A stretch of 64,000 nucleotides of DNA, taken from contig BAOK01000002.1 of NCBI GenBank assembly GCA_000509225.1, forward strand, positions 4,496 through 68,495. Reading direction: 5' to 3'. The notes beneath the pieces were generated by a model. The model ran no database searches. It saw nothing but the letters and a program-made list of their open reading frames with translations, and was not told where the DNA came from. Source of the stretch: Parvibaculaceae bacterium Mf 1.05b.01. Lineage in GTDB: Bacteria; Pseudomonadota; Alphaproteobacteria; Parvibaculales; Parvibaculaceae. The position numbers and the translations under genes were made by a program. Positions 1-64,000 of this stretch are shown here, one piece after another; position 1 is the first letter of the stretch, and each line of letters starts with the position of its first letter.

Positions 1-644
1 CTGAGCGACCCAACAACAGCGCCAGCTGCGTTCTCATCAACCGAGGCATTGGAGAGGCTGATATCTGATGGCCCTTCATTCACATCACCAACGGCAATAG
101 TGAAGGTCTCGGAATAGGTGGCACCAGACGCATCCGTCGTGGTGACCTCAACAGCCACAGAAGACTCTGTCTCATGATCAAGAGAGACACCGTCCTTGAG
201 CTTGAGTTCCCCGCCCACCACTTCAAAGCGGGCATCGTCCACAGCGTATGTATGTGTATCGCCAGCATCCACATCTGTGGTGGAGAGGCTGCCGACCACG
301 GCCCCAGCCGCGTTCTCATCAACCGAGGCATTGGAGAGGCTGATATCTGACGGACCCTCGTTCACATCACCAACGGCAATAGTGAAGGTCTCGGAATAGG
401 TGGCACCAGAGGCATCCGTCGTGGTGACCTCAACAGCCACAGAGCTCTCTGTCTCATGATCGAGGGAGACACCATCCTTGAGCTTGAGGTCCCCGCCCAC
501 CACTTCAAAGCGGGCATCATCCACGGAGTAGGAATGGCTGTCGCCAGCATCCACGTCTGTGGTGGAGAGGCTGCCGACCACGGCGCCAGCCGCGTTCTCA
601 TCAACCGAGGCATTGGAGAGGCTGATATCTGACGGACCCTCGTT
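1..644. repeat. Near-identical 282-base tandem repeats inside the adhesin gene
   Basis: The block at 81-362 recurs at 363-644 with only scattered changes (for example gtatgtatgtg against gtaggaatggc), and 1-80 is the end of another copy. The period of 282 bases equals 94 codons, so each unit is one whole cadherin-like domain. More copies probably continue beyond the left edge. High identity at DNA level indicates recent duplication or gene conversion, and it is a risk point for assembly collapse. Confidence 0.9.
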
Positions 645-1778
645 CACATCGGCTGGTGTGACAGTGACAGAAGTGGTCGCTGTTTCGCCACCAGAGTCAG
701 TTACTGTAACTGTTACAGGAACACCGCCCTGTTCTGCATCCAGGCTTTCTCCGGCCTTCAGACGTAATTCGGTGCGGCCATTCTGCTCCACCACTTCAAA
801 TCGTGGGTCAGAAACCGTGTAGGCAAACGTTTCACCATTGTCCGGGTCGGTCACGTGTACAATGCCGACTGAAGCGCCTTCAACATTTTCATCAAACGGT
901 AGCGGTGTCCAATCGACGGACTCAGGGCCCTCATTTACATCGCCCACTACGAGCGTAAAGTCCTGGGTGAAAGACAGGCCGCCGTCATCCGTCACGGTAA
1001 CAGTGAGCGCAACGGACGGTTCCGCTTCATGATTGAGGCTGAGACCTGGGCGCAGTTTCAATACGCCGTCGACCACCTCGAACCGGGCGTCACTCACTTC
1101 ATAGGTATGTTCGCCTGCGTCGTTGGTAGAGAGCGTCCCGACAATTGCGCCTGGCGCATTTTCATCGAAACTGTTGTTGCTTAACTCAACTTCTTCTGGT
1201 GCCTTGTTAAACGCTGATGGCGGAAGGTCAGGCTCAACGAATGAAGAGGCGGCACCTGCATTGTTTTGTGCAAGAGAACCATCGGCGATATCTGCACCAT
1301 CCATATTGGACAGCTTCATATCCATCGCGGCTCGATCCATTTCAGGCTCGTCAAGCAAACTTTCAGCTGCAGGAGACGACCCCATAGATTTGTCGAAACC
1401 ATCCTCCGTCTGAACAGTTGGATCAACATCTACGGCAACCAGTGGGTCACGACCAGGGGCTGCACCCGACCGATCAGCCTCGACCTGGCCAGCAGCGTTT
1501 GAAGACTGCTGATCTGTATTGGCTTCTACGACGCCGCCGCGCGTGACCCCTTCAGGGAGCTCAGCCTCGCCGCGCTCAATACCCATATGGATGTTCGGAT
1601 TGGTAACATCATCAGCGGCGCGCGCGCTGTCCAGGCCGGTCAGGTCCGCTTCGGCTTCCTCTCGGCGCTTGCCGGTGGTGCGGCCCTCATCAAAAACGAA
1701 TAGGTCATCATTGGGCGCGCCGTTCTCGCTGCCGTTCCTGACTTCTGCTTCGTCTTCGCGATTCGTTTCGTCGGCCAT
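1..1778 (-). CDS. Secreted cadherin-like/VCBS repeat adhesin, N-terminal part (cut by window edge)
   Basis: About 592 codons are visible and the reading frame runs off the left edge. ATG at 1778 follows GGAAGG at a good distance. Residues 1 to about 190 are acidic, low in complexity and lack a Sec signal peptide, as expected for type I secretion substrates whose signal lies at the missing C-terminus. From about residue 195 come cadherin-like domains of about 94 residues, each with a DENA.GA.VG start, an ARFEVV segment and a closing DVNEGP. The first two are diverged and the next ones nearly identical. The gene is divergent from two ABC exporter genes and a HlyD adaptor, which probably secrete it. 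The family acts in surface attachment or biofilm; that role is inferred. NAAG at residues 94-97 resembles, but does not match, a LapG cleavage motif. Confidence 0.85.
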   Translation of the reverse strand, partial: MADETNREDEAEVRNGSENGAPNDDLFVFDEGRTTGKRREEAEADLTGLDSARAADDVTNPNIHMGIERGEAELPEGVTRGGVVEANTDQQSSNAAGQVEADRSGAAPGRDPLVAVDVDPTVQTEDGFDKSMGSSPAAESLLDEPEMDRAAMDMKLSNMDGADIADGSLAQNNAGAASSFVEPDLPPSAFNKAPEEVELSNNSFDENAPGAIVGTLSTNDAGEHTYEVSDARFEVVDGVLKLRPGLSLNHEAEPSVALTVTVTDDGGLSFTQDFTLVVGDVNEGPESVDWTPLPFDENVEGASVGIVHVTDPDNGETFAYTVSDPRFEVVEQNGRTELRLKAGESLDAEQGGVPVTVTVTDSGGETATTSVTVTPADVNEGPSDISLSNASVDENAAGAVVGSLSTTDVDAGDSHSYSVDDARFEVVGGDLKLKDGVSLDHETESSVAVEVTTTDASGATYSETFTIAVGDVNEGPSDISLSNASVDENAAGAVVGSLSTTDVDAGDTHTYAVDDARFEVVGGELKLKDGVSLDHETESSVAVEVTTTDASGATYSETFTIAVGDVNEGPSDISLSNASVDENAAGAVVGSL

Positions 1779-2143
1779 GTCTACCTTCCTACGCCACATT
1801 AAAGGCGGCTGAATCTGGATCAGACCCAGCACAGAAACCCACCGCTCAATTGCGAAGGGTTTTTCAGTTACTAGACAATTTGGGGGGGAGAAATTAACTC
1901 GTCGTCAAGAAGTCTGGTTAACACCCCGTAACCATGGACGGGCCCTTTTTTAAAGCGGGCGAATTGGCTGAAAACCCAGGGAAACCGCGAAAATTTTACT
2001 AAAATCGTCACCTATATCGACGCAAATCTGCGGAAAAGTCAGCAAAAGCAAAAAATTAACCAAAAAACAAAAACTTCGGTGGATTCTGCCAGAAGGATGG
2101 CGGGATTTTCCGTCTCATCTGTTTCTGGGACACACGCGTCGGC
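1779..2143. other. Intergenic region between the divergent adhesin and exporter genes
   Basis: This stretch must hold the promoters of both directions. The part nearest the exporter (about 2000-2090) is very A/T-rich with A-tracts. No convincing -35/-10 pair, riboswitch or small gene was recognised. The exporter ATG at 2144 has only a weak ribosome-binding site. Confidence 0.5.
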
Positions 2144-3943
2144 ATGAGTAAACAGCAGCCTACTGACGAACCGCGCAGCAAAATTCAGTCGGCGGTGGAT
2201 TCGCTTCGAGTTTTCATCTCTGGCGGACGCGACGAACGCTTTGCCGGTTTTACGGCTAAGGGCGCCGGACCGCTGAGCCCGCCCATCCTTATCGGGTCTA
2301 TCTCGATTAACTTTTTCGCGCTGGCAACGCCGCTCGCGCTGCTTCAGGTCTATGACCGCATTATTCCAAACCAGGCCGTGGAGACCCTCACCATCATGGT
2401 GATGGGCCTCATCGGGATCATGTGTATCGACGCAGTGTTCCGCTACTCCCGCTCCTGCCTTGTTATCTGGTATGCGGCGCAACTTGACCACGCGCTCAAT
2501 GTCACCCTTGTCGACCGCTTTCTTGAAACCTCTCCACAGGAATTCGAAAAGGAAACGCCCGGCGGGTACATGGACAAGCTCGGCGCTCTTGAGACAATCC
2601 GCGATTTTGAAGGCGGGCAGTCACGCTTGTTGATGCTGGATCTGCCCTTTGTGGGGGCGTTTCTGGGCCTCATCTGGGTAATTGGCGGTTCACTGGTCCT
2701 TGTGCCCATCGCTCTTTTCGCCGTCCTCGTGGTCGTAACGGCGATTAGCGGCAGCGCGCTCAGAAAGGTGTTGAGCGATCGTTGGGCGTTCGATGATCGG
2801 CGCTACAGTTTTGTCGTGGAAACGCTGAACGGCATTCCGGCCATCAAAAGCATGGCCATGGAACCCCAGATCCTGCGCCGCTATGAAAGGCTTCTGCGTA
2901 CTGGGGCGTCAGCCACGTACCGCACAATTGAACTAGGCGGCATTGCTCAGTCTTTCGGCGCCGTCTTTGCAGGGGTGACCATGGTTGCTGTCGTCTCCGT
3001 AGGCGCCCTGCTGGTTATCGATGGCAGTTTGACGATGGGCTCGCTCGCCGCCTGTACTCTTCTTTCAGGGCGCACCATCCAGCCCCTTCTAAAAGGTCTG
3101 AGCCTTTGGACGCAGCTGCAAAGCGTCGATGTCGCCAGAGAAAAGGCAGCAAGCCTGCTTGACCTACCGGGCGGACAGGTCACATCCAGTGAAAACACCG
3201 TGCCCACTCTTGCCGGCCAGGTCGATTTGAAGAAGGTCTCTTTCCGATATGGCCCTGAGCTTCCCGATGTCGTGAAAGAAGTGAACGCCAAATTCAAATC
3301 TGGCGAAATGATATCGATAACGGGCATCGACAATTCCGGTAAATCGACCCTAATCCGGCTCATCACCGGAGAAGCACGCCCAACCGAGGGCCACGTCATG
3401 ATTGATGGGATGGACGTCACGGGACCGCATCAAAAGGCGCTCTCCAACTGGATTGCCTATATTCCGCCCAACCCTGTCCTGTTTCAGGGCACCATCCTTG
3501 AAAACCTCGCTATGTTCCGAGCCGGCGAAGCCATTGACAATGCCCGGCTCGCTGCACAGGCCATCGGTCTGGAAGAAGACATTCATCGTCTCCCGGAAGG
3601 CTATGACACGCGCGTCAATCAGGGGATAGCCGAACAACTTCCCGGCGGTTTTTTGCAACGCATGACAATTGCGCGGGCTCTCGCCATGAAACCCCAGGTG
3701 CTGTTGTTCGATGAAGCCAATAACACGCTCGATCAGCAGGGGGATCAGAAAGTGCTGAAGGCGCTGCAGATCCTAAAAGGGGGACCCACGATCATTGCTG
3801 TAACCCACCGTCCTTCGCTTATGCGCATTGCCGACAGACATTTTGAAATGAAGGAAGGCGTATTGGCGGAAGTCAGCCTCGCGACCAAAGCCCCTGCGTC
3901 CACTCCAGAACCGGTGCATACACCCGCTGAGGTCGCATCATGA
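2144..3943 (+). CDS. Type I secretion ABC permease/ATPase with degenerate ATPase site
   Basis: This 599-residue ABC exporter half-transporter has an N-terminal membrane domain (about 50-330) and a nucleotide-binding domain (about 355-575). The Walker A GIDNSGKS is at 394-401, Walker B aspartate at D523 with E524 after it, and the switch histidine at H555. Two normally conserved elements are changed: the Q-loop glutamine position reads proline (IAYIPPN, P442) and the signature motif is LPGG (499-502) instead of LSGG. It overlaps the next ABC gene by ATGA (3940-3943), so the two are translationally coupled and may form a heterodimer in which this subunit carries the weaker site. The context of adhesin and HlyD protein indicates export of the adhesin. 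Confidence 0.85.
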   Translation: MSKQQPTDEPRSKIQSAVDSLRVFISGGRDERFAGFTAKGAGPLSPPILIGSISINFFALATPLALLQVYDRIIPNQAVETLTIMVMGLIGIMCIDAVFRYSRSCLVIWYAAQLDHALNVTLVDRFLETSPQEFEKETPGGYMDKLGALETIRDFEGGQSRLLMLDLPFVGAFLGLIWVIGGSLVLVPIALFAVLVVVTAISGSALRKVLSDRWAFDDRRYSFVVETLNGIPAIKSMAMEPQILRRYERLLRTGASATYRTIELGGIAQSFGAVFAGVTMVAVVSVGALLVIDGSLTMGSLAACTLLSGRTIQPLLKGLSLWTQLQSVDVAREKAASLLDLPGGQVTSSENTVPTLAGQVDLKKVSFRYGPELPDVVKEVNAKFKSGEMISITGIDNSGKSTLIRLITGEARPTEGHVMIDGMDVTGPHQKALSNWIAYIPPNPVLFQGTILENLAMFRAGEAIDNARLAAQAIGLEEDIHRLPEGYDTRVNQGIAEQLPGGFLQRMTIARALAMKPQVLLFDEANNTLDQQGDQKVLKALQILKGGPTIIAVTHRPSLMRIADRHFEMKEGVLAEVSLATKAPASTPEPVHTPAEVAS

Positions 3944-6132
3944 GTATTACGTTCGACAATGCCCCCAAGGCGACGCCTCAAACAAAAACGGTCGAGCAAA
4001 CAGGCCGGCCTCTGCTGTCCTCTCTGCTTCACGGCGGTGATATGGACCGTTTTATGGGCGGAACCTCGGCGGGAGCGTGCCTTATGCCGCTTCTCACCAA
4101 ACTCGGCTGGCGCGGTGAAGCACGGCACCTGGTGGAAGCATTGCCTCACTTTGTGGATGACCTCGACTTTGACGACGTGCGGACAATCCTCTCAAACCTG
4201 AATTATGCGACAACCGCTCGCAGCATGCGCCTGTGCGATCTACGGACCAGCCAACTACCCTGTCTCTTTTCGACCGATGGCGAGCATATTGGGGTCATCT
4301 ACTCACGTGATGGCGACACACTTTCAATCTTCGACGGTAAGCAGAAGATCGATGGAACGATCGACGCTAGTAAGACAAAAGGCATTGCCTACCTTATCAA
4401 CCATGAAGACACGATTGAATCAGCGCCCGTCCAACGAGCGTCGGGCAGCTGGATCTGGAATGTTGTCGGTCGTTTCAAGAAACTCATTGCGCAAACTTTC
4501 GCAATCAGCTTCGTCACAAACATCACCGCTCTCATGGTGCCCATTTTCATTATGGGTGTTTATGATCGCGTCATCGGAACCCGCTCGGCAGAGACACTTG
4601 CCTATTTCGTTGCAGGGATCCTGCTGATCATCGGCGTGGAAGCCGCACTCCGGGTTATTCGGGGGCGCGCACTTGCCTATCTTGGTGCTCGGATCGATGC
4701 ACAAGTTGGCGGTGCGTCATTCAAACAGCTTCTCTATATGCCGGTTTCCATGACCGAAAGCGCTCCCGTTGCAACGCAACTTAATCGCTTAAGGCAGTTT
4801 GAGGGCGTGCGCGAGATATTTACAGGCCCCCTTGCGGCCGCTGCGTTTGATCTGCCTTTCGTGATTGTTTTCCTTGCCGCAATTTTTGTGATTGCCGGCA
4901 CGATCGGATGGGTCCCCGTCGCGCTCATTGCCACCTTCGCCATCTTCGGGCTGATCATGGCGCCCATTATGAAAAAGGCCGTTGCTGAATCCGGGGAAAT
5001 TCGAAACACGCGGCAGAATTTCCTGATCGAGCTTGTCAGCAAACAACGCACCCTAAAACAGTGTGCCGCAGAAGATGTCTGGCGCGATCGCTTTCATAGT
5101 ATTTCGGAGCGCGCTTCTGTCGCCAATGCGCGCACCGCACGCATCAACATGTTCATTCAAACCGTCGCGCAGACCTTGATGACGATTGCAGGTGTCGCAA
5201 CGCTTGCGATAGGCACTCTCTACGCGATGGAGGGTGATCTCTCTATTGGTGCGTTAATTGCCACGATGGCCTTTGTCTGGCGGGTTCTGGGACCGATCCA
5301 ATCCATCTTCCTAAGCTTCAGTCGCATCGGCCAGGTCAGCCAGAGCCTCAAACAGATTGATGGCCTGATGAAGCTGCCGGTGGAACGGGATGCGGGGAAG
5401 CTTCCCTCGTTCTTCCGATCTTTCAAAGGCGGCATCACGCTAAACAATGTCTCTCTGCGTTTCTCTGCCGGGGCTGAACCGGCGCTCATGGGGGCGGCCC
5501 TCAAGGTGGAACCAGGTGAGTTCATAGCGATCAATGGTTCGAATGGCGCAGGCAAATCAACGCTTTTGAAGGTCATTGCAGGCCTCTACAAACCTCAGGC
5601 TGGCTCGGTAGCCCTTGATGGCCTGGACATACGTCAGCTTGACTCCGGCGAGATGCGCAATTCGATTGCCTACCTTCCTCAGCATGCGACTTTCTTCTAC
5701 GGCACAATCGCACAAAACCTGCGTCTGGCTGAACCGACAGCCAGTGACGAGGCCATTGATAGCGCCATCGCAGATGCCGGGCTCACTGACTATGTGGAAT
5801 CTCTGCCAGACGGTGTTGAAACGCGTTTCTCACAAGAGGACTTTGCCAACCTTGCTGGTGGCGTGCGCCAACGTCTGAACCTTGCCCGTGCCTATGTGAA
5901 GAACGCGCCGATGCTGCTTCTGGATGAACCTGCGTTTGGTCTAGACGACGCAGCAGATGCTGCTCTGGTCGACAAGCTCATGTCCCTCAAAGGCAAAGCC
6001 ACTATTCTGATGGTCACACACCGTCCGAGCCATATGCGGCTGGCAGACCGTCTGGTCTATCTGGATCAGGGTCGCGTCGCGCTTGATGGCGCGCCCAGTG
6101 CCGTTCTGGACCGGCTTAACGGCCAAAATTAA
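3940..6132 (+). CDS. Type I secretion ABC permease/ATPase with N-terminal C39-like domain (LapB/RaxB-like)
   Basis: The 730-residue protein begins with about 150 residues resembling the inactive C39-like domain of LapB/HlyB exporters: there is no recognisable D-C-G catalytic cysteine motif, so it should bind rather than cleave substrate. Transmembrane helices follow (about 180-450). The nucleotide-binding domain is closer to canonical than in its partner: Walker A GSNGAGKS at 533-540, Q-loop Q581, signature LAGG 638-641, Walker B D662 with catalytic E663, and H694. It starts inside the stop codon of the previous ABC gene. It probably powers adhesin export together with the upstream ABC protein and the HlyD adaptor downstream. 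No outer-membrane TolC gene is in view. Confidence 0.88.
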   Translation: MSITFDNAPKATPQTKTVEQTGRPLLSSLLHGGDMDRFMGGTSAGACLMPLLTKLGWRGEARHLVEALPHFVDDLDFDDVRTILSNLNYATTARSMRLCDLRTSQLPCLFSTDGEHIGVIYSRDGDTLSIFDGKQKIDGTIDASKTKGIAYLINHEDTIESAPVQRASGSWIWNVVGRFKKLIAQTFAISFVTNITALMVPIFIMGVYDRVIGTRSAETLAYFVAGILLIIGVEAALRVIRGRALAYLGARIDAQVGGASFKQLLYMPVSMTESAPVATQLNRLRQFEGVREIFTGPLAAAAFDLPFVIVFLAAIFVIAGTIGWVPVALIATFAIFGLIMAPIMKKAVAESGEIRNTRQNFLIELVSKQRTLKQCAAEDVWRDRFHSISERASVANARTARINMFIQTVAQTLMTIAGVATLAIGTLYAMEGDLSIGALIATMAFVWRVLGPIQSIFLSFSRIGQVSQSLKQIDGLMKLPVERDAGKLPSFFRSFKGGITLNNVSLRFSAGAEPALMGAALKVEPGEFIAINGSNGAGKSTLLKVIAGLYKPQAGSVALDGLDIRQLDSGEMRNSIAYLPQHATFFYGTIAQNLRLAEPTASDEAIDSAIADAGLTDYVESLPDGVETRFSQEDFANLAGGVRQRLNLARAYVKNAPMLLLDEPAFGLDDAADAALVDKLMSLKGKATILMVTHRPSHMRLADRLVYLDQGRVALDGAPSAVLDRLNGQN

Positions 6133-6214
6133 GCCGCTTTTAAGGTTATTCCGTCAGGATTTGCCCCAATTCAGCTGTAGTGGTCGCAGATTCTTCAAAA
6201 TGCGGACCGCCCCC

Positions 6215-6231
6215 CTAGACCAGATGTCTAG
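6215..6231. promoter_or_regulatory. Inverted repeat CTAGAC-N5-GTCTAG upstream of the HlyD gene
   Basis: A perfect 6-base palindrome with a 5-base spacer lies 26 bases before the GTG start of the adaptor gene, in the 124-base gap after the second ABC gene. It is placed like an operator or a mRNA hairpin. There is no T-run, so a terminator is unlikely. Confidence 0.4.
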
Positions 6232-6256
6232 TGGATGAGTAAAAAGGGTTAAGCCG

Positions 6257-7603
6257 GTGGCGCAGGAGAAAACAGAGAACTCGAAAAAGGCGATGCAAAA
6301 AGCGGCGCTCTCGAAAAAGCTTGCACTGCCTCTGACATTGGAAGAGTCCGGTCCCCCGCGCTTTTATCAAAACCTGATGATTGTTGGCGGTGTCTTTCTG
6401 GCGCTTGCCATCCTCTGGGGATCAATCACGGAAATCAAAGAACTGGCGCGGGCTGATGGGGAAGTCACGCCCGCCGGACGGGTGCAGCTTGTCCAACATC
6501 TCGAAGGCGGCATTGTCGCGGAAGTCCTTGTCAATGAAGGAGAGCTGGTCGAAAAAGGCCAGCCGCTCGCTCGCCTTCAACCTATTGCTGCCGAGGGTGA
6601 CCTTGGACAGTTGGCCGCCCGACAGGTTGCTCTGAAGCTCAAAATCGAACGTCTGAGCGCCAATGTTGAGGCGCGGCCGATGGACCCTGCGCTCGAAGAG
6701 CTTGATCCCAATCTCTATGCGAACGAACTTGCGCTCCTTGAAGCCTCTCTCACGGCTGCCGATCGCCAGCGACAGGGTTTCCTTGCTCGGATCGAACAGC
6801 GCAAGAGCGACATCGAATCCCTCTCAGATCAACGCACAAGCCTGAAAGAACAGGTTGAGTTGATGCTTGAGCAGGTCAACCTAAGGGGGGGTCTGCTTGA
6901 AAAGGGACTGGTCTCCCGCATCGCTTTTCTTGAAACCAAGCGCACCTATGAACAGACCCGGGTCCAACTTATTTCAACGGCCGGCAACCTTGCCGCGACC
7001 CGCGAGTCTCTGCGCGAGGAAGAGGTTGGCCTGGAAGAGCTGGATGCGACCCTGATCAATGACGCGCTTTCTGAACGGTCGACTGCCACTGCGGAACTTG
7101 ATGAAACAACAAGCGCCATTCGCAAACTCACGGACCGGGTGGAGCGTTTGACGGTCTTCGCCCCTGTTCGCGGCATCGTTCAGGACCTGCCCGCCAAAAC
7201 AATCGGCGAAGTCATCGAACCCGGCGGCCTCGTCGCTCAGGTGGTGCCCATGGATGATGAGCTTGTGGCGGAAGTCCGTGTTCTGCCAACTGACATTGGG
7301 CACATCCAGATCGGGGATCCTGCAAAGGTCAAAATCACCACATATGACACTGCTCGCTTCGGCGATATTAATGGTGAGGTTCGCCGCATTTCCGCATCCA
7401 CGTTTAGAGATGAAGAAGACGAACCGTATTACAAAGTCATCATCGCCCTTTCCAAAGCGCATGTAGGCCTTGGTGCGCAACACCACGCCATTCTGCCAGG
7501 CATGGTTGTGAATGCGGAGATCATTACGGGTTCCAAGTCGCTTGTTCGCTATCTCCTGAAACCTGTTTTCCGATCCCTGGACATCGCCTTTACGGAGCGG
7601 TGA
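6257..7603 (+). CDS. HlyD-family membrane fusion protein of type I secretion
   Basis: The 448-residue protein is the periplasmic adaptor that links the ABC exporter to an outer-membrane channel. It has a short cytoplasmic N-terminus, one membrane helix (about residues 35-60), a biotinyl-lipoyl-like segment (VQHLEGGIVAEVLVNEGE, about 80-97), a long coiled-coil region (about 115-290) and a C-terminal beta-barrel part containing an RGIV motif. The chosen start is GTG at 6257, followed by GCG CAG GAG; the ribosome-binding site (AAGGG) is modest. It follows the two ABC genes on the same strand, the usual order in adhesin and RTX secretion operons. Confidence 0.9.
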   Translation: MAQEKTENSKKAMQKAALSKKLALPLTLEESGPPRFYQNLMIVGGVFLALAILWGSITEIKELARADGEVTPAGRVQLVQHLEGGIVAEVLVNEGELVEKGQPLARLQPIAAEGDLGQLAARQVALKLKIERLSANVEARPMDPALEELDPNLYANELALLEASLTAADRQRQGFLARIEQRKSDIESLSDQRTSLKEQVELMLEQVNLRGGLLEKGLVSRIAFLETKRTYEQTRVQLISTAGNLAATRESLREEEVGLEELDATLINDALSERSTATAELDETTSAIRKLTDRVERLTVFAPVRGIVQDLPAKTIGEVIEPGGLVAQVVPMDDELVAEVRVLPTDIGHIQIGDPAKVKITTYDTARFGDINGEVRRISASTFRDEEDEPYYKVIIALSKAHVGLGAQHHAILPGMVVNAEIITGSKSLVRYLLKPVFRSLDIAFTER

Positions 7604-7678
7604 GCCTCTTCTGATTGGCTCCCCAACCATGTCCGAATCTGGCGAGTAATTTCCATGCCATGAGTCTATGCTTGAAGC

Positions 7679-9175
7679 ATGGATATTTGTTCACCTTCGT
7701 CGTTCCCGACACCCGACGCCTGCTACGCGGCCATTCAGGCGCGCGACACCCGCTTTGACGGGCGCTTTTTCACCGGTGTTACGTCCACGGGCATCTATTG
7801 TCGGCCTGTCTGTCCAGCCCGGCTTCCCAAGCGTGAAAACTGCACCTTCTGGCCATCTGCTGCGGCGGCTGAGCAGGCCGGTTTTCGGGCCTGTCTGAGA
7901 TGCCGCCCTGAGGCTGCGCCCGGCACGCCTGCGGCGCAAGGCTCAGCGGCAACGGTATCCCGTGCGCTTCGTCTGATCGGTGAAGGCGCGTTGGACACTG
8001 GCAGTGTCTGTCAACTTGCCGATCGCCTGGGTCTTGGTGAGCGACAGGTGCGACGCCTGTTTAATATGCATTTAGGGGCCAATCCTGAAGCTGTCGCGGC
8101 GACGCGACGGCTGCTGCTCGCCAACCAGTTGCTGCGCGATACAAATCTGCCTGTCGCCGACATCGCCTTTGCCTCCGGCTTTTCAAGCCTCAGGCGCTTC
8201 AATGATGCGTTTGCCAAACGCTATGGCGAACCGCCAACAGCTATCCGGCGGGCCGCGCGGAAGAAAGGCCATGGCGCTACAAACAAGGACAATGCGCTCC
8301 CCTTCGACCTTCGGTTGCGTCTTGGGTTTCGCCCGCCCTTCGACTGGCAGATGATCCTGGACTATTTCGAGATGCGTGCCATTCCAGGCGTCGAGGCGAT
8401 TGACGGCAATCGGTACCGACGGACTGTGCGGCTGAACGACGCCCATGCCTTTATTGAAGCTGAGCCTGATAAATCCCGTGATATTCTTTGGGTGCGGGTG
8501 ATGAGCAATCGCCCCTTCGCGCTTGCAGATCTTGTCATGCGACTGCGGCGCCTGTTCGATCTTGATGCGCAGCCGCAGGCTATCGGCGCGCACTTTTCCG
8601 ATGATCCGCTTATTGGTCCCTTGGTTAAACAGCGGCCCGGTCTTCGCATTCCTGGTGCCTTTGATGGCTTTGAGTTGGCTATCCGCGCCATTCTCGGCCA
8701 GCAGGTATCGGTCAAAGGTGCAACCACCATCGCAGGCCGCCTGGTGGAGGCGTATGGAGATCAGGTGACAACGCCGGGGGAAAACTGGCCGTCATACTTG
8801 TTCCCGGAACCTCAGACGCTTGTAAGAGATGACCTTGGCAAACTGGGCATGCCCCGCACACGTGGAGACACATTGTCCACCGTTGCCAAAGCGGTTGTCG
8901 GCGGAGACGTCGCATTGCATCCCGGAGTCAATGTTTCTGAGATGGTCGCCGCCCTCACCTCGCTCAAAGGCATTGGCGAGTGGACAGCCTCCTATGTCGC
9001 GTTGCGCGCACTTGGGGACCCGGATGCCTTTCCCTCTGGCGACCTGGGGCTTCAAAAAGCTGCCGCCCTCAATTCTGAAAAACTGAGCGCGAAAGCGCTC
9101 TCTGCAACCGCAGAAAACTGGAGGCCCTGGCGCGGCTATGCCGCTCTCCACCTCTGGTCCAGCCTGTCCTCGTAG
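7679..9175 (+). CDS. Ada-AlkA fusion: methylphosphotriester sensor with 3-methyladenine DNA glycosylase II
   Basis: Three domains lie in 498 residues. Residues 14-80 match the Ada N-terminal zinc domain with C41, C45, C72 and C75; in E. coli Ada the equivalent first cysteine accepts methyl groups from phosphotriesters. Residues about 90-185 form an AraC-type helix-turn-helix. The remainder is an AlkA-like glycosylase with the helix-hairpin-helix segment LKGIGEWTASYVALRALG and the catalytic aspartate in FPSGDLGL. Role: sensing alkylation damage and excising alkylated bases; the protein may also activate its own operon once methylated. The ogt gene starts 9 bases after the stop, so the two are very likely co-transcribed. 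Confidence 0.9.
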   Translation: MDICSPSSFPTPDACYAAIQARDTRFDGRFFTGVTSTGIYCRPVCPARLPKRENCTFWPSAAAAEQAGFRACLRCRPEAAPGTPAAQGSAATVSRALRLIGEGALDTGSVCQLADRLGLGERQVRRLFNMHLGANPEAVAATRRLLLANQLLRDTNLPVADIAFASGFSSLRRFNDAFAKRYGEPPTAIRRAARKKGHGATNKDNALPFDLRLRLGFRPPFDWQMILDYFEMRAIPGVEAIDGNRYRRTVRLNDAHAFIEAEPDKSRDILWVRVMSNRPFALADLVMRLRRLFDLDAQPQAIGAHFSDDPLIGPLVKQRPGLRIPGAFDGFELAIRAILGQQVSVKGATTIAGRLVEAYGDQVTTPGENWPSYLFPEPQTLVRDDLGKLGMPRTRGDTLSTVAKAVVGGDVALHPGVNVSEMVAALTSLKGIGEWTASYVALRALGDPDAFPSGDLGLQKAAALNSEKLSAKALSATAENWRPWRGYAALHLWSSLSS

Positions 9176-9184
9176 GAACCCGCT

Positions 9185-9700
9185 ATGCCAAAACATCCAA
9201 AGCCACTTGCCATCGCAATCCTCGATACACCAATCGGGCCCATTCGCGTCGCAGCCCACTCCGGTGGTCTCGCACGAGTTCTGTTCGACACACAAAAAGA
9301 AGAGGTGCTTGAAGAAGACCCCAATCCGTCGGACGAGGCCAAGCAACATCTTGAAGCTGCACTTAAAGCACTTAAAGAATATTTCGCCGACGAACGTCAG
9401 AGTTTTGACGACCTGACTCTGGCACCAGAGGGCACCGATTTTCAGCTCAGTGTCTGGCATGCCCTTTTGAATATTGGATATGGCGACACGTGCGCTTATC
9501 GGGACATCGCCACCTCAATTGGCAATCCGAAAGCGGTCCGTGCTGTAGGCCTTGCCAACGGCAAAAACCCGATCCCAGTCATTGTTCCCTGTCACCGGGT
9601 GATCGGTGCCAATGGCACCCTTACCGGCTTTGGCGGCGGGCTGCCGGCCAAGAAATGGCTGTTAGAGCATGAAGGGGCACTCGCGGGGTCTCTTATTTAG
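9185..9700 (+). CDS. ogt: Methylated-DNA--[protein]-cysteine S-methyltransferase
   Basis: The 171-residue protein directly reverses O6-methylguanine in DNA by transfer of the methyl group to its own cysteine. The active-site motif PCHRV is present with C136 as acceptor, followed by the characteristic LTGFGGGLPAKKWLLEHE. The length is typical of stand-alone Ogt proteins. It follows the Ada-AlkA gene by 9 bases, making a two-gene adaptive-response operon. The Ada C-terminal domain missing from the fusion is functionally supplied by this gene. Confidence 0.93.
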   Translation: MPKHPKPLAIAILDTPIGPIRVAAHSGGLARVLFDTQKEEVLEEDPNPSDEAKQHLEAALKALKEYFADERQSFDDLTLAPEGTDFQLSVWHALLNIGYGDTCAYRDIATSIGNPKAVRAVGLANGKNPIPVIVPCHRVIGANGTLTGFGGGLPAKKWLLEHEGALAGSLI

Positions 9701-9736
9701 CGGTATGATGCTCCCCTGATTCATTTTGAAGACTGG

Positions 9737-9830
9737 TTTTGATTGGATCAAAATCAATCTCCAAAATTATTTTGTCGCGTTTTCGGACGGATAACCCCAA
9801 GTCTGACTTGGCACTTATCCTGAAAACGCT
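9737..9830. repeat. Dispersed intergenic palindromic element
   Basis: An inverted repeat TTTTGAT-TGG-ATCAAAA (9737-9753) is followed at 9776 by CGCGTTTTCGGACGGA, and the element closes with CTGAAAACGCT at 9830. The core recurs exactly at 63974-63989, and related elements lie near 27107 and 58195-58421. The type is common between genes in Hyphomicrobiales-like genomes and has no known function. Confidence 0.6.
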
Positions 9831-9848
9831 TGAGGGGAGTTGCGTCAC

Positions 9849-10031
9849 ATGATTGATCTTCAGTTTAACGGCCTGTTTGGGCTGCTCATTCTGATCGCTG
9901 ATATTTATGCGATCGTGAAGACCGTGCAGAGCAACGCAGAGACACTCACCAAAGTCTTGTGGATCGTTGTGATCCTGTTCCTGCCACTGCTGGGCGTCAT
10001 CCTCTGGTACTTCTTCGGCCCGCGCGGATAA
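9849..10031 (+). CDS. Small membrane protein with PLD-nuclease N-terminal (PLDc_N)-like domain
   Basis: The 60-residue protein has two hydrophobic helices (about 6-24 and 33-55) and ends in WYFFGPRG, the pattern of the PLDc_N family found alone or in front of cardiolipin synthases. ATG at 9849 is preferred over the in-frame TTG at 9840, because GAGGGGAG at 9831-9839 sits the right distance from the ATG and directly abuts the TTG. Function unknown. It ends one base before the convergent bioD gene. Confidence 0.75.
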   Translation: MIDLQFNGLFGLLILIADIYAIVKTVQSNAETLTKVLWIVVILFLPLLGVILWYFFGPRG

Positions 10032-10703
10032 TCAATCCAAATATTGTGTGAGGTCAGGCGCTTCGGCTTCGTCAAGGCGGGGGACGATGGCAATGGGTAC
10101 GTTGCTTGCAAAGCGCTCCATGACCTCCACCGTCTCTTCGACTGGCACCGGGTTTACCTCAGACGTCGAGATCACAATGACGGCTGGGGTGAGGCCGCGC
10201 GCGTTTAGACTCTCTAGCGCTGTCAGCGTATGGCTGATGGTTCCAAGATAAGAGCCTACAACCAACACCACCCGAAGATCTGCCTTGTTCTTCAACGCAA
10301 CCATCCAATCAGCCATGGTTGTTTCCGGGTTGATGGGCACCAGAACACCACCGGCGCCTTCCACGAGCACATAGTCCTGATCTGTCGGCGCCACACAAAA
10401 ATCGATGAGCTCATCAAGCTTCATGGTTTGACCAACACGCATTGCCGCCATGTCCGGCGAAAGCGGAGGATCAAAACGCCACGGCGTAATGGCGGCAATA
10501 GCTTCTTCGCTGACATCTTCCCCCAGCGCCAAAAGCATCCGGCCTGAATCTGTTTCTTCTAGCGGCACACCTGCAAGGCCGCTCAACACGGGCTTCAAAG
10601 CCGCGACCTTCTTGCCCTTGGCAATAAGCTGACGGATCAGAATTTCACTGATCACCGTTTTGCCAATATCTGTTCCTGACGCAGTTACAAACAGGTGGGT
10701 CAT
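10032..10703 (-). CDS. bioD: Dethiobiotin synthetase
   Basis: The 223-residue protein closes the ureido ring of dethiobiotin from 7,8-diaminopelargonate with CO2 and ATP, the penultimate step of biotin synthesis. The N-terminal P-loop GTDIGKTV and the VEGAGGVLVP segment are typical. It overlaps bioF by ATGA (10700-10703), so it is translationally coupled to it. Its stop is directly adjacent to the convergent small membrane-protein gene. Confidence 0.93.
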   Translation of the reverse strand: MTHLFVTASGTDIGKTVISEILIRQLIAKGKKVAALKPVLSGLAGVPLEETDSGRMLLALGEDVSEEAIAAITPWRFDPPLSPDMAAMRVGQTMKLDELIDFCVAPTDQDYVLVEGAGGVLVPINPETTMADWMVALKNKADLRVVLVVGSYLGTISHTLTALESLNARGLTPAVIVISTSEVNPVPVEETVEVMERFASNVPIAIVPRLDEAEAPDLTQYLD

Positions 10704-11866
10704 TCAGCAGCTCGTTTGTTGAGGATTTGGGTACGCACAAGATCGGCCAGTCGATCAATGTCTTTGTCTTTGTGAAGGGCGGTAAAAGTGAAACGCAGAC
10801 GCGCGGTGCCCTTCGGTACAGTTGGCGGGCGAATGGCTGTCACCAGAAAGCCCTCTTCTTCGAGAAAGGCTGACGCTTTGAGCGTCGTCTCTGGATCGCC
10901 AAGCACTAGCGGAACAATTGGGCTCTCGGCAGCTGGTAAGTTAAGCGCTCTCGTAAAACGGTTCGCCTTCTCGACAGGCAAGGCAGCGTAGTCCGGCTCT
11001 GTCTCAATGATGTCTAGAGCTGCAATGGCAGCGGCCGCGCTCGCCGGAGGCAGTCCCGTTGAATAGATCAACGTTCTTGCGCGGGTGCGTAAAAGGTCAA
11101 TCACCGGCTGGCTTGCGCAAATGTAGCCACCATAGGAACCGATCGCTTTTGACAGCGTTCCCATTTGCAGGGGGACATCGGCTTTCGTTCCTGTCACGAA
11201 GCTGGAGCCTCGACCTTCGGCAAGGACGCCAATGCCATGGGCATCATCTGTCATCAACCAAGCATCATGCAATTTGGCCATCTCGGCCATTTCCGCAACC
11301 GGTGCCAGGTCCCCATCCATAGAAAAAACCCCGTCGGTGACGATAAGGCAATGTTTCGCCGCCGCGCGATGCGTTTCGAGGAGCTCGGTCAGGTGAGCCA
11401 TATCATTGTGTCTGAACCGAAAAGATGTGGCTCCAGAGAGATCCGTCCCTGACAGAAGACAGGAATGGGAGAGCTCATCTGCAAGGACCAGATCGCCCGG
11501 TTTCATCAAGGTTGGGATGATGCCCAGGTTGGCGAGATAACCTGACCCTAACACCACGCAGTCGTCGGTTTGCTTAAGCGCAGCAAGACGCCGCTCCAAT
11601 TCCGTAAAGATGGAATGGTTACCGGTCACAAGCCGCGAGGCACCAGAACTTGCGCCGCGCTCATCCAGGGCGTGTTTGGCTGCCTCGATGACCCGCGGGT
11701 CGTGGGCGAGGTTCAAATAGTCGTTGCAGCAGAAGGAGATCAGCGTCCGGCCATCCCGCACCACATAAGCCCCTGCATTCCGGTCGGTTTCTTTCAGGCG
11801 ACGGCGCAGGTTCCCGGCCTCCAACTCAGCCAGTTTCCGAAGCGCCATGTCGTCGAGCGAGCTCAT
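10700..11866 (-). CDS. bioF: 8-amino-7-oxononanoate synthase
   Basis: This 388-residue PLP enzyme condenses pimeloyl-thioester with alanine, the first dedicated step of biotin ring assembly. The PLP lysine lies in LSKAIGSYGG, and the DDAHGIGVLAEGRG and CCNDYLNLA segments are characteristic. It is the first gene of bioF-bioD, divergent from bioB across 235 bases. I saw neither a BioR-type TTATCTATAA box nor a BirA operator in that gap. Confidence 0.93.
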   Translation of the reverse strand: MSSLDDMALRKLAELEAGNLRRRLKETDRNAGAYVVRDGRTLISFCCNDYLNLAHDPRVIEAAKHALDERGASSGASRLVTGNHSIFTELERRLAALKQTDDCVVLGSGYLANLGIIPTLMKPGDLVLADELSHSCLLSGTDLSGATSFRFRHNDMAHLTELLETHRAAAKHCLIVTDGVFSMDGDLAPVAEMAEMAKLHDAWLMTDDAHGIGVLAEGRGSSFVTGTKADVPLQMGTLSKAIGSYGGYICASQPVIDLLRTRARTLIYSTGLPPASAAAAIAALDIIETEPDYAALPVEKANRFTRALNLPAAESPIVPLVLGDPETTLKASAFLEEEGFLVTAIRPPTVPKGTARLRFTFTALHKDKDIDRLADLVRTQILNKRAAE

Positions 11867-12101
11867 ATCACCTCAATCGCGTTTTCTTGGGATTTGGGGA
11901 CTTTCCAGCTGATTCCGGCGGTTTCCGTTGGGACACCCACTTTCTCCCAAAATCGGCGGCAAACCTGCGCGTTGCGCCTTCGCGAGTCAACCAAATCCGG
12001 TGTCACAATGCCCAAACTCTCTTGCTTGCAAATGAGCCCGTTCTGCCTATGCTCACGGTCAAAATGGCCCCGATAGCCCGTCTTGAAACAGGGAAGAGTT
12101 C

Positions 12102-13136
12102 ATGAATATTCAGACGCCCGTGTCCGAGCAGACCGCCGCTCCGCAGACCTCTAAGGCTCCGGGGACCACCGCCCTCCGCCATGATTGGTCGCGCGAGGAA
12201 GTTGAAGCGCTGTTTGCCCTTCCCTTCAATGATCTCATTTTCCGCGCCCAGACGGTGCACCGTGAATGGTTTGACCCAAACGAAGTGCAGAAAAGCATGC
12301 TCTTGTCAGTAAAGACAGGTGGCTGCCCTGAAGATTGCGGATATTGCTCCCAGAGTGCCAAATACGAGACCGGCCTTAGTGCTTCCAAACTGATGGAAGT
12401 TGAAAAGGTGCTGGATGGCGCGCGCCGCGCGAAAGAAGCGGGTGCCTCGCGCTATTGCATGGGTGCTGCCTGGCGCGAGCCAAAAGAGCGCGACATGGCA
12501 GCGATCGTTGCCATGATTAAGGGCGTTCGGGAGATGGGCATGGAAACCTGCATGACTCTTGGCATGCTGAGCCCTGAACAAACGATCCAGCTCAAAGATG
12601 CGGGCCTGGATTATTACAATCATAATATTGACACGTCTGAAGAGTTTTATCCGTCAATCATCACGACACGGACCTTCCAGGATCGCATCGACACGCTGGA
12701 GCGCGTTCGCGAAGCCGGCATCAATGTCTGCTCCGGCGGCATTCTGGGACTTGGCGAAGAACGTCAAGACCGCGCCGGTATGCTGATGGCTCTGGGCAAC
12801 CTTACCGAGCACCCTCAGTCTGTGCCGATCAACATGCTGATCCCGATTGAAGGCACACCTCTTGGTGAGAATGCCAAAATCGATGCCATTGAATTTGTGC
12901 GCACCATTGCGGTTGCCCGCATCATGATGCCTAAGTCCATCGTTCGCCTGTCAGCAGGCCGGGAATGGATGTCGGATGAAACGCAGGCACTGTGCTTCCT
13001 TGCTGGCGCAAACTCGATCTTCATTGGTGATGAGCTACTCACCACCAAAAACCCGGGGCAGGACAAAGACGAGGCATTGTTCGACAAGCTCGGCCTTGCG
13101 CCTATGCCAGCCCATCGGTGCCCTTCGGAAGTCTAG
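12102..13136 (+). CDS. bioB: Biotin synthase
   Basis: This 344-residue radical-SAM enzyme inserts sulphur into dethiobiotin. The CxxxCxxC cluster motif is C75, C79 and C82 ([13 protein letters not shown]), and the [19 protein letters not shown] and YYNHNIDTS segments of BioB follow. The ATG at 12102 has a GGAAG ribosome-binding site. It is divergent from bioF-bioD and convergent with the TetR gene. The 9-base gap between stops is part of a small stem (CTAGGC-N5-GCCTAG, 13134-13150) that includes both stop codons. Confidence 0.95.
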
Positions 13137-13145
13137 GCGCATTGC

Positions 13146-13763
13146 CTAGGTGACAATCACTTCCAATATCGTTGTAACGAGCTCATCGTGGAACCTTTTG
13201 CGTTCGGCGCGGGACCCTTTTCCACGTGGCGCGACCTGAAAAAGAGATCCATCCATAACGGTCGTGACAATCCGTGCCCTCTTTAACGCGTCGTCGGTTG
13301 ATGCTGTCCTATTCAACTCTTGCACCAGGTCTGCGACCTCCTGATAGAAATGTCGATAGTGCTTTTTGTGCAGAAGTCGAAAACGTTCCTGATGCAAGGC
13401 CAGCATGAAGGTGACCGCATAGACACGCCCCCCCGTCTGGCTCCAGTCCTCCAACAGTCGATGGACCATATGTGCAAGCCTGATCTTGGTCGTCCCTGAA
13501 CCAGCGATTGCTTCACGGACGGTGTTCAGGCTGCGCTCAAATTCCTGACGGACAATTTCTTCCAATAGGTCTTCCCGCACAGGGAAGTAATATTGGAGGT
13601 TCCCCAAGGTGATCTCAGCTTGCGCCGCGATGGTGCGGAGCACAAAAGCGTCATACCCCTCCTCAATCAGAAGATTCCGCCCGAGGGAGATGATTTCGGC
13701 GCGACGCTTCTGACCTTTGGTCAGCTTAATATCTTCATCAGAAGACAGGGGTTGCGCATCCAT
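13146..13763 (-). CDS. TetR-family transcriptional regulator
   Basis: The N-terminal helix-turn-helix (about residues 20-60: ILSLG-like helix, EGYDAFVLRTIAAQAEITLGN, then LQYYFPVREDLL) is clearly TetR type; the ligand domain is not recognisable. A longer frame begins at GTG 13784, but ATG 13763 has GGAAGG at good spacing and is preferred (205 residues). It is divergent from the acetyltransferase/deacetylase operon, and two operator-like palindromes lie between the two starts, so it probably represses itself and that operon. The ligand could be an amine or polyamine, judging from the neighbours; that is inference. Confidence 0.85.
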   Translation of the reverse strand: MDAQPLSSDEDIKLTKGQKRRAEIISLGRNLLIEEGYDAFVLRTIAAQAEITLGNLQYYFPVREDLLEEIVRQEFERSLNTVREAIAGSGTTKIRLAHMVHRLLEDWSQTGGRVYAVTFMLALHQERFRLLHKKHYRHFYQEVADLVQELNRTASTDDALKRARIVTTVMDGSLFQVAPRGKGSRAERKRFHDELVTTILEVIVT

Positions 13764-13786
13764 CTTGCCTTCCAGCCCTTGCACTT

Positions 13787-13805
13787 AATAGGTCGGCAAC
13801 CTATT
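13787..13805. promoter_or_regulatory. Operator-like palindrome 1, AATAGGT-N5-ACCTATT
   Basis: Perfect 7-base arms with a 5-base spacer lie 24 bases before the TetR start. A second, nearly identical palindrome is centred 31 bases away (three helical turns). This is the usual layout for an autoregulated TetR operator between divergent genes. Confidence 0.65.
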
Positions 13806-13817
13806 TTTATCGAAATT

Positions 13818-13836
13818 ATTAGGTTATTGACCTATT
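13818..13836. promoter_or_regulatory. Operator-like palindrome 2, ATTAGGT-N5-ACCTATT
   Basis: One mismatch separates it from palindrome 1. It ends 26 bases before the start of the acetyltransferase gene and probably overlaps the promoter of that operon. Confidence 0.6.
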
Positions 13837-13861
13837 TTAAGAAATTGAATGGGAGAGAGCA

Positions 13862-14497
13862 ATGAAAATCACCAACCCGGACAAACCAACCGCACAAACG
13901 TTCGCCGATCAGTATCCAGATCTTGTTCATCAGACTGGCGCTGCAACCTATAACTACCTTTTCGGGCCGGACCGTGTACTTTTTGACGCCTTTATGAAAC
14001 AGAGCTGGGTAGCGCCACAAAATCTTTTTTCCCATTCAGAAACAACAATCATTGCCGATGGATCGACCCTGCTGGGCATTGAGCTCGGTTATGGCGGAAG
14101 CGACTGGTACAAGTTTCACTCATCCGGTGGCGCTGTCATTGGCAAGCTCTTCGAAGAGGGACGTCTCGACGAAGAGAGTCTTGTTGCCTTGGGAGAGAGA
14201 TCAAACCTTATCAGCTACATGAACCCGCATATTCCCGATCACGCCTACTATATCACGGCATTGTCAGTCGCAGCTTCTGCGCGCGGAACAGGGCTTGGGG
14301 CCAAGCTGCTCACCAATGCCATCGAACGTGCACGCAAAGAGGGATATAAGGAACTCCATCTGGATGTCTTCTCTGACAACCCAGCCGTTAAGTTCTATCA
14401 ATCCATGGGCCTTACCTGCATGTCCGAAACCATTGCGCCCATCCCCTGCCGTGCGCACAATACACCGATGGAAATGCGAATGGTGATTGCCTTATGA
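13862..14497 (+). CDS. GNAT-family N-acetyltransferase
   Basis: In this 211-residue protein the C-terminal part (about 135-205) is a GNAT domain: the acetyl-CoA motif A is ARGTGLGAKLL, followed by the beta strand LHLDVFSDNPAVKFYQSMG. The ATG follows GGGAGAG. The stop overlaps the start of the deacetylase-like gene (ATGA, 14494-14497), giving tight coupling of an acetylating and a deacetylating enzyme under one TetR-controlled promoter. Substrate unknown; a polyamine or amine is plausible from the partner. Confidence 0.85.
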   Translation: MKITNPDKPTAQTFADQYPDLVHQTGAATYNYLFGPDRVLFDAFMKQSWVAPQNLFSHSETTIIADGSTLLGIELGYGGSDWYKFHSSGGAVIGKLFEEGRLDEESLVALGERSNLISYMNPHIPDHAYYITALSVAASARGTGLGAKLLTNAIERARKEGYKELHLDVFSDNPAVKFYQSMGLTCMSETIAPIPCRAHNTPMEMRMVIAL

Positions 14498-15537
14498 CGG
14501 CCTCTGAGATGCCTTACGTTTTTGCGGATGCGCAGACAAAACATGACCCAAAATTCTTTCTTGCAAGCGGGATCATCTCTGAGAATGAAGAGGTCCCGGC
14601 GCGCGCTGAAATTCTCGCCAAGGGTGCGGAGAAAGCGGGTCTTACCCGGGTGGCCCCTGAGGATTATGGGCTTGGCGTGATCAGCCGCTGCCATACGCCG
14701 GAATATCTGCAGTTTCTTAAAAACATTTATACCCGCTGGTCACGCAAACCCGGTGCACCTAAGGAAGTGATCCCCAATATTCACCCTCAACGTCGTGATT
14801 TTGGATACCCCGCCGCCGCTGACGGTCAGGTGGGCTATCACACAGCCGATACGTCTGCACCTATCGGCGCGCATACCTGGGAGAGTGCTTATTGGTCTGC
14901 TCAGGCAGCCGCGCATGCAGCCGAGCTTGTGTCGGGGGGAGCCGACAGCGCCTATGCGCTCTGCCGGCCGCCAGGGCACCATGCCATGCGCGATATTGCC
15001 GGTGGATTTTGTTACCTGAACAATTCCGGCATCGCGGCTGAGGAGCTGCGCCAACGGCATGAGCGCGTCGCTATCCTCGATATTGACGTGCACCACGGCA
15101 ACGGTACGCAAGACATCTTTTACGAACGTCCCGATGTTCTGACTGTCTCTCTTCACGTCGACCCGGTTCGCTTCTATCCCTTCTTCTGGGGTCATGCGGA
15201 TGAACGCGGTGATGGCGCGGGCCAGGGATATAATCTCAACATCCCGCTGCGCCGCAGGACGGCGGATGATGACTACCTGACAGCACTGGATCAAGCGCTG
15301 GAGCGGATCGACGCGTTTGCGCCAGGGGCGCTTGTCCTCGCACTTGGGTTGGATTCCTTTGAAGGCGATCCGTTTGAGGGGCTGTCAATTTCCACGCCCG
15401 GTTTTGCGCGCATCGCAGATGCCATATCAACACGCGGATACCCGACCGTGATTGTTCAGGAAGGCGGTTATATCTGCCCAGAACTTGGCGACAACCTCAC
15501 ATCCTTTCTGACCGGTTTCATCAACGCTCGAGATTGA
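14494..15537 (+). CDS. Acetylpolyamine amidohydrolase / histone-deacetylase-family hydrolase
   Basis: The 347 residues are close to the length of known bacterial acetylpolyamine amidohydrolases. Zinc-site and catalytic motifs are intact: RPPGHHAM (tandem histidines), ILDIDVHHGNGTQ (Asp and His metal ligands), LGLDSFEGDP (third ligand Asp) and the closing QEGGY tyrosine. It should remove acetyl groups from amines or acyl-lysines. It is coupled to the GNAT gene by ATGA overlap. Polyamine substrate is the family expectation, not shown here. Confidence 0.88.
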   Translation: MTASEMPYVFADAQTKHDPKFFLASGIISENEEVPARAEILAKGAEKAGLTRVAPEDYGLGVISRCHTPEYLQFLKNIYTRWSRKPGAPKEVIPNIHPQRRDFGYPAAADGQVGYHTADTSAPIGAHTWESAYWSAQAAAHAAELVSGGADSAYALCRPPGHHAMRDIAGGFCYLNNSGIAAEELRQRHERVAILDIDVHHGNGTQDIFYERPDVLTVSLHVDPVRFYPFFWGHADERGDGAGQGYNLNIPLRRRTADDDYLTALDQALERIDAFAPGALVLALGLDSFEGDPFEGLSISTPGFARIADAISTRGYPTVIVQEGGYICPELGDNLTSFLTGFINARD

Positions 15538-15552
15538 ACTGGAGAAAGACAG

Positions 15553-16263
15553 TTAGAGCCAGGCGAGCGCCTTTTTCAGAAAGGCTTGTCCATCGCGGGG
15601 CTGCCATTCCCCATGTGCCATGACGACCTGTTCAGTTGGCCAGTCCAAAATACGGGCCTTGGCCGCCCTGGCGGGTTTGCGGAAAATGAATGAGAGCCGC
15701 CATTCGAGCGGCGCATAGCCCCAGCCCTCGACGATCTTCCATCTGCGTGCAATCCAGCGCGCCCACGGCTTCCAATGCTCGCGAAGAAAAGCGTCACTGA
15801 AGTTTTCTGACAGGTCAGCAAGGATGGTGGTGGCAGAGGGCCTGTGATGGAAGACGATCTCGTCCAGAGCGGGGGACCCTTGCATCCAGACCTGATCAAT
15901 TTCATCCGTCCAATCCAATGGCGGGGTCTCTGTCAGCGCATTTTCAAACTCAAGCTCAGGGCATTTCGCCATTGTGGATGCGGGACCCCACACTTTTGCA
16001 GCCGGAAAAACGTCTGCCCACTCAGCCAAAAACAAGTAGTGGATTTTGTTTGGACTCACGAGATGCTCTACCGGGCCCAAGGCTTGAACAATGGCTCTCA
16101 GCTCCTCCGTCAGTTTGGTAGGAGACCAGACCCACAAGCCACCTGTCTGAAGACGCACAATGACGCAGCGTGTTGGATAGGGAAATCCATAAAAACTCAC
16201 GCAATCTCCGTCGAAAATCCAGATTTCATGTCCAATTTTCTGAAGCATTCTCTTTTGAGACAT
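15553..16263 (-). CDS. DUF4336 protein (metallo-beta-lactamase-like)
   Basis: The 236-residue protein has the family pattern of DUF4336: IWIFDGDCVSFYGFPYPTR near the start, then LWVWSPT and HLVSPNKIHYLFLAEW. Function unknown. The frame is open to a TTG at 16338, but ATG 16263 has GAGG eight bases upstream and aligns with the usual family start, so it is chosen. A further start at 16248 is possible. It is convergent with the deacetylase gene and divergent from bioA. Confidence 0.8.
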   Translation of the reverse strand: MSQKRMLQKIGHEIWIFDGDCVSFYGFPYPTRCVIVRLQTGGLWVWSPTKLTEELRAIVQALGPVEHLVSPNKIHYLFLAEWADVFPAAKVWGPASTMAKCPELEFENALTETPPLDWTDEIDQVWMQGSPALDEIVFHHRPSATTILADLSENFSDAFLREHWKPWARWIARRWKIVEGWGYAPLEWRLSFIFRKPARAAKARILDWPTEQVVMAHGEWQPRDGQAFLKKALAWL

Positions 16264-16336
16264 TTTGGGCCTCATGTGATTGAGCACTGCCATGGGCAAG
16301 CCTATGCCATCTGACGAAACTGTCCAGCATGTGGCC

Positions 16337-16350
16337 AAATAGACCTATTT
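16337..16350. promoter_or_regulatory. Palindrome AAATAG-AC-CTATTT between DUF4336 gene and bioA
   Basis: It contains one exact copy (16343-16349) of the ACCTATT half-site found in the TetR operators at 13787-13836, and a shortened opposite half. It lies between two divergent genes, 65 bases before bioA. It may be a weak extra site for the same regulator. Confidence 0.35.
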
Positions 16351-16414
16351 AGGAGTTGCACCTGCGACGGCCTCCCGCGACATTGCGGCCTCTGCTTTCT
16401 CAGCGAGGTGTCTC

Positions 16415-17719
16415 ATGGCCAGTTTCCCCCCAACAAACCCTGCCTATCCAACCCCGCCAGAATGGTTGAAGGAAGGTGCTCCTCACGTCTGGCTGCCCTA
16501 TGCGCAAATGCAGACAGTCCCGATGACCCTGCCAGCGGTCAAAACAGAAGGCGTGCGCATTACATTGGAGGACGGTCGGGAACTGATTGACGGTGTGTCG
16601 TCCTGGTGGACCGCAGCCCACGGATATAACCATCCGCATATCCGGGAGGCGGTGACCAAGCAACTTGAGCAGATGCCGCACATCATGCTCGGCGGTTTTG
16701 CCCATGAGCCAGCCTTTCGGTTGGCCAAGCGCCTTGCAGACATCCTCCCTGGGGATCTGAACCACACATTCTTCTCGGAGTCAGGGTCCGTCTCGGTTGA
16801 GATCGCCATGAAAATCGCCGTGCAATATTGGATCAACCAGGGCGTGCGCGGGCGCCATCATTTTGTCAGCTTCCGAGGCGGATACCATGGGGATACGTTG
16901 GGCACGATGGCGGTCTGCGATCCGGACGAAGGCATGCACAGTCTTTTTAAGGGCGTGATCCCAGAGCATCTGCTGACGGACATTCCTCGAGGCGCTGACA
17001 GTGAAGCCGTTTTCGATCAGTTCCTTAAGACCCATGCTGATGAAGTCGCTGCGGTAGTGATGGAGCCGCTCGTACAAGGTGCCGGGGGTATGCTTTTTCA
17101 TCCGCCTGAGACATTGCAGATCATCCGGCGTTGTTGTGACCGGCACAACGTGCTGCTCATTGTCGACGAAATCTTCACTGGCTTTGGCCGGACGGGAACC
17201 CTTTTCGCCTGTCACCAGGCCGACATTGTTCCTGACATTATGACGCTCTCCAAAGCCCTTACCGGGGGCACAATGGCGCTGGCAACAACAACTGCGCGCA
17301 CCCATGTTTTTGAGGCTTTCCTGAGTGACGACCCGGGCAAAGCCTTGATGCATGGCCCCACCTATACCGGCAACCCTCTGGCCTGCGCCGCAGCCAACGC
17401 AGCGCTTGATCTTTTCGAGCAGGAACCAAGGTTGGAGCAAGTTGGCCGGATTGAGGCGCAGCTCAAGAAGGAGCTGGAACCCGCACGCGCAGTAAATGGC
17501 GTCAAAGATGTCCGTGTGTTGGGTGCGATTGGGGTGATTGAGGTCGATGATCTGAAAGATACAGAGTGGCTGAAACGCCGCTTCATCGAAGAAGGTGTTT
17601 GGGTTCGTCCGTTTGCGAACATCATCTACACCACCCCGCCACTGGTGATCGATGAAGCCGACCTGAGGACACTCACTCAGGCAATGCTGCGCATCCTGGC
17701 TGAATGGGAGCAAAAATAG
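16415..17719 (+). CDS. bioA: Adenosylmethionine--8-amino-7-oxononanoate aminotransferase
   Basis: This 434-residue class III PLP aminotransferase makes 7,8-diaminopelargonate using SAM as amino donor. It has the family start HVWLPYAQM, the VSSWWTAAHGYNHP segment, DEIFTGFGRTGTLFA with the cofactor aspartate and the PLP lysine in MTLSKALTGG. ATG 16415 follows GAGGTG. It completes the bioA-B-D-F set in the window, but is separated from bioB by four unrelated genes. bioC and bioH were not seen. Confidence 0.94.
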   Translation: MASFPPTNPAYPTPPEWLKEGAPHVWLPYAQMQTVPMTLPAVKTEGVRITLEDGRELIDGVSSWWTAAHGYNHPHIREAVTKQLEQMPHIMLGGFAHEPAFRLAKRLADILPGDLNHTFFSESGSVSVEIAMKIAVQYWINQGVRGRHHFVSFRGGYHGDTLGTMAVCDPDEGMHSLFKGVIPEHLLTDIPRGADSEAVFDQFLKTHADEVAAVVMEPLVQGAGGMLFHPPETLQIIRRCCDRHNVLLIVDEIFTGFGRTGTLFACHQADIVPDIMTLSKALTGGTMALATTTARTHVFEAFLSDDPGKALMHGPTYTGNPLACAAANAALDLFEQEPRLEQVGRIEAQLKKELEPARAVNGVKDVRVLGAIGVIEVDDLKDTEWLKRRFIEEGVWVRPFANIIYTTPPLVIDEADLRTLTQAMLRILAEWEQK

Positions 17720-17819
17720 GCTTCTTCCCAGCGGAAAATCGCAAGAAACGGGCTTTTCCGGCTGCTTGGGCCTCTCAGCGCTATTGAGGCGCCATTGGGT
17801 AAAAGTTAATCTGGCCGGG

Positions 17820-17843
17820 CAGCTGATTCGCGGGAATCAGCTG
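17820..17843. promoter_or_regulatory. Perfect 10-base inverted repeat before the parA-like gene
   Basis: The arms are CAGCTGATTC (17820-17829) and GAATCAGCTG (17834-17843), with a 4-base spacer. It is followed by an imperfect second repeat (CTTAGGTC ... GGACCCTAAG, 17863-17886). There is no T-run. It sits about 105 bases before the parA-like start, so it is an operator or structured leader candidate rather than the bioA terminator. Confidence 0.45.
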
Positions 17844-17947
17844 GTTTAGTGCCTTATTGAGCCTTAGGTCATGACGGGACCCTAAGACCGGGCACCTGGG
17901 GATTTCGATCTCCCAATAACCCGTCAGTAAACAGGGGTACATGCGTT

Positions 17948-18664
17948 ATGTACGTGATTGCGTTCGCGTCTCAAAAGGGCGGTTCAGGCAAAACCACCCT
18001 GGCCGGGCATATAGCGGTCGAAGCGGAGCGGACGGGGCTTGGTCCCGTCGTGTTGATGGACACGGACCCTCAGGGGAGCCTGTCGCAATGGTGGAACGTT
18101 CGCGAGGCTGACACGCCAGCTTTTGTTCGGACGTCTGAAAATGGCCTGGCGTCTGATCTAGCAGCGCTCAGAGCCGCAGGAACAGGACTGGTAGTGATTG
18201 ATACGCCTCCAGCGATTACATCGACGATCGGCCAGGTTATTGCCGAGGCTGATCTCGTTGTGATTCCAACCCGCCCTAGCCCGCATGACCTGCGTGCCGC
18301 AGGCGCAACGGTTCAAATCTGCGAAGATTCCGAAAAACCGCTGGTCTTTGCGATTAATGGCGCAAGCCCAAGGGCGCGTATTACGACAGAAGCCGCCATC
18401 GCCCTTTCACATCACGGCGCGGTGTCACCCGCCATCGTTCATCAGCGCATCGACTTCGCATCAGCCATGATTGATGGACGCACAGTTATGGAACTTGGAG
18501 GCTCATCGCGGTCGCCCGGCGAAATCTCCGAGCTTTGGAGCTTCCTCCGGAACCGCCTGACCGGCGAAACTGCCTCTCCCCTTCTGTCTCCCAGCGAGAC
18601 CAAAACCACAAAAGAACCGCTGTCACCGTTGGGTGATGGGTCTTCCCTAAGAGGCGCCGCCTAA
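17948..18664 (+). CDS. ParA-family ATPase
   Basis: The 238-residue protein has a deviant Walker A motif KGGSGKTT at residues 10-17, DTDPQGS (D38, D40) and VIDTPP for the ParA/MinD fold. No ParB gene or HTH extension is attached, so it is an orphan, chromosomally encoded ParA rather than a plasmid partition system. The stop is directly followed by the ATG of a SPOR-domain gene, so the two act together, perhaps in positioning a division or envelope component. AGGGG at 17933-17937 is the ribosome-binding site. Confidence 0.85.
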   Translation: MYVIAFASQKGGSGKTTLAGHIAVEAERTGLGPVVLMDTDPQGSLSQWWNVREADTPAFVRTSENGLASDLAALRAAGTGLVVIDTPPAITSTIGQVIAEADLVVIPTRPSPHDLRAAGATVQICEDSEKPLVFAINGASPRARITTEAAIALSHHGAVSPAIVHQRIDFASAMIDGRTVMELGGSSRSPGEISELWSFLRNRLTGETASPLLSPSETKTTKEPLSPLGDGSSLRGAA

Positions 18665-19579
18665 ATGTCCAAGAAGCCTGCCCCGCTGACAAGCGATCTC
18701 CTGGTTCGGAAGGGCGATGCAACGCCCTCCTCGATTGACCCACAAGATCGCGCGACAGCGCCGGAAGCGCCTGCTGCCGAAGCCCATGAAGAGCCTGTTG
18801 CACCGGTGATGCCAGAACCGGACATCGTCATTGCGGCGGATGAGGTTGATGAAGATACAAATGGATCTCGTCGTCGCCTCGCGGCGGTATTGGGGCTGGT
18901 CGCGGTCGTGACGGCCGGCGTCCTTGCCGTCAGCATGTTTGGCAGCGACAACACAATATCAGTTGCCCCTCTTGACGAGAGTACCAGCACTGCAGAGGCA
19001 GAGGCGCCAAGTGTTGCACCCATTATCGCACCGCCCGGACCCCAATCAGATGGAGCACCTGTCCCGCCAGAGGCTGCGGAGCTAAGACTTGATTCTGCAG
19101 ATCCATCACTTGAAACCATAACGGCTGAAACCGCGCCCCTGCCAACTGCCGAAGAAGTGCCTGTTGCAGAGGCGCCTGCCTCAGAAGCTCCTGCGCCATT
19201 GGCGCCACCACGCGAAGCTGCCACCATCACCCCTCCCGCATCAGAAACCGCACCAGTGAAGCCAGCAGCGCCTATTGAGGTTGCGCCAGCCACCCCAGCA
19301 CCGGCGACACCGACAGTCGCAGAAGCTGGGCAATATCTGATTCAACTGCTATCGGTTCGTTCTGAAGGTGCAGCAAAGACCGCCTGGGCAAACTTGCAGA
19401 CCGCCCATAGCGATCTGTTGGGTGGAGAGACGCTAAATATTGAAGCCGCTGACCTTGGCGAGCGCGGTACTTTCTATCGCGTCCGTTTTGGCGCTTTTGA
19501 TGCAAAGGCTGACGCAAACTCGGTTTGCTCTGCCCTGAAAGCCAAAGGTCAGGACTGCCTGGTTAAACGCGCGAACTAA
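18665..19579 (+). CDS. Single-pass membrane protein with C-terminal SPOR domain
   Basis: Of 304 residues, the cytoplasmic part is 1-69, the membrane helix 72-91, then a long Ala/Pro/Glu-rich periplasmic linker (about 95-220) and a SPOR domain (about 223-304, from QYLIQLLSV to the C-terminus). SPOR domains bind denuded peptidoglycan at division sites. The gene starts on the base after the ParA-like stop, giving a cytoplasmic ATPase and a septal peptidoglycan binder in one operon. Confidence 0.85.
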   Translation: MSKKPAPLTSDLLVRKGDATPSSIDPQDRATAPEAPAAEAHEEPVAPVMPEPDIVIAADEVDEDTNGSRRRLAAVLGLVAVVTAGVLAVSMFGSDNTISVAPLDESTSTAEAEAPSVAPIIAPPGPQSDGAPVPPEAAELRLDSADPSLETITAETAPLPTAEEVPVAEAPASEAPAPLAPPREAATITPPASETAPVKPAAPIEVAPATPAPATPTVAEAGQYLIQLLSVRSEGAAKTAWANLQTAHSDLLGGETLNIEAADLGERGTFYRVRFGAFDAKADANSVCSALKAKGQDCLVKRAN

Positions 19580-19580
19580 C

Positions 19581-20678
19581 TCAGGCAGCGGCCTTGGATC
19601 GAGCGGCATTCTCGATAAACTGCAGAGTCTTTCGAAGGGCCGTTTCAATATCAGCCTGCGCGATGCCCGCTCTGACGGATGCCGCTTCTGCAGTGCTTGT
19701 GTCAAAACGGTAGTCGTTGATAAATGCCAGGGTCTCCGCAGGTGTTCCTAATCGTTTCTCCATGCCACTCTTCAGCACCGCTCTCAATGCCCAGATGGGA
19801 ACGTGCTTGCTGGGTGCCTTGAGATTGAGCTCATCGGCAATAATCCTGACCATGTCCTTGAGCGTTGGCGTGCCCTGGTTCAGCAAGACATAATCGGTGC
19901 TCTGCTCAGCGTCCTGAAGAGGAACTTTGGCGGCGAAGGTAGCGACATAATCGATTGTCACAAGCGGTGTCCACGCTTGAGGGGTTCCCGGCACAGCGCT
20001 TAACGTCCCTCGCTTCAATCCATCAATCAGACCTTCAATGCCAAACACCTGGTGAGCCTCGCCAGTGTCTGAGGCGCCAATCACCGTTGCCGGGTTGAGG
20101 ATGGTTGTCGGTAAGCCGCTGGCTGCGGCTTGCCGCACAAGGAAATCAGCTTCGATTTTCGAAGCTTCATACGCTCCAACCCGCTTGTATAGGCGGCGGA
20201 GCTGTTTCTTTGGGTTTGAGGCGTTTGTGGCCAAAGCAGCTGGATCAAAATCGATCACCTCTCTATGGCGGGGCGAGGTTACCAAATAGCCGGATATGTG
20301 AACGAAGCGTTGGAGCCCGCGCTGAGCTTTTGCCCAATCCAGCATCTCACGAACAGCACTGGCATTGATGCGTTTTGCGAGCTTAGGTGGCAGACCCCAG
20401 TCCATTGCAGCGGCAAAGCTATAGACATGCGTGACATCTTTGAGGTGTTGGCGAAGTGGTTCTTCATCCAAGAAGTTCTCTGTTGCCAGGTCGCCTTCGA
20501 TAAGGATGAGGCGTTCCGGGGCCCCTCCGTGATCAGATATCCACGTAACCAGTTCTTGTGAGCGACTTTCTGCCTTCCGGATAGGGGCGACGATTGTCGC
20601 ACCATCGCGGGTCAATGCTACGGCAGTCCAGCGGCCAATTAGGCCAGTGATGCCGGTCATCAGAATTTTCGGGGTCAT
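19581..20678 (-). CDS. Extended SDR / NAD(P)-dependent epimerase-reductase
   Basis: The 365-residue protein has the N-terminal Rossmann motif TGITGLIG and the active-site pair Y-x3-K in YEASKIEADFLV. It resembles NAD-dependent epimerase/dihydroflavonol-reductase-like proteins. Its substrate is unknown. It follows the TetR gene by four bases and so is probably controlled by it. It ends one base from the convergent SPOR gene. Confidence 0.82.
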   Translation of the reverse strand: MTPKILMTGITGLIGRWTAVALTRDGATIVAPIRKAESRSQELVTWISDHGGAPERLILIEGDLATENFLDEEPLRQHLKDVTHVYSFAAAMDWGLPPKLAKRINASAVREMLDWAKAQRGLQRFVHISGYLVTSPRHREVIDFDPAALATNASNPKKQLRRLYKRVGAYEASKIEADFLVRQAAASGLPTTILNPATVIGASDTGEAHQVFGIEGLIDGLKRGTLSAVPGTPQAWTPLVTIDYVATFAAKVPLQDAEQSTDYVLLNQGTPTLKDMVRIIADELNLKAPSKHVPIWALRAVLKSGMEKRLGTPAETLAFINDYRFDTSTAEAASVRAGIAQADIETALRKTLQFIENAARSKAAA

Positions 20679-20682
20679 GAGG

Positions 20683-21303
20683 TCAAACTTTCAATAGGGG
20701 ACTCAAATCTGCCGCCACGTCGTTCAATGGCGTTATGTCTTGCGTCGCTTTAGCCAATAAAAGCGCGCCTTCTATTGTGGACAGAGTGAGCCGCGCAAGA
20801 CGCGGGGCTCGCTCCTGCGACAAGCCGAGGCGCGCAAAGGTGCCCGTGATGAGCGTGAGCCAAGCCTCGTAAGCGTCTGCACAAGCTCTCCGCAACAAGG
20901 GTGTCGCCTTCGTCGCCTCAAGCGCCACAGTTGAGACTGGACATCCTTTGGAGAAGTTCGATGAAATCAACTCTTCTGCAAAGAGCGCGGATGTCTGTAT
21001 GAGCACTGCCTCCGGGCTCTCTGCGCCATCCAGACCCTTTTGTAGAATTGCCTCAACCTGAGCGGCACCTGCCGTGACCGCCGCCGCCGCTAGCTCTTCC
21101 TTGCCGCCGGGAAAATGAAAATAGAGCGACCCACGAGGCTGACCGCTTTCACGAATGATCTGGTTGAGCCCGGTTGCTGCGAAGCCATGCTCTTGAAGCA
21201 AGCGCGCCGTCGTTTCAACCAAAGCCTGCCTCGTTCGATCGCCCTTGCTTTGGCGTCCGTCCTGGATTTCAGTTTCGGGGGCATCTGCCTGTTGGTGTTT
21301 CAT
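20683..21303 (-). CDS. TetR/AcrR-family regulator (LmrA/YxaF-like)
   Basis: The 206-residue protein has an N-terminal HTH with TARLLQEHGFAATGLNQII and SGQPRGSLYFHFPGGKEEL, and a C-terminal domain with the FSKGCPVSTVALEA segment of the LmrA/YxaF type. It is the first gene of a two-gene operon with the reductase, with a GTAGATCGGTCTAC palindrome 14 bases upstream of its ATG. It probably regulates this operon in response to a reactive or lipophilic compound. Confidence 0.87.
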   Translation of the reverse strand: MKHQQADAPETEIQDGRQSKGDRTRQALVETTARLLQEHGFAATGLNQIIRESGQPRGSLYFHFPGGKEELAAAAVTAGAAQVEAILQKGLDGAESPEAVLIQTSALFAEELISSNFSKGCPVSTVALEATKATPLLRRACADAYEAWLTLITGTFARLGLSQERAPRLARLTLSTIEGALLLAKATQDITPLNDVAADLSPLLKV

Positions 21304-21316
21304 GACTACAAATTAT

Positions 21317-21330
21317 GTAGATCGGTCTAC
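21317..21330. promoter_or_regulatory. TetR operator candidate GTAGATCGGTCTAC
   Basis: A near-perfect palindrome (5-base arms around TCGG) of the TAGACC-type seen in operators of NemR/YxaF-like TetR proteins. It lies just upstream of the regulator's start codon. Confidence 0.6.
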
Positions 21331-21431
21331 TTTTTCAAGATCAATCCGAAAGAAACTTTGAAACGGGCAGAAACGTTGGTGTTTTGGCCGCACTCAGGTA
21401 GGGTCCGGCATCAAAATTGGAGAGATGACAT

Positions 21432-22073
21432 ATGGTTCAGGCGGTAATTTGGGATTTTGGTGGTGTGCTCACCACGAGCCCCTTTGAAGCATTCAATCGG
21501 TTTGAGGCGGAGCGGGGTTTGCCGAAGGACTTCATCCGCCAGGTTAATTCAACCAACCCGGATACAAATGCCTGGGCTCTTTTTGAGCGAAGCGACATTA
21601 CGTTGGCCGAGTTCGACGACCTGTTCGCGAAGGAAGCAGCCGCGTTAGGCGGCAGTGTTACGGGTCGCGAGGTCGTGTCCCTTCTTTCCGGAGACATCCG
21701 CCCGGAAATGGTGACAGCTCTCAAGCGTTGCAAAGAGACGTTCACTGTTGGGTGCATCACGAACAATGTGAGCGCAGGTGAAGGCGCCGGCATGGCGCGG
21801 ACGGAGGCCAAAGCGGCTGCCGTTGCTGATGTTATGACCTTGTTCGATCATGTGATCGAGAGTTCCAAAATCGGCATCCGAAAGCCTGATCCACGCATTT
21901 ACGAAATGGCGTGCGAAACACTTGGTGTCGAAGCATCCCAGTCTGTCTATCTGGATGATCTCGGCATCAATCTCAAACCCGCCAAGGCACTCGGCATGAC
22001 AACGATCAAGGTATTGAACGCAGAGCAAGCGCTGACGGACTTGGAAGCGGCTGTCGGCTTTTCCCTTCGCTAG
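21432..22073 (+). CDS. HAD-IA hydrolase (epoxide hydrolase N-terminal phosphatase-like)
   Basis: The 213-residue protein has HAD motif I as WDFGGVL, motif II TNN, motif III lysine in GIRKPDPRIY and motif IV YLDDLGINLKPAKALGM. This pattern matches the phosphatase domain of soluble epoxide hydrolase and ACAD10. A phosphatase or haloacid-type hydrolase of unknown substrate is expected. ATG follows GGAGAG. It is divergent from the TetR/reductase pair. Confidence 0.85.
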   Translation: MVQAVIWDFGGVLTTSPFEAFNRFEAERGLPKDFIRQVNSTNPDTNAWALFERSDITLAEFDDLFAKEAAALGGSVTGREVVSLLSGDIRPEMVTALKRCKETFTVGCITNNVSAGEGAGMARTEAKAAAVADVMTLFDHVIESSKIGIRKPDPRIYEMACETLGVEASQSVYLDDLGINLKPAKALGMTTIKVLNAEQALTDLEAAVGFSLR

Positions 22074-22094
22074 GAAGTGTGCACCACCAAACGA

Positions 22095-22140
22095 AAAAGG
22101 CCGTCCCCAACATGTTCATTGGGAGGCAGCCTTTTCTTTG
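22095..22140 (+). terminator. Strong hairpin terminator after the HAD gene
   Basis: AAAAGGC (22095-22101) pairs with GCCTTTT (22129-22135), and inside it TCCCCAA pairs with TTGGGA. A T-rich tail follows. The A-run on the left lets it also serve the convergent TerB gene. Confidence 0.75.
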
Positions 22141-22153
22141 AGGTTTTTTGAAC

Positions 22154-22603
22154 TCAGCCTTTGGCGGCTTCTTTCGCCGCTGCAGTGTCGTCCGCACTCA
22201 ACCCAAGCTGCTTGGCCACATGATTTACCAGGTGCTCCTCAAACTTGTGGAGACTGCCGTCGGCCAGCGCAACCGCCCAGAGCATTTTGAGAAGATCCTT
22301 CTTCTCAGATTCATCAAAGCTGTTGGCCACAATGTTGATGAAAGCCATGTTGGAGTAGTTGGCCTTCTGCCGCTGCTCAGCTACGTCGACCAGATCGTTC
22401 GCCGCATCATCGGTCAGTCCGAACTGCTCTTTCACCACACGCGTAATCGTCGCACGCTCACCATCATCAAAATCACGGTCGAGGCGCGCTGCCTCTACCA
22501 TCAAGGCCGCCGCCGCAACCTGCTTAGCATCGCCACTGGCCACAGTTGCCACAGGTGGTGCCTTTGGGCCGTCTTGTAAAAGGCTCAGAATTTTATCGAG
22601 CAT
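22154..22603 (-). CDS. TerB-like tellurite-resistance-family protein
   Basis: The 149-residue helical protein has the TerB pattern: AAAALMVEAARLDRDFDDGE, then VVKEQFGLTDD and a second acidic helix pair LWAVALADGSLHKFEE. The two acidic clusters can bind metal in TerB. GGAGG precedes the ATG. It is alone, without the other ter genes, so a specific role in tellurite resistance cannot be claimed. Confidence 0.85.
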   Translation of the reverse strand: MLDKILSLLQDGPKAPPVATVASGDAKQVAAAALMVEAARLDRDFDDGERATITRVVKEQFGLTDDAANDLVDVAEQRQKANYSNMAFINIVANSFDESEKKDLLKMLWAVALADGSLHKFEEHLVNHVAKQLGLSADDTAAAKEAAKG

Positions 22604-22669
22604 ATGTGCCTCCGGTCTTCCCTATGATGCCCGCTCCTGGATTGGCCAGCATCTGTTGTCTGAAACTAT

Positions 22670-22713
22670 AACGCCGCCGACGGACAATGTCCCTCGACGG
22701 CGTTGGTTTTTCT
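22670..22713 (+). terminator. Long hairpin with T-tail on the plus strand between two minus-strand genes
   Basis: AACGCCG (22670-22676) pairs with CGGCGTT (22698-22704), with further pairing inside, followed by a T-rich run to 22713 on the plus strand. The genes on both sides run on the minus strand, where the tail is weak. It may end the transporter message or block antisense transcription. Confidence 0.5.
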
Positions 22714-22725
22714 TTATCCCACTAT

Positions 22726-25086
22726 TTAGTGCGCGAGAGCGCCTGACGGCGCCTTCACAGGGCGTTTTCGTGGGAAGAGCATGTCGAGCACCACCGCAAT
22801 AGAAGGCAGTGTCGTGATCGCCATGATCATATTGATTGAGAACATGAAGGTCAGCAGCAGACCCATGTCAGCCTGGAATTTCAGGGCTGAGAAGGTCCAT
22901 GTCGACACACCAACCGCCATGGTGATGGCTGTAAACACAACCGCCATACCGGTTTCAAAGAGTGTCTGCTTGTAGCTGTCCGTAATGTTCAGGCCTTCGG
23001 CTAGGTGGAACTGAACGCGGTTGTAGATGTAGAACGCGTAGTCCACACCCAGACCCACAGCCAGAACCATCACCGGCAGTGTCGCCACGGTAAGCCCGAT
23101 CTCGAGCAGCTCCATGAACCAATAGCCAAAGAAGGTGGCGAAGGTAAGTGGAATGGTACATGCGATGGTCGCCCGCCAGTCACGGTAGGTCAGAACCACC
23201 AGGATAACGATCGCCACATAGACCCAGAGCATCATTGGAAGCTCTGATGTTTCGATCTCCTGGTTCACCGCAGCAGCAACACCCATGTTGCCGGATGCGA
23301 GGCGGATCTTCACATCGTCACGTTCGTTTGCAGCACGCCATGCAACGACTTCTTCAACCGCCCGCTCAATGGTTGTTGCCTTTGCGTCTTCCAGGAAGAC
23401 CAAAAGCGACATAACCGAACAGTTCTGATTGAGAAGACCCGTTGATGGTGGAACTGGCCCGACAGCCTGCACCAGCGCAAACTGATTACGTGGCAGTGCA
23501 CGCCATTTGAGGTTCCCCTCGTTCCAACCCGCTGAAGAGTTCTTCACCGCATAAGGAAGCGAGATTGCCAGGGAAACACCTTCAACATTTTCCATGTGCC
23601 ACGTGAAGCGGTTCAGGTAACGCATCTGGTCGTATTTGATACATGCTTCCGTTGGCGTTTCTGTCACGACCGTCAACAGGTTAAGACCGAGCGAGAATTT
23701 CTCCGCAATGGTCGTACTGTCGACATTGTAGCGTGCATCTGGATGCAGCTCGGGTGACCCAGGATGCAGCGCACCAACATGACGGTCTTGGCTTTCGACG
23801 ACCGCAGCGATGAAGAAGCCCGTTGAAACGACCAGTGTGATCACAGCCGTTTTTGGGTTCGCAATGTTCCCAAGGACCCGCATGATCTTCAGGCGCGTTT
23901 CGCGAGCCCTAGCGACACGATCAGCAAATCCTTCGTCAAACGTGAAGTAGGAAGCAAGGATCGGAAGCATGATGAGGTTGGTGATGATCTTCAGCGCCAC
24001 ACCAATCGATGCTGTAATCGCGAGCTCCTGGATCATCTGGATCGGAATCAGGATCAGCGTGCCGAAGCCCACAAGGTCAGTCACCAGAGCCATCGTCCCA
24101 GGGATCAAGAGGCCGGAGAAGCTTGTCCGTGCCGCTTCCTCTGAGGTCGCCCCGTTCGATATCTCAGCAGTGATCAGATTGATCTGCTGCACCCCGTGGC
24201 TCACCCCGATCGCAAAGACCAAGAAGGGAACCAGGATCGCCAGTGGATCAAGACCGTAACCGAGGAACGCAAGCACTCCGAATTGCCAGACCACCGACAC
24301 CAATGAACAGAACAATGGCAGGAAGGTGAGAATGATCGACCGTGCATATAGATACACAGAGAGGGTCGTCAGAACGAAAGCGATAAAGAAGAACTGAACA
24401 ACTGATTGTGCACCGTCTGCAATATCACCAATCAGTTTCGCAAAACCAATGATGCGGACGTTGTAGTCGCCGCCTTCAGTTTCATACTTTGCGCGGATTT
24501 CTGATTCAAGTTTCGCCGCGAGGTCGAAATAGTCTAGCTTCTCTTGGGTCTTCGGATTGTACTCCAAGAGCTCTGCCGTAATCATCGCCGAGCGGAAATC
24601 GCCGGCCACTAGGCGCCCAACAAAACCGCCGCGGATAACGTTGTTTTCGATCTGCGCGAGCGCTTCCGGGTTCATTGTCTCAGATGTGACGGTGCCCGGG
24701 ATCACATCGTCAGCACGAATGCCTTCTTCTGTAATCTCAAGGTAACGGGTGTTCGGCGTCCACAGGGACGTCACTGTGTGACGGGCAACACCTGGAAGGA
24801 AGAAGATATCGTCTGTGATGTCTTTATATTCCTGGAAGAACTCTTTGTTCCAAATGGAACCTTCCTTGGCTTCCAGAACAATAATCACCCGGTTCGAACC
24901 GAAGAGTTTTTCCCGATACTCCTGGAAGGTCTGAATATATTCGTGCCCCGCTGGCAACTGCTTGTCGAACCCAGCGTCCATCTTCAGCTGCGTTGCGAAA
25001 TATCCCGCATAGAGCGTGAATACCGCGAGCGCCGCGAGGATGATAATGCGGGTCCTAAAAATAAGGGCTTCGAGTAACTTTACCAT
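22726..25086 (-). CDS. RND/MMPL-superfamily membrane transporter
   Basis: The 786-residue protein has a first membrane helix at residues 12-32, a large periplasmic loop, a block of helices about 215-400, a second periplasmic loop, and a second block of helices from about 620 with the MAVGVSTWTFSALKFQADMG segment. This is the duplicated layout of the RND superfamily (MMPL/SSD type) as in hydrophobe and lipid exporters. No adaptor or outer-membrane partner is next to it. A lipid, sterol or hydrophobic-compound role is the family expectation. A 31-base palindrome lies 63 bases upstream of the start. Confidence 0.85.
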   Translation of the reverse strand: MVKLLEALIFRTRIIILAALAVFTLYAGYFATQLKMDAGFDKQLPAGHEYIQTFQEYREKLFGSNRVIIVLEAKEGSIWNKEFFQEYKDITDDIFFLPGVARHTVTSLWTPNTRYLEITEEGIRADDVIPGTVTSETMNPEALAQIENNVIRGGFVGRLVAGDFRSAMITAELLEYNPKTQEKLDYFDLAAKLESEIRAKYETEGGDYNVRIIGFAKLIGDIADGAQSVVQFFFIAFVLTTLSVYLYARSIILTFLPLFCSLVSVVWQFGVLAFLGYGLDPLAILVPFLVFAIGVSHGVQQINLITAEISNGATSEEAARTSFSGLLIPGTMALVTDLVGFGTLILIPIQMIQELAITASIGVALKIITNLIMLPILASYFTFDEGFADRVARARETRLKIMRVLGNIANPKTAVITLVVSTGFFIAAVVESQDRHVGALHPGSPELHPDARYNVDSTTIAEKFSLGLNLLTVVTETPTEACIKYDQMRYLNRFTWHMENVEGVSLAISLPYAVKNSSAGWNEGNLKWRALPRNQFALVQAVGPVPPSTGLLNQNCSVMSLLVFLEDAKATTIERAVEEVVAWRAANERDDVKIRLASGNMGVAAAVNQEIETSELPMMLWVYVAIVILVVLTYRDWRATIACTIPLTFATFFGYWFMELLEIGLTVATLPVMVLAVGLGVDYAFYIYNRVQFHLAEGLNITDSYKQTLFETGMAVVFTAITMAVGVSTWTFSALKFQADMGLLLTFMFSINMIMAITTLPSIAVVLDMLFPRKRPVKAPSGALAH

Positions 25087-25148
25087 AGACCTTTTCCCGT
25101 CTCCCTGGTCGCCCCTCGACGACCGTCAACACTAAACGCAAATCAGAA

Positions 25149-25179
25149 CCGCACTTGCTCCGTATACGGACAAGTGCGG
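25149..25179. promoter_or_regulatory. 31-base nested palindrome upstream of the RND transporter
   Basis: The outer arms CCGCACTTG (25149-25157) and CAAGTGCGG (25171-25179) are perfect complements, and the centre TCCGTATACGGA is itself a perfect palindrome; only one base (25158) is unpaired. It is a high-affinity operator or cruciform candidate in the promoter region of the transporter gene. Confidence 0.55.
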
Positions 25180-25709
25180 CGCGTCTGCGCAAAACTATTT
25201 AGGGGGAAGATCCTAACAAAACGCTGAGGCCCTTATGAGCACCCAACGAGAATCTTGTTGGTCAGAACTTTCAAACAGGGCCGTGCCCCGATGTCTGTTT
25301 GACCTCCATAAAACACGCAGATTGCGTCTTTCATGGCCTACCCCCTCCCAAGTCCCGCTTTTTGCGGGTCGTCGACATTAATTTGCCGATCGAATTCTTA
25401 TCTTTCTTATGGCTGGAGACTTAGAAGGTCAGCATCCAGCACCCCTTGTTGCTTGTCACTCTGCCAGCTGGGCAATCGACCCAAAGGTTTTGCGTGCAAC
25501 CCTTCTCCGATAGCACAGTTTTCTTCCCAATGTAACGGGAAAGGCATGCGTCCTTGGGGATTTGAACGGAAGAGATTAATGAAGCCCTCTCAAGTTAACG
25601 AATACCCTCTTTCGAAGATGGTAGACGCCAACCTGCCTTATAGCGTTCCGCAAAATCACCCCGTGACCCGTGTCTCTATTCTTTCGCTTTCACACTCTAT
25701 TCAGCAAAG

Positions 25710-25738
25710 TTGACGGCGGTGTCATTTTCCACTTGATA
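25710..25738 (+). promoter_or_regulatory. Possible sigma-70-type promoter for the di-iron protein gene
   Basis: TTGACG (25710-25715), a 17-base spacer and TTGATA (25733-25738) lie about 110 bases before the ATG. The -10 match is moderate. Confidence 0.3.
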
Positions 25739-25850
25739 GGTACCAAACCTCACCCTATCTTTTGAATCAAGATGAGTTTTTGGCTCTTTTCGGGCTTTCG
25801 GCGCGGGAACTATATGTTTCACCATGCAATGCGCCTTTCTGGAGGAATAC

Positions 25851-26978
25851 ATGACTGAAATTCGGCAGATTACAAAGGACGAGGCTTACAATGCCTGTGC
25901 GCCTGATGATTTTCCTGCGATGATGGACGTTGATCGGTACGGCAATCGGTCGAGTGCATTCGACAAAATCATCTCCGCCACCCATGACCATTTCTGGGAT
26001 CCGCTCGACACCAAATATATTGATTTCGCAGAGCCTTTCGACACAGAAACTCAGATGATCATGCCGGAAGAGATGATCCCTGAATTTCGACTCCCCTGTT
26101 TCCAGGCACTTTCTGAAAAAGACAAAGTACGGTTTGCCAACGAAACAGCACGGTGGAGCCTTTCAGCGATCCTTCATGGCGAACAAGGTGCCCTCAACCT
26201 ATCAGCCAGCCTGTGCCATATCCTTCTCGATCCAGGTGCGCAGGAATATGCCGCGAACCAGACACGCGAAGAAGCGCGCCATGTCACTGCCTTCGCCAAG
26301 TATGTGGAAACACGCTTCGGCAAGCCACTGCCAGTCGGCGACACATTAGGCGCCCTTCTCACTGACATTGTGAATGCGCCAGAGGTTTACAAAAAAATCG
26401 TGGGCATGCAGATGCTGGTCGAAGGCCTAGCCATGGGGGCGTTCGCAACGCTCTACACTGGCTCGAATGACCCGCTGCTTGTGAAACTCACGCAGCTCGT
26501 CATGACGGACGAAGCATTCCACCACAAATTCGGGAAGATCTGGGCGGACCGGACCATTCCTTCGCTGTCGGAAGAAGAGCAAAACATCATTGAAGACTGG
26601 GCTGCACATTGCTTCCAGACTCTGCTCTTCAATCTGGTGAACCCGGAACAGAAGAAGGTGATCTACCCGCAATTCGGTCTTGATTGGGAAACCGTGCAGG
26701 CAGAAATGCTCGAAGCGTTTACCGACGATGACCGGCGCGAACAGATGAAAGAGGGCACGAATATTTTCCGCGTGCTCATCAAAACTCTGCTCAAAGCAGG
26801 GATCATTACGGATCGTACCAAAGACTTCTACTCAACCTATGTCGACATGGATGAGCTGAAGAATGAGGGCGACCGGATGATTGGAGATGATATCGCTGAA
26901 GACGGCATCAAATATCTCAAGACCATCAACTTTTCGACCAATGAGGATGCTCTCTCCGGCCTTTCCGCTGCAGAGTAA
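25851..26978 (+). CDS. Ferritin-like di-iron protein, possible oxygenase
   Basis: In 375 residues the helices carry iron-ligand patterns: a Glu in ILHGEQGALN, EEARH, a Glu in MLVEGLAMGAF, and DEAFHH, as in ferritin-like di-iron oxygenases and AurF-type enzymes. The frame is open nine codons further up, but ATG 25851 follows a full GGAGGAA and is chosen. It is alone with its own terminator, so the substrate is unknown. The protein is much longer than a storage ferritin, which favours an enzyme. Confidence 0.75.
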   Translation: MTEIRQITKDEAYNACAPDDFPAMMDVDRYGNRSSAFDKIISATHDHFWDPLDTKYIDFAEPFDTETQMIMPEEMIPEFRLPCFQALSEKDKVRFANETARWSLSAILHGEQGALNLSASLCHILLDPGAQEYAANQTREEARHVTAFAKYVETRFGKPLPVGDTLGALLTDIVNAPEVYKKIVGMQMLVEGLAMGAFATLYTGSNDPLLVKLTQLVMTDEAFHHKFGKIWADRTIPSLSEEEQNIIEDWAAHCFQTLLFNLVNPEQKKVIYPQFGLDWETVQAEMLEAFTDDDRREQMKEGTNIFRVLIKTLLKAGIITDRTKDFYSTYVDMDELKNEGDRMIGDDIAEDGIKYLKTINFSTNEDALSGLSAAE

Positions 26979-27009
26979 ACTTCCCCCGCGAAACCTGGTT
27001 TCGCACCCC

Positions 27010-27046
27010 AAGGGCGGCTTTCCTCCAAGAGCCGCCCTTTCCTTTT
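27010..27046 (+). terminator. Rho-independent terminator after the di-iron protein gene
   Basis: AAGGGCGGCT (27010-27019) pairs with AGCCGCCCTT (27030-27039), followed by a T-rich tail. Confidence 0.85.
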
Positions 27047-27106
27047 GCCTATACTTCAATTCTGGAATTGCGCGCACTTTTCGGAAACATGCGCTGGTTA
27101 CTCGCT

Positions 27107-27155
27107 GCATTTTCGAACCACAAAAGTCCGTCAACTTTTGTTGAAAATGCTCTAG
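27107..27155. repeat. Dispersed intergenic palindromic element
   Basis: GCATTTTCGAACC, then AAAAGTC and CAACTTTT, closing with TTGAAAATGCTCTAG. It is the same type as 58251-58300, with few differences, and 58371-58421. It ends 11 bases before the start of the phosphotransferase gene, so it may influence its expression. Confidence 0.6.
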
Positions 27156-27165
27156 CATCGCAGTC

Positions 27166-28095
27166 ATGACTCTCGCCAATATTGAAGACCTCACCCACAC
27201 CTCACTACATGCTCAGGGAATAACACTCCCCCCACCACCGTGGCACGAAATCGGCGAGGGGCTTTGGGGGATCGTTTATGATCTTGGAGACGGATCGGTT
27301 CTGAAACTCGTGCGAAAGCGCGGCGGGCTCGGCACCCCCGCCGCTCTCATTCACCGAGAGGTAGCTGCTTTAAAAGCGCTCGGCGGGGGCCGGTGCGGTG
27401 GCTTTGAAATCCCAGAGCTGTTGGGCCACGGAGAGATTGACCTTCCGGCCAATCCCTTTGTTGCGCCACTCGAAGGCTGGCTGCGCCTATCCAGGCTAGA
27501 GGGCAGACGCCTGGGGGATGCAATTCCGCCAACACCAGATGGCAGGCAGAGATTGGGAGAGACACTGGGCGCCGCGTTGGCCGACTTTCACAATGACACC
27601 AAAGCGCTCAGTGATACGGTGGACCTGCCGCAAAAAGATCCAATCCTGCGCGCCGTTGGACAGCTGCGAGAAGCGCTTCCCAAACCAGAAGACAAAGCGC
27701 TGTGCGACAGCGTTAAAGAGCGCTGGATGTCCCTGTCTTCGTCTCCCGTGTTTTTGCATGGTGACGTCAATCTCAGCAATGTACTTGTGGGTGAAGATGG
27801 CAGGTTCGGCCTGCTTGATTTCGCTGAATGCGGCATGGGTGCACCCCATGCAGAATTTCGGCATTTTGAAGAACGGCCCGAGATTAGAGACGCGGTCTTT
27901 ATGGGCTATCAAGCTGCCAGTGGTGAACCAATTGATTTGGGTGTTTATTATCTCGCTGCCACGGTAAACGCGCTTGGCACTCTTTTTCACGGGGGCTCCG
28001 TACAACCAGGCGTGGCGGCCAATGATCCTCGCAAAGGCATGCGCCTCCGTGGCATGGTGCGACATTGTGCAAGCAAAGCGGGCCTTGAGGTTTAG
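27166..28095 (+). CDS. APH-type phosphotransferase / kinase-like protein
   Basis: The 309-residue protein has the aminoglycoside/choline kinase-like fold, with the catalytic loop HGDVNLSNVL and the metal-binding LLDFAECGMG. A true aminoglycoside-resistance role is unlikely; most such chromosomal genes have unknown small-molecule substrates. The ribosome-binding site is poor and a dispersed repeat sits just upstream. The mmcB-like gene follows 4 bases after the stop, so both may be co-transcribed. Confidence 0.8.
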   Translation: MTLANIEDLTHTSLHAQGITLPPPPWHEIGEGLWGIVYDLGDGSVLKLVRKRGGLGTPAALIHREVAALKALGGGRCGGFEIPELLGHGEIDLPANPFVAPLEGWLRLSRLEGRRLGDAIPPTPDGRQRLGETLGAALADFHNDTKALSDTVDLPQKDPILRAVGQLREALPKPEDKALCDSVKERWMSLSSSPVFLHGDVNLSNVLVGEDGRFGLLDFAECGMGAPHAEFRHFEERPEIRDAVFMGYQAASGEPIDLGVYYLAATVNALGTLFHGGSVQPGVAANDPRKGMRLRGMVRHCASKAGLEV

Positions 28096-28099
28096 CGGT

Positions 28100-28597
28100 A
28101 TGAGTGACGACGACGCCCTCTCTCATGCAACAAGCGATGGTCGTCAATCGCCTGTCGCTGCGGCGGTGCAGCGCGGCGTGTGCCGCATGCTCATTCACAT
28201 GGGGCATATGCCGATTACAGAACTTGGCCTCAAAAACGGTCGGCGGGTTGACGTCGCCTCTCTAGACAAAAAGGGCGACGTGATCATTGTCGAAATCAAA
28301 TCGTCGCTCGCGGACTTTCGGGTTGATCAGAAATGGCCCGAATATCTGGACTATTGCGATCGGTTTTTCTTTGCGGTCCCACCTGACTTCCCCTTAGACG
28401 TATTGCCGGATGATGCGCCTGTGGGCATCATTGTTGCAGACAAGTTTGGTGCGGAGGTTTTAAGAGAGCCAGACCGAGATGCGCTGTCGGCCGCACGACG
28501 AAAGGCCGTTACGGTCCTGTTTGCCCGAGCCGCAGCAGCCCGTGTTCACCAGGCCCTCGACCCAGGTGTCAGCGCGCTCCTAGTCAATGACGATTGA
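28100..28597 (+). CDS. mmcB: MmcB-family DNA repair protein
   Basis: The 165-residue protein has a restriction-endonuclease-like core, with G..NGRRVDV and IIVEIKSSLADFRVDQKWPEY giving the D...ExK catalytic pattern, then YCDRFFFAVPPDFP. In Caulobacter the family is linked to mitomycin C tolerance. ATG 28100 lies 4 bases after the phosphotransferase stop. It is convergent with the regA-like gene (4-base gap). Confidence 0.8.
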   Translation: MSDDDALSHATSDGRQSPVAAAVQRGVCRMLIHMGHMPITELGLKNGRRVDVASLDKKGDVIIVEIKSSLADFRVDQKWPEYLDYCDRFFFAVPPDFPLDVLPDDAPVGIIVADKFGAEVLREPDRDALSAARRKAVTVLFARAAAARVHQALDPGVSALLVNDD

Positions 28598-28601
28598 GCG
28601 T

Positions 28602-29165
28602 TTAGCGCGGTGCACGCTTTGCCAGAATGCGTTGCAGGGTCCGGCGGTGCATGTTCAGACGCCGCGCCGTCTCTGACACATTTCGATTACACAGTTCGTA
28701 GACCCGTTGAATATGTTCCCACCGCACCCGGTCTGCGGACATGGGGTTTTCTGGCGGGGGCGCTTTTTCTCCTGGCTGCGCCAAAAGTGCCGCTTCAACG
28801 TCATCAGCGTCTGCAGGTTTTGAGAGATAATCGACAGCCCCCAGTTTCACCGCCTCGACCGCGGTTGCGATATTGCCATAGCCTGTAAGCACGATGACCC
28901 GCGCATCTTCGCGAACTGTGTGGAGGGCTGACACGACTTCAAGTCCACTTCCATCATCCAGGCGCAAGTCAACAACAGCATATGTCGGTTTGACTTCCTG
29001 GGCCAACCGGACGCCTTCTTTAACTGTGCCCGCCTGGGAAACAGTGAAGCCTCGATTTTCCATGGCCCGGGCCAACCGCCCGAGGAATGGCGCATCGTCA
29101 TCTACCAGCAGGAGGGTGCGTTCCTCGTTTGCCGGTTCATGTGCATCGTTTGCTTCGTCTGTCAT
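28602..29165 (-). CDS. regA: Redox response regulator of the RegA/PrrA/ActR family
   Basis: The 187-residue protein has a receiver domain (17-130) with acidic pocket D22-D24, phosphoacceptor D66 in VVDLRLDDG, TGYGNI and the lysine in LSKPAD. After a proline-rich linker it has a Fis-type helix-turn-helix (about 145-187: HIQRVYELCNRNVSETARRL). The single-receiver plus Fis-HTH layout without an AAA domain is distinctive for RegA. It lies downstream of the RegB-like kinase on the same strand, 77 bases apart. AGGAG precedes the ATG. Confidence 0.92.
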   Translation of the reverse strand: MTDEANDAHEPANEERTLLLVDDDAPFLGRLARAMENRGFTVSQAGTVKEGVRLAQEVKPTYAVVDLRLDDGSGLEVVSALHTVREDARVIVLTGYGNIATAVEAVKLGAVDYLSKPADADDVEAALLAQPGEKAPPPENPMSADRVRWEHIQRVYELCNRNVSETARRLNMHRRTLQRILAKRAPR

Positions 29166-29242
29166 GGTGCTCCTGCCGACCGCGAGGAAAGGCAGCGAGA
29201 ATACGCCACCGATAGTGTCTGAATTTTACGCTGTTACGCCCG

Positions 29243-30601
29243 TCACGCCAACTCATGATCGCTGATTTGGTCCTGCGCTCCGCCTATAGGGGGCGCTTCT
29301 ATCGCGTCTCTGGGCCATTCCACAATAACCACAGCGCCAGTGCGACCATCTGTCCGATTTCCGAACAAGACCGACGCACCACTTCTTTCCAACAGCGTTT
29401 TCCCAATGAAGAAGCCAAGCCCCATACCCTCGTGAGACCCATCCCTGACGGCTCTCGGGGTTCCGCGTGGACGGGTGGTAACATAGGGCTCCCCCAACCT
29501 ATCCACCATATCCATAGGGAATCCAGGGCCATCATCGGTGATCGAAATACGGACCATCTCTTTGTCGAATTCGCCAGTCAGGGTCACGGTACGGCGCGCG
29601 TAATCTGATGCGTTTTCGACAAAGTTGCCCAACCCATAAAGGATCTCGGGCCGGCGAACCAGCGACGGTGCCGGTTTCTCCCCATTGGTCGCCAGATCGA
29701 AAGACACATCCATATCCCGATGGGGTGCCACAATTTCGCTTAGAAGGGCGTCGATCTCTATGCGTGCATAGAGGGCGTCGCGTGCGTCTGGCCTGTGTGT
29801 AAGGCGCGAGAGAATTTCCTTGCACCTCTCTGCCTGCGAGCGAAGCAGATTGAGATCCTCGTCCAACTGATCTCCGGTTGGCTTATCGCGTTGAAGCTCT
29901 CTTGCAACCAGGGCAATTGTTCCAAGGGGCGTCCCCAGTTCATGGGCAGCGGCAGCTGCCAGCCCATCAAGCGCTGACAGTCTCTGCTCCCTTGCCAGAA
30001 CCAGCTCTGTGGCTTCTAGAGCGTTTGACATGCGGCGCGCTTCGTCCGCGATGCGATAGGCATAAACGGCGACGAAGCCTAAGCCCAACAAGAGACCTGC
30101 CCAAATACCTGCCTGGTAGGTCCAAGGCAATACGAGGGGGGCATCCGGCGTCCAGGGCAAGGGCAGATGATAGATGGACAGTGCCGTCACACACATGAAG
30201 GCCAGAGACAAAAGAAGACCCGTTGATCTGGGCGACAGGGTCGTCGCCGAAATCGTCACCGGCACCATGAAAAGCAATGAAAAGGGATTGCCAAGCCCAC
30301 CTGTTAGGTAAAGCAAGGCTGCTAATTGAAGCAGATCGTAGGCGAGATAAGCAGCAGCCTGATTGTCGGGCAGGCGGATGGGTGTTCTATATCTGAGGGC
30401 CAGGAACACATTGAGCCAGGCAGATGCAGCTATGGCCGCCAGACAAAACCCGAGCGGCAGCGGAAACTTGAGACCGAAATAAACGAAGAGAACGGCGCCC
30501 AATTGACCTGCAACCGCCAACCATCGCAGCAGCATGATGGTCTGAAGGCGGATGCCCGCCTGATCGGAAATAAAGGAAGAACGCCTGTTTGGTTGGGCCA
30601 T
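29243..30601 (-). CDS. regB: Redox sensor histidine kinase of the RegB/PrrB/ActS family
   Basis: In the 452-residue kinase six membrane helices occupy about residues 20-190. The quinone-binding signature GGLGNPF is at 101-107, the H-box HELGTPLG has phospho-acceptor H220, and the redox-active cysteine corresponds to C260 (ERCKEIL). The catalytic ATPase domain at the C-terminus has DDGPGFP and GMGLGFFIG. All sensory residues known from Rhodobacter RegB are present. The family controls respiration, carbon and nitrogen metabolism in response to the redox state of the quinone pool. Confidence 0.93.
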   Translation of the reverse strand: MAQPNRRSSFISDQAGIRLQTIMLLRWLAVAGQLGAVLFVYFGLKFPLPLGFCLAAIAASAWLNVFLALRYRTPIRLPDNQAAAYLAYDLLQLAALLYLTGGLGNPFSLLFMVPVTISATTLSPRSTGLLLSLAFMCVTALSIYHLPLPWTPDAPLVLPWTYQAGIWAGLLLGLGFVAVYAYRIADEARRMSNALEATELVLAREQRLSALDGLAAAAAHELGTPLGTIALVARELQRDKPTGDQLDEDLNLLRSQAERCKEILSRLTHRPDARDALYARIEIDALLSEIVAPHRDMDVSFDLATNGEKPAPSLVRRPEILYGLGNFVENASDYARRTVTLTGEFDKEMVRISITDDGPGFPMDMVDRLGEPYVTTRPRGTPRAVRDGSHEGMGLGFFIGKTLLERSGASVLFGNRTDGRTGAVVIVEWPRDAIEAPPIGGAQDQISDHELA

Positions 30602-30646
30602 GGCTGTCTCATCTAGGGATTTATTGCACCCCTTGGAAATAGCCGA

Positions 30647-31705
30647 TCAGGCGTTGGACGGCCAGCCTGCTTTATCATTTGCTTTTAGGACCCGGCTTTC
30701 TCCGATCTTCATGACCCATACAGACTCATCGGCCAGGCCTGCCGCTTTCCCTGCTGCGACAAAGCGTTCTGGGGGTTCGAAAGGCGGTTCCTGGGTGAGG
30801 ACAACTGTTCCCCAATGCATGCCAACCAGCGTATTGGCTTTCAGGTCCTGCCCCATCTGCACCGCTTCTTCTGGTGTGGCGTGGGACGCCTTCATCATTT
30901 CCCGCGGTGCATAGGCGCCAATCCCCAACAATGCTGTATCGAACGGACCATAGCGTTCTCCGGTCTCCTTAAAGACAGGCCCGTAACCTGAGTCACCGCC
31001 AAAAAAGAGGTGGTGATCTGGCCCCTGGAAAGCGAACCCTGCCCAAAGAGAGGTGTTGTGATCAAACCCAACGCGCCGAGACCAGTGCACCACCGGCAGA
31101 GCGGTAACTTTTAGGTCGTTCACCACCAGATCGTCATACCAGTCCATCTCCACCACGTGGGTGAATCCTCGTTTCCTAAAAAAGTCTCCTAGATTGAGGG
31201 GTACCAAAACGGTCGTTCGGTTCTTGTCTGGTAGTTGCGACAGGGCCCGCTCATCCAAATGGTCATAGTGATTGTGTGAGACGACCAGGACATCAATCGG
31301 GGGCAAATCGCGGATCGCTATCCCGCTCTTTACATACCGTCTTGGTCCAAACCCTGCCGGGCCTGCATAGGTGGTGAGATAGGGGTCGGTCAAAATGACC
31401 TTGCCAGCGATGCGGCAGAGGAAGGACGCATGTCCCAACCAGGTGATAAAATCGCCGGGCTGATCCAGAAATTTTTGCAGCTCGCTGTTCGCCTGATCGC
31501 GTGGCAGAACATGGGAGGTCGGCACTTCGATCTTGTTGAAGCTGCGCCCAAACATCTCCGCGAAATAGGGAAGCGCGACCCGCAAGGGAACCGATTTCTT
31601 TGGGCTGCCCTTTGGATTACGGAACTTGCCATCTGGCAGGTGGTGCCATGGCCGGTCCCCAGAAGGAGAGGTCTTACTTTTTCGGTCAGTCTTCGTCTTG
31701 GTCAT
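30647..31705 (-). CDS. Metallo-beta-lactamase-fold hydrolase (UlaG/NAPE-PLD-like)
   Basis: About 352 residues. The zinc motif is SHNHYDHLD, preceded by GHASFLCRIAGKVILTDPYL, with downstream metal ligands in the FFGGDSGYGPVF and MHWGTVVL segments. This is the pattern of membrane-lipid N-acylphosphatidylethanolamine phospholipase D-like hydrolases. The frame is open to a TTG at 31750; ATG 31705 is preferred although neither has a good ribosome-binding site. Substrate unknown. Confidence 0.82.
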   Translation of the reverse strand: MTKTKTDRKSKTSPSGDRPWHHLPDGKFRNPKGSPKKSVPLRVALPYFAEMFGRSFNKIEVPTSHVLPRDQANSELQKFLDQPGDFITWLGHASFLCRIAGKVILTDPYLTTYAGPAGFGPRRYVKSGIAIRDLPPIDVLVVSHNHYDHLDERALSQLPDKNRTTVLVPLNLGDFFRKRGFTHVVEMDWYDDLVVNDLKVTALPVVHWSRRVGFDHNTSLWAGFAFQGPDHHLFFGGDSGYGPVFKETGERYGPFDTALLGIGAYAPREMMKASHATPEEAVQMGQDLKANTLVGMHWGTVVLTQEPPFEPPERFVAAGKAAGLADESVWVMKIGESRVLKANDKAGWPSNA

Positions 31706-31785
31706 GGAGAAGAAGATAGGGCGCGCGCACCGGCTATAAAAGGGCAGCAACGCGGTAATATCAGATCAGTGCAATATTGCTCAGC

Positions 31786-32403
31786 CTAGTAGGCGCCTGC
31801 TTCGCGCAACATATTAGCGATCACCCGATCACGGCGCTGCTCGGCAATGCCGAGGGCGGTCCGCCCAGTCAGATCTGTCGCCTCATAATCTGCATCCCAA
31901 TCCAGGAGCAGACGGACCATGTCTGCCTGGCCTGCCCGCGCCGCAATGATGATGGCAGGCTCACGGTCGGCACCCAGGCGGTCAGGGTCGGCCCCTTTTT
32001 CCAAGAGCGCCGCACTCAAATGCACCATTTTTGTTCCCGCAAGAAGCGTCAGCAGCGTGTCACCCGCTTTATCTTTCGATTTGATGCGAGCGCCATTTTC
32101 AAGCAGAAATTTAAAGGCGTCTTCCTGACCAAACTGCAGGGCGACAAAGAGCGCCGGTGATCCCAGCTTGTCTCGTGAATCGAGAGACTCGCCGCGCACC
32201 AAGGCTGCCTTCAATGCGTCAATGTCTCCATCACGCACACTTTCAATGAAAGGGGTGTCTGGTGTGACCACGCTGGGCTGCTGGATACCGCTGGAAGACG
32301 CACTTTTCGACGCTGCGAAAACCAACAGGGTCGCAAGGAAGGCAGAAACTAAGATCTGTCTAAATGTGAGATAAACCCCACCACACTCATGTCTCACGGT
32401 CAT
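31786..32403 (-). CDS. Exported ankyrin-repeat protein
   Basis: Of 205 residues, 12-33 form a hydrophobic signal (FRQILVSAFLATLLVFAAS), so it is probably periplasmic. Ankyrin repeats fill about 50-200, with the A-L-x-x-L/LL-x-x-GA pattern clear in FLLENGARIKSKDKAGDT, LLEKGADPDRLGADRE and LLLDWDADYEATDLTGRTAL. It should be a protein-binding scaffold. The upstream region in the same frame is an open 12-base repeat array without a start codon. Confidence 0.82.
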   Translation of the reverse strand: MTVRHECGGVYLTFRQILVSAFLATLLVFAASKSASSSGIQQPSVVTPDTPFIESVRDGDIDALKAALVRGESLDSRDKLGSPALFVALQFGQEDAFKFLLENGARIKSKDKAGDTLLTLLAGTKMVHLSAALLEKGADPDRLGADREPAIIIAARAGQADMVRLLLDWDADYEATDLTGRTALGIAEQRRDRVIANMLREAGAY

Positions 32404-32415
32404 CTTTTCTTCTTT

Positions 32416-32499
32416 GCCAAATTCAGGGCCAAGTTCAGGGCCAAATTCAGGGCCAAATTCAGGGCCAAATTCAGGGCCAAATTCAGGGCCAAATTCAGG
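32416..32499. repeat. Seven-copy 12-base tandem repeat (GCCAAATTCAGG)
   Basis: Seven perfect or near-perfect copies follow each other; the second carries one A to G change. It lies 13 bases upstream of the ankyrin gene's ATG. The minus strand reads Pro-Glu-Phe-Gly and the plus strand Ala-Lys-Phe-Arg, both in open frames. The minus-strand frame is continuous with the ankyrin gene but contains no ATG, GTG or TTG up to its stop at 32554-32556. Confidence 0.92.
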
Positions 32500-32680
32500 G
32501 ATTGTGTCCTGCGACGAGAATCCACATTGCCGTGTTTTGCTCGAATAGGCTACCTATGCCCGGATCGTACTTGTAGGTTGTTTCTGGTCCAAGGCAAACT
32601 TGCATTTCGCCCAAATCCGGGACGATGAAGGTGCCAATACCCGCCTGAATACAACATGAACGCACATATTTGGAGCTCCC

Positions 32681-33292
32681 ATGTCGCGATTAACCGTCTT
32701 TCTTGTCGCCATTGCAGGCCTTGCCCTTGCGACAGCCGGAATCATCTACGTGACGATGCCCTCAGACCAGGGCGATTATCCGGAACGCTCCAGCGGTGCG
32801 GCTCTCATTGGAGGTCCTTTTGAACTCGTGCAGCATGATGGCAGCACGGTTACGAATGAAACGTTCAAGGGCGAACTGATGCTGATCTATTTTGGCTTCA
32901 CCTTTTGCCCCGATGTCTGCCCGACTGAGCTTCAAATCATGAGCAATGCGCTGGATCTTGTTGGAGACAATGCGGACCAGGTCCGACCCATCCTGATTTC
33001 CATTGACCCTGAACGGGACACTGTCGAGGCGATGGCCCAATATGTGAGCCATTTCCATCCGCGGATGACCGGGCTCACAGGCACAGTTGAGCAGATTGCC
33101 GCCGCCGCCCGAGCGTACCGGGTGTATTATGAGCGCGTGGAAGACCCAGGCTCCAATGCTGCCTATACAATGGATCATTCTTCCATCGTGTATCTCATGG
33201 ACAAAGAGGGCCAGTTCATCACCCATTTCGGCCCCGGGACGAAGCCTGAAAAGATGGCAGACTCTATTCGCAGCGCCCTGAGCAACAGTTAG
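32681..33292 (+). CDS. senC: SCO1/SenC-family copper chaperone
   Basis: The 203-residue protein has an N-terminal membrane anchor (4-24) and a thioredoxin-like domain. The copper ligands are C76 and C80 (FCPDVCPTE) and H166 (MDHSSIVYL). The family delivers copper to the CuA site of cytochrome c oxidase. In Rhodobacter senC sits between regB and regA; here it lies about 2 kb away on the opposite strand. GGAG precedes the ATG. Confidence 0.92.
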   Translation: MSRLTVFLVAIAGLALATAGIIYVTMPSDQGDYPERSSGAALIGGPFELVQHDGSTVTNETFKGELMLIYFGFTFCPDVCPTELQIMSNALDLVGDNADQVRPILISIDPERDTVEAMAQYVSHFHPRMTGLTGTVEQIAAAARAYRVYYERVEDPGSNAAYTMDHSSIVYLMDKEGQFITHFGPGTKPEKMADSIRSALSNS

Positions 33293-33304
33293 AAATGAAC
33301 TTCG

Positions 33305-33730
33305 TCACTCCGTTGCAAATATCTGAGAGTCGTCCTTGAAGGCCTTGAACTCAAGTGCGTTTCCCGACGGATCGTAAAAGAACATTGTTGCCTGCTCGCC
33401 CGGCAATCCCTTGAACCGTACATGCGGCTCAATCACAAAGGTCACGCCTGCGCTCTGTAATCTGTCTGCAAGCTGCTCCCAATCTGGCCAGCTTAGGATC
33501 AAACCAAAGTGCGGCACAGGAACATCATCACCATCGACCGCATTGCTCATTGCCTGATCGGTTTTTGCCTCATCCAGGTGCGCAACAATTTGATGTCCAT
33601 GTAAATCAAAATCTATCCAATGCGTATCGCTCCGCCCGACACCACACCCAAGGATGCCTTCATAGAAGGACCGCGCTGCGGTCAAGTCGTTTACAGAAAA
33701 TGCGAGATGAAACCTTGGTATGCTTGACAT
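33305..33730 (-). CDS. VOC-family (glyoxalase/bleomycin-resistance fold) protein
   Basis: The 141-residue protein has the paired beta-alpha-beta pattern with [10 protein letters not shown] at the start and [18 protein letters not shown] at the end; the E in LEFK and the N-terminal H are normal metal ligands. Substrate unknown. It is convergent with the SCO gene (12-base gap). Confidence 0.83.
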
Positions 33731-33808
33731 GGACGCAGCTTACCCGCTTTCTGGTGCACATTGTAGGCTGAACACGCATCGTGTGATTCGTTAGAGTACA
33801 GTGCCCCC

Positions 33809-34561
33809 ATGAAAAAAATGTCCCGTGCCTTGCACATGGATACATTGTCGCTTCGCGGCGAGCAGGTTCCGTTGGTCGTGCGACACAATCCGCGCGCGCG
33901 ACGGTTTATCGTTCGCGTCGACATGACCACTGGTGCCGTCCACGTCACCACACCCAACAAGCGCAACGTCAAGGCCGCGATCTCCTTTGCCCATAGTCAT
34001 GCCGACTGGCTTATTGAACAACGACAACACGTCGCGCTCGCAGAACCCTTCTGTGACGGGGCATTCGTGCCCGTTCGGGGTACACCGCATCTTGTCCGTC
34101 ATGTGGAAAGTCAACGCCGCGCGGTCGCGTGCATAGCAGAAGGTGAAAGCGGAATATCTGAGCTCAATGTTGGCGGCGATATTTCTTTCTTGCCACGCCG
34201 CGTCACTGATTGGCTAAAACAACAAGCCAAGACTGACCTCAACCGAAGCGTTCTTACACACGCCTCTGAGCTCAACGTCCGCCCTAGTCGTATTACGGTT
34301 AGAGACCAGTCCAGTCGCTGGGGGTCCTGTTCGTCGACCCGTGCACTCTCCTTTTCCTGGCGCCTCATATTCGCGCCAACAGACGTTCTTGACTATGTCG
34401 CCGCACACGAAGTCGCTCATCTGGTTCACATGAACCATGGTCCTCAGTTTTGGCGCACAGTAGAGCGGCTGGTTCCAGCCTATTCTCAAGCGGTACGCTG
34501 GCTGGAAACAGAAGGTCCAGCCCTCCACAAATATGGCGTCGCACCGCTTTCTATGGACTAA
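33809..34561 (+). CDS. YgjP-like zinc metallopeptidase (DUF45/M48-type)
   Basis: The 250-residue protein has the zinc motif HEVAH at 200-204 (H200, E201, H204) with the third histidine likely H210 in MNHGPQFW, and the family hallmark SSRWGSCSS at 169-176. It belongs to the YgjP/WLM-like soluble peptidases of unknown physiological substrate. It stands alone with a divergent VOC gene upstream and a membrane PPC-protein gene downstream. Confidence 0.88.
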   Translation: MKKMSRALHMDTLSLRGEQVPLVVRHNPRARRFIVRVDMTTGAVHVTTPNKRNVKAAISFAHSHADWLIEQRQHVALAEPFCDGAFVPVRGTPHLVRHVESQRRAVACIAEGESGISELNVGGDISFLPRRVTDWLKQQAKTDLNRSVLTHASELNVRPSRITVRDQSSRWGSCSSTRALSFSWRLIFAPTDVLDYVAAHEVAHLVHMNHGPQFWRTVERLVPAYSQAVRWLETEGPALHKYGVAPLSMD

Positions 34562-34639
34562 GATCCTCCATGCGCCTTTGTCTCGCCATTTTTGGCGGTC
34601 AGCAATAGGGTGGGTACAGACGAAAACTGGGAGAGTGTG

Positions 34640-35662
34640 ATGGTGAGCGATCGAATGGCACCAACTAAAGGGGATGATGGTCCGTCAAATAGTGGATTCA
34701 GCGGTGGTATGGTGGCCGCGAGCTTTGTGGGCGCTCTGGGCGCGTTGCTGATTGTCATCGGTGTTGAGCGAGCGCTCGACACAGACACGACAACAGAGAC
34801 CACAGGCGACAGCCTCTCTCTTACAGTCCCGGCTGACGGCGCCGAGCAACTTGTTACGATTGGCACGGTGGCAACGTCGGCAACACTCACCTTTGAAGAA
34901 ACGGGCACCTATCGCGTGGAGTTGCGTGGCCTGGATGGCACCTCTGATCCGGTTCTTGCGCTTTTTGCTGCCAATAGTGAAACGGCAGCGGTCACGAATG
35001 ATGATACCGATGGGCTGGACGCGATGGTGCCAGTGACTGTTGCCGATGGCAGCTCAACCTGGCGGGTTGACCTGACCAGCTACGGAGAAACCGGTGGCCC
35101 AGGCGTCTTGCGTGTCCTGCCAGCGCCTGAAGGGTTTGTTGCGGGCACTACATTGACGGAAGGACCAGGCGGCTTCCCCGCCGACGGCGTCGCAACATTA
35201 GAACTCGACAATCCCGCAACCAGCAGCCTGGATGCAGATGGCTCCTGGTATCAGTTCAGCCCTGCCCAATCTGGCCGCCATGTTATCTCTGTGCGCGCGG
35301 CAGATGAGAGCCTCGACACGGTCGCCCATCTCTTGCCGGTTCTGCCGGGTGCAGATGCGCCCGCCGTTGGCACCGACATCACGACCATGACGGCGGCCTT
35401 CACATCTGACGATGATGATGGGTTCAACCCGCGCTTTGAGCGCTATCTGCAGCAGGGAGCCACTTACTATCTGTTTGTGCGTGGTTTCGATGAGAGCGCA
35501 GATGGGTCCTTCGCGGTGACAGCAACTTTCCTTGGCGATCAGGTGAGCGCCAATACGACAGTCACACCAGAAGAAACAGTTGCTATCGAAGAAGATGAGA
35601 CGCCGGTCGACGAAGACCTGCCTACCCCATCAGGCGCTACCGGAAACAGCAATAAGAACTAA
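34640..35662 (+). CDS. Membrane-anchored protein with PPC-like beta-sandwich domains
   Basis: The 340-residue protein has a single N-terminal membrane helix (about 22-43). The exported part has two PPC (bacterial pre-peptidase C-terminal)-like units, each with an acidic calcium-type stretch (TNDDTDGLDAMV and TSDDDDGFNPRF) followed by a Tyr/Val-rich strand (WRVDLTSYG, YYLFVRGFD). No peptidase domain is attached. The frame begins at TTG 34592, but ATG 34640 follows GGGAGAG and is chosen. Function unknown; a cell-surface binding role is possible. Confidence 0.7.
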   Translation: MVSDRMAPTKGDDGPSNSGFSGGMVAASFVGALGALLIVIGVERALDTDTTTETTGDSLSLTVPADGAEQLVTIGTVATSATLTFEETGTYRVELRGLDGTSDPVLALFAANSETAAVTNDDTDGLDAMVPVTVADGSSTWRVDLTSYGETGGPGVLRVLPAPEGFVAGTTLTEGPGGFPADGVATLELDNPATSSLDADGSWYQFSPAQSGRHVISVRAADESLDTVAHLLPVLPGADAPAVGTDITTMTAAFTSDDDDGFNPRFERYLQQGATYYLFVRGFDESADGSFAVTATFLGDQVSANTTVTPEETVAIEEDETPVDEDLPTPSGATGNSNKN

Positions 35663-35677
35663 CGCTCGAGCACACGC

Positions 35678-37816
35678 TTAACGCCAGGTTGGGCGCCCGG
35701 GCCGAATGTTCGGGCGCCTCCCCCCATCATCTTCAGCAGTCTCAGAACGACCGAAAAGACGATCAAAGAAGCCACGTTCGTCCTCTGGCTCTGCAGTCGG
35801 CTCCTCGTCGAAGGGCCAGGTGCCAATAGAGCCGGTTGCCGCCGCGACAGGGGTATAGGCCCCAGGCAGAGCAGAGACCTGAACATCGCGCTGCGTGCCT
35901 TCCATAAATTCACGCCAGATGCTTGCCGGGACGCCACCGCCTGTTACTTCATTCATTGGCGTGCCGTCATCATTCCCGACCCATACGCCCACAACGAGAT
36001 CGGCGGTGTACCCTATAAACCAGGCATCCCTGAAATCCTGGCTGGTGCCTGTCTTGCCGCCGCTTGGCCGCCCGGCAAGCGCTGCCCTGCGGCCCGTGCC
36101 TGTGCGCACTGTCTCACCCAGCATATGGTTCATCATACCGAGTGTTTGCTGAGACATGACGGGGCCGAGGCCGGCGCCGCGACGCTGATACAGCCTGTTG
36201 CCGGAAAGAGTTTCGATGCTCTCAATTCCGTGTGGAATGACACTCGCGCCGCCATTCGCAAATGCCGCGTAAGCTGATGTGAGTTCCAGGAGCGTCACTT
36301 CAAATGTGCCAAGCGCCAGAGAGGCGTGTGGTGCCATGTCGCTGCGGATGCCCAATCTGCGGGCTGTGCGGATGACGTTTTCGCGGCCGACTTCTTCAGA
36401 GATCTGAACCGCTACCGTATTCACCGACTTTGACAGAGCATGGGTCAGTGTCATCACACCATCATGTGTCTCGGAATAATTGCGCGGCGACCACCCATCC
36501 ACAATAACGGGCGCATCGACCCGCAGTGTGTCTGGCGTCAATCCCCGCTCAAGGGCCGTCATAAAGACAACAGGTTTGAAGGCAGAGCCAGGCTGACGCG
36601 CAGCATAGACCGCCCGATTAAACTGACTTTGCCGATAGGATCTACCACCAACCATCGCACGAATGGCGCCATCTGGCGTCATGGCTACAAGAGCTGCCTG
36701 GGTCACACCCAACGCGCGTTGATTGCGCGCGAGAGCGGCATCAATAGCGCGCTCGGCGGCGCGCTGGAGGTCTGTATCCAATGTCGCACGCACAACAAGA
36801 CTCGAATTAGGTCTGCCCGCATAGCCAGGTACACGGTCTACAATCCAATCTGCGAAATAGTTGGCTGATTGCGAGCGGGCCGCGCCGCGAAGTAATGCGG
36901 GGTTATCAAACGCCCATTGGCCATCCTGGTAATCAATGCGCCCATCACGCACCATGACGGCAAGCACCGTCGCTGCTCTTCCCTGAGCTCTGACAAGATC
37001 GTTGGTCGGCGCGTAGCGGGACGGTGCTTTCAAAAGACCGGCCAGCATTGCGGCTTCAGGGAGCGTGACATCACGGGCCGACTTGCCGAAATAGCGTTGA
37101 GAGGCTGATTCAATGCCATAGGCCCCACCGCCGAGATAAACCCGATTCAAATAGAGCGTAAGGATCTCATCCTTCGTGAACTTCGCTTCCAACCACAATG
37201 CCAGAAGCGCTTCCTGCAACTTGCGGTCGAAGGTGCGTTCGGGCGTCAGAAAAATATTCTTCGCAAGCTGCTGGGTGATGGTTGACCCACCCTGCACGAT
37301 TGAGCCTGCGTTCAGGTTCGCGACCATGGCGCGGGCAAGACCGATTGGGTCAATACCAAGATGGGAATAGAACCGCTTGTCTTCTGTCGCAACTACTGCG
37401 TCCACAAGATAGGGCGGCAGATCCGCAAGCCTTACTGCGGTGCCGTGGCGGCCGCCCCGGGTGACGATGGGTGTTCCATCATTCGCTGCAATGGTGACAC
37501 TTGGGGATCCATCAATGTCCCAGAGATTGTCCGTGCTCGGCAGCGTGAGCGCGTAGTAAAGAACGATCCCGCCAACTGCCACCATCCCCCACAATCCCGC
37601 AACGGTGGACCAATAGGCGATTTTCGCACCCAGGCTCTTCTCTTCATAGCTTCGTGTTTGGGACTGAGATTTCGCGGCGGCTTTCCGGCGTTTCTTTTTT
37701 GGGGGCTCTAACTCAAGACGCAGCGTGCCAAGAAATGGGAGGCGACGCGATACGAGTTCGCGGTTTCGGGCACTCCCAGCACCCGTTTTGCGTCCACTCT
37801 TTCGTCGTTCACTCAT
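35678..37816 (-). CDS. Class A penicillin-binding protein (PBP1A-type)
   Basis: The 712-residue bifunctional peptidoglycan synthase has a basic cytoplasmic tail (1-65) and a membrane helix about 66-90. The glycosyltransferase domain has EDKRFYSHLGID, QGGSTITQQLAKN and RKLQEALLALWLE. The transpeptidase domain has the SxxK serine in GSAFKP, SVN, and KTGTS near residue 590. All catalytic motifs are present. It is convergent with the PPC-protein gene. Confidence 0.93.
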   Translation of the reverse strand: MSERRKSGRKTGAGSARNRELVSRRLPFLGTLRLELEPPKKKRRKAAAKSQSQTRSYEEKSLGAKIAYWSTVAGLWGMVAVGGIVLYYALTLPSTDNLWDIDGSPSVTIAANDGTPIVTRGGRHGTAVRLADLPPYLVDAVVATEDKRFYSHLGIDPIGLARAMVANLNAGSIVQGGSTITQQLAKNIFLTPERTFDRKLQEALLALWLEAKFTKDEILTLYLNRVYLGGGAYGIESASQRYFGKSARDVTLPEAAMLAGLLKAPSRYAPTNDLVRAQGRAATVLAVMVRDGRIDYQDGQWAFDNPALLRGAARSQSANYFADWIVDRVPGYAGRPNSSLVVRATLDTDLQRAAERAIDAALARNQRALGVTQAALVAMTPDGAIRAMVGGRSYRQSQFNRAVYAARQPGSAFKPVVFMTALERGLTPDTLRVDAPVIVDGWSPRNYSETHDGVMTLTHALSKSVNTVAVQISEEVGRENVIRTARRLGIRSDMAPHASLALGTFEVTLLELTSAYAAFANGGASVIPHGIESIETLSGNRLYQRRGAGLGPVMSQQTLGMMNHMLGETVRTGTGRRAALAGRPSGGKTGTSQDFRDAWFIGYTADLVVGVWVGNDDGTPMNEVTGGGVPASIWREFMEGTQRDVQVSALPGAYTPVAAATGSIGTWPFDEEPTAEPEDERGFFDRLFGRSETAEDDGGRRPNIRPGRPTWR

Positions 37817-38069
37817 CTACCTGCCATTCCGACATCGGGCGATCCCCCAAAGCTCATCATACCGGCCTGCGGGGTTCTGTTCTTGTGCGCGTTAACAATC
37901 TATGAAGCGATGGTTAACGAGGGGTGAAGATGATCTGTCTCTCACCGTCTGCGAGGGCGGCGTTTTGGGGGAGAAGTACGGCCACAAGATGGCGCGCCGC
38001 AACAGCCCTGAATCTCACTTGTTTTTCAGGGACTTGACGACGAGACATCGGACCACTACGTTTTCAGCC

Positions 38070-38120
38070 ATGATGACGGACAGAACAGCTCTTCTACGAC
38101 TTATCACCCCGGCCGCTTAA
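38070..38120 (+). CDS. Candidate leuA leader peptide
   Basis: A 16-codon frame encodes MMTDRTALLRLITPAA, with three leucines and one isoleucine within five codons. Its stop codon lies inside a hairpin (CCGGC/GCCGG, 38109-38129), with a second hairpin 6 bases on. That is the layout of a transcription-attenuation leader, but no clear ribosome-binding site is seen. A second candidate starts at GTG 38129 and reads MDDRLRSLFFLFVISENPTS, to 38191. Confidence 0.4.
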   Translation: MMTDRTALLRLITPAA

Positions 38121-38160
38121 GCGCGCCGGTGGATGACCGCTTGCGGTCCCTGTTCTTCCT
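38109..38160 (+). promoter_or_regulatory. Hairpin pair in the leuA leader, possible attenuator
   Basis: Stem 1 is CCGGC (38109-38113) with GCCGG (38125-38129), its interior CGCTTAAGCG also self-complementary. Stem 2 is GACCGC-TT-GCGGTC (38135-38148), followed by a pyrimidine-rich stretch that could act as an imperfect terminator tail. Confidence 0.4.
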
Positions 38161-38306
38161 CTTCGTCATTTCAGAAAACCCGACATCATGATCAGAATAT
38201 CGACGACAAGCCGCTGCCTGTTCGCGCGAGCGCGCCATATGGACCGACTTAGAAGCTCCGCTTCCTGACACCCGATATACCCCCGAATTCGAACCGGAGA
38301 CTTTCT

Positions 38307-39986
38307 ATGACCAATCCAACCAACAAACCATCGCCAATGCCGTTTCAGCGATACCGACCCTATCAAACAATCAAGCTGACGGACCGCACCTGGCCTGACG
38401 TCACCATAGATCGCGCACCGATCTGGTGTTCTGTGGATCTCAGAGACGGCAATCAGGCGCTTATTGATCCGATGAGCGTGGAAGAAAAGAAGCGTATGTT
38501 TCAGACACTCTGCGACATTGGCTTCAAAGAAATCGAAGTGGGGTTTCCGGCGGCGTCGCAAACAGACTTCGATTTTGTCCGTGCCCTCATTGAGGAGGGG
38601 CGCATTCCAGAGGATGTCACCGTCCAGGTTTTGACACAGGCGCGTCCAGAACTGATCGAAGAAACCTTTCGATCACTTAAAGGGGCGCGTCGTGCCATTG
38701 TCCATCTCTATAACTCTACCTCTGAACTGCAGAGACGGGTCGTATTCGGGCTGGACAAAGCAGGCATCACAAAGATCGCAACAGACGGCGCCAAACTGGT
38801 TCGCTCTTTGGCCGGACAAGCGCCTGAGACCGAGTGGGTGTTTCAGTATTCACCGGAAAGTTTTACGGGAACCGAGATGGACTTTGCCGTCGAGGTTTGT
38901 GAGGCGGTGATGGATATCTGGAAACCAACACCTCAAAAGAGGATGATCGTCAATCTGCCGGCCACAGTCGAAATGGCCACGCCCAATATCTACGCAGACC
39001 AGATTGAATGGTTCGCCCGGACGCTGAAAAACCGAGACAGCGTGATCCTGTCCTTGCACACACATAATGACCGGGGCACCGGTGTGGCGGCGAGTGAGCT
39101 CGGCGTGATGGCGGGGGCTGATCGGGTTGAAGGCACTCTCTTCGGCAATGGTGAACGCACGGGCAATGTTTGCGTGGTAACGCTTGCACTCAACATTATG
39201 AGCCAGGGTGTTGATCCGGAACTCGACTTCTCCGACATCGACGCTGTGGCAAAAGTTGCAGAGGATTGTACCAAGCTGCCCATCCCTGCCCGTCACCCTT
39301 ATGTGGGCGAACTCGTCTACACAGCGTTTTCCGGCTCGCACCAAGACGCCATCAAAAAGGGGTTTGCCGCTCTAAAACAGCGGAACGATGATTTGTGGGA
39401 GGTTCCCTATCTGCCGATCGACCCGAAAGATGTGGGTCGTTCCTATGAAGCGGTCGTGCGGATCAACTCCCAATCCGGCAAAGGCGGCGTTGCCCACATC
39501 CTGGCGGACCGTCACGGCCTTGATCTGCCACGGCCCATGCAGGTGGACTTTTCCAACGTCATTCAGGCCGTTGGTGATGAAACCGGCAAGGAAGTTGATG
39601 CGGCGACCATCTGGCAGGTGTTTCAGGATACTTATGTCAACACACCCGGCCCTGTGACCTTTCACGGATGCAGGGTGATTTCGGGACCAACTGCCTGTCG
39701 CATCGAAGCGGACGTTACGGTGAATGGCGAGAAAAAACTTATCAAAGGGTCAGGCACCGGGCCCATTGATGCCTATCTCGCGGGTCTTGAAGAGCAGGCC
39801 GGGATATCCGCCTCTGTCCAAGGTTTCCATGAACATGCGGTCGCAACCGGGTCGGGCGCTGAAGCCGCAGCATATGTGGAGGTCGACAGCGTAAATGGTG
39901 TCGGACACGGCGCATGCATCGATGCCAATACGGTGACTGCCTCCTTGAAAGCGGTCACGAATGCGGTCAACAGATCGCTTCAGTAA
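38307..39986 (+). CDS. leuA: 2-isopropylmalate synthase
   Basis: This 559-residue enzyme makes isopropylmalate from acetyl-CoA and 2-oxoisovalerate, the first committed step of leucine synthesis. The catalytic TIM-barrel start has WCSVDLRDGNQAL and IEVGFPAASQTDFDF; metal-binding HTHNDRGTG and the GNGERTGN loop follow. The C-terminal regulatory domain (about 420-559) is present, so leucine feedback is expected. The longer N-terminus ('PFQRYRP...') is the type-2 LeuA form. It stands alone downstream of the candidate attenuator and ends before a strong terminator. Confidence 0.95.
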   Translation: MTNPTNKPSPMPFQRYRPYQTIKLTDRTWPDVTIDRAPIWCSVDLRDGNQALIDPMSVEEKKRMFQTLCDIGFKEIEVGFPAASQTDFDFVRALIEEGRIPEDVTVQVLTQARPELIEETFRSLKGARRAIVHLYNSTSELQRRVVFGLDKAGITKIATDGAKLVRSLAGQAPETEWVFQYSPESFTGTEMDFAVEVCEAVMDIWKPTPQKRMIVNLPATVEMATPNIYADQIEWFARTLKNRDSVILSLHTHNDRGTGVAASELGVMAGADRVEGTLFGNGERTGNVCVVTLALNIMSQGVDPELDFSDIDAVAKVAEDCTKLPIPARHPYVGELVYTAFSGSHQDAIKKGFAALKQRNDDLWEVPYLPIDPKDVGRSYEAVVRINSQSGKGGVAHILADRHGLDLPRPMQVDFSNVIQAVGDETGKEVDAATIWQVFQDTYVNTPGPVTFHGCRVISGPTACRIEADVTVNGEKKLIKGSGTGPIDAYLAGLEEQAGISASVQGFHEHAVATGSGAEAAAYVEVDSVNGVGHGACIDANTVTASLKAVTNAVNRSLQ

Positions 39987-40000
39987 GAAGGTGAGACACT

Positions 40001-40039
40001 AGGTCAGCACTCACCAAGGGTGCTGACCTGTTCTATTTT

Positions 40040-40041
<2 letters not shown>
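40001..40041 (+). terminator. Rho-independent terminator between leuA and gyrB
   Basis: AGGTCAGCAC (40001-40010) pairs perfectly with GTGCTGACCT (40020-40029), followed by TTCTATTTTTT. It serves leuA. The tail overlaps the stop of the convergent gyrB gene. Confidence 0.88.
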
Positions 40042-42544
<2,503 letters not shown>

Positions 42545-42560
42545 TCACCGATGCCAGGTC

Positions 42561-43157
42561 TTAGCTGAGCTCATCAACCGATGTAACAATTTTGCTGACG
42601 ACGCCGTACTCAACGGCTTCCTCCGCACTCATCCAGAAGTCACGGTTCGTGTCTTCGACGATTTTTTCGAAGGACTGACCTGTTGCTTTTGCAAAGATAT
42701 GGTTGAGCCGCTCGCGCATCCGCAACACTTCGCGTGCCTGAATGTCGATCTCGGACGCTGACCCCCCAACGCCGCCGCGCGGTTCATGCAGCAGGAAGCG
42801 TGTATTGGGCAGACAGAAACGATGTTCCTTCTCGGCCGACACGAAAATCAATGCGCCAGCACTTGCCACCCAACCGGTACCAAGCACACGGACGGTCGGC
42901 TTGATGAATTTGATCATGTCGTGGATCATGTCGCCGGATTCCACATGGCCGCCGGGCGAAGACACAACAACAGTGATCGGATCGTCGGACTCGCCAGCCA
43001 TCGCCAACAGACGCTCGCTGGTCGCACGGGCGACGCGGTCATTGATTTCACCGGTGATGAGAATCGTGCGGGATTTGAAAAGGCCACTTTCCAGCAGCGG
43101 GTTCGCCATGTTCTTCAGGAGATCCGTCGGATCGGCGTCGTTCATCGAATGAGACAT
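42561..43157 (-). CDS. ClpP-like serine protease, atypical
   Basis: The 198-residue protein has the ClpP fold with an intact triad: S99 in [11 protein letters not shown] (canonical GQAASMGA), H124 in FLLHEPRGG (canonical MIHQPLGG) and D173. [11 protein letters not shown] and the [11 protein letters not shown] tail are ClpP-like. Identity to housekeeping ClpP looks low and the N-terminus differs, so it may be the variant ClpP of some alphaproteobacteria. No Clp ATPase is nearby. It is located between recF and gyrB, which is unusual. Confidence 0.85.
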
Positions 43158-43293
43158 GTATCGGGGCTTCTTTGCGTTTTAAAGATGATTCTTTTCAGCC
43201 CCAAATATAGGTTGAAAATCAAGAGGTTACAACGCAACCGCTTATATTTCTGAGGCCGTTTCAGAGCTTAAATAGCTAAGCGTTTTCAAGGCC

Positions 43294-44502
43294 TTAAAGA
43301 GGCGTCATTTCGGCCCGATTTTCTCGAACCACAAACCCTTGAGCACGGGCGCCCAGAGATGAAAAAAGGCTCGCATCGGTGCCCGTCATCCAGGCCTGAA
43401 TGCCCATCTCGCAGAGCTCATCAAAGAGTGCTGCGCGCCGGTCACTGTCCAGATGGGCTGCGACTTCATCCAACAAAAGGAGAGGGGACGTGCCGGTCGC
43501 ATGGGCGAGGAGCCGCGTGTTTGCCAGCATCAGACCCAGCAAAAGCGCTTTTTGCTCCCCAGTGGAACAAGCCTTCGCCTCCATGTCTTTGGGCGCATGA
43601 CGGACCAGAAGGTCGCTGCGATGGGGACCATCAAGGGTGCGTCCTGCGCCGCGGTCCCGTGGCCGCATTTCTTCAAGAAGGGCGCGATATCTGTCTTCTG
43701 CGTCAGTTGCGGCGGTTCCGTTAGCGACGGCGCTTTCGAGCTCTCCCTCAAGGGCCAGAACCGCCTTTGGGAAGGCGCTTTCGGCGGTTGCCTCGATGGC
43801 GCCTTTGAGACGTGCAATGGTCTCCACACGGGCGGCCGCCATTGCGACCCCATACTCTGCCATCTGTTCTTCGATGGCGGCGTACCACATGGCGTCGCGC
43901 ACATCTTCGCTCAGCAAACGATTGCGTTCTCTCAGCGCCTTCTCAAACGCGTTGGCGCGCGTGCCATGGCTTGGGTCAAAGCCCATGACCAGCCGGTCCA
44001 GAAATCGACGGCGGCCCGTCGCACCATCCATGAAGAGACGGTCCTGGGCAGGCGTCAGCCAGAGCACCCGCAGATAGTCTCCGAGCACGCCTGCGCTTGA
44101 TTGGGTTTCCCCATCAATGCGCACCATTCTGGATCTCGGGACATCACCAACGCTTGGTTCCTGACCAGTCCCGATGACCGTCTCATCGCCATCGCGGGTC
44201 AGTGTTGCTGCCACGGCCCATCCATGCCGCGCAGCTGTTTCACCGGAAGCTCTAAAGCCGAGTTCTGTAAATGGCGCACCGCGCAAGCCACGGCCCGGAG
44301 AAAGGAGGGAGATTGCTTCTAGGAGATTGGTCTTGCCGGCCCCATTGGGGCCCGTCAGAACAACCGGGCGGCCGTCCAGGGCAAGAGCTGCGCGTTCATA
44401 GGAGCGAAAATGGGTGACCACCAAGCGCGACAAATATATCGCAGGCGCAGGGTCACGTTCGCGCCCAGAAGCCAGATTCTGACTTTCCGGTTCACCTGAC
44501 AT
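43294..44502 (-). CDS. recF: DNA replication and repair protein RecF
   Basis: In this 402-residue protein the Walker A is LTGPNGAGKTNLLEAI with the RecF-type SPGRGLR continuation. The signature-like segment is STGEQKALLLGLMLANTRLL and Walker B is PLLLLDEVAAHLD. It loads RecA at gapped DNA with RecO and RecR. It lies directly downstream of dnaN (25 bases between), the classical dnaA-dnaN-recF order. Confidence 0.95.
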   Translation of the reverse strand: MSGEPESQNLASGRERDPAPAIYLSRLVVTHFRSYERAALALDGRPVVLTGPNGAGKTNLLEAISLLSPGRGLRGAPFTELGFRASGETAARHGWAVAATLTRDGDETVIGTGQEPSVGDVPRSRMVRIDGETQSSAGVLGDYLRVLWLTPAQDRLFMDGATGRRRFLDRLVMGFDPSHGTRANAFEKALRERNRLLSEDVRDAMWYAAIEEQMAEYGVAMAAARVETIARLKGAIEATAESAFPKAVLALEGELESAVANGTAATDAEDRYRALLEEMRPRDRGAGRTLDGPHRSDLLVRHAPKDMEAKACSTGEQKALLLGLMLANTRLLAHATGTSPLLLLDEVAAHLDSDRRAALFDELCEMGIQAWMTGTDASLFSSLGARAQGFVVRENRAEMTPL

Positions 44503-44527
44503 ACTCTGACCCTCGGATTGAAACGCT

Positions 44528-45640
44528 CTAGACGCGCATCGGCATCAGCACATAGAGGGCTGATTCATCATCTACATCGCGAATAACAGTTGGCGACCCG
44601 CTGTCTGCAAGAGAGAAGACCGCCTTGTCGCCATCGAGCTGGCCTGCAATGTCGAGCAAGTAGCGGGCGTTGAAGCCGATCTCCAAGGCATCAGAGCTAT
44701 AGGCAACGCCCAGTTCTTCCGTGGCGCTGCCGCTGTCTGGATTGGTGACGGTCAGAATAAGCCGCCCCTCTTCCATATTGAGCTTCACCGCGCGGGAGCG
44801 CTCTGTCGAAATGGTTGATACACGGTCAACAGCCTCGGCAAATTTTTTGCCGTCCACTTCCATGTCCTTGTCATTGCCTTCCGGAATGACCCGCGTGTAG
44901 TCGGGGAAGGTGCCATCGATGAGCTTTGAGGTCAGGACAACGCCGCCAAATTCGAAGCGGATCTTCGTATCCGATACGCCGATGCGAACAATGCCTTCTT
45001 CCTCTTCCACCAGCTTTTGAAGCTCAAGCACTGTCTTGCGGGGAACGATCACACCCGGCATGCCTGCTGCGCCGTCCGGCAGGGGAAAGTCGGCCTGCGC
45101 CAGACGGTGACCGTCCGTCGCCACAGCCCGGAGCATGGGCGCCCCATCTTCCACCATATGCAGGTAGATGCCGTTTAGATAATAGCGTGTCTCTTCTGTG
45201 GAGATGGCAAAGCGTGTCTTGTCGATCAAACGCCCCAAAGCTTCCGCCGGCATTTCAAAACGATGCGGTAAATCGCCCGCTGACATGGCCGGGAAGTCTT
45301 CCTGCGGTAGCGCCTGGAGTGCAAAACGCGAGCGCCCCGCCTGGAGGGTGAGCTTACCGTCTTCACCGTCTGTGATCTCGACCTGGGCGCCGTCGGGTAG
45401 TTTGCGGACAATGTCATAGAGCGTATGAGCGGACGCCGTCGTACCGCCTTCCTGACCAATGTCAGCTGTGGTGGCTTCGACCACTTCAATATCCAGGTCC
45501 GTCGCGGTGAGGCTCAACTGGCCCTGGCCCGCGCGCATCAGCACATTTGATAGGATCGGGATTGTGTTGCGGCGTTCGACGACACTTTGCACATGATTGA
45601 GCGACTTTAAGAGCGCACCGCGTTCAATTGTGATCTTCAT
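44528..45640 (-). CDS. dnaN: DNA polymerase III sliding clamp (beta subunit)
   Basis: The 370-residue protein is the ring-shaped processivity clamp. MKITIERGALLKSLNHVQSVVERRNTIPILSNVLM is characteristic of the N-terminus (pattern seen as MKITIERGALLKSL), and the C-terminus ends in ALYVLMPMRV. The frame extends to 45739, but ATG 45640 gives the conserved start and follows GGGGA. Confidence 0.96.
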   Translation of the reverse strand: MKITIERGALLKSLNHVQSVVERRNTIPILSNVLMRAGQGQLSLTATDLDIEVVEATTADIGQEGGTTASAHTLYDIVRKLPDGAQVEITDGEDGKLTLQAGRSRFALQALPQEDFPAMSAGDLPHRFEMPAEALGRLIDKTRFAISTEETRYYLNGIYLHMVEDGAPMLRAVATDGHRLAQADFPLPDGAAGMPGVIVPRKTVLELQKLVEEEEGIVRIGVSDTKIRFEFGGVVLTSKLIDGTFPDYTRVIPEGNDKDMEVDGKKFAEAVDRVSTISTERSRAVKLNMEEGRLILTVTNPDSGSATEELGVAYSSDALEIGFNARYLLDIAGQLDGDKAVFSLADSGSPTVIRDVDDESALYVLMPMRV

Positions 45641-45986
45641 AGGTCCCCAAACTCTTCTTTCTTTTTTTGGCCTCACAACCAGATTGGAGCGCCTCACGCA
45701 GTCAACAAGGTCTGCATTCTGCGCGCCCAGCAGGCTCACTTATTTGCTGGACGATGGGTCTTTACGATGGCGGGACCCAGCAGGACACACATATGGCGTC
45801 CCCACAGCCTCGCAATCGGCCCGCTGCCCCGGGAATGAAGGGGCAAATCGCCCGATAAGAGACGCTAACTATACCAGAGGTGAGCCCGAGGGATAATGTT
45901 TTCCGCCCTGTCTAGGGGCAGATTATCCTCAAATTGTGTGCGGCTTCCACTCGGCCTCAATCGCCTCACCGGATCCAGACAGACAG
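45641..45986. other. 346-base gap between dnaA and dnaN
   Basis: Contains an inverted repeat with a DnaA-box-like element (45888-45931) and probably the dnaN promoter. Nothing else recognisable. Confidence 0.5.
45888..45931. promoter_or_regulatory. Inverted repeat with DnaA-box-like arm in the dnaA-dnaN gap
   Basis: GAGGGATAAT (45888-45897) pairs with ATTATCCTC (45922-45930), one base bulged; inside, CCCTGTC/GGGGCAG-type pairing continues. The right arm reads TTATCCTCA (45923-45931), one mismatch from TTATCCACA. The other arm is three mismatches away. It may be a DnaA site or a dnaA terminator-like hairpin. Confidence 0.35.
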
Positions 45987-47585
45987 CTACCCCAGATCAG
46001 GGCTCGTTCCCTCCAGCATCCGCTTTAGAAGATCCACATCTTCTTCCATGCCACTGTCTTCCCGGCAGAGCTCGTCAATCCGACGCACCGCGTGGATCAC
46101 AGTCGTGTGGTCACGCCCGCCAAACTTCCGGCCTATTTCAGGCAAAGAGCGCGTCGTAAGCTGTTTTGAGAGATACATGGCGATCTGGCGCGGCCTGGCC
46201 ACTGTTCGCGCCCGACGCGGCGAAAGCATGTCAGCGAGGCGGATATTGTAATATTGCGCCACGCGCCTCTGGATCTCTTCGATGGTGATCTTCGGCTCAT
46301 TGGAGCGCAGCAGGTCTCGCAGAACTTCCTGCGCCATCTCAACAGAGATTGGCCGGCCAACCAGAGAGGCGTAAGCCACGACCCTGGTAAGCGCGCCTTC
46401 AAGCTCGCGGATATTGTTGGTGATCCGCTGCGCCAGAAGCTCGAGCACACCCGGCGGCAGCTCAACGGCGCCAGCCCGAAGAGCCAGTGAATCGGCCTTC
46501 GCCTGCAAAATGCCCAGACGCAATTCGTAGTCTGTCGCGTGAATGTCGGCGACGAGGCCCCAGCCCAAACGCGATTTGATGCGCTCTTCAATCCCTTCAA
46601 GGTCCGATGGCGACCGGTCTGCCGAAATGATGACCTGATGATTGTGGTCAATCAGTGCATTGAACGTGTGGAAGAATTCCTCCTGAGTGGAATCCTTACC
46701 GGAGATGAATTGCACATCATCAATCATCAACACGTCGACTGTACGGAACTGCTGCTTGAACGCCATGGTGTCTTTGAAGCGGAGCGCTCGCACAAACTGA
46801 TACATGAACTTTTCCGCTGAAAGGTAGAGCACCTTCCGGTCTGGATGCCTGCGGCGGATCTCCCAGGCAATTGCGTGCATCAGATGAGTTTTGCCAAGAC
46901 CCACACCGCCATAGAGGAAGAGTGGATTGAAGGTAACATCTGTTGCTTCCGCTACACGTCGTGCTGCCGCATGGGCAAGTTCATTTGATTTGCCCACGAC
47001 GAAATTCTCAAAGGTGAAGCGCTCATCCAACGGCGCGCCCATGGCGTCCGGCGTCGCATCATCATAAGTGGTGCGCTGGGTTGGCGTGGACGGGGTCGGC
47101 GTGGACGGGGTCGTTGCAGCAGGTGCTTGTGGCTTCTGGCTCACTATGCCGGCGGTCTCGTCGCCGGGCAGGGGCGCTTCCATGCCGGTCGCACGCGTAT
47201 CAGCGCTCACGAGCACTTCGACACGCTCAACGCTTGGGTCTTCATCCTGCCAAAGAAGCAGCAACCGGTCTGATTGATGCGCGACCACCCAGGACCTGAT
47301 GAAGCGTGTTGGTGCGGCAACCATGACCTGACCATCGCCAATGCCAATCAGCTCCAGGGGTTTAACCCAACTATTGTAGGTCGCCTCTCCCAGCTCTACT
47401 GACATGCGCGCCTTCACACGTGCCCACTGGCTCGAGAGATCTTCACCGCCCATTAGTGCACCCTCTTGTGGATGCTGATCTTTTGAGAGGTCGCCCGATC
47501 CCACCTGCAAGCCATATTGTGTTTGATCGCCCCCATTGATCCCTCGTGCCGCGTTTTCTCTGGCCGCGTTTTCACTGTTCGACAT
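45987..47585 (-). CDS. dnaA: Chromosomal replication initiator protein DnaA
   Basis: This 532-residue protein is long for the family because of a Pro/Thr-rich domain II (about 150-200). Domain I is at about 45-120. The AAA+ domain has [16 protein letters not shown] and the sensor region. The C-terminal DNA-binding domain has the DnaA signature [14 protein letters not shown]. It initiates replication at oriC. In alphaproteobacteria oriC is often not adjacent to dnaA, and I saw no cluster of DnaA boxes upstream. Confidence 0.96.
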
Positions 47586-47711
47586 TCTTTTTGCCTATGC
47601 CCCATTTAAGCTTCCTACTGCAGTGCGCCCCCTATGCGTACTACGGGATTCCGCCTCTTTATCTGTTGTCACTGATCAAGCTCTCGCTTCATCGTACACA
47701 ATTAGCGCTTC

Positions 47712-48194
47712 CTAGCTTTGGCGCCACGGCAGACCTGCCGCTTTCCATCCATTCGAGTGTCCGCGATGACGCTCCTCATCCAAATCACCTTCAAAGCCGC
47801 CAGCTACATTGTAGGCCGCCTTAAACCCGGCGGCGGTCATTGCAACTGCAGCTGATCGCGAGCGCACGCCTGAGCGACAGAGAAAAAACAAATTGCTTTC
47901 CTCCGACGCACCAACTTCCATCACCGCTTGCGCAACCGTCGTCGCAAACTCTTCATTGATGTTCATCGTCGGAAAGCTCTGCCACTCAACGCAGAACAGT
48001 TCCTTCCCCAAGGCCGATGTATCGGGCATGCCGACGAATGACCATTCCGCCTTGGTGCGGACATCAACCAGAACAGAGTCTTTTTCTTCAAGGAGAACAC
48101 GCCATGCTTCATCGACCGTGACATCACCTGCATAATCCGAAGGACGTTCTCCTTGAATCAGAGCAGGTTGTGATGATGTTCCGTTGACGCCCAT
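47712..48194 (-). CDS. Rhodanese-domain protein
   Basis: The 160-residue protein has one rhodanese domain: VLVDVRTKAEWSFVGMPD and the active-site loop CRSGVRS with the catalytic cysteine, then GFKAAYNVAGGFEGDLDE. It may move sulphane sulphur. The frame is open to 48617, but upstream translation lacks family character; ATG 48194 follows GGAG and is chosen. It lies upstream of dnaA on the same strand, an arrangement seen in Alphaproteobacteria. Confidence 0.85.
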   Translation of the reverse strand: MGVNGTSSQPALIQGERPSDYAGDVTVDEAWRVLLEEKDSVLVDVRTKAEWSFVGMPDTSALGKELFCVEWQSFPTMNINEEFATTVAQAVMEVGASEESNLFFLCRSGVRSRSAAVAMTAAGFKAAYNVAGGFEGDLDEERHRGHSNGWKAAGLPWRQS

Positions 48195-48765
48195 GTGCTC
48201 CGCATCTCTCCCCTTAAGTCCAGGCCGACCAAACCTGTCACCGCTCCAGCACAACGGCGCTCTTCGACTGAGTCCGATCTTGGGTCGGACTGTCGTCTCT
48301 AAAGTAAATACTTTGGACGTCTCGGTTTTTGGAAAACAAATACTTATAAAAAGGTAATCACTACTTACAAACCAAGTAATCATTGCCGTCAACCGAGGCT
48401 GATAACCATACTGGGAGACGGCGGGAGTGGCAAGTAGCCTGTGGACGAATCCGTCAAAAAAAGTTTGAAAGATTCCGCATGCACACCGTTTAAAGAGCAG
48501 GCTGTTGCAAAACGCACACGCAATGTCACTTAGAAGACAGGAAATTAGTTGCTCTAAATCGGCCTGTGCAAGCCGATTTATGGTGATCACAAAATGTAGC
48601 GATTCAACTGCGCGCACCTACTAGACGCATCATTACGTTGTGTGCGTCGTCTTCACACACGTGTTTGCGCAAAACAAAACCCCGAAACCATAACGGGTGT
48701 CGGGGTCGTTTCGGATCGCGCTGAGCGCTCTATCCTTTATTTAACAGATACTTGGAGGCAATCCC
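48195..48765. other. 571-base intergenic region between rhodanese and rpsT genes
   Basis: A very A/T-rich core lies at about 48300-48390 with two GTAATCA direct repeats. At 48555-48580 a 9-base perfect stem TAAATCGGC-N8-GCCGATTTA occurs. The closest DnaA-box-like sequence, TGTGGACGA, has two mismatches. The rpsT terminator is at 48670-48706. No gene was recognised. Confidence 0.5.
48670..48706 (-). terminator. Rho-independent terminator of rpsT
   Basis: Read on the minus strand, ACCCCGA ... TCGGGGT (48706 to 48679) forms the stem and the T-rich run TTTTGTTTTG lies beyond 48678. Confidence 0.8.
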
Positions 48766-49032
48766 TCAAGCTCCGATTGCTTTGACGCGCTGTGCCAAAC
48801 GAGACACTTTCCGGGATGCTGTGTTTTTGTGCAGGATCCCTTTTTGCGCACAGCGCATAATTTCGGGCTGAGCTGCCTTGAGAGCGCTGTTTGCTGCTGA
48901 CTGGTCGCCTGCCGCGATGGCTTCTTCGACTTTACGAACCTGCGAGCGCATTTGTGTGCGGCGGTTCTTGTTTACAGCGGTGCGGCGCTCAATCTGGCGG
49001 ATCGCTTTTTTTGCCGATTTGGTATTGGCCAT
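48766..49032 (-). CDS. rpsT: Small ribosomal subunit protein S20 (bS20)
   Basis: The 88-residue basic protein starts [17 protein letters not shown] and ends with [23 protein letters not shown], both diagnostic of S20. It binds 16S rRNA in early 30S assembly. It is monocistronic, with its own terminator. Confidence 0.96.
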
Positions 49033-49248
49033 CGGTCGTGTCCGTTTCTCGCAAACGCTCTATCTATGAGTAGATCAGAGCTAGGTTCTGGCGGTGAATT
49101 CATGTCACGCGGCCAGGCAGCTTGATAAGATGCCAGGTCGCAAGAGAGCGGGCGTTATACAAGGGCCTCAAAGGTCCGTCAACAGCCCATTTGTAGCCAA
49201 ATTCCGCCGGTTTTTTGTCACTTATTGGACATCTACCGGTTTTGACCT

Positions 49249-50022
49249 TTATCGGTTTTTAAATTGGGGCGTACGCTTGTCAACGAACGCCGCCATGCCC
49301 TCAGACTGATCTTCCGTGGCAAAGAGCGAGTGGAACACACGCCGCTCAAACTGAATGCCTTCGTTCAACGTCACTTCGTAAGCGCGGTTGACCGCCTCCT
49401 TTGCCATCATAGCCACCGGCAAGGACTTGGATGCAATGGTTTCGGCCGCTTTCAGCGCTTCTTCCAAAAGAGACTCTTTGGGCACTACCCGGCTTACCAG
49501 GCCTGCGCGCTCTGCTTCCTCGGCCTCCATCATGCGGCCGGTGAGACACATCTCCATGGCTTTCGACTTGCCAACAAAACGGGTGAGGCGTTGGGTGCCG
49601 CCAATCCCTGGAATAACGCCCAAGTTGATTTCCGGCTGACCGAAGCGGGCATTATCTCCGGCAAGAATGAAGTCACACATCATCGCAAGCTCACAGCCAC
49701 CGCCCAGAGCATACCCAGACACCGCCGCAATGGTCGGTGTGCGGCAGTGCGCAATCTCACCGGCTTTTGCAAAGAGATCCTCTTTATAGACATCCATGTA
49801 GGATTTGGGCTGCATCTCTTTGATGTCGGCACCCGCAGCGAACGCCTTCTCCGACCCGGTAATGACAATGCAGCCAATCGCCTCATCGGCATCGTAGGCC
49901 GCAACTGCTTCCACAAGTTCCTCAACTAGCTGATTGTTGAGCGCATTCAGGGCTTCAGGACGGTCCAACGTAATGAGACCGACCTTGCCGCGTGTTTCTG
50001 TCTTGATCGTCTCATAGGCCAT
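49249..50022 (-). CDS. Enoyl-CoA hydratase (crotonase family)
   Basis: The 257-residue protein has the oxyanion-hole segment [11 protein letters not shown], and [11 protein letters not shown] followed by [17 protein letters not shown]. The two catalytic glutamates are expected in GGGCELA and GQPEIN. It hydrates trans-2-enoyl-CoA in beta-oxidation. The gene between mutM and rpsT-dnaA is conserved in many alphaproteobacteria. Confidence 0.9.
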
Positions 50023-50061
50023 AATGGCTCACCCTCTTTTACGTTGGTCTCTGATTTTTTG

Positions 50062-50976
50062 TTAGCGCTGACAGGAGGGGCAATAGAAGCTCGACCTGCC
50101 ACTTTGAACAATGCGCGCCACCCTAGCCGTGCAGCCCTTTGTGAGACAAGCCTCCCCTTCCCGCCCATAGACCTGAAAGCGGTGTTGGAAATAGCCGAGC
50201 TCGCCGTCTGCCTGCGCATAGTCGCGCAGTGTGGAGCCTCCAGCCTCTATGGCTTCATTGATGACGTCGCGGATGATTGGGGCCAAACGCTCTGCGCGCA
50301 GCGCTGGCTTCGGCCCTTTGCCTGCAATCGTCGCGGCTGTGCGTTTGGGCGAAATCCGGGCACGATAAAGCGCCTCGCATACATAGATGTTGCCCAACCC
50401 TGCCACGACGCGCTGATCGAGCAACGCGGACTTGATGGGAGTCTTTTTTCCCCTTAAGGCATCGGCAAGGCCGATGGCAGAGAATTCGTTGCCATTTGGC
50501 TCAGGCCCCAGTCCAGCCAGGTGCTTTGAACCACCCAGCACATCCTCTGCGATCAAGTCCATATATCCAAAACGGCGATGGTCTGAATAGACGATGCGTG
50601 TCCCGCTTTTCATGTGGAACACCACATGGTCATGCTTGCCTGTGCCATCGGGTGCCGCTTTGCTTCCCTCATGAGCGAAGACACCGGGCACATTCTCCAC
50701 ACCCCACGGGTCCATGCCTTTTGGCGGGCAGATGGTGAAACGTCCGGACATACCGAGGTGGGATAGAAGAACCTGGCCGCTTTCGAGATGAATAAGCAGA
50801 TATTTCGCCCGGCGGCTGAGGCCTGTCACCTTTTGGCCAGAAACTTTGCGCGAAAGGCCTTTGGGGAAGGGAAAGCGCAGGTTTGGACGGCGGACTTCCA
50901 GACGGTCGATTACATGGCCCTCCATCGAAGGCTCAAGCCCTCTTCGGACGGTTTCGACTTCTGGGAGTTCCGGCAT
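50062..50976 (-). CDS. mutM: Formamidopyrimidine-DNA glycosylase
   Basis: The 304-residue protein starts [14 protein letters not shown] with the catalytic P2-E3, and ends with a zinc finger of pattern C-x4-C-x16-C-x2-C. It removes 8-oxoguanine and formamidopyrimidines and nicks the strand. It is divergent from ubiE, and 39 bases upstream of the enoyl-CoA hydratase gene. Confidence 0.95.
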
Positions 50977-51121
50977 GGATGTTAAGGCTCGCTCAGGTCA
51001 GCAATAGTACCGTTTCGCAGTGTCGCGGGACGCGTCGAAAGGGCACATTAAGAAAGAACGGCGCAAAGTAGCGCGGTTCTGCCGCTTCCGCTATGGTCCG
51101 GCGCGAAGAGGTATAGATTTA

Positions 51122-51907
51122 ATGACCGGTCCTGACCCAGACAAATATGCTGATGACAGCAGAGCCAAACATTTCGGGTTCAAGCCTGTTTCCGAAGAGG
51201 AAAAAACACGTCTGGTCTATTCCGTCTTCGAAAAGGTCGCAGATCGCTACGATCTGATGAATGACCTTATGACAGTGGGACTCCACCGGGCCTGGAAGCA
51301 GGCCATGGTCGACAAGCTGACGCCTCCGAGAAACGCCCGCCCCTGGCATCTGATCGATGTGGCAGGCGGCACTGGCGACATTGCCTTTCGCGCACTCGAC
51401 CGCGCCGGAGTAAACGCCCAGGTCACGGTCTGTGACATTAATGACCACATGCTTGAGGTGGGACGGGCCCGCGCTCTTGAGCAAAGCTACGGAGACCGCA
51501 CGGAGTTTATCTGCGGCGACGCGGAGACACTCCCTTTCCCTGACCGGCATTTCGATGCTTATTCGATTGCGCTTGGCATTCGCAATGTCACCCGCATGCA
51601 GAACGCGTTGCGCGACGCCTATCGGGTGTTAAAACCTGGGGGACGGTTTGTGGTTCTGGAAATGTCTCACATGGTCACACCCGAACTACAGCAGGTTTAT
51701 GACTTCCTCTCGTTCAACGCGATCCCGCCCATTGGCAAAGCGGTGACCGGTGATGCAGGACCCTATCAATATCTCATCGAAAGCACACGTCAGTTTCCGA
51801 AACCGGATGTCTTCAAAACGATGATTGAAGATGCTGGTTTTGAGAATGTTCAGTATCAAAGCTTGAGCGGTGGCATTGTCGCCCTTCACTGGGGCTGGCG
51901 GATCTAA
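51122..51907 (+). CDS. ubiE: Demethylmenaquinone/2-methoxy-6-polyprenyl-1,4-benzoquinol methyltransferase
   Basis: The 261-residue class I SAM methyltransferase has the UbiE pattern: [37 protein letters not shown], motif [12 protein letters not shown] and [14 protein letters not shown]. The frame is open to 51020, but ATG 51122 follows AGAGG and gives the conserved length. It is followed by ubiB 4 bases after its stop. Confidence 0.93.
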
Positions 51908-51911
51908 ATCC

Positions 51912-53534
51912 ATGGGCGCCCTTCGCAACATGATCCGACTTGTGCGCGCGGGCCGCGTTATGGCGCGCTATGACGCATTGTTTCCGCCTGAATTTGAAGA
52001 CGATGTACCGGCAGTTGTGAAGGTGGGGCGATCCCTTGCCTCCATCCGTCTGCCCTGGGAACCCAAACCCCACACGAGTGACGATGATGCAGAGCGGCTG
52101 TCCACCGCCTTGCAGGTCTTAGGCCCCTCCTACATCAAGCTCGGTCAGTTTTTAGCGACACGAGCCGATATTATCGGCGCCGACCTTGCAGGGGATCTGG
52201 CACTCCTTCGCGACAAGCTGCCGCCTTTCGATCAGTCCATCGCCATCAAGACGATTGAGAGCGATCTTGGCCAAAAGGTGGGCGATTTATTTGTCGATCT
52301 TGGTGAGCCGGTCGCGGCGGCCTCAATCGCGCAGGTTCACAAAGCAACCATTGCAGAGGCGGAACGTTCTGATGGGGACGGGCCCGACGGGCTTGCCTAT
52401 CGCCCTGTCGCGGTCAAAGTGCTGCGCCCTGATGTGGAAAAACGTTTTGCGGCGGACCTTGAGAGCTTCTTCTGGGTTGCCCGCCTGATCGAGCGTGTGC
52501 AGCCCTCCGCTCGGCGGCTGCGACCTGTAGAAGTGGTGCAAACCCTAGCGGACAGTGTGGCCCTTGAGATGGATCTGCGCCTTGAAGCAGCCGCCATGTC
52601 CGAAATGGCGCAGAACACAGCTGGTGACAAACATTTCAGGGTTCCTGAAATTGATTGGGAACGCACAGCGCGGCGCGTCATGACCATGGAATGGATCGAT
52701 GGCATCCCGGCCAGCGATGCAGCAGCTGTTGCGGCTGCCGGACACAACATGGCGGAGCTCGGTACACGCGTGATTCAGACCTTCCTCACCCACGCGCTAA
52801 GAGACGGTTTCTTTCACGCCGACATGCATCAGGGGAATCTGTTTGTCGATAAAGACGGGTCTCTGGTCGCTGTTGATTTCGGCATTATGGGGCGCCTTGA
52901 TCAACGGTCTCGGCGTTTCCTCGCTGAAATACTCTTTGGTTTTGTCAGGCGGGACTATACCCGCGTTGCCGAAATTCATTTCGAAGCCGGATATGTTCCT
53001 GAAGACAAGAATGTCGACACATTCGCTCAGGCGCTTCGTTCAATTGGAGAGCCCATCTTCGGAAAAGATGCCAAAGATGTCTCCATGGGCCGTCTGTTGG
53101 CGCAGCTCTTCCTTGTCACCGACCAGTTCGACATGGAAACGCGGCCGGAGCTGATCCTGCTCCAGAAAACCATGGTCGTGGTCGAAGGTGTCGCGCGTCA
53201 TTTCGATCCTGAACATAATATCTGGGACAGCGCAGAACCCATCCTCGCCTCTTGGATGGCAGAGCGTCTTGGGCCTGAAGGCATGATCCAGGATGCCACG
53301 GACAGTGCCGCTGCACTCGGCCGTGTTGTCACTCATCTGCCTGACTTTATTGATCGAGTCGACAAGACCAGTCGGCTGGTGAGCGAAAGCATTGACGGTG
53401 CAGGCATCAAACTTCACCCCAGCACCGCCGATGCCATCGGCAAGGCACAGCGGACCGAACAACGCGGCAGCCGCGCGGCCTTGTGGGTTGCGGCGCTGGC
53501 ACTTGTCGCTTTAGCAATCACACAAGTGCTTTAG
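51912..53534 (+). CDS. ubiB: UbiB-family atypical kinase-like protein, ubiquinone biosynthesis
   Basis: The 540-residue protein has the ABC1/ADCK hallmarks: the KxGQ motif in SYIKLGQFLATRADI, the alanine-rich loop AAASIAQVHKA, FFHADMHQGNLFV and VDFGIMGRL. A hydrophobic C-terminal tail (about 515-540) anchors it. It supports ubiquinone synthesis and shows ATPase activity in homologues. The upstream GTG in frame (51870) is less likely than ATG 51912. Confidence 0.93.
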   Translation: MGALRNMIRLVRAGRVMARYDALFPPEFEDDVPAVVKVGRSLASIRLPWEPKPHTSDDDAERLSTALQVLGPSYIKLGQFLATRADIIGADLAGDLALLRDKLPPFDQSIAIKTIESDLGQKVGDLFVDLGEPVAAASIAQVHKATIAEAERSDGDGPDGLAYRPVAVKVLRPDVEKRFAADLESFFWVARLIERVQPSARRLRPVEVVQTLADSVALEMDLRLEAAAMSEMAQNTAGDKHFRVPEIDWERTARRVMTMEWIDGIPASDAAAVAAAGHNMAELGTRVIQTFLTHALRDGFFHADMHQGNLFVDKDGSLVAVDFGIMGRLDQRSRRFLAEILFGFVRRDYTRVAEIHFEAGYVPEDKNVDTFAQALRSIGEPIFGKDAKDVSMGRLLAQLFLVTDQFDMETRPELILLQKTMVVVEGVARHFDPEHNIWDSAEPILASWMAERLGPEGMIQDATDSAAALGRVVTHLPDFIDRVDKTSRLVSESIDGAGIKLHPSTADAIGKAQRTEQRGSRAALWVAALALVALAITQVL

Positions 53535-53629
53535 ATCTATATTGAGCCGCCCTTGCGGCCCTACAGGACAAGTCCTACGTCTTGCCCTAGGCTCACGTTC
53601 ACTTTTCAACTATTGGCCTTGGAGGCAAG

Positions 53630-54820
53630 ATGAAGATCCTGGTTCTGGGAGCAGGTGGCATGGGCGCTAAAGCCGCCGAGACTGTTGCGCAATTGGATGA
53701 GGTTTCCGCGCTTACACTCGCTGACCTGGATTTTGGGTCCGCAGGGCGCATCGCCAAAAAGTGCGGACCCAAGGCGCGGGCGCTCAAGCTTGATGTCACA
53801 GACCTCACAGCGCTCCACGGGGCTCTCAAAAAGGCGGATGCGGTGCTCAACTGTGTCGGACCCTTCTTTCGTTTCGGTGTGCCCATTCTCACGGCCGCTA
53901 TTGAGACAAGGACCCGCTATTTCGATATTTGCGACGATCCAGAGCCAACGCTCGAAATGCTTGCATTGACTGACAAAGCACAAGCCAACAATGTGCTCGC
54001 CATTGTTGGCATGGGAGCGAGCCCCGGGATTTCAAATCTACTTGCTGCCAAAACATGCACGGCGCTGGATGAGATAGATCACTTGATCACCGGCTGGAGC
54101 CTTGATGATGACGCGGATGGGCCGATGGGTGACCTCGATCTCAATGAGGAGGGCGGCAATGCCGCCTTTGTTCACTGGATGGAACAATGTTCCGGCGAGG
54201 TCACGGGCTGGGTTGAGGGACAGCTTGCATCTGTGAAACCCCTGCAACCTTTGAAGATGACCTATCCTGGCATTGGGAAACGAACATTATGGACGGTGGG
54301 CCATCCAGAACCGGTCACACTTCCCCTGACCTTTCCTCATGTGACCAATGCGTCGAATGCCATGGCGCTCAACCGGCTGGATGCGATGGGATTGAAAGAT
54401 CTTGCCCGCCGTATTGATGCGGGCCGCATTACAATCGATGAGGCAGCTACAGAAATTTCTGGTTCTTTCTCTGATGGGGGCGGGTCTGCCTTTCAATCCT
54501 TTATCGCCTGGGTCTTTTCCAAAATTTCAGGGCCAAAATTCCCCTCCCTCTTTGCGCTGGCAGAGGGCCGCCTCGACGGGCGCCCGGCTATTGCCGCTGC
54601 GGCCATCACCTCTCTTCCGAAAGACGGCATGGCGGGTATCACCAGCGTGCCTCTTGCTGTGGCGTTGAAACTCTATATTGAAGGGAAAATCGCGGGCACC
54701 GGCGTTAAAGCACCTGAGGCCGTTATCGATCCGGACGTCTTTTTTAATGCGTTTCACCCCTATTGCGTGTCGCCAAGCCCGGTTTCGCCAGAGAAACTGG
54801 TCTCATTTACTGTCGGCTGA
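53630..54820 (+). CDS. Saccharopine dehydrogenase-like NAD(P)-binding protein
   Basis: The 396-residue protein starts with the Rossmann motif VLGAGGMGAKAAETVA, followed by LNCVGPFFRFGVPI and GMGASPGISNLLA, the pattern of the saccharopine-dehydrogenase (trans-acting) group. The substrate is unknown; a lysine pathway role is not implied. It lies between ubiB and coaBC on the same strand, apparently as a separate unit. Confidence 0.8.
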   Translation: MKILVLGAGGMGAKAAETVAQLDEVSALTLADLDFGSAGRIAKKCGPKARALKLDVTDLTALHGALKKADAVLNCVGPFFRFGVPILTAAIETRTRYFDICDDPEPTLEMLALTDKAQANNVLAIVGMGASPGISNLLAAKTCTALDEIDHLITGWSLDDDADGPMGDLDLNEEGGNAAFVHWMEQCSGEVTGWVEGQLASVKPLQPLKMTYPGIGKRTLWTVGHPEPVTLPLTFPHVTNASNAMALNRLDAMGLKDLARRIDAGRITIDEAATEISGSFSDGGGSAFQSFIAWVFSKISGPKFPSLFALAEGRLDGRPAIAAAAITSLPKDGMAGITSVPLAVALKLYIEGKIAGTGVKAPEAVIDPDVFFNAFHPYCVSPSPVSPEKLVSFTVG

Positions 54821-54955
54821 GCAAATCACGCGGTCTTTGCTGCTAACGGGAAATTGATCTACACAAAGTCACCGTGAAACCCTATATTCTCCGGCAACAG
54901 ATTGCATTGGTCCGCTGATGTCCAGCGAACCCCGTGCTTTCCAGGAGTTTCACAT

Positions 54956-56188
54956 ATGTCCTCACCTGTGTCCCAGCCGGGCCAGAGTCTGAACGGTCGC
55001 CGCATCTTGCTGATCATCGGCGGCGGCATTGCTGCTTATAAGAGTTTGGAGCTAGTCCGGCGGTTGCGCGAGCGCGGTGCGAGCGTCCGCGCGATCATGA
55101 CCCAGGCCGCTGGGGAGTTTGTGACACCGCTCTCCGTCTCGAGCCTTACGGAGGATGCGGTCTACCAATCTCTGTTCGATCTTACTCAGGAAAGTGAGAT
55201 GGGACATATTCAACTCTCACGAGATGCGGACTTGCTTGTTGTGGTGCCCGCCACCGCGGACCTTATGGCCAAGATGGCCGGTGGTCTTGCAAGCGACCTC
55301 GCCACAACCGCGCTGCTCGCAACCGACAAGCCTGTCCTCGTGGCGCCCGCTATGAATGTACGCATGTGGGAGCACGCAGCGACACAACGCAATATTGCGA
55401 CGCTTCGGGGTGATGGCATTCACTTTGTCGGCCCCAATGACGGGGACATGGCGTGCGGCGAATTCGGCCCGGGCCGCATGGCAGAACCGATGGAAATTGT
55501 TCAGGCCATAGAAGAGCAGCTCGCAAACCCTGCTGACCGTCCGCTATCGGGAAAGTCTGCGCTTGTGACGTCCGGGCCCACCCATGAGCCGATTGATCCG
55601 GTGCGCTACATCGCAAACCGCTCCTCTGGCAAACAAGGCCACGCGATCGCTGCGGCGCTTGCGCGACTTGGCGCCGATACCACGCTTGTTGCCGGGCCGA
55701 CCGCCCAAGCTGATCCCGTCGGCGTTCACGTGAAACATGTGGAAACGGCACGCGAAATGTTGGCCGCTTGCGAAGCCGCCCTGCCCGCAGACATCGCGAT
55801 CTGTACGGCCGCCGTCGCAGATTGGCGGGTCGATCAAAGTGCCAACCAGAAGATGAAAAAGGATGGCAGCGGCACACCACCTGCGCTTGCCCTGGTTGAA
55901 AACCCCGACATTCTGAAAACCCTTTCCCAACATGCAAGCCTGCGCCCAGGTTTGGTGATCGGCTTTGCAGCAGAGACTGAAAATATTGTCGACTACGCCC
56001 AAGCCAAACGGGCACGCAAAGGGTGTGACTGGATTGTCGCCAATGATGTGTCTCCAGGCACCGGCATTATGGGCGGTGACATGAACAGCGTTCATCTGAT
56101 CACTGCTGAGACCCATGAAGACTGGCCTTCAATGTCGAAGGCAGATGTAGCCCAGCGCCTGGCGCTCCGCGTCGCAGATCACTTTTAA
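54956..56188 (+). CDS. coaBC: Bifunctional phosphopantothenoylcysteine decarboxylase/synthetase
   Basis: The 410-residue protein has the CoaC (N-terminal) flavoprotein GGIAAYKSLELVRRL, the active-site segment GHIQLSRDAD and the PAMNVRMW signature. The CoaB half has TSGPTHEPIDPVRYIANRSSGKQG. It catalyses two consecutive steps of coenzyme A synthesis. ATG 54956 follows AGGAG; the frame is open to 54902. It is followed closely by dut, the order coaBC-dut seen in many Proteobacteria. Confidence 0.95.
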   Translation: MSSPVSQPGQSLNGRRILLIIGGGIAAYKSLELVRRLRERGASVRAIMTQAAGEFVTPLSVSSLTEDAVYQSLFDLTQESEMGHIQLSRDADLLVVVPATADLMAKMAGGLASDLATTALLATDKPVLVAPAMNVRMWEHAATQRNIATLRGDGIHFVGPNDGDMACGEFGPGRMAEPMEIVQAIEEQLANPADRPLSGKSALVTSGPTHEPIDPVRYIANRSSGKQGHAIAAALARLGADTTLVAGPTAQADPVGVHVKHVETAREMLAACEAALPADIAICTAAVADWRVDQSANQKMKKDGSGTPPALALVENPDILKTLSQHASLRPGLVIGFAAETENIVDYAQAKRARKGCDWIVANDVSPGTGIMGGDMNSVHLITAETHEDWPSMSKADVAQRLALRVADHF

Positions 56189-56197
56189 GGAATGAAA

Positions 56198-56668
56198 ATG
56201 AGTTTTTCGGAAGTTCCCGTGCCGGTTCAGCGTTTGCCCCATGGGCGCGACTTACCGCTCCCGCAATATGAGACAGATGGCGCAGCGGGTCTCGATCTGC
56301 AGGCCGCAATCCCCGAGGGCGAAGAGCTGGTGCTGGCACCTGGTGCGCGCGATATGGTTCCGACCGGTCTCGCTATCGCTCTGCCCCATGGATATGAAGC
56401 GCAGATCCGCCCGCGTTCGGGTTTGGCGGCGAAGAATGGTGTGACCGCGCTCAATTCGCCGGGCACGATCGATTGCGATTATCGCGGAGAGGTGAAGGTC
56501 ATCTTGATCAATCATGGGGCTGACCCTCTGGTGATCACCAGAGGCATGCGCATTGCGCAAATGATCATCGCACCTGTGACACGTGGCATTTTTGAAGAAC
56601 ATGACAGCCTGCCAGAAACCGACCGGGGTGCCGGTGGATTTGGTTCTACGGGCACCGGCGGCTCTTGA
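56198..56668 (+). CDS. dut: Deoxyuridine 5'-triphosphate nucleotidohydrolase
   Basis: The 156-residue dUTPase has all five motifs: [34 protein letters not shown] and the C-terminal [10 protein letters not shown]. It keeps uracil out of DNA and supplies dUMP. Two ATGs are close: 56192 is one base after AAGGA, whereas 56198 is seven bases after it, so 56198 is chosen. Confidence 0.95.
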
Positions 56669-56695
56669 GCACCGGATAAGGAAGGGCAGCGAACA

Positions 56696-57142
56696 GTGCG
56701 ACTATCGAAAAAAACACTCTTGGCTCTTGAAGCGGTTTTGGATGTTGCGGTGAATGCGCGGCCCGACCCGGTTCAATCGAAAGACATTACCCGACGCCAA
56801 GGCATCCCGCAGCGATACCTGGAACAGGTCATGCAGCAATTAGTGCATGCCAATATCCTCAAAGGCGTGCGGGGGCCGAAAGGCGGATACCGACTCGCAC
56901 GAGAGCGGCGGCGGATCTCTATGGGCGACATTGTGCGAATTGTGGGCGCCATGGAACTGGCAGATGAACCGCGCGATACACCGTCTGTCTTGAGCGAAAA
57001 GGTTATTGGTCCCATATGGGATACAATTCAATCCGACATGATGGAAAAACTTGATGCCGTGACCATTGAGGATCTCTGCCGCAATGCGGCCGACGTCGGC
57101 GCGGACGGCGAAATCAAAAGCGATGCAGACTTTACGATTTAG
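56696..57142 (+). CDS. Rrf2-family regulator without Fe-S cysteines
   Basis: The 148-residue protein has the Rrf2 winged helix: LLALEAVLDVA, SKDITRRQGIPQRYLEQVMQ, then GVRGPKGGYRLARER. Only one cysteine (in DLCRNA) is present, whereas IscR and NsrR carry three ligand cysteines, so it should not bind a normal cluster and resembles CymR-type members. GTG start at 56696 with GGAAGGG before it. It is upstream of cysK on the same strand, 47 bases apart, suggesting control of cysteine synthesis. Confidence 0.82.
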   Translation: MRLSKKTLLALEAVLDVAVNARPDPVQSKDITRRQGIPQRYLEQVMQQLVHANILKGVRGPKGGYRLARERRRISMGDIVRIVGAMELADEPRDTPSVLSEKVIGPIWDTIQSDMMEKLDAVTIEDLCRNAADVGADGEIKSDADFTI

Positions 57143-57189
57143 AACAACTCACGGAAGATGAGTGATCTTCTCACACAGGGAGCAAGACT

Positions 57190-58152
57190 ATGAGCCAGGC
57201 AGACAACAAGCCGGGACGCGGCCGTATCTATGACGACATCACAGATACAATTGGAAATACACCTCTGGTGCGATTGAACAAACTCGCCAAAGAACGAAAC
57301 GTCAAAGCAGATATTCTCCTGAAGCTTGAATTCTTTAATCCCCTAGCCAGTGTCAAAGACCGCATTGGCGTTGCCATGATTGAAGATCTGGAGAGCCGGG
57401 GCCTCCTTACACCTGAGACAATTATCGTTGAGCCGACATCGGGGAACACGGGTATTGCGCTCGCTTTCGTTTGCGCGGCGAAGGGCTATCGCCTGATCCT
57501 CTGCATGCCGGAAAGCATGTCGATTGAGCGCCGGAAAATGTTGGCACTCCTGGGCGCTGAGCTTGAGCTTACGCCCGCCGACAAAGGCATGAAGGGAGCG
57601 CTTGCCCGTGCTGAGGAACTGCTCAACGAATATCCCAATTCGGTTATGCCGCAGCAGTTTGACAACCCGGCAAACCCAGCCATTCATCAGCGCACCACAG
57701 CTGAAGAAATCTGGAATGATACAGATGGTGCTGTTGACGTCGTCATCTCTGGCGTGGGGACCGGCGGTACCTTTACCGGTGTTGGTGCAACGCTGAAAGA
57801 AAGGAAGCCATCGTTTAAGATGATCGCGGTGGAGCCAGAGGACAGCCCTGTTCTTTCCGGCGGCGCACCAGGCGCCCACAAAATTCAAGGGATTGGCGCT
57901 GGCTTCGTGCCGGGCAATCTCGACAGCGCGCTCATCGATGATGTGGTTACCATCGGCAATGAAACCGCCTTTGAGATGGCGCGGCGTGTGGCGAAAGAAG
58001 AAGGGGTGCCGGTCGGTATCTCTTCAGGGGCCGCCATTGCTGCAGCGCTCGAAATCGGCAGCCGCGTCGATATGGAAGGCAAAACCATTGTCGTGATTAT
58101 TCCGTCCTTCGCAGAACGCTATCTTTCAACAGCGCTCTTTGACGGGCTTTAA
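57190..58152 (+). CDS. cysK: Cysteine synthase A (O-acetylserine sulfhydrylase)
   Basis: The 320-residue PLP enzyme makes cysteine from O-acetylserine and sulphide. The PLP lysine is K56 in [11 protein letters not shown], with [11 protein letters not shown] and [10 protein letters not shown] as cofactor and substrate loops. The start follows a GGAG. It is placed after the Rrf2 gene and before a cluster of dispersed palindromes. Confidence 0.94.
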
Positions 58153-58194
58153 GTCACGTCGACATCTTGGGCTAAAAACCAGGCCTTGCTTTAG

Positions 58195-58421
58195 CTAGAG
58201 CGTTTTTCATTTGGACCGCAACACGAGGAACGCTCTAGCTCTCTCTTTTGGCGCATTTTCGAAACGTAAAAGTCTGCAACTTTTGCTGAAAACGCTTTAA
58301 GCCTGGTTTTCTTTTTGCCTCGAACGCTTTGAAGAGAAAAAAGTACAAAGCGTTCTAGTTTGTTGAGTTGCCGCATGTTCGAACCGCGAACGTAAAGTCA
58401 CGTTCGCTGAAAATGCCCTAG
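58195..58421. repeat. Cluster of four dispersed palindromic elements
   Basis: Four elements lie side by side. CTAGAGCGTT (58195) pairs with AACGCTCTAG (to 58238). GCGCATTTTCGAAA ... GAAAACGCTTTAA is at 58251-58300. GAACGCTTTG (58322) pairs with CAAAGCGTTC (to 58355). CCGCATGTTCGAACC ... GAAAATGCCCTA is at 58371-58421. The second and fourth match the element at 27107. They fill the space between cysK and the convergent HxlR gene. Confidence 0.7.
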
Positions 58422-58870
58422 GAAAACCCGGGTCCGATTTCAACGATCAGTTCTCTGGGGTCCAATTCTTCGCCACAGTCGGAACAGACCATCTTTCCCT
58501 GAACAATGTTGCCGCATTTCTTGTGACGGCGAACGATGGGCGCTCCGCGCTCATCTGCCATGTGTTTGTCGCCCCACTGCACAATCGAAAGCACAACCGG
58601 GTAGAGTTCAAAGCCCCGCTCGGTGAGACGATATTCTTCCCGCACCGGTGCCTCGCCATAGGGCATCTTTTTCAGGACACCCTCATCAACAAGCTTTTTC
58701 AGCCGATCCGCCAGCACGTGACGGGTGATGCCCAGACTTGCTTCGAACTGCTCGAACCGTCGCAGACCCACAAAACAATCGCGCAGGATCATCAAGGTCC
58801 ACCGGTCACCGATGACGGACAGGGTCCGGGCAACGGAACAGGGTTCATCTTTCAGGTCACGCCAACGCAT
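58418..58870 (-). CDS. HxlR-family regulator with C-terminal zinc-ribbon
   Basis: The 150-residue protein has the HxlR pattern: PCSVARTLSVIGDRWTLMIL, FVGLRRFEQFEASLGITRHVLADRLKKLVDEG and YRLTERGFELYPVV. A C-terminal extension has CGN and CSDCGEELDPREL, a likely zinc ribbon. ATG 58870 has AAGGGAAG at the right distance; the GTG at 58933 is less likely. It is divergent from the SDR gene across two operator-like palindromes, so it probably regulates that gene. Confidence 0.85.
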   Translation of the reverse strand: MRWRDLKDEPCSVARTLSVIGDRWTLMILRDCFVGLRRFEQFEASLGITRHVLADRLKKLVDEGVLKKMPYGEAPVREEYRLTERGFELYPVVLSIVQWGDKHMADERGAPIVRRHKKCGNIVQGKMVCSDCGEELDPRELIVEIGPGFS

Positions 58871-58914
58871 ATGCTTGCTTCCCTTCTCGCCTATTTCAGA
58901 AACTAGCTTGACAA

Positions 58915-58929
58915 GTTCCGAATTGGAAC
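58915..58929. promoter_or_regulatory. Operator-like palindrome GTTCC-N5-GGAAC
   Basis: Perfect 5-base arms (58915-58919, 58925-58929) in the divergent gap; its centre is 31 bases from that of the next palindrome. Confidence 0.5.
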
Positions 58930-58943
58930 CCACTTTATCATCT

Positions 58944-58962
58944 AAGTTCTAAAAAGGAACTT
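58944..58962. promoter_or_regulatory. Operator-like palindrome AAGTTC-N7-GAACTT
   Basis: Perfect 6-base arms (58944-58949, 58957-58962) and 7-base spacer; shares GTTC/GAAC with its neighbour. It ends 32 bases before the SDR start. Confidence 0.5.
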
Positions 58963-58993
58963 TATAAGCGCGAAAACAAGCGGGAGACGGTAA

Positions 58994-59722
58994 ATGGCTG
59001 AAAAGAAAGCGATTCTGGTGATCGGGGCAGGCGACGCCACAGGTGGTGCAATTGCCAAACGCTTCGCCAGAGAGGGGTTTGACGCCTGCGTTGTGCGCCG
59101 GAATGGCGACCAGCTGGCCCCGCTGGTGGATGAAATCACAGCTGCCGGGGGCAAGGCCCACGCTTTTGGCGTGGATGCCCGCAAGGAAGACCAGATAATC
59201 GACCTTGTCGAAAAGATCGAGTCCGACATCGCGCCCATTGATGTCGCCGTCTTTAACATTGGCGCCAATGTGAACTTTCCAATCACAGAGACAACGTCGC
59301 GGGTCTATTTCAAGGTCTGGGAAATGGCCTGTTTCTCCGGCTTCCTGATGGGCCGCGAGGTCGCCAAGAAAATGCTGCCCCGAGAGCGCGGCACCCTGCT
59401 CTTTACGGGTGCCACAGCCAGTGTCCGGGGTGGGTCCGGCTTCTCCGCCTTTGCCGGTGCGAAACATGGGCTTCGAGCACTGGCACAAAGTCTTGCGCGC
59501 GAGCTTGGGCCGAAAGGCATTCACGTTGCCCACCCGATCCTTGATGGCGCCATCGATACCCAATGGATTGCCGAGAATTTTCCGGAACGCTATGCGCTGA
59601 AAGACCAAGACGGCATTCTCAAGCCGGATCATATTGCAGACGCTTATTGGAACCTTCATTGCCAACCCAGAGATGTGTGGACCCATGAGTTGGACCTGCG
59701 CCCCTGGATGGAAACGTTTTGA
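58994..59722 (+). CDS. SDR-family protein lacking the catalytic tyrosine
   Basis: The 242-residue protein has an SDR fold with a VIGAGDATGGAIAKRF nucleotide motif and NIGANVN as the NNAG-equivalent, and S143 (GATAS). The YxxxK motif is FAGAK: the tyrosine is replaced by F153 while K157 is kept. Normal reductase chemistry is therefore doubtful. Role unknown; it is divergent from the HxlR gene, and its neighbours downstream are a DsbA-fold isomerase and a thioesterase-like protein. Confidence 0.82.
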   Translation: MAEKKAILVIGAGDATGGAIAKRFAREGFDACVVRRNGDQLAPLVDEITAAGGKAHAFGVDARKEDQIIDLVEKIESDIAPIDVAVFNIGANVNFPITETTSRVYFKVWEMACFSGFLMGREVAKKMLPRERGTLLFTGATASVRGGSGFSAFAGAKHGLRALAQSLARELGPKGIHVAHPILDGAIDTQWIAENFPERYALKDQDGILKPDHIADAYWNLHCQPRDVWTHELDLRPWMETF

Positions 59723-59792
59723 TCGGTCAGGCTGCTGCAACAATTCAGCGCCCGACACTCAATTTCAGAGAAACTGACAACTAAGGGGAAAA

Positions 59793-60401
59793 ATGATGGG
59801 AAAGACCGTCGACTTTATTTTCGATTTCGGAAGCCCGAACGGCTATCTGAGCCACAAGCTTGTGCCGGAAATCGAAGCGCGCACAGGTGCCACGTTCAAC
59901 TATGTTCCGGCGCTGCTGGGCGGCATTCACAAGATTACGAACAATCAGCCACCGATGATTGCGTTTGGCGGTGTCAAAGGAAAACTCGAATATGAACAGC
60001 TTGAGACACAGCGCTTCATCAAGAAGCACAAGCTCGACAAGTTCAAATTCAATCCCCATTTCCCTGTCATCACACTTCTGATCATGCGTGGTCTGATTGC
60101 CGCGGAGATGGACGGCAAGAAAATGGAATATATCGACGTGGTTGCCAACGCCATGTGGGAAGACGAACAGAAAATGGATGACCCGGAAGTGGTCGCCAAA
60201 GTGCTCGCGGCCGGTGGTTTTGATGCGGAACGGCTCCTTGCCCGCACGCAAGAACAGGACGTAAAACAAAAGCTCATCGAAAACACAGAGGCGGCTGCAA
60301 ACCGCGGCGTCTTTGGGATCCCGTTCTTCTTTGTTGGCGATGAAGGCTTTTTCGGGAAAGACCGTTTGGGGCAAGTAGAGGAGTTTCTGATGGAGGGTTA
60401 A
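59793..60401 (+). CDS. 2-hydroxychromene-2-carboxylate isomerase-like (DsbA/GST-kappa family)
   Basis: The 202-residue protein has the kappa-GST/HCCA isomerase pattern: VDFIFDFGSPNGYLSHKLVPEI with a serine instead of the DsbA cysteine, then NPHFPV and GVFGIPFFFVGDEGFFGKDRL. The family isomerises hydroxychromene carboxylate in naphthalene degradation or conjugates glutathione. No other aromatic-ring genes are nearby, so the substrate is open. Two ATGs lie in tandem; 59793 follows AAGGGG. Confidence 0.85.
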   Translation: MMGKTVDFIFDFGSPNGYLSHKLVPEIEARTGATFNYVPALLGGIHKITNNQPPMIAFGGVKGKLEYEQLETQRFIKKHKLDKFKFNPHFPVITLLIMRGLIAAEMDGKKMEYIDVVANAMWEDEQKMDDPEVVAKVLAAGGFDAERLLARTQEQDVKQKLIENTEAAANRGVFGIPFFFVGDEGFFGKDRLGQVEEFLMEG

Positions 60402-60555
60402 CCCCCCTCCGTCAATAAAGGGACGAATTGGCGCGGGCGGTTCAATGGAACTGCCCGTTTCTGATTTTGGTCCCTACAGAATTGGATGGCTGGACTGGTT
60501 TCCGCCCCTTCCCTGTCCTATGTACACAGTCGCTCGCGTAAAAAGGAATGACCCC

Positions 60556-61359
60556 ATGAATGCTCCCTCTAACACCACCGTCTTCACACCAGAGAACGGT
60601 AAGTGGCAACCAGCGCCCCAAAGCATGGGACCGTTTGGCGGCATGCATGGGGGTGCAGTGTCGGGGCTCCTGACCGGCGAGCTGGAGCGACTTGCCCATA
60701 ATGCTGGTCATGGCCCGGCCATCTCGGCAGCAGTTTATCTTTTACGTCCGGCCCCTGCGACGCTGGTGGAAACGCGTCCCATAGCGGTGCGCGAAGGCGG
60801 CCGTGTTGCCGTTTATGAAAATGAGCTCTGGGCCAATGACAAGCTCCAGGCCAAAGCGTCCATGTGTTTCTTGAAGGGTGTATCTGACGGGTCTGAAATC
60901 ACAGGGATTTCGGAGGCCATCCAAGGAAGTATTCCAGGCACCCCCCTTCTTGATCCGGCAGATGTGCCCAAATGGCAATTCCCGCGTGAGCCGATGGCGG
61001 CGTCTTTTTTGAACGCCGTCGACATTCGCGAAGATGAGGAAGGCACCATCTGGATGCGGGCGACGCGCCCCCTGTTTGCAGAAGCAACGCCCTTTGCCTC
61101 CACTATCAGCTTTGCCGATTTCTCGACCCTCTTTTCCGTTGTTGCGACCGGTGGGCGACCCAATGCAGGAGGCTGGCCCAACGCAGATCTGTCCTTGCAC
61201 CTCTCACGGCTCCCTGTCGGTCCGTGGGTGGGCATCAAAACGCGCTCAGACTGGTTTGCTGATGGCCGTGGCGTGACTGAGTCAGAGATCCATGATGTAC
61301 ATGGTCGCATTGGCCGCTCAACGCAGGCGGTTGTCCTGGCGCCTGCACCTTCTGCGTAA
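60556..61359 (+). CDS. Acyl-CoA thioesterase-family (TesB-like hot-dog) protein
   Basis: About 267 residues form two hot-dog-like halves. The start has the MGPFGGMHGGAVSGLL segment of the thioesterase family; the second half has ANRPLF-like ATRPLFAEATPF and ADLSLHLSRLPVGPWVGI. The frame is open to 60445, but ATG 60556 follows AAAGGA and gives the family N-terminus. It probably hydrolyses an acyl-CoA. The gene is on the same strand as the SDR and the isomerase genes, and may belong to the same pathway. Confidence 0.75.
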   Translation: MNAPSNTTVFTPENGKWQPAPQSMGPFGGMHGGAVSGLLTGELERLAHNAGHGPAISAAVYLLRPAPATLVETRPIAVREGGRVAVYENELWANDKLQAKASMCFLKGVSDGSEITGISEAIQGSIPGTPLLDPADVPKWQFPREPMAASFLNAVDIREDEEGTIWMRATRPLFAEATPFASTISFADFSTLFSVVATGGRPNAGGWPNADLSLHLSRLPVGPWVGIKTRSDWFADGRGVTESEIHDVHGRIGRSTQAVVLAPAPSA

Positions 61360-61427
61360 CGGCTCTGCGATTGACATTTCCAGCCGTTCGTGGCGGATAG
61401 AGACAAGACCGTTCACCGGAGAGACCC

Positions 61428-62234
61428 ATGGCCCTCAATGACGATCAGCTGGAGCGTTACGCGCGGCATATTGTGCTGAAGGAAATTGGCGGGCCGGGCC
61501 AGCAGAAGCTGATGCAGTCGAGAGTGCTTGTTGTCGGTGCTGGTGGCCTTGGTTCTCCCCTGTTGCTTTATCTCGCCGCTGCTGGTGTGGGCACGATCGG
61601 TATTGTCGACGATGATCATGTGTCACTCTCCAACCTGCAGAGACAGGTCGTTCACGGTACGGAGGATGTGGGGCGCGCCAAGGTTGAGAGCGCGGCGGAT
61701 GCCATTCATCGCATCAACCCGGACGTGTCAGTGATCACCCATGAAGCGCGTCTTAACGCGACCAATGCAACGACACTCATTGGTCAGTATGATCTTGTTG
61801 CGGACGGATGCGATAATTTCCAGACACGGTTTCTGGTAAACGATGCCTGCTATTTTGCGCGGGTCCCGCTGGTGTCCGCCGCGGTTGGACGCTTTGACGG
61901 CCAGCTCAGCACTTATAAGGGGTACGAGACCGACGCAGATGGTGTGCCGCTGCCCACCTATCGCGATTTCGTACCCACGGCGCCTGCGGATGGCTTGGTG
62001 CCGACCTGCGAAGAGGCCGGCGTTCTGGGCGCTCTCACCGGCGTTATGGGGTCCATGCAGGCGCTTGAAGTGATCAAGGAACTGACTGGCACTGGCACAG
62101 GTCTCGCCGGAAAACTCTTGATCTACGACGCACTTGATGCGCGGGTGCGCACGATCACCCTGCGCCACGACCCAGCCAATCCGCTCACTGGGGACAATCC
62201 GACGATCAAGGATTTATCGGCACACGCGGGCTAG
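61428..62234 (+). CDS. MoeB/ThiF-family adenylyltransferase
   Basis: The 268-residue E1-like enzyme activates the C-terminus of MoaD/ThiS-type sulphur carriers. ATP-binding VVGAGGLGSPLLLYLAAAG and the D-x-D segment with NLQRQVVHG are present, with the conserved catalytic cysteine in LVPTCEEAGVLG. The two CxxC zinc pairs of E. coli MoeB are missing (YRDFVPTAPADG; HDPANPLTGD), as in a subgroup of alphaproteobacteria. Its stop overlaps the convergent stop of the dehydrogenase gene. Confidence 0.88.
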   Translation: MALNDDQLERYARHIVLKEIGGPGQQKLMQSRVLVVGAGGLGSPLLLYLAAAGVGTIGIVDDDHVSLSNLQRQVVHGTEDVGRAKVESAADAIHRINPDVSVITHEARLNATNATTLIGQYDLVADGCDNFQTRFLVNDACYFARVPLVSAAVGRFDGQLSTYKGYETDADGVPLPTYRDFVPTAPADGLVPTCEEAGVLGALTGVMGSMQALEVIKELTGTGTGLAGKLLIYDALDARVRTITLRHDPANPLTGDNPTIKDLSAHAG

Positions 62235-63229
62235 AGTATCGCGGGGATCACCCTGTCTGGTGGCTTGTGGCCATCAACCCAGGTGCGGATGTTGATCAAC
62301 ACTTTCTCGCCCATTTCCAACCGGCCTTCAATCGTCGCCGAGCCCATATGGGGGAGCAGAACAACCTTCCGGTGATTGATAAGGGCCGGGTTCACCGCGG
62401 GTTCCTGTTCAAATACGTCAAGACCCGCCCCTGCAATCTTGTCGTTCTCCAAGGCGCGGACCAGCGCATTCTCATCGATGACCTCACCGCGCGCGGTGTT
62501 CACGATGTAAGCTTCCGGCTTCATGAGCTTCAGACGTTTGGTATTGAGCAGATGATAAGTCGCAGGTGTGTGGGGACAATTGATGGATAAAATGTCAACC
62601 TCCGCCAGCATGCGGTCAAGATTCTCCCAATAGGTTGCACCAAGCTCTCCTTCCACTCCCGCACTCAGCTGATGGCGATTGTGATAGTGAATGTCCAACC
62701 CAAATGCCTTGGCACGGCGCGCCACCGCCTGGCCTATGCGCCCCATGCCCAGAATGCCGAGCTTCTTGCCACCGATGCGCCGTCCCAACATCCAAGTGGG
62801 TGACCAGCCTGTCCAGGTGGCCGCGCGTTCCTGAAGATAGTCGACCCCTTCCACCAGACGCCGCGGCACAGACAGGATCAGCGCCATGGTCATATCCGCT
62901 GTGTCTTCTGTCAAAACGCTCGGCGTATTGGTGACTGTGATCCCTCTCGCGATGGCGCTTTCCACATCAATATTGTCGACGCCGGTTCCAAACTGCGCGA
63001 TCAGGCGCAGCCTGTCGCCCGCCTGTGCCATAAGCCGCCCGTCAATACGGTCGGTTACGGTCGGCACCAGCACGTCAGCCTCGCGCATGGCGCCTGCCAG
63101 CTGCGATTGGCTCATGGGCTCATCGCCCTCATTCAGCCGGGTCTCAAAGAGTTCGCCCAAACGCGTTTCGATGGCATCCGGCAATTTCCGGGTGACAATA
63201 ACAAGAGGCTTTTCGGGCGTTGTGGCCAT
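62231..63229 (-). CDS. D-2-hydroxyacid dehydrogenase (D-glycerate dehydrogenase-like)
   Basis: The 332-residue protein has NAD-binding GMGRIGQAVARRA and the D-2-hydroxyacid dehydrogenase signatures: NCPHTPATYHLLN, VNTARGEVIDE with the catalytic arginine, FEQEP with the glutamate, and LLPHMGSAT with the histidine. It probably reduces hydroxypyruvate or glyoxylate. The convergent stop with the MoeB-like gene is shared at 62231-62234. Confidence 0.88.
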   Translation of the reverse strand: MATTPEKPLVIVTRKLPDAIETRLGELFETRLNEGDEPMSQSQLAGAMREADVLVPTVTDRIDGRLMAQAGDRLRLIAQFGTGVDNIDVESAIARGITVTNTPSVLTEDTADMTMALILSVPRRLVEGVDYLQERAATWTGWSPTWMLGRRIGGKKLGILGMGRIGQAVARRAKAFGLDIHYHNRHQLSAGVEGELGATYWENLDRMLAEVDILSINCPHTPATYHLLNTKRLKLMKPEAYIVNTARGEVIDENALVRALENDKIAGAGLDVFEQEPAVNPALINHRKVVLLPHMGSATIEGRLEMGEKVLINIRTWVDGHKPPDRVIPAIL

Positions 63230-63370
63230 ATAGAGAAGACGCCTTTCTAAAGGAGTGAGACCCCTTATCTAGCAGAGCCCGCATGCTGCCGCAAAGTCTT
63301 GCGGTTCCCGCCACCCCTCTCCTTGACGCTGCGAGCGCCCACTTGCATAAGGGTAAACGTGATTCATTCC

Positions 63371-63955
63371 ATGGCTAAATTGCGAGGATTTCCCGTGCGC
63401 AGGGCGCAGCCTATTCCTTTCTTTCAACGCGCCTTCTGGGCCTTTGGCATGGCTATCGCTCTGATTTTGACGGGTTTTGGCGAGCTGGGGACGCCTGTCC
63501 GCGCAGAAAACGAACCTGTGGGAATAGAAACAGGCCTGCCACTGCCTCGATTTGTGAGTCTCAAAGCCAATAAGGTGAATGTGCGCGTCGGCCCCAGCCG
63601 GTCCCATCCGGTTCGCTGGGTGTATCAACGCAAAGGCCTGCCCATCGAAGTGTTGGCGGAATTTGAAAACTGGCGCCGCGTCCGCGACATGGATGGTGAT
63701 GTGGGGTGGGTCTATCACACGCTGCTGGATGGGCGACGTCACGGCCTCGTTAGACCCTCTGATGGCGAAGAAACAGCCAACCTGTTTGACGGACCGGACG
63801 GGACCGGCGAGACAATCGCAGCTGCTGAACCCAATGTGGTCGTCGCCCTTGAAGCATGCGGCGCCGACTGGTGCCAGGCCCAAGCTGGTGGCTATACAGG
63901 CTGGATCGCGAAACAGGATCTTTGGGGTGTCTATTCAGACGAGCGCTTTGAGTAG
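63371..63955 (+). CDS. Exported SH3-domain protein
   Basis: The 194-residue protein has an N-terminal hydrophobic segment (AFWAFGMAIALILTGF) that acts as signal peptide or anchor. Two SH3b-like units follow: FVSLKANKVNVRVGPSRSHPVRWVY and NWRRVRDMDGDVGWVYHTLL, then CGADWCQAQAGGYTGWIAKQ. It is of the type thought to bind cell wall or protein. The frame opens at TTG 63299; ATG 63371 is preferred. Confidence 0.8.
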   Translation: MAKLRGFPVRRAQPIPFFQRAFWAFGMAIALILTGFGELGTPVRAENEPVGIETGLPLPRFVSLKANKVNVRVGPSRSHPVRWVYQRKGLPIEVLAEFENWRRVRDMDGDVGWVYHTLLDGRRHGLVRPSDGEETANLFDGPDGTGETIAAAEPNVVVALEACGADWCQAQAGGYTGWIAKQDLWGVYSDERFE

Positions 63956-63973
63956 GCGCTGCCAATTTTTCAA

Positions 63974-64000
63974 CGCGTTTTCGGACGGAAAACCGGAAGC
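63974..64000. repeat. Dispersed intergenic element, cut by the right edge
   Basis: CGCGTTTTCGGACGGA is identical to 9776-9791 for 16 bases, then it diverges (AAACC against TAACC). The rest lies outside the window. Confidence 0.7.

Follow-up and report, generated by a model that had tools for sequence, protein, structure and literature searches.

The acetyltransferase-deacetylase gene pair

At one locus of the window, by which we mean the whole 64-kb stretch of DNA that was analysed, an enzyme predicted to add acetyl groups and one predicted to remove them are encoded together. This raises the question of whether the two act on one molecule or on successive steps of a pathway. The GNAT N-acetyltransferase of 211 residues is encoded on the forward strand at 13862-14497 and scored 49.4 bits with Pfam Acetyltransf_1 (cut-off 20.7). 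The zinc deacetylase of the HDAC/acetylpolyamine amidohydrolase (APAH) group, 347 residues long, follows on the same strand at 14494-15537 and scored 245.4 bits with Hist_deacetyl (cut-off 27.9). The initial annotation had described two such open reading frames overlapping by ATGA, and they were recovered at exactly these coordinates. The overlap, in which the GNAT stop meets the deacetylase start (14494-14497, forward strand), likely couples their translation, and from it we infer that the two genes are co-transcribed.

The TetR-family regulator gene (13146-13784, reverse strand; Pfam TetR_N 33.3 bits, cut-off 24) diverges from the pair. The fourth gene of the cassette encodes a Pfam DUF4336 protein with a metallo-beta-lactamase fold (15553-16248, reverse strand) and converges with the deacetylase gene. 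Its mechanical ORF starts with TTG at 16338, and the ATG at 16248 aligns with the relatives. The cassette is flanked by bioB (12102-13136, named by eye and by its place) and bioA (16415-17719, above the NCBIfam cut-off for BioA). With NCBIfam, GNAT and TetR reached the cut-off of no family, and no family at all was obtained for the deacetylase and the DUF4336 protein.

The pair is found in four genomes of the genus, overlapped by ATGA in all four copies, and is under purifying selection. With six pairs per gene, dN/dS was 0.060-0.080 for GNAT, 0.026-0.052 for the deacetylase and 0.093-0.159 for TetR; these ratios are rough because dS was high, 0.54 to 2.4.

Operator-like palindromes and the TetR regulator

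The pair had been proposed to lie under one TetR promoter. The divergent gap between the TetR and GNAT genes is 77 bp long and contains two exact palindromes of the form TAGGTN5ACCTA, TAGGTCGGCAACCTA at 13789-13803 and TAGGTTATTGACCTA at 13820-13834, 31 bp from the first. Both palindromes are kept in the gap in all four cassette-bearing genomes of the genus. The palindromes speak for the regulator's part of the proposal, whereas no promoter was detected in a simple sigma-70 scan covering 13100-16450.

When up to one mismatch was allowed, the 64-kb window gave three matches against 0.28 expected, and three were also reached by one of 100 shuffles. At the genome level, the exact palindrome occurred 0-3 times and its reversed control 5-12 times, and it was rarer than the control in nine of nine genomes. 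The case for the palindromes rests on their position and conservation; single copies by themselves mean nothing, and single exact copies away from TetR genes also occur. In G005, G006 and G008 the two copies in the gap are all the copies of the genome, and in G000 they are two of three. We took the third copy of G000 as a chance occurrence; its position, C1:424695, is within an ORF upstream of a gene that resembles leuD (by eye).

The same palindrome adjoins TetR homologues of 32-40% identity in G007, G003, G129 and G370. The cassette-free genomes G007 and G003 each have a single exact copy, flanked by the genes of a 40% identical TetR and of a Rieske oxygenase; the best PDB match of the G007 oxygenase was carnitine monooxygenase (E 4.4e-31). 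This arrangement, with divergent genes, occupies 4906-6759 of L259 in G007 and 4744-6583 of L260 in G003. The sole exact copy of G129, a genome of another family, lies between TetR and GNAT. G370 has one copy upstream of its TetR gene, and its second copy (C1:71098) has no TetR gene visible beside it. One palindrome was located about 30 bp upstream of GNAT in a Deltaproteobacteria MAG (L110) and one about 470 bp before GNAT in a Myxococcota locus (L111), where another possible start codon follows right behind the palindrome (by eye). In the stretches fetched for TetR relatives of G134, G239 and G071 the exact palindrome was absent; a second TetR relative in G005 was left out of this check of the class. 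A plasmid search with TetR returned 37 records, none with at least 60% identity.

Since the palindromes recur beside its relatives, this type of TetR is tied to the TAGGTN5ACCTA word. Several likely targets of the group handle amines, which suggests that the regulator group is tied to amine genes. Judged by sequence, control of the pair by TetR is well supported. The regulator would bind the two operators, sites that are supported by conservation, and keep its own gene and the pair repressed as long as no amine or acetyl-amine ligand is present.

The TetR of G005 (L222 / L040) bears on the start of the window protein. Its search alignment, extended over the window N-terminus, counts one TAG, while a later start gives an open frame of 205 residues. 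The GTG that gives the window TetR its long form may not be the true start.

Motifs and specificity residues of the deacetylase

The catalytic motifs that had been ascribed to the HDAC-family protein were all found, RPPGHH at residue 158, DIDVHH at 196, GLD at 285 and EGGY at 323. R158, G161, H162, H163, D196, D198, H200, D287, G324, G325 and Y326 were invariant in an alignment of 65 sequences, which includes the window copy and three genus copies (L108 was dropped, as it lies on the same contig as L041 of G006). By sequence the enzyme has the zinc and catalytic motifs of the HDAC fold.

The five best distinct PDB sequences were APAHs (E 3e-90 to 4.5e-74), two of them from 3q9b and 3q9c, which are one enzyme. 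The nearest solved structures, 3men (E 3e-90), 9gkz, 6phr and 3q9b, came well ahead of the histone-type enzymes, and class I chains scored far lower (HDAC8, E about 1e-29). Glu17, a specificity residue of the characterised polyamine deacetylases, corresponds to Phe22 in the window enzyme. Glu106 of the L2 loop corresponds to Asp110 in the window genus; among the 65 aligned sequences 44 have Val at this position, 6 have Asp and 5 have Glu. One active enzyme has His there (PMC11532494). The closest known enzymes are the Mycoplana ramosa APAH (3q9b) and the cluster 4 bacterial deacylases of PMC11532494; with the five best PDB sequences the window deacetylase aligned over about residues 5-344. The cluster 4 features RPPGHH and EGGY are kept, but PFE is read at 293-295 where cluster 4 enzymes carry PIS instead of the gatekeeper of HDAC10 (PMC11532494). 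Because the specificity residues are only partly kept, we place the enzyme by sequence comparison in the wider APAH group and do not call it a polyamine deacetylase.

Operons of a GNAT and a deacetylase are already known, so the window pair is a variant of that arrangement. In acuABC of Bacillus subtilis, AcuA is the GNAT and AcuC a deacetylase of the HDAC fold, and the two share an operon and control acetyl-CoA synthetase (PMC8556138). If the window pair worked likewise, the GNAT would acetylate a metabolic enzyme and the deacetylase would reactivate it. In favour of such a switch, one enzyme of cluster 4 is able to remove the acetyl group from acetylated AcsA (PMC11532494). However, the window deacetylase is of another group, nearest to the polyamine enzymes and not to class I, and its setting is different: the neighbours are TetR, DUF4336 and the biotin genes, with neither acuB nor acsA, the acetyl-CoA synthetase gene, beside the pair. 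The relatives described below also sit in small-molecule catabolic operons. We regard a protein-acetylation switch as improbable here.

Fold and relatives of the GNAT

The GNAT has the acetyl-CoA motif RGTGLG at residue 141. Its AF2 model (pLDDT 93.8) was confirmed as a GNAT fold by structure matches. The best were 4m85 (Z 19.5, rmsd 2.5, 179 residues aligned) and 1u6m (Z 18.6, rmsd 3.0, 185 aligned), both acetyltransferases of no assigned function. Tied behind these two were puromycin acetyltransferase (Z 16.2, rmsd 3.1, 184 aligned), PaiA (Z 16.1, rmsd 3.1, 164 aligned), a viral polyamine acetyltransferase (Z 15.9, rmsd 3.0, 181 aligned) and the tabtoxin resistance protein (Z 15.8, rmsd 2.6, 159 aligned). 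Agmatine and N-terminal acetyltransferases were also among the matches. The matches of the model are thus broad, and the substrate cannot be read from a common fold.

When genome contigs were scanned with the GNAT, 15 loci were obtained, from Rhodobiaceae, Candidatus Phaeomarinobacter, Parvibaculum, other alphaproteobacterial MAGs and three Deltaproteobacteria/Myxococcota MAGs. The GNATs of the latter three (L109 and L110 from Deltaproteobacteria, L111 from Myxococcota) are 51-53% identical to the window GNAT, and those of the other loci outside the window genus in the same scan are less similar (37-46%). Horizontal transfer of the GNAT is possible behind this similarity. Among viral contigs two stretches matched the search pattern and none was a relative, and a plasmid search with the GNAT gave no match at E 1e-5.

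Distribution of the cassette in the genus, family and class

TetR, GNAT, deacetylase and DUF4336 were found in the same order between bioB and bioA in four of the seven genus genomes (G000, G005, G006 and G008). In G003, G004 and G007 bioB and bioA are neighbours and the cassette is absent. The spacer is 37 and 63 bp long in G003 and G004, respectively, and about 200 bp in G007, where it reads ...AVGMVHGDRAPEGAQDYLNRALSWL-stop against ...QVVMAHGEWQPRDGQAFLKKALAWL-stop at the end of DUF4336. This remnant of the DUF4336 C-terminus (L067, 5663-5863) speaks against a never-filled site in G007 and fits loss. Because the spacer retains this C-terminus, at least DUF4336 was probably once present and then lost, and the spacer is a probable deletion scar of the cassette. 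An unrooted tree of seven flanking proteins separated the four carriers from G007, G003 and G004; the tree alone does not decide between gain and loss.

The place between bioB and bioA in four genomes could point to a function in biotin synthesis, the cassette handling an acetylated biotin precursor. The same bio genes occur without the cassette in the other three genomes, however, and in the compared loci of other genera no bio gene was seen beside a GNAT or HDAC relative, the exception being a weak (34%) aminotransferase match in L044. The exact palindromes of the window are moreover confined to the TetR/GNAT gap. A link to biotin is therefore very improbable.

The AF2 model of DUF4336 (pLDDT 86.6) matched best the metallo-beta-lactamase fold of 2p97 (E 7.6e-11). 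His70, His135, Asp145 and His212 were invariant in nine sequences, and the full HxHxDH motif was not seen in these nine. DUF4336 is present in 23 of 40 genomes of the family and, being so common, is only weakly linked to the pair.

In Parvibaculum-type genomes of the same family, GNAT (40-44% identity) and HDAC (about 60%) homologues lie at separate loci, and several of these GNAT genes are convergent with that of another TetR (26-29%). In a class sample of 385 genomes, three of them of the window genus, the deacetylase was found at E 1e-50 or better in 104 and the GNAT at E 1e-12 or better in 11. We then considered 61 HDAC loci outside the window genus, a non-random sample of six loci of the family and 55 chosen from the matches in the class, mostly the more similar. 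An upstream GNAT gene overlapping the HDAC gene on the same strand was found in three of the 61, all of one genus, and the pairing is not general among these chosen loci. Five loci were left out of this count: in L168, of two GNAT-scoring ORFs near the HDAC gene, one is on the opposite strand and the other, on the same strand, is separated from the HDAC gene by a further ORF; in L184 the GNAT gene is divergent from the HDAC gene; and in L171, L176 and L201 the GNAT genes are some kilobases away. Three f121 genomes have a GNAT with a TetR that is of another type by eye, and no HDAC at the class cut-off. Among the listed loci, TetR is a commoner companion of the window-type GNAT than HDAC is.

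Operons of the deacetylase relatives

The deacetylase matched 82 plasmid records at E 1e-60, 15 of them with at least 60% identity. We examined 17 of the 18 best-listed loci (H11-H28; H16, probably a duplicate of H15, was omitted). A GNAT gene lies directly upstream of the deacetylase gene in 12 of the 14 loci with 60-66% identity, the two without it being Phyllobacterium L282 and L285, and in none of the three loci below 60%. Aminotransferase and BKACE genes precede GNAT in 11 of the 12 GNAT-bearing loci; BKACE was undetected in L277, and in L291 it is split in two and the deacetylase is matched only in part. GNAT and deacetylase overlap by 4 bp in half of the 12 (L275, L276, L277 and L280, and L281 and L284 by annotation). 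Thirteen of the 14 loci are from Hyphomicrobiales and one is labelled Roseateles, its organism marked unverified. The operons of aminotransferase, BKACE, GNAT and deacetylase occur in Shinella, Phyllobacterium (where a deacetylase is 65% identical to that of the window), Pararhizobium, Ensifer, Sinorhizobium, Rhizobium and under the unverified Roseateles label. Where the window has TetR and DUF4336, they have catabolic partners and, in many cases, a LysR gene in the vicinity.

In the three genomes outside the window genus that have the overlapping pair, all of one further family, genes for a solute-binding protein (SBP), a PotA-like ATPase, a class III aminotransferase, BKACE, GNAT, HDAC and an FAD oxidoreductase stand in a row, preceded by two permease genes (by eye) in the two genomes that were read further. 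By NCBIfam, the BKACE passed the threshold of 3,5-dioxohexanoate:acetyl-CoA acetone transferase, and the ATPase passed that of potA. The full row is seen in L234 (G301) at 6454-16362, with a divergent LysR gene (permeases and LysR by eye), and this operon possibly serves the catabolism of an acetylated diamino acid. Larger parts of the PotA-type operon were found in six further loci (L153, L155, L156, L161, L163 and L185), in all of which GNAT was undetected.

The window GNAT matched the GNAT of the PotA-type operon over 48 residues only, in the acetyl-CoA region, and its match to the Phyllobacterium GNAT was not significant (E 0.19), whereas the latter two are 31% identical over 144 residues. 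The window GNAT and the GNATs of these operons thus belong to different subfamilies, so the operons speak for the deacetylase only. A single deacetylase group is therefore found in combination with two GNAT subfamilies. The pairing that had been proposed from the window therefore held in part: it is kept in four of the seven genus genomes and a GNAT partner is frequent among the nearest deacetylase relatives examined, but on the plasmids the GNAT is of the other subfamily, and the overlap was rare among the 61 chosen loci. The pairing as such seems to matter.

The window-type GNAT was met with another deacetylase in G129, where genes for TetR (32%), GNAT (36-37%), a copper amine oxidase and a deacetylase stand in a row. 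This deacetylase is more distant from that of the window and nearer to HDAH-type enzymes. The best PDB match of the copper amine oxidase is named phenylethylamine oxidase. As a candidate for a missing partner acting in trans, a copper amine oxidase was not found in any of the seven genus genomes (E 1e-20); it was found in three of the 21 genomes searched.

Proposed function of the module

We consider it reasonably probable that the cassette is a TetR-controlled module of amine metabolism with the two enzymes in one pathway, its substrate class being predicted from the neighbours of the relatives. Several observations point this way: APAHs are the closest solved relatives of the deacetylase; its plasmid relatives have aminotransferase, BKACE and GNAT neighbours, and the PotA-type row is of the same kind; the palindrome-linked TetR recurs beside the G129 amine oxidase row and the Rieske oxygenases; and PaiA, polyamine and agmatine acetyltransferases are among the fold matches of the GNAT model. 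Against it stand the breadth of these fold matches, the changes from PIS to PFE and from Glu17 to Phe, and the separate loci of the GNAT and HDAC homologues in Parvibaculum-type genomes. Genes for a transporter, an oxidase or an aminotransferase are also missing from the window cassette.

In such a module the GNAT and the deacetylase would be made in step through the ATGA overlap. The GNAT would use acetyl-CoA to acetylate a primary amine of some small molecule. The deacetylase would work on a related acetylated amine, most probably an intermediate further along the pathway or a different position rather than the GNAT's own product, because cycling of one product would only burn acetyl-CoA. 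DUF4336 may process an intermediate, although its link is weak. From the neighbours of the relatives, the substrate would be a diamine, a polyamine or an amino-acid-like amine.

The initial annotation had offered a switchable modification, a detoxify-and-recycle pathway for amines, or successive steps. The catabolic neighbours of the relatives, which handle amines and amino acids, fit the latter two, and a regulatory switch fits less well; an amine-metabolism function is likely, a protein switch less likely, and successive steps are the more likely reading of the pair. Detoxification and recycling of one molecule would mean that the GNAT caps an excess amine and that the deacetylase frees it when it is needed or when it is imported in acetylated form. 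Coupled genes would supply both directions, and the relation to the APAHs agrees with this. Nevertheless, both enzymes present together on one compound would cycle acetyl-CoA to acetate, and the operons of the deacetylase relatives carry further catabolic enzymes. We therefore hold this reading to be unlikely.

For successive steps, one particular form can be suggested tentatively. The GNAT would cap one amine of a diamine or diamino acid, the other end would be oxidised or transaminated, and the HDAC-fold enzyme would uncap the product last. The acetyl cap would stop the intermediate from cyclising or reacting. The Puu putrescine pathway uses gamma-glutamyl protection; its logic of protecting, oxidising and deprotecting would be common to both, with acetyl instead of glutamyl in the window. 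This form is conceivable but doubtful. If it were true, the logic of adding and removing a group would have been assembled several times, because one deacetylase group occurs with two GNAT subfamilies and the window GNAT type occurs with another deacetylase in G129.

The literature offers related enzymes. Kinetics of the M. ramosa enzyme on acetylspermidine and acetylputrescine are given, acetyltransferases are reported in phages and amidohydrolases in Imitervirales (PMC9992855), and P. aeruginosa is described as having no homologue of the E. coli polyamine acetyltransferase (PMC4784309). Our search, which covered few subscription papers, found no paper on a TetR-controlled pair of GNAT and APAH. 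Thousands of bacterial HDAC relatives are uncharacterised (PMC11532494). In the window the deacetylase is accompanied by an acetyltransferase, a regulator and probable operators, and the question can thus be tested with three proteins and one DNA site.

Two other features of the window were observed. A 498-residue Ada/AlkA-like fusion is encoded beside an Ogt-like methyltransferase (by eye) at 7679-9700, a DNA alkylation repair pair. At 40040-47585 gyrB, recF, dnaN and dnaA lie close together (by eye), an origin region about 25 kb from the cassette.
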